A stretch of 51,309 nt of DNA from a virus (IMGVR_UViG_3300009082_000024:1-51309); one strand, 5' to 3'. Shown: positions 1 to 51,309, numbered from the stretch's first letter. Program-made: numbers and translations. Notes: generated from the sequence alone by a model not told the origin.

Positions 1-40
1 CACCCGTGATAGATATTTCCCCCGATTTTGCTTTTAACTC

Positions 41-69
41 TTGACACCGCGGCAGATTAGTGCTATATG
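41..69 (+). promoter_or_regulatory. Sigma70-type promoter of the late (virion) operon
   Basis: A perfect -35 box TTGACA (41-46) is followed after exactly 17 bases by TATATG (64-69), four of six matches to the -10 consensus. Transcription would begin near position 76 and run into the terminase genes. No other good promoter precedes the long same-strand run of virion genes, so this is the likely late promoter. A host-type promoter fits the absence of a phage RNA polymerase. Confidence 0.65.
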
Positions 70-125
70 TAAGTCAAGCGAATTAAACTTGGTTAATTTT
101 TTATTTTTGGCCATTTTATTCGCTT

Positions 126-734
126 ATGAGACAAAAGTTAGAAGTTCTCCCAGAGAAATATCGTAAAGCTTTACAGCTTATAGAGGCGGGTAACCATTCG
201 TATAGAGAAGTGGCCCGCCTTTGTGGTATAGGGGAAGCTTCTTTTTACGATCTCGTTGAGGGAAAAGCCAAGAATAACGATAGAGTACAAGAGCTTTTCT
301 CGAAAGAACTCACCGAAATATCCCGCCGCCTCGATAAAGAAATCCGCGATCTAGTCAAAAACAACAAAAAATCCACGCAATATCTCATCAACAACTGGCT
401 TGCTGACCAGAAGCATAAGAAAAAAGTTGACACAAAGATGATGTCAACGCTAGTCAGCGTTGCCAACGCTCTGTCTAAATCAACGCCCAACGTAGAAATA
501 GGCAGCTTTACGTATCAAAAAGGCTTGAGTCCAGAGGATATTTATGCAGAATTTAAACGACTTAGCGGACTTGCATCTCAGCGAAAGCCAGTTTCAGGCT
601 CTGCCCCGCGAAGAACAAGAGAAATACTTATGGCTTCTCGACCAGGAATTGCAGCTGAGGAAGAGCCAAAAGATTCTCTTTTACGAGCCGAACCCGAAAC
701 TGAAGAGCTTTCACCTGAGCGCGAGCCAGATTAG
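126..734 (+). CDS. Small terminase subunit (probable)
   Basis: A 202-residue protein just upstream of the large terminase. Residues about 15-45 form a helix-turn-helix (EAGNHSYREVARLCGIG), followed by a charged helical stretch and an acidic tail. Small terminases bind the packaging site through such an HTH and hand DNA to the large subunit. Position and fold support the call; there is no family-specific motif. No Shine-Dalgarno sequence is visible before the ATG. The last 64 codons overlap the large-terminase gene in another frame, so the acidic tail may be partly dictated by dual coding. Confidence 0.65.
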   Translation: MRQKLEVLPEKYRKALQLIEAGNHSYREVARLCGIGEASFYDLVEGKAKNNDRVQELFSKELTEISRRLDKEIRDLVKNNKKSTQYLINNWLADQKHKKKVDTKMMSTLVSVANALSKSTPNVEIGSFTYQKGLSPEDIYAEFKRLSGLASQRKPVSGSAPRRTREILMASRPGIAAEEEPKDSLLRAEPETEELSPEREPD

Positions 735-2067
735 GGCTATTTTCGGCGGTAACAGGTCTGGGAAGACTACTGCTGGCGGCATGGAGTTCCTGTTTCATAT
801 CACAGGAGCCTACCCAGATTGGTATCCCAAGGAGGCCCGCTACGCATATCCGATTAAAGGCAGGATAGTGGCTACTGACTACGGCAAGGGCGTAGGCGAG
901 GTTATCATCCCCTTTCTCGAAGAATGGCTCGATAATAGCCTTATACAGCGAAAACAGCGTAATGCGCTGGGTATCCCGATAAAGTGGTATATGAAGAACG
1001 GTTCAGTTTTCGATATTTTGACGTATGAGCAGGCAGTTGAATCATTCGAGGGCTGGAAAGGTCATGTGGCGTGGTTTGATGAACCGCCTCCGAGAGACAG
1101 ATATATTGCCACGTTACGTGGATTAGTAGACTATAAGGGGAGAGCATGGCTTACACTCACGCCGCTGACCCAGCCCTGGATATATGACGAAATATATACC
1201 TCATCCGACAACAAGAGAATAAGCGTTGTCACTACAGATATCAGAGATAATCCCCATCTTACTGAAGAAGCTATCAGAGATTTTGAAGTAAACCTCACCG
1301 AAGAAGAGAAAGAAGCACGCTTACACGGCCGTTTCCTTCACCTCACTGGGCTTGTTTATAAAGAGTTTGATCCGAACATACACATTTGCGAGGCTGTTAC
1401 TATCAAGCCATCATGGAGCCGTTACATGGCTATAGACCCTCATGAAAGGATGCCCACTGCCGTATTATGGCTGGCCGTTGATAACCACGATAATCATTGG
1501 ATCTATGATGAACTTTGGCTCAAGGATATGGATATCGAGCCGATCGCGCATGCCATCAATGTACAAGAGGGTGACCTGAAGGCAAACATCAGACTTATCG
1601 ACCCCCACAACGACAAAGACCCAGGCACTTTTGCTTCCATGAACATCAGAAAAGAACTGATGAAATATGGAATATATTGCGAAAGAGCTAACAGCGACCC
1701 GCAATTGGGGAAGTCTCGGATACGTTCAGCCTTAAAGCCACGGTATTCCCCTCTTGTAAAGACAGAGATCCCTCAGTTGCGGGTTTCCCGCCACTGTACG
1801 CAGACTATTTATGAGTTCCAGCATTACATCTGGGATAATTACAGGCGTAATAAAGATGAGTACGGCCTTAAAGAACAGGTCAAAAAGAAGAACGATCATT
1901 TTATGGATTGTCTGCGTTATATCTATAATCACGCTCCGCGGTATGTCGTGAGGGAAGAAGATGAAGGTGGAGATGTCCAATATGCTGGAGAATATACGAA
2001 GTATCCAGTGAGCAAACCATCGGCAGGTTCTTATTATACGCTTACTGAAAGAGCAGGTAATTTTTGA
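544..2067 (+). CDS. Terminase large subunit (packaging ATPase/nuclease)
   Basis: A 507-residue motor of DNA packaging. Walker A is GGNRSGKTT at residues 68-76, Walker B is the acidic pair in WFDEP near residue 178, and an RNase H-like nuclease domain shows AIDPH near 297 and DHFMDCLRY near 452. ATG 544 has an AGAGGA ribosome site six bases upstream, and the residues before Walker A look like normal terminase N-terminus, so this start is preferred despite a 191-base overlap with the small subunit gene. It would dock on the portal and cut concatemeric DNA. Confidence 0.95.
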   Translation: MQNLNDLADLHLSESQFQALPREEQEKYLWLLDQELQLRKSQKILFYEPNPKLKSFHLSASQIRAIFGGNRSGKTTAGGMEFLFHITGAYPDWYPKEARYAYPIKGRIVATDYGKGVGEVIIPFLEEWLDNSLIQRKQRNALGIPIKWYMKNGSVFDILTYEQAVESFEGWKGHVAWFDEPPPRDRYIATLRGLVDYKGRAWLTLTPLTQPWIYDEIYTSSDNKRISVVTTDIRDNPHLTEEAIRDFEVNLTEEEKEARLHGRFLHLTGLVYKEFDPNIHICEAVTIKPSWSRYMAIDPHERMPTAVLWLAVDNHDNHWIYDELWLKDMDIEPIAHAINVQEGDLKANIRLIDPHNDKDPGTFASMNIRKELMKYGIYCERANSDPQLGKSRIRSALKPRYSPLVKTEIPQLRVSRHCTQTIYEFQHYIWDNYRRNKDEYGLKEQVKKKNDHFMDCLRYIYNHAPRYVVREEDEGGDVQYAGEYTKYPVSKPSAGSYYTLTERAGNF

Positions 2068-2330
2068 AAGATATTTTATTTGTAATAATAATGTTAGCTC
2101 CTATGGTAGCGGCAGGAGCGTTTAAGATATGGCCTTTATTTTGGGTTCTTTTAATTTTTAATTGTATTTTTGGCGTGATTGAAGTTGTAAGCAAAAAGAT
2201 GACGGGTAAAACTGTCAGCCAATATTTTTGGGAATTTTCTAAACAGCATAAAATTAAAGCTATTATAATGTTGGTGTCAATGGGATTAATGTGGACAGCG
2301 TTATTGATACATCTAGGGGGTAAATTTTGA
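2064..2330 (+). CDS. Small membrane protein
   Basis: An 88-residue protein with about three hydrophobic segments (residues 4-20, 24-42, 66-84) separated by a basic loop. It starts with TTG overlapping the terminase stop codon (TTGA), with AGCAGG upstream, which implies coupled translation. Function unknown. A holin-like role is possible from size and topology, but its place inside the packaging genes gives no support. Confidence 0.55.
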   Translation: MKDILFVIIMLAPMVAAGAFKIWPLFWVLLIFNCIFGVIEVVSKKMTGKTVSQYFWEFSKQHKIKAIIMLVSMGLMWTALLIHLGGKF

Positions 2331-2488
2331 TAAGTTCTCTTGTTGTAGATATGTTTACTGGATTGGTTACTTTCTTAAAAGCAGTTATAGAGCTTATTGT
2401 TCTTGTAGCTTTAATGATATTATTTTTTTTTGGTATGACGATCGTATATTCATTTTGTTTTTTTAAGAGGAGTGCGACAATCGGTTAA
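2327..2488 (+). CDS. Very small membrane protein
   Basis: A 53-residue reading frame that again starts with TTG overlapping the preceding stop (TTGA) and ends two bases before the next ATG. The middle (residues about 14-45) is strongly hydrophobic and ends in a basic stretch with KRS. The repeated TTGA junction shared with its upstream neighbour supports a real coupled gene. Function unknown. Confidence 0.45.
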   Translation: MISSLVVDMFTGLVTFLKAVIELIVLVALMILFFFGMTIVYSFCFFKRSATIG

Positions 2489-2489
2489 A

Positions 2490-2663
2490 ATGACAGTACA
2501 AGAGATCTATGCACAGTTGATTTCAGAAGGCAAACCGCCGAAAGAAGCGGCTAAGATAGCGCAGGAAAAGACTGGTATGTCAGTGGTCACTGGCAGGCCC
2601 ATCAATAGAGATTTGCCTTATAAGGTCAGATACACTGGCCAGTATGGGGATAGCAATGGATAA
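2490..2663 (+). CDS. Small unrecognised protein before the portal
   Basis: A 57-residue soluble protein starting MTVQEIYAQLISEG, with a helical N-terminal half. The ATG at 2490 is chosen; an in-frame GTG at 2472 would add six residues but sits inside the AAGAGGAG ribosome site. The frame ends eight bases inside the portal gene, so translation is probably coupled to it. Function unknown. Confidence 0.55.
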   Translation: MTVQEIYAQLISEGKPPKEAAKIAQEKTGMSVVTGRPINRDLPYKVRYTGQYGDSNG

Positions 2664-4422
2664 AAATAAAAAGTGTGTTGATTTCATCACAGAAGAATTC
2701 TTAAGATATGAAAAGGGCTGCAAGGATCGCTTTGATCAATGTAAAGAGATCTATGATTACTGGTGCAATAAACCTTTTAAGCGCGATTGGGATTGGCAAA
2801 ATGCTGTCCATGTCCCTGTGACTTTGGAAGGTGAGCAGACAGTAACTCCTAAACTTCATTCAGCGTTGTTCCCTAATGACGCTCCGTTTGAAGTTCTCAC
2901 ATTTGACCCAGCTACTCCTGACCAGGGTATTTCCATCAAGGGATTGATAGAACAGAAGTTCAGGCAGGCTAATGTCACTGTCGAATCGTTGCGGGCTTTG
3001 ACGCAATGTACTTTATTCGGCACTGGATATGTTGATGCTTCGTGGCTAGTAGAAAGAGGTTGGCAGATAGATCCTACTACTGGTGAGCGTTATGAGGCAA
3101 TTACTGCTAATAGGCCAGATTGCAAGACTGTAAGTTTTTTTGAAATATATCCTCACCCAGCAAAGATACACATGAGTGACGGCCTGCCTTTAATACGCAG
3201 GCAGTTTTGTGATGCTGATTATCTCAAGAGGCTCTCTCTTAACCCGCGCTATAATTTTACTAATCTTCAGGAGGCTCTTGATTCTAAGCCGATAGTTTCT
3301 AATACGAGTATTATTCTCGATTCTAACGGCAAGGCGATGGATCTTAAAGATAAAGAAAAATATGAGCTGCTTGCTTACTGGGGGAATTATGAATACGAGA
3401 GTGATAAGCCTAACGCGAAATCTAAAATAATCCCTCATTGGATAATAGTCGTGAATAGGAGTGTGCTTGCAAGAAAGATGCCTAATCCTTACAACCATCA
3501 GCTTCCTCCGCTTTGCAAGTTGACTTTGTTTGATGATCCAAATCCTTCTTGGTTTGGTATAGGCATAGGGACGATAGGAAAACCGACCCAAGAAAGAATA
3601 AACAAAATAGTCAACCAAAGATTGGATAACGTTGATCTTGTTTTGAACAAACAGGGATTTTATAATGGCGGCGATCTTCTTATCAATACAAAAAAACTTC
3701 AGATAAGCAAGCCTGGGCAGTGGCATAAAGTCTCTGATACGAGCACTTCGATACGCTGGATGGATATTCCAGATGTCACCACATCTTCTTACAAAGAAGA
3801 AGAAATAGCGAAGCAGGATTTTAGAGAATCTACTGGTGCCGTGGTGCAGTTGATGCCTACTGAAGAAGGTCAGCATCGCACTGCGATGGGAATAAATCTT
3901 TTGCAGAGCGCAGCAGGAGTAAGATTCAAACCAGTGCTCAAGAAGCTTGAGACTGATTTTATATCCCATATGGCTTACTTGTATCTCTCTATGTTGCAAC
4001 AGTTTATGATAATTCCAGAATGGATCATGATCACGGGAGCTAACGGGACACAACAGCCAGTGCAAGTACGTCCAGAAATAATCCAGGCGAGAGTACAATT
4101 TATTCCTACTGGTGTTTCTGAGACAGTGAATAAAGAATTGCAGATAGGACAATTGTTAAGATATAAAGAGCTGACTGTTAATGATCCGACAGTGAACAGA
4201 GTAGAGATAAACAGAAGGATCGGGGAACTTATGGGCTTTAAGGATATACATAAATTGTTAAGTCCTCCGCAGCCTACTATCGTAAAACCAGGAGGGCTTG
4301 ATCCTATGCAGCAGGACAAGATCAGGCAGCGTTTAGCTGAAGGAGCTACGCCAGACCAGATCAAGTTAGAAATGCTTGGGCCGCCGCCTGCTGAAGAAGC
4401 TATGGCAGGAGGTCAAGGATGA
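2656..4422 (+). CDS. Portal (head-to-tail connector) protein
   Basis: A 588-residue portal, the dodecameric ring at the unique capsid vertex through which DNA passes. The N-terminal half carries a segment typical of podovirus connectors (LHSALFPNDAPFEVL, near residues 72-86), followed by long helices and a Gln-rich segment around residue 395 (MPTEEGQHRTAMG). The C-terminus is Pro/Gly-rich. ATG 2656 is preferred because GGGG lies six bases upstream; ATG 2644 would add four residues. The next gene overlaps the stop by four bases. Confidence 0.9.
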   Translation: MDKNKKCVDFITEEFLRYEKGCKDRFDQCKEIYDYWCNKPFKRDWDWQNAVHVPVTLEGEQTVTPKLHSALFPNDAPFEVLTFDPATPDQGISIKGLIEQKFRQANVTVESLRALTQCTLFGTGYVDASWLVERGWQIDPTTGERYEAITANRPDCKTVSFFEIYPHPAKIHMSDGLPLIRRQFCDADYLKRLSLNPRYNFTNLQEALDSKPIVSNTSIILDSNGKAMDLKDKEKYELLAYWGNYEYESDKPNAKSKIIPHWIIVVNRSVLARKMPNPYNHQLPPLCKLTLFDDPNPSWFGIGIGTIGKPTQERINKIVNQRLDNVDLVLNKQGFYNGGDLLINTKKLQISKPGQWHKVSDTSTSIRWMDIPDVTTSSYKEEEIAKQDFRESTGAVVQLMPTEEGQHRTAMGINLLQSAAGVRFKPVLKKLETDFISHMAYLYLSMLQQFMIIPEWIMITGANGTQQPVQVRPEIIQARVQFIPTGVSETVNKELQIGQLLRYKELTVNDPTVNRVEINRRIGELMGFKDIHKLLSPPQPTIVKPGGLDPMQQDKIRQRLAEGATPDQIKLEMLGPPPAEEAMAGGQG

Positions 4423-4622
4423 TGAATGTTGAACAGGCAAAAGAGATACATTCTTCCGTGTTGTGGGAACGTATATGCGCGGAAGTTGATAATCGAATAA
4501 AGGGACTGGAGCTGCGCTTGAGAAGTTGTGCTGTGAGTGATCTTGAAAAGATACAACTTGAAATACAGCTCTGGGAAAAAGTAAAGAGACTTCCTCTCGA
4601 TGTTATCGAACGGGAGGAATAA
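4419..4622 (+). CDS. Small helical protein downstream of portal
   Basis: A 67-residue, charged and almost wholly helical protein starting at ATGATG that overlaps the portal stop, with AGGAGG a few bases upstream. Heptad-like leucines through residues 28-62 suggest a coiled coil. Such small helical genes between portal and scaffold are common in podoviruses, but I recognise no family. Confidence 0.6.
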   Translation: MMNVEQAKEIHSSVLWERICAEVDNRIKGLELRLRSCAVSDLEKIQLEIQLWEKVKRLPLDVIEREE

Positions 4623-4679
4623 GGTTCCAGGGAACCTTTAAAAATCCCTGCTCGGTTTCGGGAATGACCGTATCATTCC
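4621..4679 (+). promoter_or_regulatory. Two hairpins in the portal-scaffold gap
   Basis: A perfect 8-bp inverted repeat with a 2-base loop (AAGGTTCC-AG-GGAACCTT, 4621-4638) sits on the stop codon of the preceding gene. It is followed by a second, GGAATGA-CCGTA-TCATTCC (4661-4679), a few bases before the scaffold ribosome site. Neither is followed by a clear T-run, so partial termination, RNA processing or messenger stabilisation is more likely than full termination. Confidence 0.5.
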
Positions 4680-4692
4680 TGTTAGGAGAAAT

Positions 4693-5484
4693 ATGCCAGA
4701 TCCAAAAACTCCAGCGGAGAATCAACAGCAGGCACCCGCTCCTGCATCGGCGAAAGATCCACAGGCGGCGTCTAAGCCGAACGTTCCAGCCCCTGCGTCG
4801 CAGACACCAGCTGCGCAAACTCCTGGTGCATCGCCAGCCCCAGCGCAAGAGGGGACACAAGTACCCATTTCAGCGTTACATGAGGAGAGGGAAAAACGTC
4901 AGCAGATGCAAGCGCAGTTAGAGGCTTTGAAAAAAGTCATGGCTAACAACATGCTTTTTGATGCTGAAGGAAATCCCGTGATGCAGCAACCAGCTGCTCC
5001 TGCTCCTCAAAACAACTATCAGCAAGAGTTAGAAAAACTCTGGGAAACAGATCCTCGTCGTGCCGTACAGACTGAAATATATGCTGCTATGTCATGGAGA
5101 GATAGGCTTGACGCTAATGTTGAGAGGCAGGCAAATGATGCTTCTGCCAAGTATCCTGATTTTAATTCTATACGTTCTGATGTGATGAACTATATACGAA
5201 CTATGCCTTTAGAACAAAGAGACAAACCTGGAATGGTTGATGCTGCATATTACTTTGTCCGCGGGCAGAGAGTAGATAATATCATCGCTCAGAAACAAAA
5301 AGAATTAGAAGCTGAATATTTAAGAAAATTTCAGGCAGGAGAACTTGCTTCGAATCTTCCAGCAGGGTCTATGTCTACTCCTCCTGCTCCTCAAGGGGCG
5401 ATAGTGCTCACTGAGGATCAGAAAAAAGCAGCGGCAGCTATGAGGGTCACTGAGGCTGAGTACGCTAAATGGATAAAGGTGTAA
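4693..5484 (+). CDS. Capsid scaffolding protein (probable)
   Basis: A 263-residue protein with a Pro/Ala/Gln-rich N-terminal 60 residues, then VPISALHEEREKRQQ leading into a coiled coil, and a C-terminal helix LTEDQKKAAAAMRVTEAEY. This disordered-plus-coil layout, just before the capsid gene, is typical of phage scaffolding proteins, which template procapsid assembly and then leave. Residues about 112-133 (EKLWETDPRRAVQTEI) closely match a segment of the 40756-41361 protein, far away in the replication region. Confidence 0.75.
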   Translation: MPDPKTPAENQQQAPAPASAKDPQAASKPNVPAPASQTPAAQTPGASPAPAQEGTQVPISALHEEREKRQQMQAQLEALKKVMANNMLFDAEGNPVMQQPAAPAPQNNYQQELEKLWETDPRRAVQTEIYAAMSWRDRLDANVERQANDASAKYPDFNSIRSDVMNYIRTMPLEQRDKPGMVDAAYYFVRGQRVDNIIAQKQKELEAEYLRKFQAGELASNLPAGSMSTPPAPQGAIVLTEDQKKAAAAMRVTEAEYAKWIKV

Positions 5485-5485
5485 C

Positions 5486-5731
5486 ATGGGAATATTTAAT
5501 AAAAATAATAATCCAGGTGCGTATAGGGGTACTCTAAAGTGCCCTGTTTGCGAGAGTCAGGCAATACGTTATGTTGAAAACGTTACTGCCCATAGACTGC
5601 GGTACCGCTGCCGTAAGTGTGGACTGACTTTTCAGTATGACATATCTGGCACTCTCAATCATCCGTATGCAGCCTTCAAAAAAGCGAAATGGCAGCAGAT
5701 CGTAGAGTCTTCTGCTTATAGGGAGAAATAA
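5486..5731 (+). CDS. Zinc-ribbon protein
   Basis: An 81-residue protein with CPVC near residue 18 and CRKC near residue 41, the four-cysteine knuckle pair of a zinc ribbon, followed by a short hydrophobic and basic tail. It lies one base after the scaffold gene. Zinc ribbons in this genome are many; this one sits in the head module and may be a minor virion or assembly factor. Function unknown. Confidence 0.6.
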   Translation: MGIFNKNNNPGAYRGTLKCPVCESQAIRYVENVTAHRLRYRCRKCGLTFQYDISGTLNHPYAAFKKAKWQQIVESSAYREK

Positions 5732-5743
5732 AAAAGGAGAATT

Positions 5744-6547
5744 ATGAAGTGGAGTTATGACATTGCAGAATCTGAAATTATCGTGCGCGATGTTCCTGCG
5801 TATGATGCGGCAACAATCGTTCAAGGTGAACTTTTAATGAAAGGTACTACAGACCCCGATTCAGCTAATGATGAAGCTATTAGCTTTGTTACGGCTTATG
5901 ACGCTGTAGCAGCTAATCAGGCTATCGATGCGTTGGGGATTTCTTTAGAGACAGCTACTACGAGCTCATCTCCCAGTATTGCAAGCGCTTATTCAACGAC
6001 CACAGGCCCTTGCTACGTGAAAGCTATTATCAACCCTTCAGCTGTGTACATGGTTGAACAAGCTCTTGATGCCGCTAATGACGTGGCTATTACATCGACA
6101 GCAGGCACGACTCTTACAGTAGCAGCATTGCAAGATGACATCGATGGTTGCTTTGTTTACTTTCCGTTAAGTGCGACTGGGGTTAAAGGTTCATTTAGGC
6201 TGCTTACCGCTTCTGCGGCAGGCTCAGCTACAATGGATTCAGCTTTAACTGTTAATGGTACGGCTGCGGATACAGTAGTATTGATTTCTGCTCCTAACAA
6301 GTACAGCTTGCCTCTTACCGCTGATTCTTTAAAAGTAAGTTCTGGAGACTGCCAAGCGACCTACAATGCAGCAACTAATATTCGTATATTAGAAGCTATG
6401 ATTGACAGGGACGGCGGGATTGAGAATCTTATGCCTAAAGCTCACAACGGTTTGAACAACCTGCATTTGGTAAAGGGTGGGAATGGGCCAAAAATATTCT
6501 ATAAGATCATTCTTAAGGATCATATTTTTGGAACACAAGAGAGTTAA
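5744..6547 (+). CDS. Probable virion protein upstream of the capsid gene
   Basis: A 267-residue Ala/Thr/Ser-rich protein of predicted beta structure (for example TAGTTLTVAALQDDIDGCFVYF) with a more charged C-terminus. It has a GGAG ribosome site and lies directly between scaffold and major capsid, which suggests a head decoration, minor capsid or stabilising protein. No family motif recognised. Confidence 0.55.
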   Translation: MKWSYDIAESEIIVRDVPAYDAATIVQGELLMKGTTDPDSANDEAISFVTAYDAVAANQAIDALGISLETATTSSSPSIASAYSTTTGPCYVKAIINPSAVYMVEQALDAANDVAITSTAGTTLTVAALQDDIDGCFVYFPLSATGVKGSFRLLTASAAGSATMDSALTVNGTAADTVVLISAPNKYSLPLTADSLKVSSGDCQATYNAATNIRILEAMIDRDGGIENLMPKAHNGLNNLHLVKGGNGPKIFYKIILKDHIFGTQES

Positions 6548-6566
6548 TAATTAAAGGAGAACAGCT

Positions 6567-7463
6567 ATGGGTATAGTAACAAGCGAGGGCTTTGGATATT
6601 TACTCGATCCAGGCCTAAGAAAAATTTTTATGGATGAGTATGCATTGCCAGAGGGTCAGGTAGACAATTTGTTCGGCGTTGAAGCGTCAACAAAAGCTAC
6701 TGAGTATGACCTTTCTATCGGTGGTATTGGTGACTTGGAAGAATTCACAGGAACTATTCCTTATGATGATTTCAAGCAGCAATACAGGATCTCTTATACC
6801 CATAAAGAATGGGTGAAGGGTATGAAAGTCGAGAGGAAGCTTGTGGATGATGACCAATATTCAGTTATCAACAAGAGGCCTGCTCAACTTGCTCTAGTGG
6901 CCAAGAGGACTAAAGAGAAACATGGAGCAACAGTGTTCAATAATGCGTTTAACACCACTATTTTTGCTGGTGGAGATGGCTTAGCGCTTTGTGCTGCTGC
7001 CCATACTCGCGTGGGTACTGCTACGGTAGTAGGTAATGCTGGTTCAACCGCGCTTTCTCAAACGGCAGTAGAGGCGACTCGTTTGCTTATGAGACAGTTT
7101 ACGGATGAGACAGACAACCTTCTCACCGCGAAAGGAGACACTCTTATAGTTCCTCCAGCTTTGGAAGAGACAGCGTATGAGATCGTGAACACTATTCAGA
7201 AACTTGATTCAGCAGAGAACAACGTAAACTTCAGCAAAGGAAAATACAGAATAGTCGTTTGGGATTATCTGTCAGACAGCAACAACTGGTTCTTGATGGA
7301 TAGCCGTATGGCTAAGATGTATCTGAAGTGGTTCAATAGGATCCCTACTGAGTTTAACAAAGACAAAGACTTCGAGACATATGTTGCGAAGTGGAGCGTC
7401 TATACTCGGTACTCTTACGGTTTCTCTGACTGGACTTGGATCTACGGTCACAATGTAGCGTAA
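6567..7463 (+). CDS. Major capsid protein
   Basis: A 298-residue protein with features of the HK97-fold capsid family related to Mu gpT. It has an N-terminal arm, a P-domain-like segment (YTHKEWVKGMKVERKLVDDD), a central Ala-rich helix region, and a C-terminal aromatic tract (YSYGFSDWTWIYGHN). It follows the scaffold, has a strong AAAGGAG ribosome site, and is followed by a GC-rich hairpin, all usual for the most abundant virion protein. Confidence 0.8.
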   Translation: MGIVTSEGFGYLLDPGLRKIFMDEYALPEGQVDNLFGVEASTKATEYDLSIGGIGDLEEFTGTIPYDDFKQQYRISYTHKEWVKGMKVERKLVDDDQYSVINKRPAQLALVAKRTKEKHGATVFNNAFNTTIFAGGDGLALCAAAHTRVGTATVVGNAGSTALSQTAVEATRLLMRQFTDETDNLLTAKGDTLIVPPALEETAYEIVNTIQKLDSAENNVNFSKGKYRIVVWDYLSDSNNWFLMDSRMAKMYLKWFNRIPTEFNKDKDFETYVAKWSVYTRYSYGFSDWTWIYGHNVA

Positions 7464-7473
7464 AAGATTAGTG

Positions 7474-7500
7474 GGGGGGATCCGCGTAGCGGTTCCTCCC
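7474..7500 (+). terminator. GC-rich hairpin after the capsid gene
   Basis: A 12-bp stem (7474-7485 with 7489-7500, one G-T pair and one mismatch) around a GTA loop begins ten bases after the capsid stop. There is no T-run; the next gene's AAGGAGGG ribosome site follows. It probably protects the 3' end of capsid messenger or causes partial termination. Confidence 0.5.
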
Positions 7501-7522
7501 TGCTCTCTTAAGGAGGGTGCTA

Positions 7523-7981
7523 ATGGGTTACACAAGATTTTCAAAGGTAGTAGGTCAACAGGGAGTTTATGTTGGAGCAAAGGGTTCAGAGACTTTACTG
7601 GCTGATGCTAGCGGAAATATTTCTGTCGGCGGAACTTCCATAACAGCTGATGCCGCTGAATTAAATTACTTGGATGTTTCTGCTAATACAGAGACTATTG
7701 CTGCTGCGGGTGCTCTTTCGGGCACTGTTGGTTTGTCTCGGTTAGCTCTTGTCGGAGCTGGAGCTGTGACTTTAGCTGCTCCTGCTGCCACTATGACTGG
7801 TAAAATAAAGGTTATTGAAATGACTACCGACAATGGCGATGTTACTTTGTCTCTTGCCAATTGTGCTGGTGGAAGTGCGGTTACAACTTGCACATGGTCT
7901 GCCGTTGGTCAAGCATTAGTCCTTGTGGCTGGCCTGACAAAATGGAACGTGGTCAGTGAGGGTGGAGTCGCTTTAACATAA
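7523..7981 (+). CDS. Beta-rich virion protein
   Basis: A 152-residue protein with a segment common in phage fibres and decoration proteins (SITADAAELNYLDVSA, near residues 40-55), followed by repeated hydrophobic beta strands. ATG 7523 is chosen because AAGGAGGG lies five bases upstream; an in-frame GTG at 7517 overlaps that site. Its position directly after the major capsid gene suggests a head decoration or head fibre. Predicted role only. Confidence 0.6.
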   Translation: MGYTRFSKVVGQQGVYVGAKGSETLLADASGNISVGGTSITADAAELNYLDVSANTETIAAAGALSGTVGLSRLALVGAGAVTLAAPAATMTGKIKVIEMTTDNGDVTLSLANCAGGSAVTTCTWSAVGQALVLVAGLTKWNVVSEGGVALT

Positions 7982-7983
7982 GA

Positions 7984-8026
7984 GCGGGAAAAGGGTGGCT
8001 AAACCTTTCACCCCTTACCGCTTTTT
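7984..8026 (+). terminator. Rho-independent terminator
   Basis: A long stem pairing GCGG near 7984-7988 and AAGGGTG near 7991-7997 with CACCCCTT and ACCGC at 8009-8021, followed directly by TTTTT (8022-8026). It lies just after the 7523-7981 gene and before an AAGGAGG ribosome site, so partial read-through would lower expression of the downstream minor virion genes relative to capsid. Confidence 0.7.
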
Positions 8027-8041
8027 AAAAAGGAGGAAGGT

Positions 8042-8488
8042 ATGGTTCGAGGAAGTGGAAAGATGAAAGAGTTGCTAAGCGCGTCTGAGAAAGAAAATCT
8101 TTTAGACCAGAAGAAGGAGTTACAGGATACCTTGAAGGAAGCTGTCATTTACGGAAAAGGTACTGCTGCCGAGCAGATCAACCAAGCCACGGTGCAAAGG
8201 CAGATAGACAGTATAGACAAGGCTATCGCTGACAGGGAGCCTCCTAAGGTCAAAGGATCTCAGAAGGATGCTTTGGCCTCTGAAGTGGAAGCATTGGAGT
8301 CTGCAATACGCGAAGGTATGCCCACTCGTGATGAGATGAGATACCCTGCTAGGAATCCTGGAGCAGTTCGCAAGCATATGAATTGGTGCACGAAAAATGC
8401 CCAGAACATAGAACGGTATCGTTATCTTCAACGGGTGTTAAATCCTGAAGATCCTCGTTCCATTGAGAACTTAAGAAGGGAGAAGTAA
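8042..8488 (+). CDS. Coiled-coil protein in the head region
   Basis: A 148-residue, highly charged helical protein with coiled-coil character over residues 10-90, then a segment MPTRDEMRYPARNPGAVRKH and a final charged helix. It has a strong AAGGAGG ribosome site after a terminator. Position suggests a structural or assembly role; no family recognised. Confidence 0.55.
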   Translation: MVRGSGKMKELLSASEKENLLDQKKELQDTLKEAVIYGKGTAAEQINQATVQRQIDSIDKAIADREPPKVKGSQKDALASEVEALESAIREGMPTRDEMRYPARNPGAVRKHMNWCTKNAQNIERYRYLQRVLNPEDPRSIENLRREK

Positions 8489-8489
8489 T

Positions 8490-8780
8490 ATGGCTTTAGC
8501 CACAGTAACAAGCAATTCGTTTGGTTTGAGGGCTACTGGCGGAACTGATGCTACAACTATAACTACATTCAGGACAAGAACGTGTGCGTTTATTTTCATT
8601 GCTGGGGCAGCAGCTGACACCTGTGCTATCACTGATGCGAGAGGGAATGCGATTATGACACTCACAAGCCCTGGAGCTGCTGGTGATATACTGGAAGTAG
8701 ATTTACATGGTGTCCCTATAGAAGGCATTGGTATTACGCTTAGTAATGCTGCTGGTGTGCTTATAGTACTGGTTGATTAA
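8490..8780 (+). CDS. Small beta-rich virion protein
   Basis: A 96-residue protein rich in Thr, Ala and Val with alternating hydrophobic residues, beginning MALATVTSNSFGLRATGGTD, with almost no charged helix. It starts one base after the preceding stop, with GAAGGGAGAAG upstream. Probably a small decoration or tail-associated protein, inferred from composition and neighbours only. Confidence 0.55.
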   Translation: MALATVTSNSFGLRATGGTDATTITTFRTRTCAFIFIAGAAADTCAITDARGNAIMTLTSPGAAGDILEVDLHGVPIEGIGITLSNAAGVLIVLVD

Positions 8781-8781
8781 T

Positions 8782-9129
8782 ATGCCAAGTAGAAATATAG
8801 CCGCTGGGAGAACTTGCCCTGATCAGATTTACAAGACACCGACACCTGTCGCGGGTACATGGTCTTATACTCTTTCTTCTGAGTATTCACTATGTCCTCG
8901 TGACAGGTTTCTTAATCAGATACTTGTGAGGTCCACTACGGCCACAACTACCTTTGACGTATTTATTACAGATATGAACGGTGTTTTAGTCAGGCAATTC
9001 CTTGGAGCTACAGGTGTTTCTAACGATATGACACCTACTCGCATTACAAAAGACTGGACTATTACTATTGGGAGTGCGTCTGTTGACGAACCATTTAATG
9101 TGCTGGTAAAAATGTCTGATGAGGGATAA
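8782..9129 (+). CDS. Small beta-rich virion protein
   Basis: A 115-residue beta-sandwich-like protein (DRFLNQILVRSTTATTTFDV near residues 40-59). ATG 8782 is preferred over an upstream in-frame TTG at 8773 that lies in the previous gene's end. No strong ribosome site is present, so translation is probably coupled to the preceding gene. It shares general style with the genes at 9129, 11004, 11477 and 11803. Confidence 0.5.
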   Translation: MPSRNIAAGRTCPDQIYKTPTPVAGTWSYTLSSEYSLCPRDRFLNQILVRSTTATTTFDVFITDMNGVLVRQFLGATGVSNDMTPTRITKDWTITIGSASVDEPFNVLVKMSDEG

Positions 9130-9530
9130 TGCCATTACCGAATTATATCGAAGGGAGAGTTGCTTCGCTTGCAGATGTTACAGGAAGTGTTTCTATCGAG
9201 CAGGTATTAAGCAATAATGCTGTTCTTTATAGTGGTGAGCAGACATCTGTTTCTGTTGACACTTTGACTACGATAGTTACTGTTCCAGCTAACGGAGTTA
9301 AATATATCACTAAAATAATATGTACTGGAGAAGAAAATGCTCGATGGGATGTTTATATAAATTCTGTTAGAAAGATGACTAAGAGAACAACTGATAGAAA
9401 TGTTGATTTTGATTTTCCAGTTCCTTTGAAGGTCGAAGCTGCGACTGTGATAGATGTAAAAGCTACGCATCATGGGCCTGATGCGTCATCTGATTTCCAA
9501 GCTTGTGTTTTAGGATACCAGGAGGTTTGA
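9129..9530 (+). CDS. Small beta-rich virion protein
   Basis: A 133-residue protein whose ATG overlaps the preceding stop (TAATG). It has a beta-strand pattern with VDTLTTIVTVPANGVKYITK near residue 45 and WDVYINSVRKM near residue 73. This resembles receptor-binding or decoration beta-sandwiches, and the strand order is similar to the 11004 gene product. Function inferred from context. Confidence 0.55.
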   Translation: MPLPNYIEGRVASLADVTGSVSIEQVLSNNAVLYSGEQTSVSVDTLTTIVTVPANGVKYITKIICTGEENARWDVYINSVRKMTKRTTDRNVDFDFPVPLKVEAATVIDVKATHHGPDASSDFQACVLGYQEV

Positions 9531-9760
9531 TGAGTGATGTAAATGTACCAGGGACTTGGCTAGTCTCTCCTACTAAGGAGATAGAAGATAAGTGGGTGGA
9601 AGTCCAGATACAAGAAAGAGTTTCCAGGATAGCACGATACAAACAGGATATTGAGGATCTTAAGAAGGGTAAAATATTGGAGTTAGAAGCTAAAATAATG
9701 CTTCTTGAATTAGAGTTACAGGAGATTAAGGCTCGAAGAATTACAGCGGGCGAGCTTTAA
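9530..9760 (+). CDS. Small coiled-coil protein
   Basis: A 76-residue protein. The first 20 residues are Pro/Ser-containing (MSDVNVPGTWLVSPTKEI) and residues about 22-70 form one continuous charged helix with leucine heptads, a likely trimeric or dimeric coiled coil. The start at 9530 is set by GGAGG five bases upstream. It may be a stalk or assembly factor among the fibre-type genes. Confidence 0.6.
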   Translation: MSDVNVPGTWLVSPTKEIEDKWVEVQIQERVSRIARYKQDIEDLKKGKILELEAKIMLLELELQEIKARRITAGEL

Positions 9761-9777
9761 CTTTATAAGGAGGTCTT

Positions 9778-10746
9778 ATGGCTGATGGTTCGTTTCCTAC
9801 ACTAATCTCGAAAGACCGCGATGTCAATGCTGTGGCTAATCCGATTTACGTTAATTTATCTGACGGAACGGACGTTATTGCCATTGATTCGAGCGGTTAT
9901 TTAACTGTTAATGTTAACGGTACAGTAACTGTGTCATCTACTAATTTAGATATCCGTGATTTAGCAGCTACGCAAGATAATGTGCGTATTTGGGCCAACA
10001 CAGCTAAGGATGGCACGGGTACTAATTACATTCCTATTGTTGACGCTGATGGACAACTTCAAGTTGACGTGTTGTCTTTACCAGCTATTAGCGTTGCTAA
10101 CGTGTACACTGATGACACTGCGTACACTCCTGCTACTGATAAAGTAGGAGCTATTGGCGCAATGGCTGATGAGACATCGCCTGACTCTGTGGATGAAGGT
10201 GACATTGGTATCCCGCGCATGACGCTTGACAGAAAGCTTCTCGCCAGAGTGGTAGGAGCTTCTGACGCGAATAGGTTGGACATTGACGCTTCTGGTCATG
10301 CTCAAATTGACTTAGCGGCAGTGAGTGTCACCGCAGTGCCAGTATCTGCTACGACAGCTGCAAACAGCTCTGGAAACCCTATTTACGTATCTGTGGTTAG
10401 TGCAGGAGTGAGCACTACTGAGGTACAGGATTACGGCACTGGTACAGCTTCTTCTGACGCTTCAGTGAACAATGATTACACTGTAACAGCGACAACTTTC
10501 TTGCTGAGAAGTGTGATCTTTGCTGCATCTGGCGGCATGAAAGCTGAGATCCAGGTAGGCCCTGTAGCTTCATTGGTGACAAAGGCAGTTGGTTTTATCC
10601 CCCGTCAAGGTGGTACAGAACAGCTTTTCTTTGATCCACCGATAGAAGTTCCTGTTGCCAGCACGGGTACAGTGCGCGTGGTAATGACTAATAGGCAAGG
10701 TGCTAGCATGGATGTGTATAGCACGATCATAGGTGATGACGTATAG
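9778..10746 (+). CDS. Large beta-rich virion protein, possible head or tail fibre
   Basis: A 322-residue Val/Thr/Ser/Asp-rich protein starting MADGSFPTLISKDRDVNAV, with alternating strands (YLTVNVNGTVTVSSTNLDIRD) and few helices. The C-terminal 100 residues look like a compact beta domain (TTFLLRSVIFAASGG). It has a perfect AAGGAGG ribosome site and is followed by a hairpin. Probably a surface fibre or decoration protein; no family assigned. Confidence 0.55.
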   Translation: MADGSFPTLISKDRDVNAVANPIYVNLSDGTDVIAIDSSGYLTVNVNGTVTVSSTNLDIRDLAATQDNVRIWANTAKDGTGTNYIPIVDADGQLQVDVLSLPAISVANVYTDDTAYTPATDKVGAIGAMADETSPDSVDEGDIGIPRMTLDRKLLARVVGASDANRLDIDASGHAQIDLAAVSVTAVPVSATTAANSSGNPIYVSVVSAGVSTTEVQDYGTGTASSDASVNNDYTVTATTFLLRSVIFAASGGMKAEIQVGPVASLVTKAVGFIPRQGGTEQLFFDPPIEVPVASTGTVRVVMTNRQGASMDVYSTIIGDDV

Positions 10747-10761
10747 TTAAATTCATTCATT

Positions 10762-10787
10762 CCCCCAGGGGACACCTCCTCTGGGGG
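10762..10787 (+). terminator. GC-rich hairpin after the 9778-10746 gene
   Basis: CCCCCAGGGG pairs with CCTCTGGGGG (one G-T pair) around a 6-base loop, 15 bases after the stop codon. It lacks a T-run and is followed by GAGGAGGAG and the next start. Third hairpin of this kind in the virion operon after those at 7474 and 7984; likely sets messenger ratios. Confidence 0.5.
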
Positions 10788-10811
10788 GTGGATGTCTAAA
10801 GAGGAGGAGTA

Positions 10812-10994
10812 ATGGCAAAAGAGGTTAACCAAACAGTAGGCGCGACTATTCCTGGGAACGTTGATCAACCAGCTCCAGTGGATAACAGCAGAGTTAAGGT
10901 AGATCCAGGGAACATCGATGTTTTGACCATTCAGTTGTTAGCTCAGATAAACAGGAATCTTGTTGAGCTCATTAACGTGATCAAAGAAAAATAG
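10812..10994 (+). CDS. Small protein with helical tail
   Basis: A 60-residue protein. The N-terminal 35 residues are polar and Pro-rich (VGATIPGNVDQPAPVDNSR), and the C-terminal 22 residues form one amphipathic helix (LLAQINRNLVELINVIKEK). It has a GAGGAGGAG ribosome site. It could be a linker or trimerising peptide for neighbouring virion proteins. Function unknown. Confidence 0.55.
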   Translation: MAKEVNQTVGATIPGNVDQPAPVDNSRVKVDPGNIDVLTIQLLAQINRNLVELINVIKEK

Positions 10995-11003
10995 GAGGTT
11001 ATC

Positions 11004-11480
11004 ATCGCTGACGCACCTATCGGTACACAAGATGTGAGTATTTGGAATAAGGACGAAAACAAAGCCGTCACTATTACTACCACTGGATCAACAGAGCGTC
11101 TTGATGTTGATGCAAATATACGTCTTGCTCCAGAGCCTTATGGTATAGGGACTCCTGTTCATCAGTATCAATATGATTCTGATTCTGATGTGGGAGATTA
11201 TATTTCTTCTTATACAGTTACTGCTGGAAAGAATCTGTATATTTATCAGTGGGCTGTGAGTGATAACAGCTATGGTACATATGTGTTGCAAATAAACGGT
11301 GTTGATAAAGATGCCATGATAAATACGTCTACCTCTGGGGGAGCGCGGGGGATGAATCAAGTTACTTATGTAGTTCCTTTAAAGGCTACAGCAGGACAGG
11401 TTGTAAGGATTTATAAATTAGCTGGCCTTAGTAATAAGATCACTGCTTCCATCATCATTGGTTTGGAGGTTACAGCATGA
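11004..11480 (+). CDS. Beta-rich virion protein with a probable ATC start codon
   Basis: The frame is open from 10995. A perfect AGGAGG at 10993-10998 has no ATG, GTG or TTG at proper distance; ATC at 11004 lies five bases after it and is followed by GCT GAC, giving an N-terminus (M)ADAPIGTQDVSIWN like that of the 9778 gene (ATG GCT GAT). The first classical start, GTG 11034, has no ribosome site. The 158-residue product is a beta-sandwich-like protein related in style to the 9129 product. Either a rare start codon or a single-base change/error of ATG. Confidence 0.6.
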   Translation: MADAPIGTQDVSIWNKDENKAVTITTTGSTERLDVDANIRLAPEPYGIGTPVHQYQYDSDSDVGDYISSYTVTAGKNLYIYQWAVSDNSYGTYVLQINGVDKDAMINTSTSGGARGMNQVTYVVPLKATAGQVVRIYKLAGLSNKITASIIIGLEVTA

Positions 11481-11806
11481 GTGTAGTTAAAGAAGATAGG
11501 GTGTTTGATGCTTTGGAAATCAGGGATATCAGTGCTCATACAAGCGAGATTATAGAAAACATTGGGTTTTCAATAAAAACGCTTATCATTGAGAATGGGT
11601 TAGGTAAAACGGTAACTTTCACTTGTGAAGGATCAGCTCGTAGTGATTTTTCTCAAGCTTTTACTATAGCTACTTTTGATATGCCTGCTGGAAATAATTA
11701 TGCTACTTGTGAAAGTTATATCCCTTATTGGAGGTTAAAAGCTCAGTGCGCGGAAGCTCCGTCTTCTGGGTCTTTGACCGTATTTTTAGAAAAGGTGACA
11801 ACATGA
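11477..11806 (+). CDS. Small beta-rich virion protein
   Basis: A 109-residue protein whose ATGA start overlaps the previous stop. Strands include IKTLIIENGLGKTVTFTCEG near residue 33. The C-terminal strand ends SLTVFLEKVTT. Translation is coupled on both sides: its stop also overlaps the next start. It belongs to the run of small virion-type genes; function unknown. Confidence 0.55.
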   Translation: MSVVKEDRVFDALEIRDISAHTSEIIENIGFSIKTLIIENGLGKTVTFTCEGSARSDFSQAFTIATFDMPAGNNYATCESYIPYWRLKAQCAEAPSSGSLTVFLEKVTT

Positions 11807-12177
11807 TGGGTTCGATGGATCTTCTTCCAAAAGTCGGTGTACTTACTAAGACTGCGGTATATACTTCTACTACGGCTGGCAATCAGGCCATTGCGGTAAT
11901 TGCGGGGCAGACAGGGAAGAAGATACGGATATATGCGATAGCGGCAACGACTAATATCGGGGGAACTAATTTCTACTTACGGAATGGAACAGCTGGAGCA
12001 GCGGTCACTGAAACGTTCTATCGTGCTATATCTGGTAGCCCTTCCGCTGCGTACTACAGTCGGGTAGGCTATCAGGGGATTTGGCTTTATGAAACAGTTG
12101 TTGGAGAGAATTTAGTTCTTAATTGCACGACTGCTAGTGCCCAGGTAAGTATTAGTTTGACATACTCGTACGTATAG
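11803..12177 (+). CDS. Small beta-rich virion protein
   Basis: A 124-residue protein starting at ATGATG (11803), where the ATGA overlaps the preceding stop; an earlier in-frame start would overlap the upstream gene by 79 bases and is less likely. It has strong strand alternation (KKIRIYAIAATTNIGGTNFY) and ends in a hydrophobic strand. Likely a virion decoration or fibre component by context. Confidence 0.55.
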   Translation: MMGSMDLLPKVGVLTKTAVYTSTTAGNQAIAVIAGQTGKKIRIYAIAATTNIGGTNFYLRNGTAGAAVTETFYRAISGSPSAAYYSRVGYQGIWLYETVVGENLVLNCTTASAQVSISLTYSYV

Positions 12178-12186
12178 GAGGTCATT

Positions 12187-12414
12187 ATGAACATATTGGC
12201 ATTGCTACCGTTAATCAACATCAAGACGATAGCTACAGTATTCAACTTGGTACAGTTGACTGTAAAGGCTATCAAGGAAATACTGACTGTGATCATTAAC
12301 TCCGCTCTTCCTTTTGTACCGAACGAGAAAATACAGAAGATAAGAGATTGGTTTAATATGATCGATGGTTGGTTTGAGTCTATTAAGAACGCTATCTTTA
12401 AGGTAGTGAAGTAG
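12187..12414 (+). CDS. Small hydrophobic protein, possible holin-like
   Basis: A 75-residue protein with a hydrophobic N-terminal half (residues 2-45: LALLPLINIKTIATVF, then IKEILTVIINSALPFV) and an amphipathic C-terminal helix with several Trp/Phe. It has AGGAGG five bases before the ATG. It directly precedes a lipoprotein-like gene and an overlapping spanin pair, so a membrane role in lysis is a reasonable guess. The hydrophobic stretches are weaker than in classical holins. Confidence 0.5.
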   Translation: MNILALLPLINIKTIATVFNLVQLTVKAIKEILTVIINSALPFVPNEKIQKIRDWFNMIDGWFESIKNAIFKVVK

Positions 12415-12425
12415 GAGGTAGTTCG

Positions 12426-13058
12426 ATGAAGTTTTTCATTCCAGTTGTTTTCACTATGCTTTTGGTATTTGGTTGTTATGCCGCTTTTGATTCTAATGTC
12501 AATCAGCAGGATCAGGGTCAGCAACAGGGACAAGGACAATTGCAAGGACAAGGCCAGCAGCAAGGCCAGGGACAATTGCAGGGCCAGGATCAAGCTCAGG
12601 GACAATTACAGGGACAAGCCCAAGCAGCTATAGCAGCGCAGGGACAAGGTCAAGGCCAGGTAGCTGTAGGCAAAGTAGATGTGCAGGACAATTCGACAAT
12701 AAAAAGTGTAGCCATAGCATTTCCTTCTACAGGAGCAACTGAAGGAGTGGCCTCTGCTAATGCGTCTTATATGTTTGGCAACTTAGGGTTATCAGATACT
12801 GAGATGTATAAGAAGGGCAGTCATCTTATACAGACTGTTTTAGCTATTCCTGATGATATTTTGTCTAAGGCTGAAAAGTCAGAAATAGTAAAAGAGATCT
12901 TAGCTAAAATGACTAAGTCTATTCGTCCTAGGAGGCTATTCGGTATAGGGCCAGAACAACATTCTAAGAACTTGATTAACTTGTTCGGTCTTTTCTCTTT
13001 CGATTCAGTTTGGGCTGATGGGCAAAGGCCGTTTCAAAGAAAGGCGGACATGAAATGA
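12426..13058 (+). CDS. Gln/Gly-repeat exported protein, probable lipoprotein
   Basis: A 210-residue protein with a signal sequence (residues 2-16) and Cys17 in VFGC, a plausible though not ideal lipobox. Residues about 27-80 are a low-complexity run of Q-G, Q-Q-G and L-Q-G units, encoded by degenerate repeats of CAGGGACAA-like sequence (about 12505-12665). The C-terminal part is globular and partly basic (SIRPRRLFGIG). It sits next to the spanins, so an envelope role in lysis, or in altering the host surface, is inferred. Function unknown. Confidence 0.6.
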   Translation: MKFFIPVVFTMLLVFGCYAAFDSNVNQQDQGQQQGQGQLQGQGQQQGQGQLQGQDQAQGQLQGQAQAAIAAQGQGQGQVAVGKVDVQDNSTIKSVAIAFPSTGATEGVASANASYMFGNLGLSDTEMYKKGSHLIQTVLAIPDDILSKAEKSEIVKEILAKMTKSIRPRRLFGIGPEQHSKNLINLFGLFSFDSVWADGQRPFQRKADMK

Positions 13059-13080
13059 GAGAAAAAAAGAAAAAACCAAG

Positions 13081-13317
13081 ATGTTAACAACCATCATTGC
13101 TGGGGTCGTAGGGATAATCTCTACGATCTTGGCATGGGTTTTAAACCCAAAAAGAAAACTATATGCTGAACTCGATGATATTTATAGACAGCTTGATAGT
13201 CTCTACGAGAAACGCGACAAGGCTCTTGCGGATAATGATTCTGACACCCTTACTGTTATCAACTTTGCTATTCTCAAGTTGCGTGACCGTAAAGCCAGTC
13301 TATTACAACGACAGTGA
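13081..13317 (+). CDS. Inner-membrane spanin subunit (Rz-like)
   Basis: A 78-residue protein with one N-terminal membrane helix (residues 2-21, LTTIIAGVVGIISTILAWVL) followed by basic residues and a charged periplasmic coiled coil (LDDIYRQLDSLYEKRDKAL). This is the layout of i-spanins, which pair with an outer-membrane lipoprotein to fuse the two membranes at the last step of lysis. The o-spanin gene overlaps its end in the +1 frame, the classical Rz/Rz1 arrangement. Confidence 0.7.
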   Translation: MLTTIIAGVVGIISTILAWVLNPKRKLYAELDDIYRQLDSLYEKRDKALADNDSDTLTVINFAILKLRDRKASLLQRQ

Positions 13318-13420
13318 TAAGGTGTATCTGGGTAATGCTAATGAGCAGCCTCCGACACCTTCTTTTGAATGGGTTCTAATGAGTAAAGGCCTATATAGAA
13401 AAATAACAACTATCCCATGA
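13235..13420 (+). CDS. Outer-membrane spanin lipoprotein (Rz1-like)
   Basis: From ATG 13235 the frame gives a 61-residue protein with a short hydrophobic signal and the lipobox LFSSC (Cys16), then about 45 polar residues containing Pro (EQPPTPSFEW). Size, signal peptidase II site and overlap of 83 bases with the i-spanin gene in the +1 frame are diagnostic of o-spanins. In-frame ATGs at 13163 and 13175 would add an N-terminal extension; no start has a strong ribosome site. Confidence 0.7.
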   Translation: MILTPLLLSTLLFSSCVTVKPVYYNDSDKVYLGNANEQPPTPSFEWVLMSKGLYRKITTIP

Positions 13421-13707
13421 GATCAACAGCTATACATACTGGAAGAAATGCTGATAGAGGAGCGTACCGTGACGAAAGAAATGTTAGATGCGCTCGATGT
13501 GGCTTTATAAATAATTTAGATAGAGAATCCCGTCTTCCGCCTAATTCTAGGGCTGGCTGGGGGTTCACCTATGGCAGTGAAATCACTATGGATGATACTG
13601 TGATAACCTTTGATAGTTTGACTGTCCACATGGACGGATATTATATTGATAGAGAAACTTATGTCGGAGGTTGCAGATTTTGTGGGACATTTCTCTATAA
13701 CAAGTAG
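13417..13707 (+). CDS. Zinc-ribbon protein
   Basis: A 96-residue protein with CARC near residue 25 and CRFC near residue 87, two Cys pairs 60 residues apart framing a beta segment. The ATGA start overlaps the o-spanin stop. A structural zinc site is likely. The position between lysis genes and a tail fibre does not reveal the role. Confidence 0.55.
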   Translation: MRSTAIHTGRNADRGAYRDERNVRCARCGFINNLDRESRLPPNSRAGWGFTYGSEITMDDTVITFDSLTVHMDGYYIDRETYVGGCRFCGTFLYNK

Positions 13708-13715
13708 GAGGATTT

Positions 13716-15707
13716 ATGGCTATCTATCCAGGCGCAATATACACATATATTAATCGTACTGGCACTCAAACTCTTGCCGCTGGTACTCATTCTACTGCTC
13801 ATAACGAAGCTGCGGCTGAAGTGATTGCCATAGAGACTGAATTAGGCGTTAATCCTAAAGGCATTTATGTTGATGTGGGTACACGTTTAGACGCCTTGGC
13901 TGCTGCTATAGGCGCGCAACATACTCAGAATACTGACATTGGGACATCAAGTGACACGTTTTATCTTGATGGCGCGAGTGGCGCGTTGATAAAAGAGGTC
14001 GGCGGTGCTTTTGCTGTAAGGAACAATCTTGATAATGCTTATGTTGATTTTGCTTGTGCTGAATTAACCTGTGAGGATCTTAATGGCATTACAGCTTTAG
14101 AGTTAGCGGGGATGTATACTGATTGGCATAGCCATGCTAATAAATTGTTACTTGATTCTTACACACAATTGGAAATAGATCTTGCTGACGCTGTTCTTAA
14201 AAAACATACTCAACATACTGATACAGGAACTATCTATGAGACATTTCAGTTAAACAGCGTTAACCCTCTTTCCGCGCGTTATAAGGTTGATGACGAGAAT
14301 CCCACCCGTTGTGAGATAGTTAACGCTGCTGATGATGCGTACGCGCCTATTCGCGCATTAGAGTTCCAGGGCGATCTGACTGCTCGCAATGCGGACATCA
14401 ATCTCCCGAGGATAAGATACAACGATATTACCGATCGTTGGCAGATGTCTAATGATGGGTTGACCTTCGTAGATATCTCTCAAGGTATTTCTATGGCTGG
14501 CGGGCCAGGGACTGTCCAGTTTAATGATACGACCAATTTGGGAGCGGATGCTCTCTTCTGGTATGACAATGCTTTAGATACTCTTTATGTGCCGAATCTT
14601 AACGTGTCAGGTGTTATTATTGGTGCGGTAGGTACTAATATCACTGGCACTACGGCTGATACTTTTGAGATCAATACTGATGGTAACGGTCTGTTGATAA
14701 GTACCATAGGATTGCTCAATGATAGGACAGTATTGGCTGAAGATGTTTATCAAGCAGCACAGAACTGGCATGTTGCTGCTACTGTGTTAGATACCGCTTC
14801 TATAGACTTTTCAATCGTTGGTCAACAGATTAGTGGAGCTGTTCTTCCTGCTGGGGTTGATCATGATGCGTTATTAAATTTTGTAGCGAATGAGCACATT
14901 AACCATACTGCTGTGACGATTACTGCTGGTACAGGTTTAACAGGCGGTGGAGACATTTCAGCTAATAGGACTATATCTTTGTCTCATCTTGGCTTACAAA
15001 CTCTTGCTGACCCCAACGCTGATAGAGTTATGTTTTGGGACGATAGTGCTGGGAATCTTGAATGGCTGACTATTGGTGCTGGGCTTACCATAACTGGCAC
15101 TACTCTTGATTGTACTGTTACAGCTAATACTGTGGCAGATACTGCTAGTATCGATCTTACTCTTTTGGCTGGGCAGATCTCAGGTGTAGTCTTGCCTGCT
15201 GGAGTTGACCATGACTCTTTAAATAATTTCGTTGCTAATGAACATGTTGACCATTCTACTATAGATATCACCGCAGGCACTGGGTTAACTGGAGGCGGCG
15301 ATCTTACTGCTGATAGGACGATCTCTCTTTCTCATCTTGGGATACAGTCTCTTGTCGATCCTAATGCTAATAGATTGATGGCGTGGGACGACACTGATGG
15401 TTCAGTCCAGTGGGTGACTATTGGTTCTAATTTGACTTATACTCAAGCTACTCATACGTTGAGTGCCACTGGCGGGGCTACTCTTACTCGCGCTACTTTT
15501 GTCAATGGTGATTTGGCTGCGGGGGTTTTGACGATCACTCATAGTGCTGGGTTAGCTGCACCGTATTCAGTAATGGTGGTTATTTTTGATAATAATAACA
15601 GACAGATCATACCTGATGAAGTGACTGGGGCTACCAATTCTGTGGCCGTAGATCTGACTTCTTACGGGACATTGACTGGTACCTGGGGCTACGGATATAT
15701 AGCATAA
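13716..15707 (+). CDS. Tail or head fibre protein with tandem repeats
   Basis: A 663-residue fibre-like protein. The N-terminal 60 residues resemble attachment regions (YTYINRTGTQTLAAGTHSTA), the middle is beta-rich with repeated HTQHTDTGT-like segments, and two 96-residue repeats (from residues about 359 and 475) share LPAGVDHD, FVANEH, TAGTGLTGGGD and RTISLSHLG. The last 70 residues form a separate beta domain seen at the end of many fibres (ITHSAGLAAPYSVMVVIFD). It likely contributes to host recognition. Strong AGGAGG ribosome site. Confidence 0.75.
   Translation: MAIYPGAIYTYINRTGTQTLAAGTHSTAHNEAAAEVIAIETELGVNPKGIYVDVGTRLDALAAAIGAQHTQNTDIGTSSDTFYLDGASGALIKEVGGAFAVRNNLDNAYVDFACAELTCEDLNGITALELAGMYTDWHSHANKLLLDSYTQLEIDLADAVLKKHTQHTDTGTIYETFQLNSVNPLSARYKVDDENPTRCEIVNAADDAYAPIRALEFQGDLTARNADINLPRIRYNDITDRWQMSNDGLTFVDISQGISMAGGPGTVQFNDTTNLGADALFWYDNALDTLYVPNLNVSGVIIGAVGTNITGTTADTFEINTDGNGLLISTIGLLNDRTVLAEDVYQAAQNWHVAATVLDTASIDFSIVGQQISGAVLPAGVDHDALLNFVANEHINHTAVTITAGTGLTGGGDISANRTISLSHLGLQTLADPNADRVMFWDDSAGNLEWLTIGAGLTITGTTLDCTVTANTVADTASIDLTLLAGQISGVVLPAGVDHDSLNNFVANEHVDHSTIDITAGTGLTGGGDLTADRTISLSHLGIQSLVDPNANRLMAWDDTDGSVQWVTIGSNLTYTQATHTLSATGGATLTRATFVNGDLAAGVLTITHSAGLAAPYSVMVVIFDNNNRQIIPDEVTGATNSVAVDLTSYGTLTGTWGYGYIA
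14790..15425 (+). repeat. Tandem protein repeat in the fibre gene, two copies of 288 bases
   Basis: Copies at 14790-15077 and 15138-15425 encode 96-residue units starting DTASID and ending W(L/V)TIG, with a period of 348 bases. Protein identity is high while many third codon positions differ, so the duplication is not recent. Repeat-number change would be a simple way to alter fibre length. Confidence 0.85.
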
Positions 15708-15715
15708 GGAGGATT

Positions 15716-15994
15716 ATGGGACAATTAACTTCTATTCATCAGGAATATAGCTCTTCTCAAAGTAACGCTACTCTTTTTACTCCAGCTTCGGGAAAGTCGT
15801 GTTATATGTGGAACGTTATAGTTACTTCTTCTGGTGACTATAAAATAGAGTTTTCAGATTCAGGAGTAGTTATAGAGGGTTCTGGCGGGACAACAGGTTC
15901 GTACTTAGTAAATAAGAAGGGCAATGCGAACGAGTTATTAAAGGTGACGTGCGCTGCGGACACTATCATAGATGCTTTGGTAGATGAAATATGA
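15716..15994 (+). CDS. Small beta-rich virion protein
   Basis: A 92-residue protein with AAGGAGG before ATG 15716. Strands such as SCYMWNVIVTSSGDYKIEF (near residue 28) and a Gly/Ser loop suggest a compact beta-sandwich. It lies directly after the fibre gene and may cap or accompany it. Function inferred from place only. Confidence 0.55.
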   Translation: MGQLTSIHQEYSSSQSNATLFTPASGKSCYMWNVIVTSSGDYKIEFSDSGVVIEGSGGTTGSYLVNKKGNANELLKVTCAADTIIDALVDEI

Positions 15995-16533
15995 GACGCG
16001 GTAAAAGCTTACTGAACTCCACTATAAATAATTATTGGCATAGGGTGACTGAGACTATCCTTTCAGCAGCGGCTACTTCTACGACGATCAGTAGTTTGAC
16101 TGGGGATACAGCTAAAGAATATAGGATTTTGTTTCGGGCCGTGAATGGTTATGCTGGGGCGAACGTTTATTCTTTACGCCCTAATAATGATTCAGGGAGT
16201 AACTATGGGCATCAGAATATTACGGGTAACGGTAGTACGATCGCTTGTTCTCGCAATACTTCTGCTACTGGGTTTGTCATTGGCGAAGGTGCCGCTTCTG
16301 GAGATCTTTGCATCAGTGAAATATTATTTCATGTTGCTAGTGGGTATAGAAGGTTATTAATTCTTAAACATGCGATGTCTATTTCTGGGACTACAGTAAC
16401 GCAACAGAATGAATACACTTCTGTTTGGAATAATACTGCCAATGAGATAACTTCATTAGTTTTTTTAAGTAATCAGACGAACGGTTTAGGCGTAGGGACA
16501 CAGATCATTATTTACAGAAGAGTTTCATCATGA
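15991..16533 (+). CDS. Receptor-type virion protein, single-domain copy
   Basis: A 180-residue protein that is homologous along its length to each half of the following gene. Shared marks are AATSTTISSL near residue 26, NNDSGSNYG near residue 64, and the C-terminal WNNTANEITSLVFLSNQTNG (residues about 148-167). The start overlaps the previous stop (ATGA). The repeated beta-sandwich style suggests a surface-binding or fibre-tip domain. Confidence 0.6.
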   Translation: MRRGKSLLNSTINNYWHRVTETILSAAATSTTISSLTGDTAKEYRILFRAVNGYAGANVYSLRPNNDSGSNYGHQNITGNGSTIACSRNTSATGFVIGEGAASGDLCISEILFHVASGYRRLLILKHAMSISGTTVTQQNEYTSVWNNTANEITSLVFLSNQTNGLGVGTQIIIYRRVSS

Positions 16534-17621
16534 GATATGGAAATATTGGTACTCCTAATTTAATCGATCCTTTATTTAGCGTTGTTTATGACAGCGGAGA
16601 ACTTTCTTCTGCTGCTACGACTATCACAGTCACTGTTGATGGGAACGTTGATGAAGAGTACATTGTGATCGCTCGGCATATCAACGGATATTCTGGCACT
16701 GCTGGTTTGTATTTGAGACTTAATAATGACAGCGGCAGTAATTATGGAACACAGTTGATGAAAGGACAAAGCTCTACTGCTTCTGCATCAAGAAGCACTT
16801 CTGATACTTCGATCATGCTTGGTTATGGTACAGCAAGCAACAGGATTTCTTTTGGTGAGTTCCATATCCATGCTGAGTCAGGTTTTGTCCGTACGATCAC
16901 TGGTCAATTGATGTTTGATACCACAGGGACTACTATTGATACAAGTCAGTCGAGCGGATGCGTTTGGAACAACACAGCTAATAACTTAACAAGTCTTGTC
17001 TTTTTTTCTGATCAAGCTAACGGAATAGGGGTTGGCTCACGCATCATAGTATTGAAGAAGAATGATTCTGCTGGTATGAGATTAGGGACGACTAATGTGC
17101 TTGGTAAAGCTTATGGATGCTGGCAGAAGATCTATGACAATACACTTTCGAGTGCGGCCACAACCATTTCTATTAGCAGTCTTGATGGGAACACTGATGT
17201 TTTATGGATGTTTCTTGGTTATTTTGTTAGTAATTATAGTGGTACAGGCGGAGCAAATTGTGCTCTTAATTCTGATACTGGTACTAATTATGGAAGGCAG
17301 TATTTTCAAGGCGTAAGTTCTACTCTCACTGCTGGAAGGCAGACTGCTTCTACGGCTCATCCTTGGGGAGGTAATGGGTCAGCTCTCGGTGAGGGTTCTT
17401 GGGAAAGAAGTTTACTTTATGTGAAGTCAGGATATGTGAGGGTTGCTTTGTATAAGTTTGGCAACCAGATAGGGGGGACTACAGTAACAAGATGTGGTGT
17501 ATATGGAACTTGCTGGAATAACACTGCTGATAATATTACTAGCCTGACAATTAATGGTGCTCAAACTAATATCATAGGAATAGGTAGTCATTATGAAATC
17601 TGGAGGCTTAACCTCGCGTAA
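16530..17621 (+). CDS. Receptor-type virion protein, two-domain copy
   Basis: A 363-residue protein made of two repeats of the domain encoded by the gene just upstream. Copy one carries LNNDSGSNYG and WNNTANNLTSLVFFSDQANG; copy two carries LNSDTGTNYG and WNNTADNITSLTINGAQTN. The two halves differ at most surface positions. The start overlaps the preceding stop (ATGA). Together the two genes make three diverged domain copies, a pattern typical of adhesins diversifying for receptors. Confidence 0.6.
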   Translation: MRYGNIGTPNLIDPLFSVVYDSGELSSAATTITVTVDGNVDEEYIVIARHINGYSGTAGLYLRLNNDSGSNYGTQLMKGQSSTASASRSTSDTSIMLGYGTASNRISFGEFHIHAESGFVRTITGQLMFDTTGTTIDTSQSSGCVWNNTANNLTSLVFFSDQANGIGVGSRIIVLKKNDSAGMRLGTTNVLGKAYGCWQKIYDNTLSSAATTISISSLDGNTDVLWMFLGYFVSNYSGTGGANCALNSDTGTNYGRQYFQGVSSTLTAGRQTASTAHPWGGNGSALGEGSWERSLLYVKSGYVRVALYKFGNQIGGTTVTRCGVYGTCWNNTADNITSLTINGAQTNIIGIGSHYEIWRLNLA

Positions 17622-17877
17622 AAGTCGAATAGACGAAGTGGGTGCAATGTTTAGGTTTATTACTCCTGCGCTTATCTCACTGGTTCTTTTTATCTTGGGT
17701 CTTATAATCAACAATCAGGCAAAACTGGATGAGAAGATACTTTGCATCCAGAAAGAGCAATATGCTTATTTTAATAACCATTTATCTAATTATAAAGATT
17801 TCGGTATTATGGTTGAACATAGGTTGACTAAGATAGAAGCTATCTTGGGAACAATAAAAAAAAGAAATGAACATTGA
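17593..17877 (+). CDS. Single-span membrane protein with coiled coil
   Basis: A 94-residue protein: a basic N-terminus, one strong membrane helix (LISLVLFILGLIINN, near residues 28-43), then a charged helix ending in a basic tail. The layout resembles XhlA/holin-associated or i-spanin-like proteins. ATG 17593 overlaps the previous gene by 29 bases; ATG 17647 (MFRFITPAL) is an equally possible start. It may belong with the lysis genes. Confidence 0.55.
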   Translation: MKSGGLTSRKSRIDEVGAMFRFITPALISLVLFILGLIINNQAKLDEKILCIQKEQYAYFNNHLSNYKDFGIMVEHRLTKIEAILGTIKKRNEH

Positions 17878-18073
17878 CAAGGAACATCAAGCAGTATTTT
17901 GTCACGGGTGCGCAAAGAATTATTATATTCTACAGGCTTACATTAAGCGTGATGCTATCATCGATGTTTATAAGGTCGGCGATGCGATCATGTGTAAGCG
18001 CTGCCATTGCCTTTTAGGTTACGAAAAAGACGCTCCAGAGATATTCGCTAATGTTCCTGAAGGAGAAGAATGA
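17867..18073 (+). CDS. Zinc-ribbon protein
   Basis: A 68-residue protein with CHGC near residue 12 and CKRCHC near residue 43, a four-cysteine zinc ribbon with an extra Cys, and an acidic tail. It overlaps its upstream neighbour by 11 bases and the adaptor gene by 4. Function unknown. Confidence 0.55.
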   Translation: MNIDKEHQAVFCHGCAKNYYILQAYIKRDAIIDVYKVGDAIMCKRCHCLLGYEKDAPEIFANVPEGEE

Positions 18074-18732
18074 CTCGCTTAGAGATTAGAAACCAGATCA
18101 GAAGAAGATTGGGAGAGACCACTGCTGCGTTTTGGGAAGACGCTGAACTTAATTCATGGATCAATGACGCATGCACAGACTTAGCGTTTAGAGCTAAATG
18201 TCTTCCTGGCAATTCTAAATTCTCTACATTGGCTGGTACCTCTGAATATGTCATTTCTGCTTTAATAGCAACGGCCATCATCAGCTTGACTGAGGTCTAT
18301 TACTTACAAGACGGGACTACCTGGAAGAAGATAGATCCTATCAACAGGACTGAATTAGACACTGAGTACCCTAATTGGAAATCTGATGATGCAGGTACTC
18401 CTTTATTTTATTATTTCGACAGAGAAGAGGCTATCTTCGGATTGTACCCTAAGCCTAATACTGTTAATGCTGGTACTGATTACGGTGAGATGTATTTTCA
18501 AAAGGCTCACGTTGATTTGAACGCAGATGGTGAATCACCACAGCTTTCAGAGTATTTGCAGCCAGCAATCGTTGACTATGTTGTTGCTACAGGGCATGAT
18601 CAGCGTGGATGGGGCGATAAGGCCAATGACGCTTGGACAAAGTATTATACCAAGATACGTGATTATCGTATGGAACGTCATCGTGAGAAAGAAGACGAAG
18701 AGATAATCATGAAGAATTATAGGAACATATGA
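18070..18732 (+). CDS. Head-tail adaptor protein (SU10 adaptor-like)
   Basis: A 220-residue protein opening MTRLEIRNQIRRRLGETTAA, with a helix carrying INDACTDLA, a central beta region (VYYLQDGTTWKKIDPINR), and a long charged C-terminal helix. This matches the adaptor family found in podoviruses such as phage SU10, which sits between portal and tail nozzle. Direct overlap with the nozzle gene downstream supports it. Confidence 0.7.
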   Translation: MTRLEIRNQIRRRLGETTAAFWEDAELNSWINDACTDLAFRAKCLPGNSKFSTLAGTSEYVISALIATAIISLTEVYYLQDGTTWKKIDPINRTELDTEYPNWKSDDAGTPLFYYFDREEAIFGLYPKPNTVNAGTDYGEMYFQKAHVDLNADGESPQLSEYLQPAIVDYVVATGHDQRGWGDKANDAWTKYYTKIRDYRMERHREKEDEEIIMKNYRNI

Positions 18733-21700
18733 GTTTATCAAATACTCCAGTTGCTTTTTACATGAAGTCTTTGCCTGGTATGAATAATAAGGTTGAGACT
18801 GAAGAGCTCCAGGAAAAGTACGCTGAGAAAGCTCAGAATTGCAGGTTTGAACCTACTCCAGGAGCAGTGTCTAAACGTGAACCGATCTCTTATTTTAATC
18901 CTGTCGCCATCGATGCGAACCCGATGATGTCAGTATATCGTTACTACACTTCTGGAGGCATCACTAAGTTTATAGCTACGAGCGGTACTGGAGTCTACGT
19001 TGGCGATGATGCTACAGGGACATTCACTTTGATCAGGACATTAACCACCACAGGAAAGAGATGTTCGTTTGTTACTTATCAAGACATTCTCATCGGTTCT
19101 ACAGGCTACGATAATATCTTTTGCTATGACGGTTCTTCAGACAATATCACCTGGGAACTTGGTTCTTGCAGGGCTGAGGTTGGTGCTGGAGTCGGTATAA
19201 CTCGTACTGACATTTCTTATAAGATAACCTGGGATGACGACTGGTATGTGCCTGGTGCTGTCTCTAATACGATAGCAGCTGTAGTTAACCAAAACATTTC
19301 TTTGACTAACATTCCTTTAGGGCCAGTGGGTACGACGAATCGTAAGATATATCGTAAGTCTAGCGAGACTGGTGGTGGATATAGGTTGATAGCAACTATA
19401 GCAAATAACACTGCTACTACATATACAGATTCTACGGCTGATGCTTCTGCTGGCGCTTTGATGCCAGCAGTTACTGATTCCATGCCGCGTGGTGCTGAGC
19501 TGCAAATATACCGTGAAAGATTATTCGTGACGAGGGATCCAACTAGCCCGAGCAAGATATACTTTTCTGACCCTTATACTCCGCATTATATCCAGAAAGA
19601 TACACAGTTAACTTTTCTTGATATCTCTCCAGAGGACAATGATGAAATCATGGGAATACCTGTAGTCATGGGCAATATAGTCTGTATCAAGAAGAACACT
19701 ATCAGGAAGATATTTATTTTGGGGCCTGTCGGCAATTGGTATGCTGAAGATCCTTTCTCTTTCTCTGGGACTCCTGCCGCATGGTCGATATGTCAGACTC
19801 CTCATGGCATCATGTATCTTGGCTGGGATCATTGGTATCTTTATGATGGTTCTAATGCGCAGCCTGTTATAGATGAGTTTGATACGAATAAAATACTTCC
19901 TGCTAATTACTATGATGTTGTTTCTTTCTGGGATAATACAGAGTTTATAGCGGCATATACTGATTTAGATTACGGCTCTCAAGTCCACGATAGGGTGATG
20001 AGGTATAACTTTAAGCGTAAGACCTTGTCTTATGACACGATAAAGGTCAATTGTTTTGCCTCAAAGAGAGGAGACCAGGAGACAGGAGAACTTTATTATG
20101 GATCTTCTGAGATCGGATATGTCTATAAAGCTGTGAATGAGGATATCGTTTATAAACTTACTAATAAGACTGAAGCCCTTAACGGTACTTCTAGTGATGT
20201 CTTCATAGGTGGGACTGAGAGCAATCCCTATATCGAGATCGGGACTGTTGAGCCAGCGTTGGCAATACCTACTAATATCTGTATTCTTTGGGACGCTGAA
20301 GATAGCACTCCAGGAACTGGGTGGACAGAAATAACTACATGGAGCGATAAGTTTGTCAGGATCTCTATTACCGCAGGTACGTTGACTGTGGATACTGGCC
20401 ATACGCACGGGATAACTGGTAAGTTAAACGCGATCAGTGCTGGGGCTTCTAAGTCTGGTGAGTATCAGAATGATGTTACCAGAGAGCATGGTGAACATGC
20501 TGTAAACATCACCTCAGCTTCTTCCAATACTTATCCTCGATGTGTTAAGTTCAGATTGTTTTATAAAAATGCCACGACTACAGAGTATGAATTCCCTGTA
20601 GGTTCTATCATTATGTGGGATCAGGCTGCTGTACCTGAAGGGTATGTAAGCATGTACAATGCTGGTTATTATTTGCGTCTTGGGACTTCTAGTCTAGGGG
20701 AGACGGTAAGTAGTTCTCATAGTCATAGCTTCAATGGACAGTCTGCTCCAGATAACAATCATCGTCAGGGTGATGCTGGTGGTAACTGTGCCAACTGGAC
20801 ACATCATCATATGGTCACAGGAGATACTTCTACGGACGTACAAGATAGTTGGGAACTTGATTATGTAGCTGTTCATTTTATAAAACGTATTGGAGAGACT
20901 TCTACCTGGGATGGCTCTGTAAAATACGCATATGCTTTTTATTGGACTGTTGGAGCACCAGGCAATGGCTGGTCAGAAGTAAGCGCAACTTATGAAGGAA
21001 GATATATTAAGCTAGGTGAAGGAGATCTGGTTACGGGGGCTGCGGCCAACGCTGCGCACACTCATACTATTGGCCCAGGGACTTCTGGTTCTGACGTTGG
21101 TCACGCAGGTAATGGCGGGAATCCTGCTGACGGTGACTCTCATCATACTCACCCTTGGACTTCGTTGACGGTAGCAAGTGGGAATTCTGCTGCTCCTGGT
21201 GCAGTTACTTTACGTTTGTTTCGTAAAGTTCTCGGCAAGATGAAAGATTATAATTCTGCGTGGGAGACTCCTGGATTAGTGGCGGGGACATGGATATCTC
21301 CTGCTGCTCAATTATCTCCTGATACATTAAAGACTTTGTGGTGGAATGAATCCTTAGTGGGCACCGATGACATGCTGTTTCACATGAGGACTGGAGCGAC
21401 GCAGGCTCTTTGTTTAGCTGCTGCTTGGCAGCCAGTGGCAGGTTATACCAACCCTAATGCCCAACAGTTAAATGCGATCACAGTCAATATCTGGGTGCAA
21501 GTGAGAGTCTCTTTCTCCTGTACAGATACTACTGTAAGCAACCCGAAGCTTTATTCTGCCAATGGTTATTTGTTTAAGTTCTCTTATTCTAAGGGCGCGG
21601 TTGTCGCAGAGTCAGCAGTAGAATTTATTTATGATATAGGCGTGAGGCATTTTGATCTTCCTGATGTTGATAAGATATTTCAGAAGTTGGTCACTCGTCA

Positions 21701-21920
21701 TGATGGTACTGAAGGTTCGCTTACTATTTATTGGGACACAGAAAATGCGTCTGGTTCATTCGTCATTAATCTTGTAAGTAAGCCAAAGAGGTGGGACAGT
21801 TTCTTCCCGCCTAATGCTATGGGTAAAGAGATCAAGATAAAGGTGTATAAGAATGATCTTTATTCTTTTAAACTTAAAGAAATCCAAGGGGCATATGCTC
21901 CTCAGCCAATACAATTATGA
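18729..21920 (+). CDS. Tail nozzle protein with inserted HxH collar-like repeats
   Basis: A 1063-residue protein. Residues 1-500 look like the beta-propeller nozzle proteins of short-tailed phages (CRFEPTPGAVSKREP, IYRERLFVTRDPTSPSKIYF), which close the tail tube. Residues about 510-840 hold three repeats, each opening W(D/T)xxxxxPGxGWxE or similar and containing GHTHG, SHSHS or AHTHT, like the metal-binding HxH sites of tail-collar and short-tail-fibre domains. The final 220 residues resume a propeller-like pattern (FQKLVTRHDGTEGSLTIYW). The repeats therefore appear inserted in the nozzle. Confidence 0.7.
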   Translation: MSLSNTPVAFYMKSLPGMNNKVETEELQEKYAEKAQNCRFEPTPGAVSKREPISYFNPVAIDANPMMSVYRYYTSGGITKFIATSGTGVYVGDDATGTFTLIRTLTTTGKRCSFVTYQDILIGSTGYDNIFCYDGSSDNITWELGSCRAEVGAGVGITRTDISYKITWDDDWYVPGAVSNTIAAVVNQNISLTNIPLGPVGTTNRKIYRKSSETGGGYRLIATIANNTATTYTDSTADASAGALMPAVTDSMPRGAELQIYRERLFVTRDPTSPSKIYFSDPYTPHYIQKDTQLTFLDISPEDNDEIMGIPVVMGNIVCIKKNTIRKIFILGPVGNWYAEDPFSFSGTPAAWSICQTPHGIMYLGWDHWYLYDGSNAQPVIDEFDTNKILPANYYDVVSFWDNTEFIAAYTDLDYGSQVHDRVMRYNFKRKTLSYDTIKVNCFASKRGDQETGELYYGSSEIGYVYKAVNEDIVYKLTNKTEALNGTSSDVFIGGTESNPYIEIGTVEPALAIPTNICILWDAEDSTPGTGWTEITTWSDKFVRISITAGTLTVDTGHTHGITGKLNAISAGASKSGEYQNDVTREHGEHAVNITSASSNTYPRCVKFRLFYKNATTTEYEFPVGSIIMWDQAAVPEGYVSMYNAGYYLRLGTSSLGETVSSSHSHSFNGQSAPDNNHRQGDAGGNCANWTHHHMVTGDTSTDVQDSWELDYVAVHFIKRIGETSTWDGSVKYAYAFYWTVGAPGNGWSEVSATYEGRYIKLGEGDLVTGAAANAAHTHTIGPGTSGSDVGHAGNGGNPADGDSHHTHPWTSLTVASGNSAAPGAVTLRLFRKVLGKMKDYNSAWETPGLVAGTWISPAAQLSPDTLKTLWWNESLVGTDDMLFHMRTGATQALCLAAAWQPVAGYTNPNAQQLNAITVNIWVQVRVSFSCTDTTVSNPKLYSANGYLFKFSYSKGAVVAESAVEFIYDIGVRHFDLPDVDKIFQKLVTRHDGTEGSLTIYWDTENASGSFVINLVSKPKRWDSFFPPNAMGKEIKIKVYKNDLYSFKLKEIQGAYAPQPIQL

Positions 21921-22150
21921 TAGATCATATTACTAAGTTGCCCTCGATGGAAAGCAAAGATTTAAATACGATGCAGCGTATTCTTGACAACATTCATAAT
22001 AACGCTGTAGGAATAATCTATACTGATGATGCTTCGAAAGCTTCAAGTCTTGCTGATGTCGGCAAGATTGTCGTTCTCGATGATGATTGCACAAGAAGAT
22101 TATATTTTAAGACGGCAAGAGGATTTGTAGGCTATATTACATTATTATGA
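21917..22150 (+). CDS. Small protein after the nozzle gene
   Basis: A 77-residue protein with a helical N-terminus and a beta C-terminus (GKIVVLDDDCTRRLYFKTA). Its ATGA start overlaps the nozzle stop and its own stop overlaps the cupin gene. The C-terminal strands resemble small domains found at fibre ends (kVgd.vvlddg.t.RlyfKtg). Probably a tail component; function unknown. Confidence 0.55.
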   Translation: MIDHITKLPSMESKDLNTMQRILDNIHNNAVGIIYTDDASKASSLADVGKIVVLDDDCTRRLYFKTARGFVGYITLL

Positions 22151-22629
22151 ATGATTTAATAGTTAAAAATTCACTTTCTAAGGAAACGGTAAGAAGTAAG
22201 ATACTCGAATTTGAGGAAAGGCTTGGTCAGGTTGACGGGATCATGCGCGGTGATTGCTTTCCTCTTAAACATACTTTTGTTGATGGTGCATATGTAAGAG
22301 AGATAACTATGCCTAAAGGAGCAATACTCACGAGTAAGATACATAAGGTGTGTCATCCTTATTTTATATTGAAGGGAGAAGTATCTGTACTTACAGAGAA
22401 TGGTGTTGAGAGGATAAAGGCCCCGCATTCAGGTGTAACCCCAGCTGGTACAAAACGTATTTTATACATACATGAAGAGACTGTTTGGACGACTGTTCAT
22501 GTGACGAAAGAAAAAGATTTAGACAAGATAGAAGAAGAAGTCATTGCTAATTCTTTTGAAGAAGTAGGATTAGCTGTAGATGAAAATGATATGTTAATTA
22601 ATAAGGATAAACCTAAGTTGGAGGTATAG
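22147..22629 (+). CDS. Cupin-fold protein
   Basis: A 160-residue protein with a cupin-like beta barrel over residues about 40-125: YVREITMPKGAILTSKIHK, then HPYFILKGEVSVL, then IKAPHSGVTPAGTKRILY and WTTVHVTKEKD. The first cupin motif keeps a His, the second is partly degenerate, so metal binding is uncertain. Such single-cupin genes occur next to tail genes in many uncultured podoviruses; a structural role or carbohydrate binding is possible. Confidence 0.65.
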   Translation: MNDLIVKNSLSKETVRSKILEFEERLGQVDGIMRGDCFPLKHTFVDGAYVREITMPKGAILTSKIHKVCHPYFILKGEVSVLTENGVERIKAPHSGVTPAGTKRILYIHEETVWTTVHVTKEKDLDKIEEEVIANSFEEVGLAVDENDMLINKDKPKLEV

Positions 22630-22630
22630 T

Positions 22631-23389
22631 ATGAGTTGGGTTGCATTGGCAGGGACAGCAATCAGCGTTGGAACAAGCATGTATGCTAATAAGAAGAATA
22701 AGGGTACTCCAGGACAAATGGGGTATGATATTATTACTCCTCCTTCCATAGGGGAACAGTCTGGCACTGGCAAGTATATGGCTGACTATTGGACTAAAGC
22801 CATGCAGGGCCTTGCTACTGGAGAGCCGTGGAGAGGCTATGGTGATTATGAGCAGTTGATGAAGCGTAAGTTGCAAAGAGGGCAGCAAGAAGCTTTTTAC
22901 GGAAGTTCTGGTAATCGATACGGTGCATATTCAACTGGATTAGAGACAGGTGCTCTTACAGGTTTAGGCGGAGGAAGGACACAGGCAAGCCTTAAGCCGT
23001 TACAGAATCAGTGGCTAACAGGAAGTCAAGCAATAGAAGAATTTTTGGCTTCGGAAGGAGCCAAGGCTATGCAGCAAAGAGAACAGACTGGAAGCCAGGC
23101 CATGCTAGGATTGTCGCAGCCTTATTCACAACAAGTTATGCCTGTCAATATTCCTGGGGTTGAAGCACAAGCTTCTCCTTGGGCTTCTGCTTTGGGGACT
23201 ATAGCAGGTGGTATAGATTGGGGAAAGTTATTCGCTCCTAAACCAGGCTCTGCTGGAACAGCAAGCACATCGAGCTTTTCACCGATGAGCAATCCTTATG
23301 CTAATGTTCTTGGGAAGGTTCCTACAGGGACGTATTCAAATCTTCTTTCGCAATCATATTTCCCTACTTCCAATTGGGGACAATATTAA
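22631..23389 (+). CDS. Probable internal virion (ejection) protein
   Basis: A 252-residue protein with an N-terminal hydrophobic, Gly/Ala-rich segment (WVALAGTAISVGTSMYANKK), then a Gln/Gly/Ala-rich helical region (LMKRKLQRGQQEAFYGSSG) and a disordered C-terminus. This composition and its position between tail and the giant internal protein fit ejection or pilot proteins carried in the head and released with DNA. No sequence family claimed. Confidence 0.6.
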   Translation: MSWVALAGTAISVGTSMYANKKNKGTPGQMGYDIITPPSIGEQSGTGKYMADYWTKAMQGLATGEPWRGYGDYEQLMKRKLQRGQQEAFYGSSGNRYGAYSTGLETGALTGLGGGRTQASLKPLQNQWLTGSQAIEEFLASEGAKAMQQREQTGSQAMLGLSQPYSQQVMPVNIPGVEAQASPWASALGTIAGGIDWGKLFAPKPGSAGTASTSSFSPMSNPYANVLGKVPTGTYSNLLSQSYFPTSNWGQY

Positions 23390-23399
23390 AGGAGGAAAC

Positions 23400-24059
23400 A
23401 TGGCTGATATTCAATCAGTAAGATATAACGTACCGCAGCAGGCAGCTCCAGGATTCATGGACTATGCTGCTCAGTTCTTGACTAACTTTATGGGTAGGAA
23501 GCAAGCTGAGGCTGAGAAGAAAAGGGCTTATGAACAGGAGCTTTTCAAGTCTATGGCTTCTGCGCTTGCTGCGCAAAAGCAAATAGAATATGCCCCTGGT
23601 GAAGGACAAGGCATGAAGATCGGTGACCAGGTAGTCCCTTGGAGGGTTGTACCTGCTGCTCGTGAAGATGCAGGATACCCTGTTCAATTGCCTTTACCAG
23701 GAGCTGACCGAGGATTATATCAATTTAATGTTAAAGACCTCAGTGATCTGCAAAAAGTTCACAATGTATTGTTCCCTAATACTCAAATCATGAACGCAGT
23801 AAAAGAGATGGATGAGTTAAGAGCAATGGAGCGTAAGCCTCCGATGACAATAGAAGAAAAAAGACAAGCTTACGATGAACTACAAGCGCAGTTCCTTTTC
23901 AATAGGCAGCCAGGATCTTTTGCTCCTGTTACTCCGACTTTGCAGCCACAGCCTCGTAAAAAGTTCAAGTTCAGTGCAACTAATGATAGGGGAGAGATTA
24001 TTTATTCTAATGATAATAATAACTGGTTTGATAAAGACAATAAACCATATAAATACTAA
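23400..24059 (+). CDS. Probable internal virion protein
   Basis: A 219-residue protein from ATG 23400 (ribosome site GGAGGAA; earlier in-frame starts lie inside the previous gene). N-terminal helical, Gln/Ala-rich region (RKQAEAEKKRAYEQELFK), a middle beta segment, and a basic C-terminus ending NNWFDKDNKPYKY. Its stop overlaps the start of the giant protein gene (TAATG), so the two are translationally coupled. Likely co-packaged ejection component. Confidence 0.55.
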   Translation: MADIQSVRYNVPQQAAPGFMDYAAQFLTNFMGRKQAEAEKKRAYEQELFKSMASALAAQKQIEYAPGEGQGMKIGDQVVPWRVVPAAREDAGYPVQLPLPGADRGLYQFNVKDLSDLQKVHNVLFPNTQIMNAVKEMDELRAMERKPPMTIEEKRQAYDELQAQFLFNRQPGSFAPVTPTLQPQPRKKFKFSATNDRGEIIYSNDNNNWFDKDNKPYKY

Positions 24060-27000
24060 TGCCTTTACCTCCAGGATTTAAGCTAACAGAAGAAACCCAG
24101 GGCAAGGGTCTACCGCCTGGGTTTACGTTGATAGAGGATACGCCTCAGGGTAAACCAAGCTCATACGATACTGTGTGGACTCGTATGGGCGAGACAGCCA
24201 AGCGTCCTGTTGAACTTGCACCTTTCGCGGGAACAGCTGCTGATATATATGATATTGCCAAGATAAAGATGGCAGCTGATAGGCTTCAAAAGGATGAGGC
24301 AACTCAGGAGGATATCGATTTAGTACAGTCTTACCTTGATAAAGAATCCCGCCCTAAAACATTTGGCTATAAAGTTGCTGATGTTGTTGCCCAGATACCT
24401 GCGTTCGCTGGTGAGATGTATTTTACAGGCGGTTTGGCCGCAGCAGGTAAAGCCGCAGCTTTTCAAACTGCAAAGGCTGCCAGCAAAAAGATATTAAGCA
24501 CGGCTACAAGAGAAGCTCTTACAAAATCGTTGGCCAAAACAGCAACTCGAAAACTCCTTACTGGTACAGCAAAAAAGATAGCTGGAGGATTGGTTGCAGG
24601 TAGCGTGCAATCATTGCCTGCTGGTGCGTTAAGGACTATCAAAGGGACTTTAGAGCGCACAGGCCCTCAGATAAATCTTGATGGGAGTATTAGTGGTGGA
24701 CAAGACTTGCTTCCTGCTGCCAAAGATGCTGCTGTTTCACAATGGATAGAGACTGTTTCTGAAAGAAGCGGAGGTTTGTTAGGAGAGGCCGCTAAATACA
24801 TTCCAGAAAAATATATAAATAGTGCCATTGTTAGAGCTTTAAAGAAGGCGAATCCTCTTGCTAATAATGAGCGTTTAAAGAAGGTCGTTGAAGCTACTCA
24901 ATGGCATGGAGTGTGGGGGGAGTTTTTTGAAGAAAGAGTAGCTGATGTCGGTCGCGCCATGACTGGTCTTGATGAATGGAAATTACCTTCCGCAGAACAA
25001 ATAGCTGTCGAGTTAACCTCATTCTCTGTTCCAGGTGTAGGCGCTGCTCTTGCAAAGAAAGCATTAGACTATTCAAAGTCAAAGGGAGAGGTAGCAAAGG
25101 AAGGAGCAAAAGAAGAGGGGATAACGAAAGGAGCAGAAGGTGATATTAAAGTCCCTGTATTCCCTAAGACAGTAAAGTTTACTACTATGGCGGAGATGAC
25201 GGGGAACAAGATATTTTCTACTAGCGTTGAAAAAGATGCTAAAGGCCGCACTGTTATCCAGTCTGCACCGAAACAAAACATCAGGGAGAATTTTACTGCT
25301 GATGAAAATACTCGGATGGACACCATGGCTTCTTCTATCCTCCAGGATGCAAAGATCATAAGTCATTACCCTAAAGCTCATATCGTCCATTTCAATGAGA
25401 TGGAGCCAACCATAAAGGATAACATTGTCAACATATTGTTTGAGAACAAGGATCAGCCGCAAGAGAAACAAACGACTGATGTTATTAACTATGTACAAGA
25501 ACTCCGTAATTCTCCACAGTTATTTTTGTCTGGTGTTGATAAAAAATCTGAGATAGTTAAAAGGCAAGGCAAGCAGATATTTACCGCCATTAATCCTGCT
25601 ACTGAGATCTATTTTTCACCATTCATGGCTAAAGTTCCTTTGACAAGGATAGCCCAATATCTTGTAGGAGAAGGTATCCCTGTTGAGAAGGCCAGTGTCC
25701 ATCAGCTTGTAGGCGCGGACCAGGTAGAAATAGCCAAGCAGGTGCATAAGACATTAGAGATAGAGTTTAACAGACAAGCAAAGCTCCAGCGAAATGCTCG
25801 AGAGGCAGCTGCTGTCGTTGACAACGTTAGGGCATATGACGAATCGAAAGAGCCGTCTCCGATTAAAGCTGAGATACAGCCCAAGGTTGACACCGCAGCG
25901 CTCTCTAAGTTCTTCAAGGGTAAAAAAGTTGATACTGCTCTCCCTTCGCCAACGCAACAGCAAGCATCTGCAATTACTCCTGAAATTGTTACTGAAGCTC
26001 CTAGGAATAAAGAAGTTGTTATAAGAGATATAATCGAAGGGCAGTTGGGTAGCACAGTTTTATCTAATGAAGAAGCAATTGAGTATACTGATACAAAAAA
26101 TGTTTTGACTACTGCTGAAAAAGCAAAATTGCTCAAAGTGCTTGATTTATTATCAACACGCGAAGATGAGTATACTTTACAAACTATGACTCCTCAAGAG
26201 CGTCAGGAGTTTTATCGCCAACGTTCTTTTGTGGCTGATAAAGCTATAGAAGCTATTCTTGGCAAACCAAAAGGTAAAGAAGCAAAAGCTGTGAGTGAAT
26301 CTGCTGTTGAGCCTACTGCCGCTACGGAGAATACAATTACTATTGTGCCTCAAGGTAAAGGAGAAATAAATGGGATGCGAGGCCCCTTGGGAGAACACAT
26401 GAACACAGTTGGGATGAAGCCTGGTAAACCTGGATGGCTTGGTAACCCAATTAAGTGGGCAGGGAATGGTGGTAAAGGCACTCTACAAGATGCTATTGCT
26501 GGATTTAAACAATTGTTTCTAAAAAAAGTAGAAAGCAATCCTGAATTTAGACAAGCTGTTCTTGATCTCCGCGGTAAACGTATAGGATATTATCGTCCTA
26601 ACGATCCTAATCACCTTCAGGTAATACAGGAATGGCTTGAGGGGATAGCAGAAGCAGATGCAGAACGTTCTGCTTATAACGAAGAGTCCTCTCAGGCAGA
26701 TACAGCTCGTCTTAATGCAGATGTAATTCTAACAGGTAAAAGCCCTTATCTTGCTAAAGACCAATTGAAAGCAGATAAGGCTAATAAGTTTATAGGGAGA
26801 GGATCATTCGCTAGCTCTACAGCTCAGTATGCTAAAAACTTTGGTGACAAGGCTAATATGGGGACGTATGCTCCATCTGATGTTGTTTTCATTTCAGCAG
26901 AAGGCAATAGAACAGGGAGAGTCAAGCCTGATTTTGGTGAGATACAAAAAGCTATTGATGCGGGAGCAACGCTTATAACAGATAACCAGGAGAATAGGAA

Positions 27001-30000
27001 GCGTCCTTATAATATTGGCGAACGCGAGGTTGCTGATTTTCTTATTAAAGGTGGATATATCGAACAGGATGGGACATGGAAAAGAAGCCAACCTGTTGCT
27101 GCTGCGGAAGCCCAGGATAAGTTATCAAGAGCAAGAGAAGAAACGTTGAGGAGGGCTATTGATGACAGCAGACTTCCTCAGATAGTAAAAGATGCTATAA
27201 GCAAGTATGTAGTCTTTGTCGATAGAATCCCTCCAGAAAGTGTTAATGATCCCAAGCTGGATATAGTATCCGCATATGACCCAGCCAAGGATAAAATAAT
27301 AATATCACTTGACCATATGACCGAAGGTGATGTGGCAAAAAAGGTCGCCCATGAATTTTTACATCGCGGGTTTGTAAAAACTGCTGAGGTTCTTGGCGGG
27401 CTTAATGAATTATACGATATCTTTTCAAAGGCTAAAGACCAGCTTATGGAAGTTCTTCCTGATCTGTTGAAATCAACAGGGCATACTTCGTTAGAGGAAT
27501 TAGTCGCTGATTATAAGATAGACCTTAATACCCAAGCTGGACAATTGCAATTGTGGCAGGAGTTGGCAGGCAGGTGGGCAGAAAATTTAGCACCACAACC
27601 AGTGAGACAAGAAGCTTGGTACGATGAGCTGCTCGATAATCTTGCAGCATGGATAAAAAGTTTTGTCGGCATAGAATCAAGCAGGAAAGAAGTAAACCGT
27701 TTAGTCAGCGGATTAGTGGTAAGAGGATCGTTAGACGCTATCCCAGAGCAGATGCAGGAAGGAAGTCTTTATCGTGAACCTGAGTTGAAAGTTGATGAGG
27801 GCGGGGATATTATTAAGCATCCTCTTGTTTCTGATGCTCTTAAGAATTATTCATTGACGCTTCAAGACAAAGAGAACGCGATGAAGCAAGGTTCTCTTGA
27901 GGATACGATAATAGGTCAGATATATGATATCAATAAAACACTTCATGGGGAAGCTAAAGGAAAACTCGGTAAGCTTTCTCGTTATCAAGCTGTGCTGGAC
28001 GAAATAGCAAGGCTTCGTAAAAAGCGCGGTGTATTACTTTACTTTTTAAATGTCAAATTAAATAGAGACCGCACCAAGATGGCGCAGGCTCTTCAAAATC
28101 TTCCTGATCTTATACCAGAAGAAATACGCGTTATGTTGGAGAGTACTCCTCAGAGATTAACCAGCGAGATAGGGATAATAGACAAGGAAGTTTCCAGAAT
28201 GACATGGCCGATGAATGTCAACAGTCCTTCTCGTTTGAAAAAAGAAATAGATGTTGCGCAAAAAGAAATTGCTCGCTTGAGCAATATACTCAAGACAGCA
28301 AATAAGCAGCAAGCTCCTTTATTGTCTAAAATAAATACAGCGTACAAAAATGAACTCAATGCTTACCTGGAACAGATGACTCCTTATGAGAAAGCCTTGG
28401 TAAGCGGGAAGACAGCTGCCCAGATCTCAAGAATAATACAAGACATAGAGAACAAAGGCCTTAATAAAGAAGTTAAATTAGTCGATGATCTTATCGGAGA
28501 ACGCAGGGCAAAATATGCTCAATATTTTGAAGAAGAGCTAGAGCCTGGTCTAGTTGTTGATAAAGGTGATGAGAAAGTCAATTTAGATGCTCAAGATGTT
28601 GCTGCGGTTGAAGAATATAAAAGCTTAGCTAAGGAAGCTAAAGACGCTATTGATGAGTCAGAGCAGAAGGAGATCACTCGACAGGCTTACGATAAGAGAC
28701 TTACTGAGATGTATAACAACTTGAGCGATGACGCCCGCTATGCTGTTGATATGGGCAATTCTTCAGAGCTTTATCGCGAGAGCATTGATGATGGAACACT
28801 AGAGTTAGGCGGTGGTTACGCTTCTGTGACAGCTACAAGGCCTTATATCCTTAAAGGCACAGTCCAGGGTAAGCCTGTGACCAAGACGTTGGAAGGTACT
28901 TATAGGATACAGTCTGTGATGGAAGACGGTAAAGTATTGTCTGGAGTTGTGAGCACTGCTGAGAGTTTTCGCATAGATGAAGTCGATCTGACAAGAGACC
29001 AGTTTGAAGAGATGCTTCGTGAGAACCAACGGCTTGCCGAAGAGACTGACGAGGCGCCTTTGAAGATAGATTATTGGGGCTTGCAGATGGCTGCCAAGAG
29101 AGGTAAAAGTCCAGTAGGGCAGAACAGCCAGAAACCTGATAATCCCTTTAAGATGGAACGCACTATGTCTGCCCGACTTGTTCTTGATCTTTTGAGATTT
29201 GCTCCTCAAGGATTAAAAGGCTGGGCTAAAGAGAAGTTACCTGATGAGGTAGTGAGGGCAACGCAGCGATTCTTTGCTCCCAAGCAGGTGGTGGAAAATC
29301 CCCAGAAGATAGTCGAAGTCCTTTATGATGAGAAGAATAGAAGCTCGTATTTTGACGCTCTAGCCTATTCTATGCTGCATGGCATAGATAGGAAGATCGC
29401 TGATACTGTGAGAAGGGATCATAAGAACTCTCAGATGACGATCAAGCAGAGTACTCCCCGCGTTATTGAGTCAGTGAAGAAATTATTATCTTCTGCTGCT
29501 TCTGAGATATTCGTGAAAGAAGGTGATGCAGGCCGCATTGCTGTCACTGATGTAGGCAAGCAGCATCAGCATGGACCAGGGACTTATCTCGGTGACCTGA
29601 AAGCTGAGGCGCAAGGTTTTATTGAACGGGCTACCTGGATGATAGATTTCTTTAAGATAGATGAGCAGTGGTTGAGAAAGACTTATTCTATACCTGCTAA
29701 CCAGACTGTGATCAAATATCTTTCTAAGACTCGTCCAGAGTTATTTTTCTATAAGATGTTAGCGCATCCTAATGTGTCTAGCGATAATATGCTTCAGAGG
29801 ATACTTGCTTACGGGCAATCTATCCAGACAACTATCTTAAGAAGGATGATGCAAGTCGGCTTGTTAAGCAGGGCTGACATGGCAAGAAATATTCGTGATG
29901 GTTATTTTAATAGGGTGTTTGACTTTCTCGATACGCAAAAGAAAAGAAGAAGAGCTACAAGTGGTGGTAATGCTGCTACAGAAAGTCAGGTTATACAGGC

Positions 30001-31972
30001 TCGCAAGTATCGTACCAACGAAGAATATCTCCTTGCTGCTGGAGATTGGAGGCTTCCCAGTAGAGATCCTTTAGGGCTTCCCCCTGAGTTTACAGCCACT
30101 GGCAGAGGCTTATTCCCTGTTGATGATTATGTCGCACAACTCCAAGAATATGTTAAAGACAGCCTTAAGAAAATAGACCAGGCTCAGTCTATTGAAATGC
30201 TTAGAGATGTTGAGATAGCACCGAATAGAAAAGCTGTTTATTATAGGCATGATGTAGAACCGTTGGCCAAGAAGGCAGGAGTGAGCGTTGAGAACTGGCT
30301 TCAAGCTAATCATTATGTAGAAGCTAAAGGAGCTCCAGGCTTGGTACAATGGTATCGTGGAGCTTTCCAGGAGCCTTGGGTACATGATTCAGTAGCTGAC
30401 ATTGTTACTAATATGTACGGTCAAGAAGGAAAGAGTCCGACCATGTGGTTCTTGAATTTCTTAAGGCGCGTGCAGACATGGAACCCTTTTGATACTACCG
30501 CTATTTACCTGGGCAGGATGCTAGTAAGTTTTAAACCGCACGTCTATAAGACATTTATCCGTAATCTTGGACGTGCTTTTCCGAAGGTTATTTCTGCTCC
30601 GATCACTACAGCCAGGCGCATGATCAGAGGTGAGTATGACGAAGATCCTATACAAAACTTTGATCTATTGCCTCTCATGATGGAGGCTGGTTTTTCGGGG
30701 TATAGATTTGAATCAGCATTACGTGCGAGTTTTAGTAATATGGATCTCGGTAAGTTTGCCAGCGCGCGCGGAGTAGTGACTAATCTTTATGATTATTTGA
30801 TAACTGCTGGTGGTATCAGTCCGACCATTTTCAACGAGATAATTTCAAGGACTTTATATGATGTGACTAAAGTGGAATATGAAGCTATTAAGAAAAGAAA
30901 ACCTCACTTGTCTGATAAGGCAGCGATGAAACGTGCGGTTAGCTTCGTCAACGATGCTTCAATGATCCCTACCAGTGCTGTCTATGCCAAGGCTGGTAAG
31001 ATCTATAATTTCATTTTTTATTCAAGGAATTTGATCACAGCACCTGTTCGCATGGCTACTGGTGCTGCTTATGGATTAAGTAAGCTTCCAGGCATAAAGG
31101 GTACTAAGGCGGAGAAAACGATACAGAGTTTTTATAAGTTCAAAACTGGCCCTCTTTCGCACTACTTTACTCCTTTGACGCACGGAGAAAAAACACCTGA
31201 GGAATTGGATGACCTTTGGCAGAGGTATGCTGTACAGCTTGCTTCAGTATTCGCAGTTAAATTAGCGGTCAATACGTTCGTTCAATACATGATGCAGAGT
31301 CTGCGTGGCGGCCCAGATGATGACAAGTGGATGTTTAATAACCCGAAGGGCTATAAGTTTTCTATCTGGGGAGGAGCAAGGGACGAAAGCAATAGGACGC
31401 ATCTTATTGAACCTCAGTACATGAGAGAGGTGCAATTTCTTTATGATATGCTAGGGCCTACTTCTATAGATTATAAAGTTAAGAGAGCAAAAAATAAATT
31501 AAACGTAGGCCTTAGCCAGCTGCTCACTTTCTTCGAATATTGGGCTAAGAACAGTGACGTTCCTCTTCTGACCGAAGGCGGTAAGGCAGGTTGGTTAGTC
31601 GATGCCGCTCAGGAAATGAGCGAAGCTTTTACGGCTATGGGTTTTGAAAGACAACCAGAATATAAAGGTGAGGATCAATGGTTAAAGGCAGCACAGTTGT
31701 TCGGTGTAACCGTGCGGCAAGGCCCTGCGCTTGGCCCAGGGGAATCGATGTCTATGGTTGATAGGATAAAAGCTCCAGGCAAGATGAGAGATTATATCTT
31801 GGATACAGCACGCAGGCGTATTGTTGATGAGGGGCAAGATCCTATGCAGGTTCGTCGTGAATTAGGGCTCACTTTCGATCAGATAAAAAACATAGTTCTT
31901 AGCACCCGTACTCCGTTACTAGATCTTTTTAAGAGAAATAGAAAAGCAACCATACAATTCCAGAAAAAATAA
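24059..31972 (+). CDS. Giant polyvalent internal/ejection protein with zincin motif
   Basis: A 2637-residue protein. In order: two LPPGF(K/T)L motifs (residues 4-25); Ala-rich hydrophobic helices (about 100-215); a DUF4326-like segment (about 770-865, GKPGWLGNPIKWAG and LDLRGKRIGYYRP); a second small domain (about 900-1020, FIGRGSFASSTAQYAKNFG, DNQENRKRPYNIGEREVA); a zinc metallopeptidase motif HEFLH (1098-1102); coiled coils (about 1380-1520); and a C-terminal third resembling the LPD38 module of polyvalent phage proteins. Such proteins travel in the head and enter the cell with DNA. Peptidase targets unknown. No stop or frameshift seen. Confidence 0.75.
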   Translation: MPLPPGFKLTEETQGKGLPPGFTLIEDTPQGKPSSYDTVWTRMGETAKRPVELAPFAGTAADIYDIAKIKMAADRLQKDEATQEDIDLVQSYLDKESRPKTFGYKVADVVAQIPAFAGEMYFTGGLAAAGKAAAFQTAKAASKKILSTATREALTKSLAKTATRKLLTGTAKKIAGGLVAGSVQSLPAGALRTIKGTLERTGPQINLDGSISGGQDLLPAAKDAAVSQWIETVSERSGGLLGEAAKYIPEKYINSAIVRALKKANPLANNERLKKVVEATQWHGVWGEFFEERVADVGRAMTGLDEWKLPSAEQIAVELTSFSVPGVGAALAKKALDYSKSKGEVAKEGAKEEGITKGAEGDIKVPVFPKTVKFTTMAEMTGNKIFSTSVEKDAKGRTVIQSAPKQNIRENFTADENTRMDTMASSILQDAKIISHYPKAHIVHFNEMEPTIKDNIVNILFENKDQPQEKQTTDVINYVQELRNSPQLFLSGVDKKSEIVKRQGKQIFTAINPATEIYFSPFMAKVPLTRIAQYLVGEGIPVEKASVHQLVGADQVEIAKQVHKTLEIEFNRQAKLQRNAREAAAVVDNVRAYDESKEPSPIKAEIQPKVDTAALSKFFKGKKVDTALPSPTQQQASAITPEIVTEAPRNKEVVIRDIIEGQLGSTVLSNEEAIEYTDTKNVLTTAEKAKLLKVLDLLSTREDEYTLQTMTPQERQEFYRQRSFVADKAIEAILGKPKGKEAKAVSESAVEPTAATENTITIVPQGKGEINGMRGPLGEHMNTVGMKPGKPGWLGNPIKWAGNGGKGTLQDAIAGFKQLFLKKVESNPEFRQAVLDLRGKRIGYYRPNDPNHLQVIQEWLEGIAEADAERSAYNEESSQADTARLNADVILTGKSPYLAKDQLKADKANKFIGRGSFASSTAQYAKNFGDKANMGTYAPSDVVFISAEGNRTGRVKPDFGEIQKAIDAGATLITDNQENRKRPYNIGEREVADFLIKGGYIEQDGTWKRSQPVAAAEAQDKLSRAREETLRRAIDDSRLPQIVKDAISKYVVFVDRIPPESVNDPKLDIVSAYDPAKDKIIISLDHMTEGDVAKKVAHEFLHRGFVKTAEVLGGLNELYDIFSKAKDQLMEVLPDLLKSTGHTSLEELVADYKIDLNTQAGQLQLWQELAGRWAENLAPQPVRQEAWYDELLDNLAAWIKSFVGIESSRKEVNRLVSGLVVRGSLDAIPEQMQEGSLYREPELKVDEGGDIIKHPLVSDALKNYSLTLQDKENAMKQGSLEDTIIGQIYDINKTLHGEAKGKLGKLSRYQAVLDEIARLRKKRGVLLYFLNVKLNRDRTKMAQALQNLPDLIPEEIRVMLESTPQRLTSEIGIIDKEVSRMTWPMNVNSPSRLKKEIDVAQKEIARLSNILKTANKQQAPLLSKINTAYKNELNAYLEQMTPYEKALVSGKTAAQISRIIQDIENKGLNKEVKLVDDLIGERRAKYAQYFEEELEPGLVVDKGDEKVNLDAQDVAAVEEYKSLAKEAKDAIDESEQKEITRQAYDKRLTEMYNNLSDDARYAVDMGNSSELYRESIDDGTLELGGGYASVTATRPYILKGTVQGKPVTKTLEGTYRIQSVMEDGKVLSGVVSTAESFRIDEVDLTRDQFEEMLRENQRLAEETDEAPLKIDYWGLQMAAKRGKSPVGQNSQKPDNPFKMERTMSARLVLDLLRFAPQGLKGWAKEKLPDEVVRATQRFFAPKQVVENPQKIVEVLYDEKNRSSYFDALAYSMLHGIDRKIADTVRRDHKNSQMTIKQSTPRVIESVKKLLSSAASEIFVKEGDAGRIAVTDVGKQHQHGPGTYLGDLKAEAQGFIERATWMIDFFKIDEQWLRKTYSIPANQTVIKYLSKTRPELFFYKMLAHPNVSSDNMLQRILAYGQSIQTTILRRMMQVGLLSRADMARNIRDGYFNRVFDFLDTQKKRRRATSGGNAATESQVIQARKYRTNEEYLLAAGDWRLPSRDPLGLPPEFTATGRGLFPVDDYVAQLQEYVKDSLKKIDQAQSIEMLRDVEIAPNRKAVYYRHDVEPLAKKAGVSVENWLQANHYVEAKGAPGLVQWYRGAFQEPWVHDSVADIVTNMYGQEGKSPTMWFLNFLRRVQTWNPFDTTAIYLGRMLVSFKPHVYKTFIRNLGRAFPKVISAPITTARRMIRGEYDEDPIQNFDLLPLMMEAGFSGYRFESALRASFSNMDLGKFASARGVVTNLYDYLITAGGISPTIFNEIISRTLYDVTKVEYEAIKKRKPHLSDKAAMKRAVSFVNDASMIPTSAVYAKAGKIYNFIFYSRNLITAPVRMATGAAYGLSKLPGIKGTKAEKTIQSFYKFKTGPLSHYFTPLTHGEKTPEELDDLWQRYAVQLASVFAVKLAVNTFVQYMMQSLRGGPDDDKWMFNNPKGYKFSIWGGARDESNRTHLIEPQYMREVQFLYDMLGPTSIDYKVKRAKNKLNVGLSQLLTFFEYWAKNSDVPLLTEGGKAGWLVDAAQEMSEAFTAMGFERQPEYKGEDQWLKAAQLFGVTVRQGPALGPGESMSMVDRIKAPGKMRDYILDTARRRIVDEGQDPMQVRRELGLTFDQIKNIVLSTRTPLLDLFKRNRKATIQFQKK

Positions 31973-31973
31973 C

Positions 31974-32002
31974 TTGACAGTTTTTTTGTCGGGTAGTATA
32001 TT
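31974..32002 (+). promoter_or_regulatory. Consensus sigma70 promoter for the replication region or a small RNA
   Basis: TTGACA (31974-31979), 17-base spacer, TATATT (31997-32002): the best promoter in the window. It starts right on the stop codon of the giant virion gene and reads rightward. The start of transcription would be near 32009. Two terminator-like structures follow within 170 bases, so its output depends on read-through or antitermination. Confidence 0.8.
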
Positions 32003-32061
32003 GCTCTCATGAATTATATCGACAGTGCTTGGTCGGTTACCGTTGAGAGAGTAAGAAGGTC

Positions 32062-32096
32062 AAAGAGCAACTTTAAGAGGTTGCTCTTTTTCTTTT
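32062..32096 (+). terminator. Rho-independent terminator (promoter-proximal)
   Basis: AAAGAGCAAC (32062-32071) and GTTGCTCTTT (32080-32089) form a perfect 10-bp stem around an 8-base loop, followed by TTCTTTT. It would end the late operon message, and would also end transcripts from the 31974 promoter after about 85 bases. Confidence 0.85.
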
Positions 32097-32098
32097 AT

Positions 32099-32170
32099 AA
32101 AGGCCCCGTTTGGCAGGAGGGAAGCTTCGGCTTTCCGCAGGCACCTTGCCATCGGGGTCTTTTATTTTTT
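32099..32170 (+). ncRNA. Structured RNA element / second terminator
   Basis: Outer stem AAAGGCCCCG (32099-32108) with CGGGGTCTTT (32153-32162), followed by TATTTTTT. Inside it, TGGCAGG (32111-32117) pairs with CCTTGCCA (32144-32151) with one bulge, and GGAAGC-TTCG-GCTTTCC (32120-32136) makes a UUCG-capped hairpin. The nested, GC-rich fold plus the T-run suggests a conditional terminator or processed small RNA just upstream of the GAGGAGG ribosome site at 32172. No known riboswitch class recognised. Confidence 0.65.
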
Positions 32171-32183
32171 CGAGGAGGTGTTT

Positions 32184-32915
32184 ATGTACAAGATAGGTTC
32201 TGCGATCAATGTCAAGCCTGAGAGCTTAAAGTTTCTCGAAGGGAATAGGCTCGTCAATAAAAAGCATTTGAATAAGCTTAAGATGGCGATGTCAGAAGAA
32301 AATCTTTTAGACGAGGCTCCTATCATCGTGAATGAAAATGGTGAGATACTTGATGGACAACACAGAGTGACTGCTGCCTTGGAATTAGGTTACAAATCTG
32401 TTCCGTGTTTAGTGCGCTCTGGTAACCTGGAGCTTGCGCAAAAGCTTAACAAGCATACTCGCAATTGGAGCATCATGGACTTTGCTTTCTCTTATGCAGC
32501 ACAAGGTAAAAAAGATTATCAGATATTCCTTGATTATAAAAACACGTGGGGTTTTGGTATCAACGAATGTTTGATAATACTTTCTGGCAGACATCACCAG
32601 ACCTTTCCTATTTTTAGAGCTGGCAATTTTCAAGTACGCGCGAGCATAGCAGAGGCAAAGGCTGTTGCTGAAGCGATACAAGAATACAAAAACATTGTGC
32701 CTAACAATGGCTATATTTCGAGGGGTTTCGTTTTAGCCTTCCTTAAGGTCTATCGCACGAAAGGTTTCTCACAGAAAAGGATGCTGCATAAGCTTGGTAT
32801 GTATCCTCTACAAAGATGCCCAGATTCTCATATGTATTTGGATGCACTTGAGCGCATTTACAATTACAGGTCTCCAAAAGAAGAAAGGATCTATTTTAAG
32901 GAGGAAGCTGAATGA
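32184..32915 (+). CDS. ParB-like (Srx-fold) domain protein
   Basis: A 243-residue protein. Residues 1-75 carry the ParB/sulfiredoxin-like N-terminal fold with PIIVNENGEILDGQHRVTAA (residues 46-65); GQHR is the characteristic nucleotide-binding motif. The remaining 170 residues are a helical domain of unknown role (LSGRHHQTFPIFRAG). ATG 32184 follows GAGGAGG. Phage proteins of this group may act as DNA-binding regulators or CTP-dependent switches, and some are nucleases. First gene behind the 31974 promoter and its attenuator. Confidence 0.75.
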   Translation: MYKIGSAINVKPESLKFLEGNRLVNKKHLNKLKMAMSEENLLDEAPIIVNENGEILDGQHRVTAALELGYKSVPCLVRSGNLELAQKLNKHTRNWSIMDFAFSYAAQGKKDYQIFLDYKNTWGFGINECLIILSGRHHQTFPIFRAGNFQVRASIAEAKAVAEAIQEYKNIVPNNGYISRGFVLAFLKVYRTKGFSQKRMLHKLGMYPLQRCPDSHMYLDALERIYNYRSPKEERIYFKEEAE

Positions 32916-33136
32916 AGTTTGCAGTAGCTAAATACAATGTCCTTGAGAAAAAATTTCAAGGCTTTAGCTTTCTGCACGACACATTGGAGTCAGCTAAGAC
33001 AGAAGCTAAGAGGCTTACCGACAAGCAGCCAGAAGATCTATTCTATGTGATTAAAATAATCGGGCATTATCACATACATAAGTCTCCTGCTATCTGGAAA
33101 GGGGGTATAGATGAAGGTAGAAAAAATAGTCTGTGA
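32912..33136 (+). CDS. Small unrecognised protein
   Basis: A 74-residue alpha/beta protein (MKFAVAKYNVLEKKFQGFSF, then an Ala/Lys helix and FYVIKIIGHYHIH). Its ATGA start overlaps the previous stop, AAGGAGG upstream. It overlaps the next gene by 26 bases. Function unknown. Confidence 0.55.
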   Translation: MKFAVAKYNVLEKKFQGFSFLHDTLESAKTEAKRLTDKQPEDLFYVIKIIGHYHIHKSPAIWKGGIDEGRKNSL

Positions 33137-33314
33137 GCATTGCGGTCAATCTTTTCGTCCGCATAACACAATATGGTACAGCCAGCAAATATCTCAATTG
33201 CTTAAGCTCAAGCCCGAAGGTAAAGCTTTGGATGGCAGCCCTTACTATAATTCATGGAGGAAGGCTTGGCTCATTGAAGTTTACAAAGCAGTAAGAGACT
33301 TGGTGGAAAAATGA
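33111..33314 (+). CDS. Small protein with one zinc knuckle
   Basis: A 67-residue protein with CEHCGQSF at residues 8-15 and a C-terminal helix (WRKAWLIEVYKAVRDLVE). Only one Cys pair is present, so zinc would need His25-region residues or dimerisation. It overlaps both neighbours. Function unknown. Confidence 0.5.
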   Translation: MKVEKIVCEHCGQSFRPHNTIWYSQQISQLLKLKPEGKALDGSPYYNSWRKAWLIEVYKAVRDLVEK

Positions 33315-33508
33315 ATTGGCTCTTTAAGAAACGCAAAATGTTAATAGGTTTCAGGCTGACGGAAGTCTCTCAGGGGAAAGAAAAAATAGTCTTGGAAGGT
33401 TACTGGGACGGCAAGAGGGGTAAGAAATTCTTTCCCAAAAAAGAGAATGACTATATTGTAGAAGCTCTTTACGAAGAAGTCAGAGTACCCTTCTGGGAGT
33501 TGGAATGA
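33311..33508 (+). CDS. Small basic protein
   Basis: A 65-residue protein, basic in its first half (WLFKKRKMLIGFR) with a beta pattern and an acidic end. ATGA overlap with the preceding stop and with the following start show tight coupling. Function unknown. Confidence 0.5.
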   Translation: MNWLFKKRKMLIGFRLTEVSQGKEKIVLEGYWDGKRGKKFFPKKENDYIVEALYEEVRVPFWELE

Positions 33509-33696
33509 GAAAACAAGACGTATCGATACTCCTCGCTGAAATAAGAAAGCTAAACTATAAGCCTAACAACTGGGAACATTCTTTCTTAAACGGTATTTCA
33601 CAGCGCGTTGAACTTACAGAAGCGCAATCAAAGAAACTACAAGACATCTACGCCAAGGCCTCTGGCGGTGGGATTTATATCAAAAGGGAGGTATAA
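33505..33696 (+). CDS. Small helical protein
   Basis: A 63-residue protein with two predicted helices (DVSILLAEIRKLNYK and EAQSKKLQDIYAKAS). The same simple layout is frequent before recombination nuclease genes in phages. It overlaps the previous gene by four bases and the nuclease gene by one. Function unknown. Confidence 0.5.
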   Translation: MRKQDVSILLAEIRKLNYKPNNWEHSFLNGISQRVELTEAQSKKLQDIYAKASGGGIYIKREV

Positions 33697-34592
33697 TGAG
33701 AATATCCTATAACAATGGGAGTACGTTCAGAGGTTGTAAGAAGAAGTATTATTGGAGATATATCGAGCGTCTTGAACCTATAGTAAGGCTTCCTTCTCTT
33801 ATCACTGGAGCTATCTTACACGAAGGATTCGATTTGTTTTTCAAGGGCACATCTGACATTAAGGTGTTGGAACACATCACGGGTAAGTTTAATGAAGCGA
33901 TATCGCAGCAGGAAGCTTCTGACCAGGAAGATCTCATAATAGCTAAGTACATCGCCACGGGCATGTGGCTTCATTATCCTTACAAGAGTGAAAAATTTGA
34001 GATGATCGCTTCTGAGGAAGAGTTCACGATACCGATGGACAATTTTGAATTTGTAGGTCGGGTTGATGGAAGAGCGTTCGTCAATAGCCACTGGTGGGTG
34101 CGTGAATTAAAGACCACTGGTTTAAGCCAACGGCAATTCGAAGGTAGATGTGAAACGTCAGCACAAGGTACAGGCTATGTGTACGGCATGCAGAAACTTG
34201 GCTTTGACGTCAAAGGATTACTTTATGACTACATCAAAAAACCTTTACTGCGTAAGGGAATTACTGAATCTGTAGATGACTTTGGCAGGAGGATAGTCAA
34301 CGATTATAAAATGCGTCAGAAGCTCTACTACAACCGCTACTATTCTTACCGTTCTCCTATAGACCTTAAAAACTTTGAAGATGATATTACGGCGCTCGCT
34401 GACGATATCATAGAAACTACCGCTACAAAAAAGTTCTACCGCAACACAGACCAATGTTGGAATTTTGGTTCATGCTGCCCATATGCAAGCATCTGTTTCG
34501 CAGAAAAACCAGACCCGCTTACATTAAAACTTTATTTCAATAAAAAAAAGGAGGTAGAAGATGTCGGAGGAGAAAAAGGAAAAATTGACTGA
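33696..34592 (+). CDS. Cas4/RecB-like PD-(D/E)XK exonuclease
   Basis: A 298-residue nuclease. The PD-(D/E)XK core shows His42 (GAILHEGFD), Asp124 (GRVDGRAF) and Glu137-Lys139 (RELKTTG), the order expected for RecB-family nucleases. Cys14 near the N-terminus and three C-terminal cysteines (CWNFGSCCPYASICF) could bind an iron-sulphur cluster as in Cas4 and AddB. It sits beside a Sak4-like ATPase and ssDNA-binding candidate, so it probably resects DNA ends for single-strand annealing recombination. Confidence 0.85.
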   Translation: MRISYNNGSTFRGCKKKYYWRYIERLEPIVRLPSLITGAILHEGFDLFFKGTSDIKVLEHITGKFNEAISQQEASDQEDLIIAKYIATGMWLHYPYKSEKFEMIASEEEFTIPMDNFEFVGRVDGRAFVNSHWWVRELKTTGLSQRQFEGRCETSAQGTGYVYGMQKLGFDVKGLLYDYIKKPLLRKGITESVDDFGRRIVNDYKMRQKLYYNRYYSYRSPIDLKNFEDDITALADDIIETTATKKFYRNTDQCWNFGSCCPYASICFAEKPDPLTLKLYFNKKKEVEDVGGEKGKID

Positions 34593-34698
34593 CACTGATG
34601 TTCTTAAAGAGCTCACTAAAGCCGTTACTGAGCTGGCTGATGAGGTCAAGAAGTTATCTAAAGAATGGGAAAAGTGGAGAAAAGCAGGGAAGTTTTAG
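34561..34698 (+). CDS. Small coiled-coil protein
   Basis: A 45-residue frame starting ATG TCG GAG, with AAGGAGG about seven bases upstream inside the nuclease gene's end. The product is one charged helix (LKELTKAVTELADEVKKLSK) with hydrophobic heptads, a likely dimer. It overlaps the nuclease gene by 32 bases. Good ribosome site and composition support a real gene; function unknown. Confidence 0.6.
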   Translation: MSEEKKEKLTDTDVLKELTKAVTELADEVKKLSKEWEKWRKAGKF

Positions 34699-34712
34699 AA
34701 TGAGGAGGTTAA

Positions 34713-35516
34713 ATGGATAAAGTCACAAGGATAGCAGACAAAGTAGCAAACAGTATATCGACATCATTGAACATAGAAACTGTCACCAGCAAACTTGACC
34801 GCGGGGTTGCCATGATCATCTATAGCAATCCAGGCGTCGGGAAGACAACGCTGGCCTCAACGCTTCCCGTTGGCGAAACGATCTTCATCAACGTTGAAGG
34901 CGGAGTAGGGCCGCTGATGGGAACTGGCCATGTGTTGTTTAATCTCCCTAATGCTGTCAAAGATTACGAGATAGAAGAAGCTGTTGACAATCTGTATAAG
35001 TATCTTCGCACTGAAAAGCACGGGTTCAAGTATGTTGTCGTTGATAACATGAGTGAGCTTGAGCAGCAGCTGTTGCTGAACTTGACCATGCGCAGAAAGA
35101 AGGATACTCCAGAGTTGAGGGAGTACGGAGACGTTGGCTTCAAGATGAAAGAGTGGGTAAGGTTGTTCAGGGATTTAGTCTATCAAGGCATCACTGTGGT
35201 TTTCAACGCATGGGAAATACCGCTTGAGATCAAGAATGTTGATGGTGCTGTGATCACTCAGACATTTCCCATGATAGGCAAGAAGCTTGCACCTCAAGCT
35301 TGCGGCATAGTCGACATCGTTGGCCATCTTGAAGTGTACGAGAAGACTGGAAAACGCTGGGTGAGATTCGGGCCGTCAGACCAATACATCACAAAATCGC
35401 AATTTCAAGGACTTGAGAGCGGAGAACCTGCTGACATGAAGTTTATCTTAGATAAGCTTTATAGCTATGATTACAGTCAAAGACAAAAAAAGGAGGGTGC
35501 TAATGAAAGTAAGTGA
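34713..35516 (+). CDS. Sak4-like RecA-fold ATPase
   Basis: A 267-residue single-domain ATPase: Walker A SNPGVGKTT (38-46), Walker B YVVVDNMSE (about 105-113), and an AAA_24/RecA-like layout with a C-terminal beta region (RFGPSDQYITKSQF). This is the size and arrangement of Sak4 single-strand annealing proteins, which work with an exonuclease and SSB. Strong GAGGAGG ribosome site. A general RecA-like NTPase is the alternative. Confidence 0.75.
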   Translation: MDKVTRIADKVANSISTSLNIETVTSKLDRGVAMIIYSNPGVGKTTLASTLPVGETIFINVEGGVGPLMGTGHVLFNLPNAVKDYEIEEAVDNLYKYLRTEKHGFKYVVVDNMSELEQQLLLNLTMRRKKDTPELREYGDVGFKMKEWVRLFRDLVYQGITVVFNAWEIPLEIKNVDGAVITQTFPMIGKKLAPQACGIVDIVGHLEVYEKTGKRWVRFGPSDQYITKSQFQGLESGEPADMKFILDKLYSYDYSQRQKKEGANESK

Positions 35517-35661
35517 GTTATCTCAGCTTATCGCTGCCATCGAGGGCAAGAAGAAAGAAGTCAACATCGCCCAGATCAAGGAAATACTTTCGTGCGCGCA
35601 GAAGGTTACCAAAGAAAGAGGTTATGATTTTTACGCATGGTTAAGGAAGGTGGGAGAATGA
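35503..35661 (+). CDS. Small helical protein
   Basis: A 52-residue protein from ATG 35503, which has AGGAGGG five bases upstream; an earlier in-frame start would lie well inside the ATPase gene. Helical (VSELSQLIAAIEGKKKEVN). Overlaps the ATPase end by 14 bases and the GroES-like gene by four. Function unknown. Confidence 0.55.
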   Translation: MKVSELSQLIAAIEGKKKEVNIAQIKEILSCAQKVTKERGYDFYAWLRKVGE

Positions 35662-35933
35662 TTACGTTTAAACCGCTTAGTGACTACATTGTTATCGAAC
35701 GCGTTATGGCTAAGACTTCAATAGCCTTGCCAGAGAACAGCGAAGCATGCAGCGATGACATCTTTGAAGTCGTTGCCGTAGGGTCTGGGGATGATGAACA
35801 CCCTATCACTGTTAATATCGGTGACAAGGTGTGCTTGACTGGATATATTAACACTTACGCTTATAAGGGCGTAAAGGTCATCCTAGGGCGTTCAAGAGAC
35901 GTCATAGCGATAGTCCAGGACACCCCGTTTTGA
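35658..35933 (+). CDS. GroES-like co-chaperonin
   Basis: A 91-residue protein that follows the GroES pattern end to end: FKPLSDYIVIERV at the start, LPENSE, then FEVVAVGSG, NIGDKVCL and VKVILGRSRDVIAIV. The central mobile loop that binds GroEL is short. Phage co-chaperonins such as T4 gp31 replace GroES so that the host GroEL can fold the capsid protein. No GroEL gene is present. It lies in the replication region, not beside the capsid gene, so it would be made early. Confidence 0.75.
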   Translation: MITFKPLSDYIVIERVMAKTSIALPENSEACSDDIFEVVAVGSGDDEHPITVNIGDKVCLTGYINTYAYKGVKVILGRSRDVIAIVQDTPF

Positions 35934-35973
35934 TGGGTTTTAGGGGGGTATTTAAAGCGTTTAAGGATTGGGG

Positions 35974-35998
35974 AAGGGTTAGACATGGGTCTACCCTT
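35974..35998 (+). terminator. Hairpin in the gap after the GroES-like gene
   Basis: AAGGGTTAGAC (35974-35984) pairs with GTCTACCCTT (35989-35998) with one bulged T, loop ATGG. It lies 40 bases after the stop, followed by TTTC only, so termination would be weak. The remaining 50 bases lead to GAGGAGG and the next gene. Confidence 0.45.
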
Positions 35999-36052
35999 TC
36001 TGATTGTCCAGACAGCGTGTACGAACGCTCTGGAGCGAATAGAGGAGGTGTT

Positions 36053-36316
36053 ATGAACCCAAGGTACAAGGTAGGAGATTGGCTTCAATTGGAAGGTGCT
36101 GGTGAATGTCTAAAACTCAAAGTTTTAGGGGTTCTCACCGACACCTGTTCTGGTGGCACACAGATACATTACCTTTGTAGGCCATATGTTAAAGAGCAAT
36201 ATGGTTCTAAAGGTTGGTATCCCGCGCGTACTACTGCTACAGAACCTAACGCTTTGCAGCGTTTTAATGAGATAGAGGTTATACCTTTCGAAGAAAAGGA
36301 GGATAAATGCGTATAG
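36053..36316 (+). CDS. Small beta-rich protein
   Basis: An 87-residue protein from ATG 36053 (GAGGAGG upstream; a longer frame from 35930 would run through the hairpin). It begins MNPRYKVGDWLQLEGAGECL, an SH3-like opening, and ends acidic. Some similar small phage proteins are KOW/SH3-like, but there is no firm family match. Overlaps the next gene by 10 bases. Confidence 0.5.
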   Translation: MNPRYKVGDWLQLEGAGECLKLKVLGVLTDTCSGGTQIHYLCRPYVKEQYGSKGWYPARTTATEPNALQRFNEIEVIPFEEKEDKCV

Positions 36317-36756
36317 ACTGGGAAAAAGAAGGTGACGTTGAGTATCGTGTTTACCCAGAGGGTACTTATAGGATCAAGATTACTGGGTATGAAGAGACCA
36401 CGGCCAGCACAGGCACTAAGCAAATACGCTGGAGAGGTGTAGTGATCGCTCCGCAAGATCATGTCAACGGGCCTGTAACTACACATACGGCTCTTACCGA
36501 GAAGAGTTTATGGAGATTGGCGCGCTTAGTAAAGGCTTGCGGTATATCATTGAAAGAAGCAGGGTCTATGGAAGTTGGTTCTCCTGCGTTCTTTAGGGTA
36601 TTAGACGCATGCAAAGGCAGGACTACCTATTGGCAAATGAGCAAAGGCGTTGACAACAAGGGCAGAGAACGTAATGAAATAGATGACTTTGTCGTTGACG
36701 ACGAGTGTGAGGGAACCATCAGCAACGATGATGATGCTCCATCGTTTGTAAAGTAA
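36307..36756 (+). CDS. DUF669-like phage protein, putative ssDNA-binding
   Basis: A 149-residue protein with the layout of the phage DUF669 group: VYPEGTYRIKITGYEETTAS near residues 15-34, TKQIRWRGVV, a helical stretch (LWRLARLVKACGI), and an acidic C-terminal tail (VDDECEGTISNDDD). The acidic tail and neighbourhood (nuclease, Sak4-like ATPase, helicase) suggest single-strand binding, as in SSB. Ribosome site GGAGG. Confidence 0.65.
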   Translation: MRIDWEKEGDVEYRVYPEGTYRIKITGYEETTASTGTKQIRWRGVVIAPQDHVNGPVTTHTALTEKSLWRLARLVKACGISLKEAGSMEVGSPAFFRVLDACKGRTTYWQMSKGVDNKGRERNEIDDFVVDDECEGTISNDDDAPSFVK

Positions 36757-36762
36757 TTGTGT

Positions 36763-36847
36763 CTCACCGAGAGTGGCGTGGTAGCCTGACTGGATGTATC
36801 TGGTTTAACTTATATGTAAGGTTGCAGACCAACTGCCTCTCGGTGGG
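36763..36847 (+). ncRNA. Cloverleaf-like structured RNA candidate
   Basis: A closing stem of 11 pairs (36763-36773 with 36837-36847, core CACCGAGAG/CTCTCGGTG) encloses three hairpins: GGC-GTGGTA-GCC (36775-36786), AACTT-ATATGT-AAGGTT (36807-36823, one bulge) and GCAG-ACCAA-CTGC (36824-36836). The four-way arrangement and the GTGGTA loop recall a tRNA, but there is no T-loop consensus, no CCA and the closing stem is too long. It lies in a 151-base gap before the replisome organiser. Could be a leader switch, processed RNA or origin element; either strand may be the product. Confidence 0.5.
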
Positions 36848-36854
36848 CCCACAT

Positions 36855-36887
36855 ATATCACATGTGTATCACATACGTATCAATGAT
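36855..36887. repeat. Three contiguous 11-bp iterons
   Basis: ATATCACATGT, GTATCACATAC and GTATCAATGAT lie end to end, one per helical turn, 21 bases before the replisome organiser gene. The middle copy is also an imperfect dyad (GTAT-cac-ATAC). Spacing of exactly 11 is typical of initiator or repressor binding sites. Confidence 0.6.
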
Positions 36888-36907
36888 ATACAAAATAAAG
36901 GCTGAGT

Positions 36908-37582
36908 ATGGATTGGATTAAAGTAAAAATAAAGCACATCGAATATCAATTCTCTTCCGCTCCTGCTGAAGTTTTTAAAACATGGATATTAGTCATGTCC
37001 TATGTTGCTGCTACAGAGTGTAAGCCATTACGTAATGCATTACGTAAACGTTACGGTAATGAAAACGTAAACAATCTTGATAAGTGGTGTGCTGAATGTG
37101 GTGTAAAACTCGATCTGATTATCGACAAAGTGTTGGAAGATGTTGAGTATCTTAACAGACGTAAGTCACACTACCGCAAGTACATGAGTAATTACAGGCG
37201 TAATGCCTTACGTAAGCCTTACGTAAGGTCTAACGTAAAGGGTAAGATAAGAGAAGATAAGATAAGAAATAATAATATATATATAAGCCATAAAAATGAC
37301 GTAAATGCAGCATCATCTGCACAAAAAGATGAGAACATTACTCAAGTAGCAACTCTCTCCTTAAAAAACTCTTTCCTAGACAGCAAAAAGAAAATCTACC
37401 CCATGCTCGATGTTGAGGGTGAAATACGCAAGTGTGTCGACTGGCACACCAATAAGGGACGTAAGATCAAAGATTGGGAGAGGGCAATCACGAACTGGCT
37501 TAGCATAGCTTACGACAGGAAAGGAGTGGTAGGTGCGAAGGAAGTTGATGATACCCCTGGTTATTTAAAGAGGGTGCTATGA
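36908..37582 (+). CDS. Replisome organiser-like replication protein
   Basis: A 224-residue protein with a helical N-terminal domain (WILVMSYVAATE, then CGVKLDLIIDKVLED), a basic linker rich in RNALRK-like runs and Lys/Asn, and a C-terminal helix typical of phage initiators (KIKDWERAITNWLSIAYDRK). Such proteins bind origin repeats and load helicase. Its own middle is built on repeated TTACGTAA palindromes, as in lambda O-type origins. A DnaB-family helicase gene lies 1 kb downstream. Confidence 0.65.
   Translation: MDWIKVKIKHIEYQFSSAPAEVFKTWILVMSYVAATECKPLRNALRKRYGNENVNNLDKWCAECGVKLDLIIDKVLEDVEYLNRRKSHYRKYMSNYRRNALRKPYVRSNVKGKIREDKIRNNNIYISHKNDVNAASSAQKDENITQVATLSLKNSFLDSKKKIYPMLDVEGEIRKCVDWHTNKGRKIKDWERAITNWLSIAYDRKGVVGAKEVDDTPGYLKRVL
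37028..37238. repeat. TTACGTAA palindrome clusters, candidate replication origin
   Basis: Perfect TTACGTAA octamers at 37028-37035, 37040-37047, 37208-37215 and 37219-37226, with near copies TTACGGTAA (37051) and TAACGTAA (37231). Pairs are spaced 12 and 11 bases. All are inside the replisome organiser gene and encode its repeated R-x-A-L-R-K segments. The cluster and gene identity point to an internal origin. Confidence 0.6.
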
Positions 37583-37779
37583 GAACAAGAAGATGTAAGT
37601 TTTGCGGTAGTATACTTTCACAACATAATAAAACCTCATATTGTTTTATTCACGCTTACAAGGAGGAAGAGGAAGATGACAAAGTTAGAAATACTAACCG
37701 TCATAATATTTATAGCGGTAATCGGAAAATCGATATGGTTATTGACTCGGGATTACCAGAAACAACGCAGGGTTTATAA
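37579..37779 (+). CDS. Small zinc-finger protein
   Basis: A 66-residue protein starting with CKFC (residues 6-9) and then CFIH (22-25), a CxxC-CxxH knuckle of the type common in small phage transcription-factor-like proteins, followed by an acidic run. Start overlaps the previous stop (ATGA). The last 34 codons overlap the RlpA-like gene in another frame. The zinc knuckle is credible; the tail may be a passive overlap. Confidence 0.5.
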   Translation: MRTRRCKFCGSILSQHNKTSYCFIHAYKEEEEDDKVRNTNRHNIYSGNRKIDMVIDSGLPETTQGL

Positions 37780-38053
37780 AGCATCTTGGTATTATAAGGC
37801 AGGCACATGCGCTGACGGGTCTAAGTTCACCAATGATTTTACTTGTGCCACATGGTTATTTCCTCTGGGTACACATCTTATGATTACTAACATCGGTAAT
37901 AAGAAAGTTGTTTTTGTTAAAGTCACTGACAGGACAGCTCGTAAGTATTCGACAAGGATAGACCTTTCTAAGAAAGCTTTTAGTAGGATAGGGTCTCTCA
38001 AGAAGGGAGTGATATTTGTTAATGCAAAAGTTTATAAGTTTGGAAATCTATGA
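37676..38053 (+). CDS. Membrane-anchored RlpA-like double-psi barrel protein, candidate endolysin
   Basis: A 125-residue protein: membrane helix (residues 4-24), then a full RlpA-like domain: ASWYYKAGTCADGSKF, FPLGTHLMITN, VKVTDRT with the conserved Asp, and RIDLSKKAFSRIG. RlpA enzymes are lytic transglycosylases acting on peptidoglycan. No other muralytic gene is visible in the window, so this may be the endolysin, exported by its signal-anchor. The ribosome site GAGGAAGAGGAAG precedes ATG 37676. A wall-remodelling role early in infection is the alternative, given the early-gene location. Confidence 0.7.
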   Translation: MTKLEILTVIIFIAVIGKSIWLLTRDYQKQRRVYKASWYYKAGTCADGSKFTNDFTCATWLFPLGTHLMITNIGNKKVVFVKVTDRTARKYSTRIDLSKKAFSRIGSLKKGVIFVNAKVYKFGNL

Positions 38054-38063
38054 GGAGGTAGAG

Positions 38064-38300
38064 ATGGATGATGTAGAAGCAGTTTTTAAAGACGATTTAG
38101 GAAACGAGGTAGCTAGGAAGCTAGATCTTTCTTTAGTGGGGAGGCTGTTTTGTAATTTGGAAACAGCTAGGGAGTTATTAGGGCATAAGACTATAAAATC
38201 AGCTTTAAGATATGTTCATGGAGAAATAACCCAGCTGCCAGAATACAAGTTCATAGAGGGGATAGTAATGAGGGAGGGCGGACAGTGGAAAAAGACATAA
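38064..38300 (+). CDS. Small protein with integrase-box-like helix
   Basis: A 78-residue protein from ATG 38064 (GAGGAGG upstream). Residues about 31-50 read TARELLGHKTIKSALRYVHG, strikingly like the LGHxxxxxTxxYxH box of tyrosine recombinases, but there is no room for the rest of the catalytic domain and the first Arg box is missing. It may be an independent DNA-binding fold or a recombinase relic. Function unknown. Confidence 0.5.
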   Translation: MDDVEAVFKDDLGNEVARKLDLSLVGRLFCNLETARELLGHKTIKSALRYVHGEITQLPEYKFIEGIVMREGGQWKKT

Positions 38301-38587
38301 AAGAAGATTGGATTAAAGAGTTAGACGAATGCCTTAAAGACTTCTCTGATTACGTTGATAAAGAATTGCGCGCGGCCATGCGTCAGGAAGAATTAAGAGA
38401 CCTCGAAGATGAGTTGCGTTGTCTTGAGAATGACATTGAACACTTTGAACAGTCGCGTGTACAGAATCTCTTTACTGACTTAAACGATACTTATACTATG
38501 CTTCTCAAACAACTAAGAAAGGAAACACATGAAATCAGAAAGACTCTCGCGAGTGAGGAAGTTAAGCGACTGGGCAAAGAATCTTGA
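38285..38587 (+). CDS. Coiled-coil protein upstream of helicase
   Basis: A 100-residue, acidic, fully helical protein (LRDLEDELRCLENDIEHFEQ). Starts with GTG 38285 after GGAGGGCGG. It overlaps the upstream gene by 16 bases and the helicase gene by 59. Position suggests a helicase partner such as a loader, but this is only context. Confidence 0.55.
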   Translation: MEKDIKEDWIKELDECLKDFSDYVDKELRAAMRQEELRDLEDELRCLENDIEHFEQSRVQNLFTDLNDTYTMLLKQLRKETHEIRKTLASEEVKRLGKES

Positions 38588-39506
38588 AGATGAGTTCTGG
38601 AAAAGAGGGGAGGCTCCAGAGCTTGGGTTCATCTCGCTGCCAGCGTTGACGAAGAAGCTGTGGGGACTGCGCAAGAAAGCGTTGACCATTGTAGGTGCGA
38701 GGACTTCTCAGGGTAAGAGTACTTTTGCATTGCAGTTGGCATATGACATAGCTTCTCAGGGTAAGTTCGTGTGGTTCTTATCGTTGGAGATGGATGTAGA
38801 GAGCCTTTTAGAGAGATTGTTTTGTCATGTGGAACGCATAGATAACTTTACTGTGTTGTCTGGGCAGTTCAGCAAAGACGAGAAAATAAGGAATTCGTGG
38901 AGGGTGTTTAAAGATAAGATAGCTTCGTTGAAAATGCTGATAACTTGTGATATAGGCAAGACATGGGGGGAGACCAGCAAGATGCTTGAGATCGTTGGTG
39001 AAAAGAAGCCCGATGTGGTTGTCGTTGATTATATCCAGAATATATCGACACGGCCTGGGGATACCAGAGAATCTATTAACGAATATTTGCGCCAGTTCAG
39101 GAATCTTGCCATCGCCAACGATTTTGCTGGTATCCTGTGTTCACAGATCAACAGAGGCGCTGATAATACCAAAGGCCCTACGCTATCACAGCTGAAGGAG
39201 TCTGGGTTTCTCGAGGAGAGTGCTGATGTAGTCTTGCTGCTGCATTGGGAGGGTCAGACCACCGAGGATAAAGACATTGTCGACAGTAAATACACTGTGA
39301 TAATGGCTAAGAACCGTAACGGAAGGACAGGTATACACCCACTGTTATATACGCCGAAGTTCTATCGCTTCGAGGAGATCCCAGCTAACCGCGGGTTCGT
39401 TCTTCCGACTCCGAGCGTTGGCGATGACGGGTTTATCCAGCAAGTTGTTGAGATGTTCGGGGGTGAAGTTGTAGACCCAGATAGAGATTTACCGAGAGGA
39501 GGCTGA
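38529..39506 (+). CDS. DnaB-family replicative helicase (C-terminal ATPase domain)
   Basis: A 325-residue helicase that keeps the RecA-like motor of DnaB: Walker A GARTSQGKST (56-65), FLSLEM, Walker B DVVVVDYIQN (about 161-170), SQINRGAD and AKNRNGRTG near the C-terminus. The N-terminal collar domain of DnaB is nearly absent, as in short phage helicases. It would unwind DNA at the fork, with host polymerase supplying synthesis, since no phage polymerase gene is present. Confidence 0.9.
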   Translation: MKSERLSRVRKLSDWAKNLEDEFWKRGEAPELGFISLPALTKKLWGLRKKALTIVGARTSQGKSTFALQLAYDIASQGKFVWFLSLEMDVESLLERLFCHVERIDNFTVLSGQFSKDEKIRNSWRVFKDKIASLKMLITCDIGKTWGETSKMLEIVGEKKPDVVVVDYIQNISTRPGDTRESINEYLRQFRNLAIANDFAGILCSQINRGADNTKGPTLSQLKESGFLEESADVVLLLHWEGQTTEDKDIVDSKYTVIMAKNRNGRTGIHPLLYTPKFYRFEEIPANRGFVLPTPSVGDDGFIQQVVEMFGGEVVDPDRDLPRGG

Positions 39507-39508
39507 AA

Positions 39509-39715
39509 ATGCCAAAGTTTACTTGTAGCGGTTGTGGAAAAGAGATTAGTGAGGGTTGTGGAAAAAGGATTAGAGGTCTTATACGATTTTGTAATGAGTG
39601 TTTGTTTGGAAAGCACAAAAGTGAGCCTGTTGAGGATGCTCAAGAGCAAGTTAATAAATTACGTGATGAGTGGGATAATCCATCTGCCAAAAGGCAAGAA
39701 GAAAGAGGAGGTTGA
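39509..39715 (+). CDS. Small zinc-finger protein
   Basis: A 68-residue protein with CSGC (6-9) and a later CNEC (about 30-33), a zinc ribbon, followed by a helical charged tail. GAGGAGG precedes the ATG. Overlaps the next frame's ribosome site region by a few bases. Function unknown; lies between helicase and HNH genes. Confidence 0.55.
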   Translation: MPKFTCSGCGKEISEGCGKRIRGLIRFCNECLFGKHKSEPVEDAQEQVNKLRDEWDNPSAKRQEERGG

Positions 39716-39717
39716 GA

Positions 39718-40455
39718 TTGAGTGATGATGAGAATTATGGTAATCAGTGGACATGGACTTCTACTGCTTCTACTGCGAATGTGGGTTATGCAGTGACTTG
39801 GAACACGGCTAATGTTGAAAGTGAGATGAAAGTGCAAAAGGATTCGAAAGGTGCAATACATCCAGTTCTTTACTTCAAGTATCTTAAGAAGAATTTCACA
39901 TTGATGCAGAATAAGTTTTTGGAAGATAGGCTTAAGAGGTTAGAAAAGATGTCAGAAGAATTTTATAGGACAGGGCAAACTGCGATGGGCGATGAAGCCG
40001 TCCGTAATTTTATTACCTTGTCTAAGGAAGCAGAGATGATGGCCTATGGTATCAAGTATTATGTAACGAAAGAACATGCAGAAAAATATCAATACAGGAT
40101 TAAGAATTCATCGTTGAAGATCACTCCTCTTAAAAACTTTTCAAGGATTATCCCTGACAAAGTTGCGAAGATAGCAAAAGAAATAATAGCGAAACATGTA
40201 TTCGATGGGTTCGTGGTGTTCCATGTAGATGATAGAGGTACATCAGTCAAAGAGACCGAGCATGAAAGACAAGAGAGGAAAAAAGACCCTATTCTTTTTG
40301 GGACTCTTGAGTATTCAGACAAGTATTACTTTATCGCCGACTGGGAAGATGAAGTTGATGACTTGACCTTGGATAAGATGTTAAAGGGTTTATGTATGAA
40401 ACGAAAGGATGTGGATTTGGCTAAGGCGTTTAAAAAAGAAACAAAAGTAGTATAA
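39718..40455 (+). CDS. Unrecognised protein, TTG start
   Basis: A 245-residue protein. TTG 39718 is chosen (AGAGGAGG six bases upstream; TTG 39712 would be too close). The first 30 residues are Trp/Thr-rich (WTWTSTASTANVGYAVTW), followed by a helical domain (LEDRLKRLEKMSEEFYRTG) and an alpha/beta C-terminal part. Its place between helicase and HNH nuclease suggests a replication or recombination role. No family recognised. Confidence 0.6.
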   Translation: MSDDENYGNQWTWTSTASTANVGYAVTWNTANVESEMKVQKDSKGAIHPVLYFKYLKKNFTLMQNKFLEDRLKRLEKMSEEFYRTGQTAMGDEAVRNFITLSKEAEMMAYGIKYYVTKEHAEKYQYRIKNSSLKITPLKNFSRIIPDKVAKIAKEIIAKHVFDGFVVFHVDDRGTSVKETEHERQERKKDPILFGTLEYSDKYYFIADWEDEVDDLTLDKMLKGLCMKRKDVDLAKAFKKETKVV

Positions 40456-40466
40456 TAGGGTGAGCA

Positions 40467-40790
40467 ATGAAGAAACTACCCTATACCCCTAATAGTAAGA
40501 TTCGTTCTGCGCTACGCAGGTTATTTCTGCGTTCAAGGGAACGCAGCACTGCTCTCAAGCGTGACAAGTACACCTGTCGTTGCTGCGGGGCTAAACAAAG
40601 CAGAGCTAAAGGCAAGGAGGTTTATGTAGAGATACACCATAAAGAGGGCGTCCTTAATTGGGATAAACTTTTTAAGGCGATAAGAGAATATCTTTTATGC
40701 GACCCTTTGTTCTTAGAAACCTTATGTGACAAGTGCCATAAGGAAGGAGGTTCTGATGTGGAAAAAGAAAAAAGCTCCCGAGATTACTGA
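40467..40790 (+). CDS. HNH endonuclease
   Basis: A 107-residue protein with a complete HNH site: CRCC (37-40), EIHHKEGVLNWD (56-67) carrying the catalytic His and the Asn, and CDKCHKE (87-93). A basic N-terminus may contact DNA. It is not beside terminase, so it may be a free-standing nicking enzyme, a Holliday/branch nuclease or a homing-type nuclease. Confidence 0.8.
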   Translation: MKKLPYTPNSKIRSALRRLFLRSRERSTALKRDKYTCRCCGAKQSRAKGKEVYVEIHHKEGVLNWDKLFKAIREYLLCDPLFLETLCDKCHKEGGSDVEKEKSSRDY

Positions 40791-41361
40791 CAAACGTGCT
40801 CTCGAAGATTTTCTGGGTCTTGCTGGTAGTGCTGGTTCTTATGTGGCGAACACAGCTACTTATGTAAACGGCACAGATGTCGAAAAGCTTTGGGAACAAG
40901 ACCCTCGCACTGCTGTTAAGCAAGAGATTATCAACGCTATGCAACAACAGAAGCAAAAGTTGGCGAACCAGTACCAAGATCAACTACAGCAATTGGCGAA
41001 TCCAATATATCAATGGGGTTCACCACTCCCGCCGCCACCGCCACAAATAGCTACTCCAGACCCTAATAAATGGTTACAATATGATCCTAATTCTGTAGCA
41101 GTAACTTCATGGGATGATGCAGTATCTACAGTATCTACAGTGAATGCGAAAGATGAACAATCAAGAAAGATAGGCTTGTTGAATCTGATCTTGAACGTTG
41201 GCGTTGATTCGGCCATCAGGATCTGCAAGAAATTTAAAATAGCTGTTGATGTAGCGTTGATGAAGCAGATGGATGAGGAACTCCACCGTAAAGAACCTGA
41301 GCCAACTCAAGAGGATTTGAATAAAGTGATAGCTGAGGTAGCTAAGGAGGTTAAGATTTAG
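40756..41361 (+). CDS. Protein with scaffold-like motif
   Basis: A 201-residue protein from ATG 40756 (AAGGAGG upstream). Residues 41-62 (EKLWEQDPRTAVKQEI) closely match the scaffold protein (residues 112-133). The middle is Pro-rich (PPPPPQ) and the C-terminal half helical and charged. Overlaps the HNH gene by 35 bases. Function unknown; the shared segment hints at a common protein-binding helix. Confidence 0.55.
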   Translation: MWKKKKAPEITDKRALEDFLGLAGSAGSYVANTATYVNGTDVEKLWEQDPRTAVKQEIINAMQQQKQKLANQYQDQLQQLANPIYQWGSPLPPPPPQIATPDPNKWLQYDPNSVAVTSWDDAVSTVSTVNAKDEQSRKIGLLNLILNVGVDSAIRICKKFKIAVDVALMKQMDEELHRKEPEPTQEDLNKVIAEVAKEVKI

Positions 41362-41631
41362 ATGTTTGTTAAGGTGAAAAAGTTATTCAACGGTTATGCA
41401 AGCATCAGAAGCCCTATCATTGAAAAGTGTTTGGCCAACGGTGAGCCTCTTAACATCTCGTATGCTGGGCAGCTGATGACAGTGAAACTTTCACGTGACA
41501 AGCTGTTCTCGATTAATCCTCAAAGTTTTAAAAGCAGGTATGACGGTTCTGAATACAAGTTGTACGATTTTAAATTCGTTGCTAACCCAAAGTCAGAACA
41601 ATTGGTGTTTGATTTTAAAAAAGGAGCATAG
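41362..41631 (+). CDS. Small unrecognised protein
   Basis: An 89-residue mixed alpha/beta protein (MFVKVKKLFNGYASIRSPII, then LMTVKLSRDKLFSINPQSF). AAGGAGG lies upstream, with the ATG directly after the preceding stop. Function unknown. Confidence 0.5.
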   Translation: MFVKVKKLFNGYASIRSPIIEKCLANGEPLNISYAGQLMTVKLSRDKLFSINPQSFKSRYDGSEYKLYDFKFVANPKSEQLVFDFKKGA

Positions 41632-41633
41632 GT

Positions 41634-42125
41634 ATGATGGTTATTGTCTGGACGATTTTGTTTACGTTGCTCAATGCTTTCCTGTATCGTATTGGCGGTC
41701 TTTCCAAAGAAGATGCAAAGAAGAAATTCCCGTGGTATCCTCAAGCATTAGTCAACACAAAGGCCCGCGACATAGGCATAGCGTTGACAACGATAGCTTG
41801 GTTGCTGTTGTGCCATCCCGTGATGCCGTGGTTTATATATCTAATAACTTTCGGGGTTACATTCGCAGCGTTGACAACGTACTGGGATTCTCTCTTCGGC
41901 GAGGACAACTTCTTTTTTCATGGTCTTGTCATCGGTTTGGCTAAACTTGGTTGCGTGATAATAACTGGTCATTGGATAGGTTTTATTGTCCACACTTTGG
42001 TTTTAGCGGTGGGCATGTGGCTTGTTTCAGTGATGATTGTGGACTGGGCTGAAGATGCTGACTTTGAGGAGTGTGGCAGAGGAGCTATGACGGCGTTAGC
42101 AATGCCTCTCATGCTGATTGGATAG
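41634..42125 (+). CDS. Multi-span membrane protein
   Basis: A 163-residue protein with about five hydrophobic segments (near residues 3-17, 48-64, 66-82, 98-112, 116-134) separated by short charged loops. AAGGAGC ribosome site. Last gene of the rightward replication operon, ending 17 bases inside the convergent minus-strand gene. Holin or superinfection-exclusion roles are possible; no family recognised. Confidence 0.6.
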   Translation: MMVIVWTILFTLLNAFLYRIGGLSKEDAKKKFPWYPQALVNTKARDIGIALTTIAWLLLCHPVMPWFIYLITFGVTFAALTTYWDSLFGEDNFFFHGLVIGLAKLGCVIITGHWIGFIVHTLVLAVGMWLVSVMIVDWAEDADFEECGRGAMTALAMPLMLIG

Positions 42126-42393
42126 ACTTTACTACTTCTTCTATGACGGTGACTATATCATCTTTTTTGCTCTTGAGGAAATCAGTAAGATGCCAGCAAG
42201 TTTTTCTTCTTTTCCATTGCCAGCAATCACAATAATAAGTACCGTCTTTAGCTTGGATTATGTGATACTCAGCTTCATGAGTTTTGCTTTTATAAGTTCT
42301 GATGATGATACTTGCTTCGAATGTTTCAGACCAGTACCTTAGAGTATCTTCCCAGAACTTATCTTTTCGCAAGTTCTTTTTTCTTGTCCTCAT
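42109..42393 (-). CDS. SWIM-type zinc-finger protein
   Basis: A 94-residue protein with CDCWQWKRRKTCWH (near residues 55-68), a CxC-x(n)-CxH SWIM zinc finger, preceded by a strand AEYHIIQAKDGTYY. SWIM domains bind DNA or proteins. Last gene of the minus-strand operon; its end overlaps the convergent plus-strand membrane gene by 17 bases. No terminator seen between them, so antisense read-through is likely. Confidence 0.6.
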   Translation of the reverse strand: MRTRKKNLRKDKFWEDTLRYWSETFEASIIIRTYKSKTHEAEYHIIQAKDGTYYCDCWQWKRRKTCWHLTDFLKSKKDDIVTVIEEVVKSIQSA

Positions 42394-42396
42394 TGT

Positions 42397-42609
42397 TCAT
42401 CCTCTTTTTTCCTCGAGCGGAACTTCGCTCGCTTGCTCAGCCTTCTTCTTTACCCAATGATAGATACAAATAACTTCCCACCTGTTTAAGTTTTCTATGT
42501 ACTTAGGCGGGACATCAGGGTACCCTACCATCTTTAAGATTTCTCTATACATAGATGATTTGGATATGTGGGGATCAGAATTACATAGCGGGCACGGGTT
42601 AGGTTTCAT
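42397..42609 (-). CDS. Small zinc-knuckle protein
   Basis: A 70-residue protein starting MKPNPCPLCNSDPHISK, with one CPLC knuckle and later Cys/His (VICIYHW) that could complete a zinc site. GGAGGAC ribosome site, start overlaps the previous stop by four bases. Function unknown. Confidence 0.55.
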   Translation of the reverse strand: MKPNPCPLCNSDPHISKSSMYREILKMVGYPDVPPKYIENLNRWEVICIYHWVKKKAEQASEVPLEEKRG

Positions 42610-42875
42610 AAGTCCTCCCTCATTGCGTCAAACTTGCTTATTGTGAACCTTTTTATGTCTTGGGTGATTTGAGTAAGAGTCACTATGAATTTTTCTCTGT
42701 CAACATTACTGGACGCAAAGGTGGCGGCTAAGGCTTGGGTTAATTCTGATGTCAACACACTTAACAATCCAGCGATTGAGTCTTTTGAGTTTTCATGTAC
42801 CGCATCGCACGCTTGTGCGTAAACATTTACTGCTGCATGGATTACAATCTTTAACTTTTTTTCTCGATCATTCAT
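42606..42875 (-). CDS. Small helical protein
   Basis: An 89-residue, wholly helical protein (LKIVIHAAVNVYAQACDAV, then LTSELTQALAATFASS). AAGGAGGA precedes the ATG. It directly follows the possible Ku-like gene. Function unknown. Confidence 0.55.
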   Translation of the reverse strand: MNDREKKLKIVIHAAVNVYAQACDAVHENSKDSIAGLLSVLTSELTQALAATFASSNVDREKFIVTLTQITQDIKRFTISKFDAMREDL

Positions 42876-42883
42876 AATCCTCC

Positions 42884-43540
42884 TTAGATCATCTTGATCT
42901 TTTTTCTTTCTGTTGCTACTGGAGCAGCTACTTTTTCAGGTACTGACTCATTAAGATGTTCAAATACTTTTTGCTCTTTGAACACACCTATTTCCAAGCC
43001 CCACTTATTCTCAAATGATACCGCTCTTATGTAACCGTCACTGGCAACAAAACCTCTGCTGCTTGTGCAGAACTCACCACGTGCTACTAATTTATTCTCG
43101 TTAAGATATTCCCAAAGCTTGCGCATCTGGAAAAGATTATTCCTTTTAGCCTGATCCCTGTCGAAGTCTTTCTTCATCCCATTGTCATCAGGGAATATCT
43201 CATAATAAGATGCTATCACATAGTTGTCCGTGTAATTAGAAAGCTGTTGATACCCTGTAAGCTGCATCACTTTTGTCTGTGAGTTCTCGTTGACTTGCTC
43301 ATTGTTGTACCAGAACGTGAGTTCTGATTTACCATAGATGGTTCCGTCATCATCGACCCATTGTCTTGTGAGCTGTCCTTGCTGTAACACTACACCATTG
43401 ACAACGCTTTTCTCTTTAGCTATCTTCCCCGTGGGAGTCTTTGCGACTATCTCTGGCCGCTCCATCCTTGAAAGATTTTCATACCGCACATTCATGCTGA
43501 CACCGAGATTAGTGTCGGCGATCTGTAATTTGTAAGCCAT
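42884..43540 (-). CDS. Beta-barrel protein, possible Ku-like DNA-end binder
   Basis: A 218-residue protein. The strand-rich middle, a YYEIFPDDNG segment (about residue 110), the following helix (RKLWEYLNENK) and the segment LVARGEFCTSSRGF resemble the order of the Ku barrel core (YxLxPD, LREAL, xxxARFxLRxRexL). Ku homologues are known from mycobacteriophages Omega and Corndog, and Mu Gam is a distant relative. An ATP-dependent ligase gene lies in the same operon. The match is weak, by eye, and needs structure comparison. A general beta-barrel DNA-binding protein is the alternative. Confidence 0.4.
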   Translation of the reverse strand: MAYKLQIADTNLGVSMNVRYENLSRMERPEIVAKTPTGKIAKEKSVVNGVVLQQGQLTRQWVDDDGTIYGKSELTFWYNNEQVNENSQTKVMQLTGYQQLSNYTDNYVIASYYEIFPDDNGMKKDFDRDQAKRNNLFQMRKLWEYLNENKLVARGEFCTSSRGFVASDGYIRAVSFENKWGLEIGVFKEQKVFEHLNESVPEKVAAPVATERKKIKMI

Positions 43541-43686
43541 GATCCCTCCTTTTTTCCTTCTGCACCCAAGCCATACGCTTGCACTCTTCTTTTTCGTTCA
43601 GCCCTGCGGGCTGCTTTTTCATTGTTCTTCTCTTTCTTATCTTTGTCGCTGCTGGCAGGGTGCAGTCTTTCGTTTCTGCCTTTCAT
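43492..43686 (-). CDS. Lys/Arg-rich small frame, uncertain
   Basis: A 64-residue frame whose ATGA start overlaps the VWA stop, giving a very basic peptide (KDKKEKNNEKAARRAERKRR). It overlaps the next gene by 49 bases and covers a palindromic region. Coupled start supports it; composition could equally come from a structured RNA spacer. Treat as uncertain. Confidence 0.3.
   Translation of the reverse strand: MKGRNERLHPASSDKDKKEKNNEKAARRAERKRRVQAYGLGAEGKKEGSWLTNYRSPTLISVSA
43560..43665. repeat. Palindromic spacer between VWA and Ku-like genes
   Basis: CTGCACCC (43560-43567) and GGGTGCAG (43658-43665) are perfect inverted arms about 90 bases apart. Between them a hairpin CAGCCC-TGC-GGGCTG (43599-43613) is followed on the plus strand by CTTTTTC. 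On the plus strand this could stop antisense transcription. On the minus strand it lies in the operon message. Similar in plan to the larger palindrome at 45252-45352. Confidence 0.55.
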
Positions 43687-45218
43687 TCTAACATTGTTTT
43701 GATAGTTTCCATGATCACCATGTCAGCGTGTTCATCGGCTATAATATTACTTTCTCCAGCTATAGTCTGGACAAAAGCTCCTGTTAATTCAGCACCGATG
43801 CCTACTACCATACATTTTACTTCAGCTCCGTGCTTGATGATCTGCACGCGCAGGTTGTCTATCTCATCTTTCCCCACATAACCGTCAGTCATCAGGACGA
43901 CAAGCTTGTTACCGTCTATCTCCTGATTGCTGAGTATGTCAGCCTGCACTTTCATAAACGCTTTGTAAAGGTCAGTTCCACCGCTATTAGCGGAGTATTC
44001 TTTCTCCCAATTATCACCATGCTTATAAGCATTTGTGTCGAAACTCCATACATCATAGCTTATGTTAAGCCCTTCCTGTTCCTGTATGTCTTTTAAGATC
44101 TCGATGATGCTTCTTACCGTACGCACTACCACCTTTTTCCTGTCACTTCCATCGATCATCCGTGATGACATCGAGCCTGATGCGTCCAAGCAGAAAGCTA
44201 TCTTACTTTTCTTTACCTTGACTATGTCATCTTCGTGGAATAATTCTTCTATGTCTCCAGTAAAGAATGAAGTGATAGCCTCTGTGTTAAGCTTGGCTCC
44301 TTCGAATACCATTCTCTTTTCTTTGACCGCTAATAGTTCCTTAAATGAGTTCTTAGTGAGCTCTTGAAACGCTGCGCTTCCAATAATTTCTTTGCTTGCT
44401 CCTTTGATACCGCTTCCTTTGTCCCAAGCAGAGCTAGGATTGAGGAAACGCTTAGTGTCGCCAATGTGTAGCACATCTTCATTGCCACCAAGTCCAGCTG
44501 GACTAGATCCGCTGCCTTCACTTCCTTTTTCTTGGCCGCCTTCACCTTGCCCTTGGCTTTGTCCTTCTTTTTTGTTTTCATCAGCCCCTCCTTGTTGAAT
44601 TGATATTTGCATCTCTTGTATTTGCGGGTCGTCTTCGTCTTTGATCTTGAACAGTTCCTTTACTTTCTTAATAGCTTTTTTTACTTCTTCCCAGTTGTTG
44701 CTTTCAATATCATTGATCGCTTGACGCATGAGCGAATATATATTGTTGTCTTCATTGAACTTTAATGCTTCCGTGTCATTCAACGTTTGAAATCCTTCGT
44801 TATAAAGTATGCCGTTGATAAGGCAACGTGTCATGAGATGTTCTTTCTTCATCTCCTCAAGTTTGGGATAAACATGTTGCTTTAATAATTCTCCATAAAA
44901 TTCTTTTATATTGTCAAGCATCCTGAAATTCTTCAGGTCTATTCTCAGGTCTTCAAAAGCGTTCAATATATTATGGCTTATTATTCTTCCGTCAGATACT
45001 TCTTTCGGTATGACACCGCTAAACTTAAGATGGGCTGCTTCGTGCATCAGCAAGGCTAATGCTCCCAATACATTATGTTCCTTGAGATCACACGGCATAT
45101 ATATTTCGTTCTTTGTCGGGTTAGAACTTGCTCCCTGTGCTTGTGCGTCAAATATAACCTTTGCGTTATGCTTAGAGGCGCACCATTTGGCAAGCAGTTC
45201 GAATGTCATTCTTTGCAT
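43683..45218 (-). CDS. VWA protein with metallopeptidase-like N-terminus (CobT/DUF2201-type)
   Basis: A 511-residue protein. N-terminus: HEAAH (59-63) with a downstream NAFED (86-90), the zinc-ligand layout of metallopeptidase-like domains of the DUF2201 group. Middle: acidic helical region and a Gly/Gln/Ser-rich linker (about 215-245). C-terminus: a von Willebrand A domain with a full metal site: DASGSMS (345-351), Thr415 in SGGTDLY and Asp445 in LMTDGY. Pairs of VWA proteins with MoxR-type ATPases (next gene upstream) remodel or insert cofactors in other proteins. The partner in this phage is unknown. Confidence 0.8.
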   Translation of the reverse strand: MQRMTFELLAKWCASKHNAKVIFDAQAQGASSNPTKNEIYMPCDLKEHNVLGALALLMHEAAHLKFSGVIPKEVSDGRIISHNILNAFEDLRIDLKNFRMLDNIKEFYGELLKQHVYPKLEEMKKEHLMTRCLINGILYNEGFQTLNDTEALKFNEDNNIYSLMRQAINDIESNNWEEVKKAIKKVKELFKIKDEDDPQIQEMQISIQQGGADENKKEGQSQGQGEGGQEKGSEGSGSSPAGLGGNEDVLHIGDTKRFLNPSSAWDKGSGIKGASKEIIGSAAFQELTKNSFKELLAVKEKRMVFEGAKLNTEAITSFFTGDIEELFHEDDIVKVKKSKIAFCLDASGSMSSRMIDGSDRKKVVVRTVRSIIEILKDIQEQEGLNISYDVWSFDTNAYKHGDNWEKEYSANSGGTDLYKAFMKVQADILSNQEIDGNKLVVLMTDGYVGKDEIDNLRVQIIKHGAEVKCMVVGIGAELTGAFVQTIAGESNIIADEHADMVIMETIKTMLE

Positions 45219-45231
45219 ACATCGTCTCCTT

Positions 45232-45378
45232 TCAACGCTCTCGTCGCGCTACACGGGACAGAACGCTACGCAGCCGTGATCTTGCCTGCTTTCTTTTGCT
45301 GTCCTGCCTTCTCTCTGCAAGTATCACGGCACGCTCCGCTCTCTGTCCCGTGAGTGCTCCTCGGCGTTGACCATTCAT
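45232..45378 (-). CDS. Arg-rich small frame, uncertain
   Basis: A 48-residue frame starting ATGA on the AAA+ stop codon, giving an Arg-rich peptide (RRQDSKRKQARSRLRSVLSR). It lies entirely over a large palindrome. Coupled start favours translation; the biased composition may just reflect GC-rich paired arms. Uncertain. Confidence 0.3.
   Translation of the reverse strand: MNGQRRGALTGQRAERAVILAERRQDSKRKQARSRLRSVLSRVARRER
45252..45352. repeat. Large imperfect palindrome between the AAA+ and VWA genes
   Basis: CACGGGACAGA (45252-45262) and TCTGTCCCGTG (45342-45352) pair perfectly over 11 bases. Further in, CCGTGAT-CTTGC (45274-45285) pairs with GCAAG-T-ATCACGG (45317-45329) with one bulge; between them are internal loops of similar length, so the whole is a 100-base cruciform or RNA hairpin. 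It lies between two genes otherwise expected to be coupled. Probable RNA processing or ratio-setting element. Confidence 0.65.
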
Positions 45379-46523
45379 TCTCCTACTCTCTCCTTTTCGC
45401 TTTGTGGCATCAGTTCTTTCCATACTGCTTGGGCAAGCCTGAAGAAAGCTTCTTTCGCTTTAGGCTGACTGACTGCTTCCATGATGCTGGTGATACCATC
45501 TTCGATAGCGTGCTGCAACGGCATACCATGTATCCACAAGTCAATGCAGTTATTAAGCTGCCGTATGCTGATGTCAACGGGGATATTGGCTTGCTCAATA
45601 GTTTGCAAGCAGGCGAAATAGAACTTGGTAAACCTTTCGATGTCATCGCTGTGCAGTTGCGGGAACTTCTTTCTTATTGCAAGTTTTATTTCTTTTACGC
45701 TGAACTCTGGAAATGTCAGATAGGTACACCTGCCTAAGAAATTACTTGCCTTGATATTACCGCCGATATACTTTGCGCTCTTCGGGTTCTGGGCAAAAGC
45801 GAGTTTGCAATCATCATGCAGCCGATACACTTTGCCTTTTCCACCGTCAGCGTCTTTGATAAACAGTTCTCTGTTCCACATGAACGCATGGAAATCAAAT
45901 GTACCTGCATTTGAAAGGGCATTGATCTCATCAAAGCATATCAGGCACGGCCCTTGGACAGCCTTCACGAATGTACTTTCTTGGAACATCACACTGCCGT
46001 TTTGTATGGTCTTATCACCAAATAACTTTGGCAATTTAAAATCCTCATACATCGAGAAAAGTAAGAACGGAAGCTTTCTTACATGCGCATAGTACATGAT
46101 TGAATAGGTCTTGCCAGTCCCCTGCTTTCCTTGGCACAAGGGATACTTCCAATGTCCTGCCCTGCTTGCGTCAAGATGATGAGCGAGCCTTTTATCTATG
46201 TCCCGTATGACATAGTTTGAGAATTCTTCCTCGACTGGGATAAAACGCTTCATCTCATCGCTGACCTGATATTCTTTCACCGCGATTGTTTCTTTCTTAG
46301 TAGTCACTTCTTCTGTTTGTTTTGGTTCTCCTATTCCGCTGCTTAATGGCTGGCCCATCTCTATGAATCTGCCTCGTATTGTCGAGTCGTCCATCTCTAT
46401 GTTGTGCTGGGTTTTCAACGCGTCTTTGATCTGCCACGCGCGGACTTTTGCATTTGTCTTAGCGAGTTCATCTCTGATCGCTAATAATATCTTGTCATCT
46501 ACCCTGTCTACTGGCGGCATCAT
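45375..46523 (-). CDS. MoxR/CobS-type AAA+ ATPase
   Basis: A 382-residue AAA+ protein. N-terminus has a winged-helix-like segment (residues about 8-60, VRAWQIKDALKTQHNIEMDD). Walker A is GKQGTGKT (132-139), Walker B LICFDEIN (194-201), with AQNPKS (sensor 1 Asn) and a GRCTYLTFP arginine-finger region following. Start overlaps the ligase stop (ATGA). It is the motor partner of the VWA protein downstream, as in CobS-CobT and MoxR-VWA pairs, and in T4-like cyanophages that carry CobS-like genes. Confidence 0.85.
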   Translation of the reverse strand: MMPPVDRVDDKILLAIRDELAKTNAKVRAWQIKDALKTQHNIEMDDSTIRGRFIEMGQPLSSGIGEPKQTEEVTTKKETIAVKEYQVSDEMKRFIPVEEEFSNYVIRDIDKRLAHHLDASRAGHWKYPLCQGKQGTGKTYSIMYYAHVRKLPFLLFSMYEDFKLPKLFGDKTIQNGSVMFQESTFVKAVQGPCLICFDEINALSNAGTFDFHAFMWNRELFIKDADGGKGKVYRLHDDCKLAFAQNPKSAKYIGGNIKASNFLGRCTYLTFPEFSVKEIKLAIRKKFPQLHSDDIERFTKFYFACLQTIEQANIPVDISIRQLNNCIDLWIHGMPLQHAIEDGITSIMEAVSQPKAKEAFFRLAQAVWKELMPQSEKERVGE

Positions 46524-47344
46524 TCCTCCTCTCCTTCTTTTTTAATGAAAATTGGGTTTCTTAATGAACCTGAATCCAATACTCCAAGATGCTGTATCAC
46601 CACTTTATCTCCTACCTTCAGGTTTTTCTTGTGTTTTGCCGATACCTTTACTCCGCATGATATGCCGAGAGTGTGACTGTTTGGTGATGGTAGTCCGCTT
46701 GTGTTTGGCAACGGCACTATTATCTCTATTCTTTCCTGTGTGCTTGAGATAGAGTGCACTTCGTAGACATTAGTGTCTCTGCATTTTATTTTTACCCAAG
46801 GACACGGCCCTACTTGGAATACTGAGTCCAATGATTTAACCACGACTCCTTCATATCCCTGTCCCATCACATACAATGCGTAAGTGTGTGCTTCAGTTGC
46901 GTTGGTCACTAACCTGCATTGCCCGAGATATTTCTTCCTGAACAATTCTGTGATCATTTCTTTTCTTTCTACGAGTGGTCTTGTGTCAACTACTCCGCGT
47001 ATTGCCATATCATAGATGATAAAATTAAGGTCATCGGAGTCTTTGTGTTTGAGAAGTTGATAGAGAGCTTGGTTCTTGCCTTCGCCATAGAACAATTCAC
47101 AATAGAGATAAGCATACTCAAGGTTGGTTGTCCGCATGATGTCCGCTATTTCTACAAGCTTATCCCATTTTGTTCTTATTGTCCCATGCTTATTAGCAGC
47201 AAATATCTCGGCGCCTCTTTGGTAGACGATCACCATTGCTTCACCGTCATATTTTATTTCGGCAAAACTCGGGTATCGCAGGCCAGCCAAGCTTCCTCTA
47301 TGCTCTGGGAATCTCGCTTTCGGGCCATTCTTCGATAGTAACAT
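46520..47344 (-). CDS. ATP-dependent DNA ligase
   Basis: A 274-residue ligase from ATG 47344 (AGAGGTGGAAG upstream; longer starts run into the zinc-ribbon gene). Motif I K31YDG34 in EIKYDGE, motif III CELFYGEG (82-89), FIIYDM, motif IV EGVVVK (165-170) and motif V WVKIK (183-187) are all present, followed by an OB-fold of about 85 residues. Minimal size resembles phage and LigD-type ligases. It would seal nicks in replication or join ends, the latter if the nearby Ku-like protein is real. Confidence 0.9.
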   Translation of the reverse strand: MLLSKNGPKARFPEHRGSLAGLRYPSFAEIKYDGEAMVIVYQRGAEIFAANKHGTIRTKWDKLVEIADIMRTTNLEYAYLYCELFYGEGKNQALYQLLKHKDSDDLNFIIYDMAIRGVVDTRPLVERKEMITELFRKKYLGQCRLVTNATEAHTYALYVMGQGYEGVVVKSLDSVFQVGPCPWVKIKCRDTNVYEVHSISSTQERIEIIVPLPNTSGLPSPNSHTLGISCGVKVSAKHKKNLKVGDKVVIQHLGVLDSGSLRNPIFIKKEGEEE

Positions 47345-47441
47345 CTTCCACCTCTTTACCGCAGTGCGGGCACCACTTGACCCATTCTTCATCGAACTTG
47401 TCAATACAAAGCTGGCGCCCGCAATAAGGACAATTACACAT
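47298..47441 (-). CDS. Zinc-ribbon protein
   Basis: A 47-residue protein with CNCPYC (residues 2-7) and CPHC (24-27), a compact four-cysteine zinc ribbon, and an acidic tail. AAGGAGATG precedes ATG 47441. The end overlaps the ligase start by 47 bases. Too short for most gene finders. Function unknown. Confidence 0.65.
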   Translation of the reverse strand: MCNCPYCGRQLCIDKFDEEWVKWCPHCGKEVEDVTIEEWPESEIPRA

Positions 47442-47595
47442 CTGACATCTCCTTTTGTTCCAGTAATGACTCTTCTTTAAAACACTGGTCACAAAGATAG
47501 TATCCGCCTGTGTAGTCGTCAAAGTTCTCTTCCTTGAATTTAGCTTTTTTGGGATTAAGCATTTTACCACACCCGAGACACTCGACAAGTTTCAT
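47434..47595 (-). CDS. Zinc-ribbon protein
   Basis: A 53-residue protein with CLGC (6-9) and CDQC (35-38) and basic residues between. The ATGA start overlaps the PC4-like gene stop; its end overlaps the next zinc-ribbon gene by 8 bases. A credible structural zinc site in a coupled row of small genes. Confidence 0.65.
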   Translation of the reverse strand: MKLVECLGCGKMLNPKKAKFKEENFDDYTGGYYLCDQCFKEESLLEQKEMSDV

Positions 47596-47819
47596 TTTTG
47601 TCCTGCCTTAGCGGCCTCTGTCTCCGCTATTTCAATGAGTGATATAAGTTCCGCTATCTTATTATATTCAAGAGCAATCCCCTTTTTCGTTGGTGTAAAA
47701 TCAACGCTGCCCTTTGGCTTGAAGAAATCCCTGATGTCGAGAAAGTTACGTCCTTTGAACTCAGTGAGCCTTATTTTTGTCACTACTGCGCTAGTCTTTT
47801 TAATCTCTCCTATCTCCAT
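47592..47819 (-). CDS. PC4-like ssDNA-binding transcription cofactor
   Basis: A 75-residue protein with the PC4 signature over residues 12-66: VVTKIRLTEFKGRNFLDIRD, then PTKKGIALEYNKIAEL. PC4/p15-type proteins dimerise and bind single-stranded DNA, and occur in phages such as T5. Here it may act in replication, recombination or late transcription. Overlaps the next upstream gene by 20 bases. Confidence 0.8.
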   Translation of the reverse strand: MEIGEIKKTSAVVTKIRLTEFKGRNFLDIRDFFKPKGSVDFTPTKKGIALEYNKIAELISLIEIAETEAAKAGQK

Positions 47820-48066
47820 TGTTACCTCCTAGTTCTTTTACTGTCTTAGCAATTGCTTCGATCAATGTCTTTCCCATTTCACAACCCATTACCTTGAATT
47901 TTTCAACGTTGGCGATACAATTGTTTAATGCAAATGCAAATCCTTTACCGTGGTTTTCTCCTTTGCAGAAGCATTTACACTCTGTGCCTTTAGCGTTGTA
48001 GCATCGCGCATCGCAGGTATGTGCCCGCTTGTCACCTTCTTTCTTTAATCTGAAGAGCGTTGCCAT
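47800..48066 (-). CDS. Cys-rich phage protein
   Basis: An 88-residue protein with a cluster HTCDARCYNAKGTECKCFCK (residues 16-35) followed by GENHGKGF. This Cys/His-rich block with NHGxG recurs in small proteins of many environmental phages. It likely binds zinc. Function unknown. GGAGGTG precedes ATG 48066; both ends overlap neighbours. Confidence 0.65.
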   Translation of the reverse strand: MATLFRLKKEGDKRAHTCDARCYNAKGTECKCFCKGENHGKGFAFALNNCIANVEKFKVMGCEMGKTLIEAIAKTVKELGGNNGDRRD

Positions 48067-48259
48067 TAGTCACCTCCTTCCAGCATTTTGGACAAAAAAG
48101 AATAGATTTATCTGTTGACCATTCCTTTCTGTCGTTGAGCCCTTTCGTAGCCCGCTGCATGCTTACTCTGATCTTTCTTTTTTTGAGAGGCCTTTGGCAT
48201 ATATCGCATGCAATAACATATGCTGTGCAAACCTTGGTTACTTTTTTCTTTATTACCAT
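48032..48259 (-). CDS. Zinc-ribbon protein
   Basis: A 75-residue basic protein with CDIC (18-21) and CPKC (56-59), and a Lys/Arg-rich loop (KKRKIRVSMQRATKG). A zinc ribbon with nucleic-acid-binding charge. Overlaps the next gene by 35 bases. Function unknown. Confidence 0.6.
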   Translation of the reverse strand: MVIKKKVTKVCTAYVIACDICQRPLKKRKIRVSMQRATKGLNDRKEWSTDKSILFCPKCWKEVTNGNALQIKERR

Positions 48260-48696
48260 ATCTCAAACCCCCCGCTGTTGGCGCAGAACGTTGCGAACTC
48301 TGTCACATTCTCAACAGTAAACGGATAGCTTTTTGCCCACGCTTCCCTCTTTCCTGTACCGTTGCACGCTTTGCACGTGGCTGTTTCAAGTTTCTTTTCC
48401 ACGCAAAAACAATCTTCATCAGGAAGCGACTCAAGAAACTTTTCTCTGTCCTGTTTATATTGCAATGCTTCTCCGTTTTCCACCGCTTCTCTTAATCGTT
48501 TTGCAATAGCAATTGCTTTACTGCTAGTGATAAGCATGCCGTCATTGTAATGACCGCTCTTTACTTCTTCTGGAGTTATGATGTCCGAGCATGTCTTTTC
48601 CACAAACTCCCAAAGCGGACGCCAATACCAGCAGTTATTCCTGAAATACTCACCCACTTTTTGTTTCGGTTCTTTGCCTGTCAAATCAAATCCCAT
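48253..48696 (-). CDS. Conserved-type phage protein with DnaJ-like CxxCxGxG
   Basis: A 147-residue protein beginning MGFDLTGKEPK and containing YFRNNCWYWRPLWEFVE, a layout I associate with a widespread phage family of unknown function, then a helical core and CKACNGTGKR (109-118), a single DnaJ-type zinc motif. Starts inside the end of the upstream zinc-ribbon gene. Role unknown. Confidence 0.65.
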   Translation of the reverse strand: MGFDLTGKEPKQKVGEYFRNNCWYWRPLWEFVEKTCSDIITPEEVKSGHYNDGMLITSSKAIAIAKRLREAVENGEALQYKQDREKFLESLPDEDCFCVEKKLETATCKACNGTGKREAWAKSYPFTVENVTEFATFCANSGGFEIW

Positions 48697-48841
48697 CCTT
48701 CCTCACCTCCTTTCCCTTATTTCTAAGTGTTCCACAATCAGTACACTTGTAGATCTTCTGTTGTGGCTTACCGTACTTTTTATACTTTAAACTTCCACAC
48801 CGAGGACATTTGAAATAAACTTTTGAATAGATATTACCCAT
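48686..48841 (-). CDS. Zinc-ribbon protein
   Basis: A 51-residue protein with CPRC (12-15) and CTDC (33-36), the InsA/transposase-type zinc ribbon (YFKCPRCGS, KIYKCTDCG). ATG 48841 overlaps the upstream stop; its end overlaps the 48253-48696 gene by 11 bases. Likely binds nucleic acid; function unknown. Confidence 0.6.
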   Translation of the reverse strand: MGNIYSKVYFKCPRCGSLKYKKYGKPQQKIYKCTDCGTLRNKGKEVRKDGI

Positions 48842-49200
48842 CACTTATCTCCTCTTGGCAGTCTTAAGTAATTCCATGTTGTATCATCGATAAACGCTAC
48901 CCTTCTTTTTATTATTTCTTTAAGCTTATCCTTGTTGCTGTCATTCATCCATCTTTGTACTGCTTCTTCCTTGATGACGGCCCAATTTCCAGTGCGATAA
49001 GGGTTATCGCCTGACTCACCATCTCTTACAGATATCAGTATTATTCCTTGTTTCATAAACCCTTTGCACTTGTCGCAAGGTTCATGGTTATATACTGCTT
49101 GACGCGGAAGGCTGTTCTTTAATCTTCTATCAAGCAGTATTTCTTTTGGCTCGTTGCATAAGAAACATAAACTCATCCCTACATGGCTTAATTCTTCCAT
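48841..49200 (-). CDS. Phage zinc-binding protein
   Basis: A 119-residue protein with CFLC (12-15) and CDKC (42-45), the phrase LPRQAVYNHEPCDKCKGF and a following beta segment (GIILISVRDGESG). I have the impression of a common phage family with this arrangement; role unknown. Coupled to its downstream neighbour by TGATG. Confidence 0.6.
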   Translation of the reverse strand: MEELSHVGMSLCFLCNEPKEILLDRRLKNSLPRQAVYNHEPCDKCKGFMKQGIILISVRDGESGDNPYRTGNWAVIKEEAVQRWMNDSNKDKLKEIIKRRVAFIDDTTWNYLRLPRGDK

Positions 49201-49208
49201 AGGACTCC

Positions 49209-49391
49209 TTATCTTGATACCACTTTGCTTATTTTAAATTCTTTCCTGCAATTAAAGCAGCGTATGATATCGCCTTTGTGTGCTGCCTGTAATACGGTTG
49301 CCGCTGTGCACTGCTTATAGGGACAAGCGACAACGTATACCTTGTTTGCTTGTGTTGCTATTGCATTACGATATCTTTCTTTCGGTTTCAT
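49209..49391 (-). CDS. Zinc-ribbon protein
   Basis: A 60-residue basic protein with CPYKQC (about 23-28) and CFNC (45-48). Overlaps its upstream neighbour by 26 bases. One of a run of tiny zinc proteins. Function unknown. Confidence 0.55.
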   Translation of the reverse strand: MKPKERYRNAIATQANKVYVVACPYKQCTAATVLQAAHKGDIIRCFNCRKEFKISKVVSR

Positions 49392-49512
49392 TCTTCCTCC
49401 ACTTGCTTGTAAGCAGATTAAACATCACCTGCTGGCCGTCATTCTGGTCAGTATCTGAACACTTGTCGCAGATTATCTCCTGACTTGGTTGATTACAAAC
49501 TTCACATCTCAT
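49366..49512 (-). CDS. Zinc-ribbon protein
   Basis: A 48-residue protein with CEVC (3-6) and CDKC (15-18), close-spaced knuckles followed by a helical basic tail. Starts just after the stop of the small membrane gene. Function unknown. Confidence 0.55.
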   Translation of the reverse strand: MRCEVCNQPSQEIICDKCSDTDQNDGQQVMFNLLTSKWRKNETERKIS

Positions 49513-49604
49513 AGCCACCCCTTATTATCCGCATACATGCAGATAAGTATTATTACTATCATCCCTATTAAAACTGCCCAGTCTCCTCTATCCATGTCAT
49601 TCAT
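49509..49604 (-). CDS. Tiny membrane protein
   Basis: A 31-residue frame, MNDMDRGDWAVLIGMIVIIL then ICMYADNKGWL, a single membrane helix. Its ATG overlaps the preceding zinc-ribbon stop and its TGA is followed at once by the next ATG. A longer frame from 49733 would be a shadow of that zinc-ribbon gene. Function unknown. Confidence 0.5.
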   Translation of the reverse strand: MNDMDRGDWAVLIGMIVIILICMYADNKGWL

Positions 49605-49791
49605 CCTTGCCAAACACATCGTCTTGGCATTTTTTGCACATGCCTGATATGTTAAACTCTTTGAGCCCCAGCTCATCGAAGGCGCTTGTGTCCACCTTAT
49701 TCCCACATATCGGGCACATCCCCTGCTCCACAAGTTTCACTAAGTTACCGAAACCAGTCATCTCAAGTATCTTCTTTGTTCCTTCTTTCAT
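49597..49791 (-). CDS. Zinc-ribbon protein
   Basis: A 64-residue protein with CPIC (26-29) and CKKC (52-55) after a short N-terminal helix (KKILEMTGFGNLVKLVEQGM). Strong GAGGAGGG ribosome site. A layout common among phages. Function unknown. Confidence 0.65.
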   Translation of the reverse strand: MKEGTKKILEMTGFGNLVKLVEQGMCPICGNKVDTSAFDELGLKEFNISGMCKKCQDDVFGKDE

Positions 49792-49803
49792 CGCTCCCTC
49801 CTC

Positions 49804-50040
49804 TTAGAAATGTTCAGGCTGTTCGTCATAATTAACCTTCGCACACAATTCAGCCATGGCATCTTCCCAATTAGCAAGCACTTGCTGTGCGTCAGGCGAC
49901 AACTGGTCATATTCCAAATCGTCAGCAAAGTAATCATTCAGCTCGCCTCTCAAGTTCAGATACTCTTTCTCGTTCTCTCTTGTCTCTGGGTTGTAATGTG
50001 TATGATCCTGTATCATCACATCAATGTCACCGAATAACAT
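49804..50040 (-). CDS. Small acidic protein
   Basis: A 78-residue acidic, helical protein (LNDYFADDLEYDQLSPDAQQ). ATG 50040 is chosen because GGAGG lies five bases before it; GTG 50046 overlaps that site. Acidic small early proteins often inhibit host enzymes or mimic DNA, but nothing specific is seen here. Confidence 0.55.
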   Translation of the reverse strand: MLFGDIDVMIQDHTHYNPETRENEKEYLNLRGELNDYFADDLEYDQLSPDAQQVLANWEDAMAELCAKVNYDEQPEHF

Positions 50041-50143
50041 AAGCACCTCCTCTTTGTTGGCGATAGTTCCTCTTACAGGCGTTTTTGTATGGAGAGAACC
50101 CCTCTAAGGTCACTATTAACCGAATATTCATAACTCTCATCAT
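50027..50143 (-). CDS. Possible tiny gene in the 50041-50139 gap
   Basis: A 38-residue basic frame (MMRVMNIRLIVTLEGFSPYK then NACKRNYRQQRGGAYVIR) starting ATGATG on the preceding stop and overlapping the next start by 14 bases. The coupled junction is typical of this operon, but the ribosome site is weak. Confidence 0.3.
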   Translation of the reverse strand: MMRVMNIRLIVTLEGFSPYKNACKRNYRQQRGGAYVIR

Positions 50144-50472
50144 AAAATCCCATTGTTCATATCTTCCTGTATCCTTTCTACATATTCTTCAAGTGTCTCA
50201 TCAGCCTTTAACTTATATCCAGCTTGAAGAAACTTAAGTACTAATATCTGTAATCTGTCCTCTGCCCTGTCCTCTCTGTTTCTCAGTTCTCTATTCATCT
50301 CAGCATTACGCTCATCACTCTCAAACATCTCGGCCTTTGTTATCTTATGTCTCTGCATGCAGCCATATGAAGTAAGTTTGCTGATACCCGAGCTTTCATC
50401 GGTTGTAAACCGTTCAGCAAAACGTTCTCTGTTCTTTACCCTTTCGTAATTGTTGTTACCAAATTTATCCAT
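50140..50472 (-). CDS. Charged helical protein
   Basis: A 110-residue protein from ATG 50472 (GGGGGAT upstream; a longer frame would extend into the structured gap). Very charged, helical throughout (MNRELRNREDRAEDRLQILV), with LEEYVERIQED at the end. Function unknown. Confidence 0.55.
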   Translation of the reverse strand: MDKFGNNNYERVKNRERFAERFTTDESSGISKLTSYGCMQRHKITKAEMFESDERNAEMNRELRNREDRAEDRLQILVLKFLQAGYKLKADETLEEYVERIQEDMNNGIL

Positions 50473-50521
50473 ATAATCCCCCTTTATGGCGCGAGCTTCG
50501 CGTAGCAAGAAGCGAGCAGAG

Positions 50522-50618
50522 AACAATCAATCGACTCTCCGCCTGCCAGCTTTGCAGTCTCTCATCGTTCGTCAACGACTACAGGAGAGCCGACTTGACT
50601 GTTACTCTACGGATTGTT
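50522..50618. ncRNA. Three-way-junction RNA candidate
   Basis: The 144-base gap between two minus-strand genes holds nested pairing: outer AACAATC (50522-50528) with GATTGTT (50612-50618); next TCGACTCTCC (50531-50540) with GGAGAGCCGA (50584-50593), one mismatch; and inside that two hairpins, CTGC/GCAG (50543-50557) and TCGTT/AACGA (50565-50578, loop of 4). The folded element would be about 97 bases. The outer arm starts on the stop codon of the 50617 gene. It could be a stable RNA, a leader switch for the downstream genes or a processing site. No known family recognised. Confidence 0.55.
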
Positions 50619-50628
50619 AGGCTTTCTT
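50609..50628 (-). repeat. 20-bp direct repeat, copy 1, across a stop codon
   Basis: ACGGATTGTTAGGCTTTCTT occurs here and again at 50858-50877, covering in both cases the last three codons (Lys-Lys-Ala), the stop and eight bases beyond on the minus strand. Overlaps the outer arm of the RNA candidate. Confidence 0.8.
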
Positions 50629-50769
50629 GAAACTTCCAAGTCTTAGAACATTAGGCATCTTTAACTTATACCCACATGCACAAGTCAAGAGCGTAAAGCC
50701 TTTTCCTGTGTAAAGCCTTTTAGTAACAGCTCTTTTGGTGAGGCATTTTGGGCATAATACTTTTTTCAT
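50617..50769 (-). CDS. Zinc-ribbon protein
   Basis: A 50-residue protein with CPKC (6-9) and CACG (about 31-34), a zinc ribbon with basic loops (KRAVTKRLYTGKG). ATG 50769 has GGGGGAC upstream; a longer frame lies in the terminator gap. It ends KKA, identical in DNA to the end of the next upstream gene. Confidence 0.6.
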   Translation of the reverse strand: MKKVLCPKCLTKRAVTKRLYTGKGFTLLTCACGYKLKMPNVLRLGSFKKA

Positions 50770-50821
50770 GTTGTCCCCCTTGTTTATTACATTAATTATT
50801 AAGTTATTAACCCAGAGCAAG

Positions 50822-50855
50822 AAAAAAAACAGTGAGCAGTTTAACGTCTTGCTCA
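50822..50855 (-). terminator. Rho-independent terminator on the minus strand
   Basis: On the minus strand TGAGCA (50855-50850) and TGCTCA (50838-50833) pair across an 11-base loop and are followed within three bases by eight T. It lies directly after the first gene of the minus operon, so downstream genes need read-through or antitermination. Confidence 0.7.
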
Positions 50856-50857
50856 GG

Positions 50858-50877
50858 ACGGATTGTTAGGCTTTCTT
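50858..50877 (-). repeat. 20-bp direct repeat, copy 2, across a stop codon
   Basis: Second copy of the repeat described at 50609-50628, at the same place relative to the stop codon of the 50866-51105 gene, immediately before the terminator. Confidence 0.8.
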
Positions 50878-51105
50878 CTCTTTGGGAGTCCACATACTGA
50901 ACTTATACCTATGGAACTCTTGGCCTGCGCTTTGGCTGTTCTCACCAGCTTTGAACCCTTCCGCTACGACGTTGATAGTAATCTTCGTCTTGCCGTTGGC
51001 TTTGGCTGATGCAAGCAACAACTCGAAGTCCTCGATGCTGCGTGTGAGGCTGAGTACCTCAACTCCCTGATTGTCTTGTCTAGCTCTCGCAACTCCTTCT
51101 AACAT
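50866..51105 (-). CDS. First gene of the minus-strand operon, unrecognised
   Basis: A 79-residue protein with a helix (RSIEDFELLLASAKANG), a beta strand KTKITINVVAEGF and a final beta/aromatic segment HRYKFSMWTP, ending KEKKA. Ribosome site GAGGTG before ATG 51105. Promoter-proximal and followed by a terminator, so probably made early and in quantity. Function unknown; a small regulator or host-takeover factor is a guess. Confidence 0.6.
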   Translation of the reverse strand: MLEGVARARQDNQGVEVLSLTRSIEDFELLLASAKANGKTKITINVVAEGFKAGENSQSAGQEFHRYKFSMWTPKEKKA

Positions 51106-51132
51106 GGTACACCTCGCTCATTAGAGACAATG

Positions 51133-51172
51133 CGTATGTCTAACTGCATACGTTCAGTACAGAACTCTACTG
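51133..51172. promoter_or_regulatory. Two operator-like dyads 21 bp apart
   Basis: CGTATG-8-CATACG (51133-51152) and CAGTA-8-TACTG (51155-51172) are inverted repeats with the same 8-base spacer and centres 21 bases apart, two helical turns. They lie 28-67 bases upstream of the first minus-strand gene, where an operator for the early promoter would be. Sequence of the half-sites differs, so one protein binding both is not certain. Confidence 0.5.
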
Positions 51173-51198
51173 CGAGCCCTGCGAAGAAGGGCAAGCAG
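51170..51198 (-). promoter_or_regulatory. Leader hairpin upstream of the minus operon
   Basis: CTGC, a two-by-two internal loop, then GCCCT pairing with AGGGC around a 7-base loop, and GCAG closing. A compact stem-loop in the untranslated leader of the minus-strand message, or a DNA cruciform beside the operators. Confidence 0.45.
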
Positions 51199-51203
51199 TT
51201 AGC

Positions 51204-51273
51204 CAACGCTTTTATCAACGCCAACGGCATACCACCCCCAACGCTTTTATCAACGCCAACGGCATACCACCCC
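51204..51273. repeat. 35-bp tandem repeat, two perfect copies
   Basis: Two identical 35-base units (51204-51238 and 51239-51273), each with CAACGC twice (CAACGCTTTTATCAACGCCA), followed by a short TAACG start of a third. On the minus strand the junction offers TTGATA-16-TATGCC with TG before the latter, a weak promoter candidate. The unit could bind a regulator or packaging protein. Confidence 0.8.
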
Positions 51274-51309
51274 TAACGTGTTTTTTTTCTCGCCCGTGGG
51301 GCGGGTGAC

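Follow-up and report, generated by a model that had tools for sequence, protein, structure and literature searches.

The locus examined here raises the question of what a DNA ligase, an AAA+ ATPase, a VWA protein and a small barrel protein with Ku-like features are doing together in a phage genome. Ku proteins of known families form rings on DNA ends, which a partner ligase then seals. The locus lies in a viral sequence of 51,309 nt (IMGVR_UViG_3300009082_000024), and the whole of this stretch is referred to below as the window. A preliminary description made from the sequence alone had placed the four genes in a row on the minus strand, named the ATPase as MoxR, credited the VWA protein with both a full MIDAS and a HEAAH site, and suggested that their union was a DNA-end or replication-related machine, or a system for remodelling host proteins, not known to have been described. 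According to that description, its reading would be refuted if the barrel protein were not a Ku barrel and the ligase did not co-occur with the ATPase-VWA pair in relatives.

Layout of the cassette and identification of the ligase, ATPase and VWA protein

All four ORFs (4/4) were recovered, in the transcription order ligase, AAA+ ATPase, VWA protein and barrel (Ku-fold) protein (Table 1), and the gene row of the preliminary description, including the intact ligase motifs, held. The ligase stop codon overlaps the start of the AAA gene by 4 nt (ATGA, 46520-46523), and the two remaining intergenic gaps in the cassette are each ~150 nt. The remainder of the window is a tailed-phage genome on the plus strand, with terminase, portal, head and tail, exonuclease and DnaB helicase genes. 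These plus-strand genes converge on the minus-strand cassette near 42.1 kb, and the cassette occupies a minus-strand arm distant from the structural genes.

Table 1. Features of the cassette in the window and of the corresponding row in a second phage lineage
Feature	Position	Strand	Comments
ATP-dependent DNA ligase	46520-47344	minus	274 aa; nucleotidyltransferase and presumed OB part; PF01068
AAA_5/CobS-type AAA+ ATPase	45375-46523	minus	PF07728, PHROG 249
VWA protein	43683-45218	minus	N-terminal HEAAH...NAFEDLRID metallopeptidase-like part; C-terminal VWA with complete MIDAS
Divergent Ku-fold protein (predicted structure)	42884-43540	minus	218 aa; conserved C-terminal peptide KKIKMI
Small protein with SWIM-type zinc-finger pattern (CxC...CxH)	42109-42393	minus	Accessory, not core; often near the cassette
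Row in L056, L057, L058 and L060	~8-16.5 kb		Ligase, zinc-ribbon, canonical Ku, conserved 181-aa protein, AAA_5, peptidase-VWA

Elsewhere in the window, a phage-encoded homologue of Cpn10 (GroES-like) was found at 35637-35933 (PF00166, E 5.3e-8), and a 2637-aa ORF (24059-31972) has almost no family match, with a single weak match to a PHROG.

The ligase matched PF01068 (E 3.4e-9, 37.1 bits against a cut-off of 26.2) and PHROG 114 (E 2e-15). Motifs I (KYDG), IV (EGVVVK) and V (WVKIK) all conform to the general forms KxDG, EGxxxK and WVKxK. The best NCBIfam model was TIGR02779, 'non-homologous end-joining DNA ligase' (E 9.5e-11, far below the cut-off of the model). Neither a polymerase nor a phosphoesterase domain was found, and LigD models scored far below their cut-offs. 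The start of the gene was set at 47344 using a conserved Met, rather than at the TTG at 47404.

The ATPase matched PF07728, AAA_5 (E 3.6e-7, 30.7 bits against a cut-off of 22) and includes a Walker A (GKQGTGKT) and a Walker B (CFDE) motif. Its best PHROG was 249 (E 1.3e-15), which is CobS-type and annotated as porphyrin biosynthesis, and the closest proteins found when its profile was compared to PDB were Midasin (E 3.3e-18) and CbbQ/NorQ. Based on the AAA_5 match, the Walker motifs and PHROG 249, the protein was classed as CobS/CbbQ/NorQ/Midasin-like, inside the MoxR-type group. AAA_5/CobS-type is a better name for it than the earlier MoxR.

The VWA protein matched PF00092 (E 7.4e-7, 30 bits against a cut-off of 23.8), and its MIDAS is complete (DASGSM, GGT and TDG, corresponding to DxSxS-T-D). 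The MIDAS, a HEAxH motif and a downstream ExDxRxD-type motif were present in all of the genomes checked (11/11) and HEAxH was invariant, so this part of the preliminary description also held. Despite the invariant HEAxH, the protein from this cassette and its relatives (cassette 1) did not match PF13203 (DUF2201). It is referred to as metallopeptidase-like, and any peptidase activity is inferred only from the motif. The CobT-like proteins of phages TIN4 and ReqiDocB7 have a similar layout, and a BLAST search of the window protein against 50,697 annotated phages yielded no usable match.

The PADLOC models detected no anti-phage defence system in the cassette. There were only partial matches to the AAA and VWA proteins (E 0.0006-0.009), and a reading of the cassette as a defence system was dropped on these grounds.

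Is the barrel protein a Ku?

The 42884-43540 product has no usable match of its own in Pfam, PHROG, NCBIfam, PADLOC or the PDB sequences, and none was found by BLAST among the 50,697 annotated phages. Signals from its family are weak. Ku (PF02735) is the best Pfam family for two orthologues, L005 and L007, and the matches are in the same register, with E values of 0.0079 and 0.011 in searches of the whole library and scores of 16.5 and 16.1 bits, which are under the gathering score of 25 bits. When the family profile was aligned using hhalign with 12 genuine Ku proteins, the score was 29.2 (P ~0.002), and the maximum in 200 column shuffles was 23.2. However, when 744 ORFs were searched with a profile of 12 real Ku proteins, members of the family scored no better than background, and two profiles of the family (A6 and A12) found no match in the PDB sequences.

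An AF2 model that drew on only six close sequences reached a pLDDT of 55, which is poor, and had no structural match, but inclusion of distant orthologues (14 sequences) raised the pLDDT to 73, which is moderate. Using this model, all 50 of the top chains listed by Foldseek in PDB were Ku, ranging from human Ku80 to the Ku of Bacillus subtilis and Mycobacterium tuberculosis (E 1e-7 to 4e-5, probability 1.00), and the matches extended over the full length (~230 columns). In a search of the BFVD viral structures, the top two matches were phage Ku (E 9e-6 and 1.5e-5) and the next had an E value of 0.04. The TM-scores for the Ku matches were only ~0.42, with rmsd mostly 9-15 Å, and because these scores are modest the arrangement of the domains remains uncertain. 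We conclude that the protein very probably has a Ku fold and hence that the earlier identification of a Ku-like barrel is very probably right, even though the protein has no Pfam match of its own. This conclusion is a prediction that depends on one model of moderate confidence together with weak sequence signals.

Members of the main clade, which makes up 8 of the 11 genomes checked, keep a C-terminal peptide of the form [KR][LIV]K[MLR][VI]. It could be a docking signal, but this is inferred from the sequence. A further Ku homologue was noted in an unannotated 5.5-kb 'Bacteriophage sp.' record from human faeces (MT838252.1:4148-4888).

Recurrence of the four genes in related loci and in a second lineage

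Related loci were collected using three different anchors, namely Ku, AAA and the ligase. Thirteen diverse genomes contain the complete set of four genes (the window, L002, L004, L005, L007, L008, L010, L011, L012, L014, L027, L028 and L029), with the VWA gene truncated by the end of the contig or locus in L004 and L029. The identity of the most diverged orthologues falls to 28-30 % (L014). Clustering of the genes in 16 related loci recovered the ligase and Ku in 15 each and AAA and VWA in 14 each, and two of the gaps are due to truncated contigs (L003 and L026). The next most conserved neighbour family, the SWIM-like zinc finger, was present in 10 of the 16; weak matches to PF04434 in L014, L027 and L028 (E 0.010-0.015) were below the cut-off. 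The position of the Ku gene varies, as it is found after VWA, between AAA and VWA, or before the ligase, but it remains inside the cluster. Pairwise distances for the four proteins are correlated (Mantel r 0.65-0.85), though shared phage ancestry also predicts such a correlation.

Two loci include only part of the set. In L032, a relative of the Omnitrophota prophages described below, Ku and the ligase are present (7974-10864) without the AAA/VWA pair, and a ComM-like gene follows. In L062 (7920-9939), the ligase adjoins a distant homologue of the window Ku (E 8e-11 with its profile), and AAA and VWA were not detected within the available 11 kb. As both have the ligase and Ku without AAA/VWA nearby, the ligase and Ku are likely to be the core. 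An uncharacterized protein of ~174 aa is conserved near Ku and the ligase in six genomes, L027 (4031-4552), L028, L029, L014, L026 and L032.

Two of the loci, L027 and L028, are in Omnitrophota chromosomes as prophage-like elements; the host of the window phage has not been established. In L027, a tyrosine integrase is followed by rpoD/dnaG-like genes, and in L028 (7094-8238) an integrase is followed by a tRNA-Lys and then frr, pyrH, tsf and rpsB-like genes. We take these to be host genes, named by reading the translations, and the tRNA-Lys is likely to be the attachment site of the L028 prophage. No match to PF02735 was found in either of these MAGs and each included a single match to PF01068, at the place expected for the prophage ligase. 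Hence, no Ku or ATP ligase was found beyond those of the prophage, but the MAGs are incomplete and this absence is not proof. Ku is carried by only 2 of the 145 Omnitrophota genomes searched. A tyrosine integrase was present in the two Omnitrophota elements but in none of the nine virus records tested, and a general link between the module and integration was therefore dropped.

A scan anchored on the ligase identified four large contigs (66-148 kb) from uncultured phages that include the same quartet (Table 1). Here the Ku is beyond question, as that of L056 matches PF02735 with an E value of 6.5e-39 (134.2 bits, above the 25-bit cut-off). The VWA proteins of this lineage match PF09967 and PF13203, 'putative metallopeptidase' (DUF2201), above the cut-off and have a HEILH motif. 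The L056 AAA was not recognized by the cassette-1 AAA profile, and its VWA protein was recognized only weakly by the corresponding VWA profile. Two distantly related settings therefore combine the same set of four functions, and this is the strongest argument for a functional association. With each gene present in 14-15 of the 16 related loci, and all four again in a second lineage, the association goes beyond chance.

Co-occurrence in relatives was a check proposed in the preliminary description, and the ligase, AAA and VWA genes accompany the Ku-fold gene in the 13 genomes and again in the second lineage. Neither of the outcomes that would have refuted the reading was observed, and it is supported. 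The gene identities, operon structure, order, conservation and recurrence in two phage lineages are shown; the function discussed below is inferred.

A possible end-joining module and its alternatives

The explanation we favour is an end-joining module that the phage encodes along with a clearing machine for it, and taken as a whole it is as likely to be wrong as right. Double-stranded ends of phage DNA would be encircled by a ring of the Ku-fold protein, presumably dimeric, that shields them and holds them together. Sealing would then fall to the small LigD-type ligase, so that an infecting genome is circularized or broken ones are rejoined. The module would serve hosts that do not have their own NHEJ. 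After sealing, Ku would be topologically trapped on the closed DNA, and the complex of Ku (or the ligase) would be seized and dismantled by the AAA_5 ATPase together with the MIDAS-VWA/HEAxH protein; the HEAxH site may cleave the client. End joining by Ku and the ligase is probable, though it is inferred and there are no biochemical data. That the AAA/VWA pair remodels or unloads Ku or the ligase is slightly less likely than not and is inferred by analogy and from gene association. There is no direct evidence that Ku is the client, and action of the pair on a DNA-end complex, as implied by the DNA-end machine of the preliminary description, rests on gene association only. A bolder reading, that the AAA+/MIDAS-VWA metallopeptidase is a prokaryotic Ku-unloading machine that strips or cuts trapped Ku rings, is no more than a possibility. 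Relative to eukaryotic NHEJ it would be a ubiquitin-free counterpart of the action of p97, and the VWA protein, as a separate partner, would have its parallel in the fused VWA domains of Ku70/80.

Parts of this scheme have precedents. Phage Corndog is thought to recircularize its genome by NHEJ using its own Ku, and recircularization of the infecting genome has been proposed for the phage-encoded Ku of Omega, Corndog and their relatives (PMC4351075). The window-type proteins share the Ku fold with these mycobacteriophage proteins but are far more divergent and sit with a ligase, AAA and VWA. In Pound and Ryadel, the two Ku-bearing mycobacteriophages tested, no ATP ligase of their own and no such AAA was found, so in these two ligation is presumably left to the host. 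In bacterial NHEJ (Ku and LigD), Ku is likewise encoded with an ATP-dependent ligase, and the phage ligase is closest to the model for the LigD ligase domain. However, it consists of the ligase domain only and the AAA/VWA pair is added. In AAA_5/MIDAS-VWA pairs, the MIDAS grips a client that the ATPase remodels (PMC9976466), and NorQ/NorD, CbbQ/CbbO and Rea1 (Midasin) all combine an AAA ring with a MIDAS-VWA arm of this kind. The phage VWA protein differs in having the additional HEAxH site, and its client is unidentified. In eukaryotes, the AAA+ protein p97 extracts Ku rings locked on joined DNA (PMC5577460), but p97/VCP is from an unrelated AAA clade and its action on Ku70/80 is ubiquitin-dependent, so the comparison is by analogy only.

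Phage pairs of this type have also been described previously, both as a VWA protein with a metallopeptidase domain adjoining a MoxR-type ATPase, in jumbo phages (PMC7824862), and as cobS-cobT pairs (PMC8651126). In these, as in TIN4 and ReqiDocB7, an AAA_5-type ATPase lies beside a VWA protein with an N-terminal HExxH, but they were reported in connection with virion assembly or cobalamin and not with Ku and a ligase. Hence, phage Ku and phage AAA/peptidase-VWA pairs were each already known. For the union of phage Ku, phage ligase and AAA/VWA, which the preliminary description had considered new, no report was found in the open-access literature searched, though this is not proof of absence.

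The most serious alternative, which is possible but ranks below the end-joining module with a clearing machine, is that two separate modules are merely neighbours, with Ku and the ligase joining ends and the AAA/peptidase-VWA pair serving as a chaperone or protease in virion assembly or host takeover. The role in virion assembly proposed for the jumbo-phage MoxR-vWA with its N-terminal metallopeptidase (PMC7824862) favours this. So do the ligase and Ku without the pair, and the pair without a ligase or annotated Ku in TIN4 and ReqiDocB7, which means that mere neighbourhood cannot be ruled out. Pound and Ryadel in turn have Ku without a ligase or such an AAA, so the two halves can work apart. 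Against separate modules are the translational overlap of the ligase and AAA genes, the location of the cassette away from the structural genes, the location of Ku between AAA and VWA in some genomes, and recurrence of the union in two lineages with different AAA subfamilies.

The remaining alternatives fare less well. The Ku-fold protein could protect ends rather than join them, acting as a Gam-like nuclease shield, with the ligase used in replication and the AAA/VWA pair remodelling replication or host proteins. End protection of the Gam type is known from phage Mu (PMC1378119) and the window also includes exonuclease and DnaB-helicase genes, but we consider this unlikely given that the ligase is nearest to an NHEJ ligase model, and that the ligase and Ku persist together in the second lineage and even where AAA/VWA is missing (L032 and L062). 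It is very unlikely that the protein is some other DNA-binding barrel in a replication or repair operon. The sub-threshold Pfam scores, the failed first model, the low TM-score and the negative or weak profile tests against real Ku would allow it, but the PDB matches listed were exclusively Ku, the viral structure matches dropped off sharply after the two phage Kus, and in the second lineage an undoubted Ku accompanies a ligase of this family. Finally, the pair could be CobS/CobT-like cobaltochelatase auxiliary genes beside a repair ligase, in line with the match to PHROG 249 and the known phage cobS-cobT pairs (PMC8651126). This was rejected and is all but excluded, as no CobS, CobT or CobN family in Pfam or NCBIfam was matched, and it leaves the recurrent Ku and ligase unexplained.

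If the end-joining module with its clearing machine is correct, these phages would supply a complete end-joining system to hosts without one of their own. Removal of Ku after joining in prokaryotes would become testable in a minimal system, via the recurrent AAA/peptidase-VWA partner. It would also suggest a client for an AAA/VWA pair that is widespread in phages and has carried the label of cobalamin biosynthesis or virion assembly.
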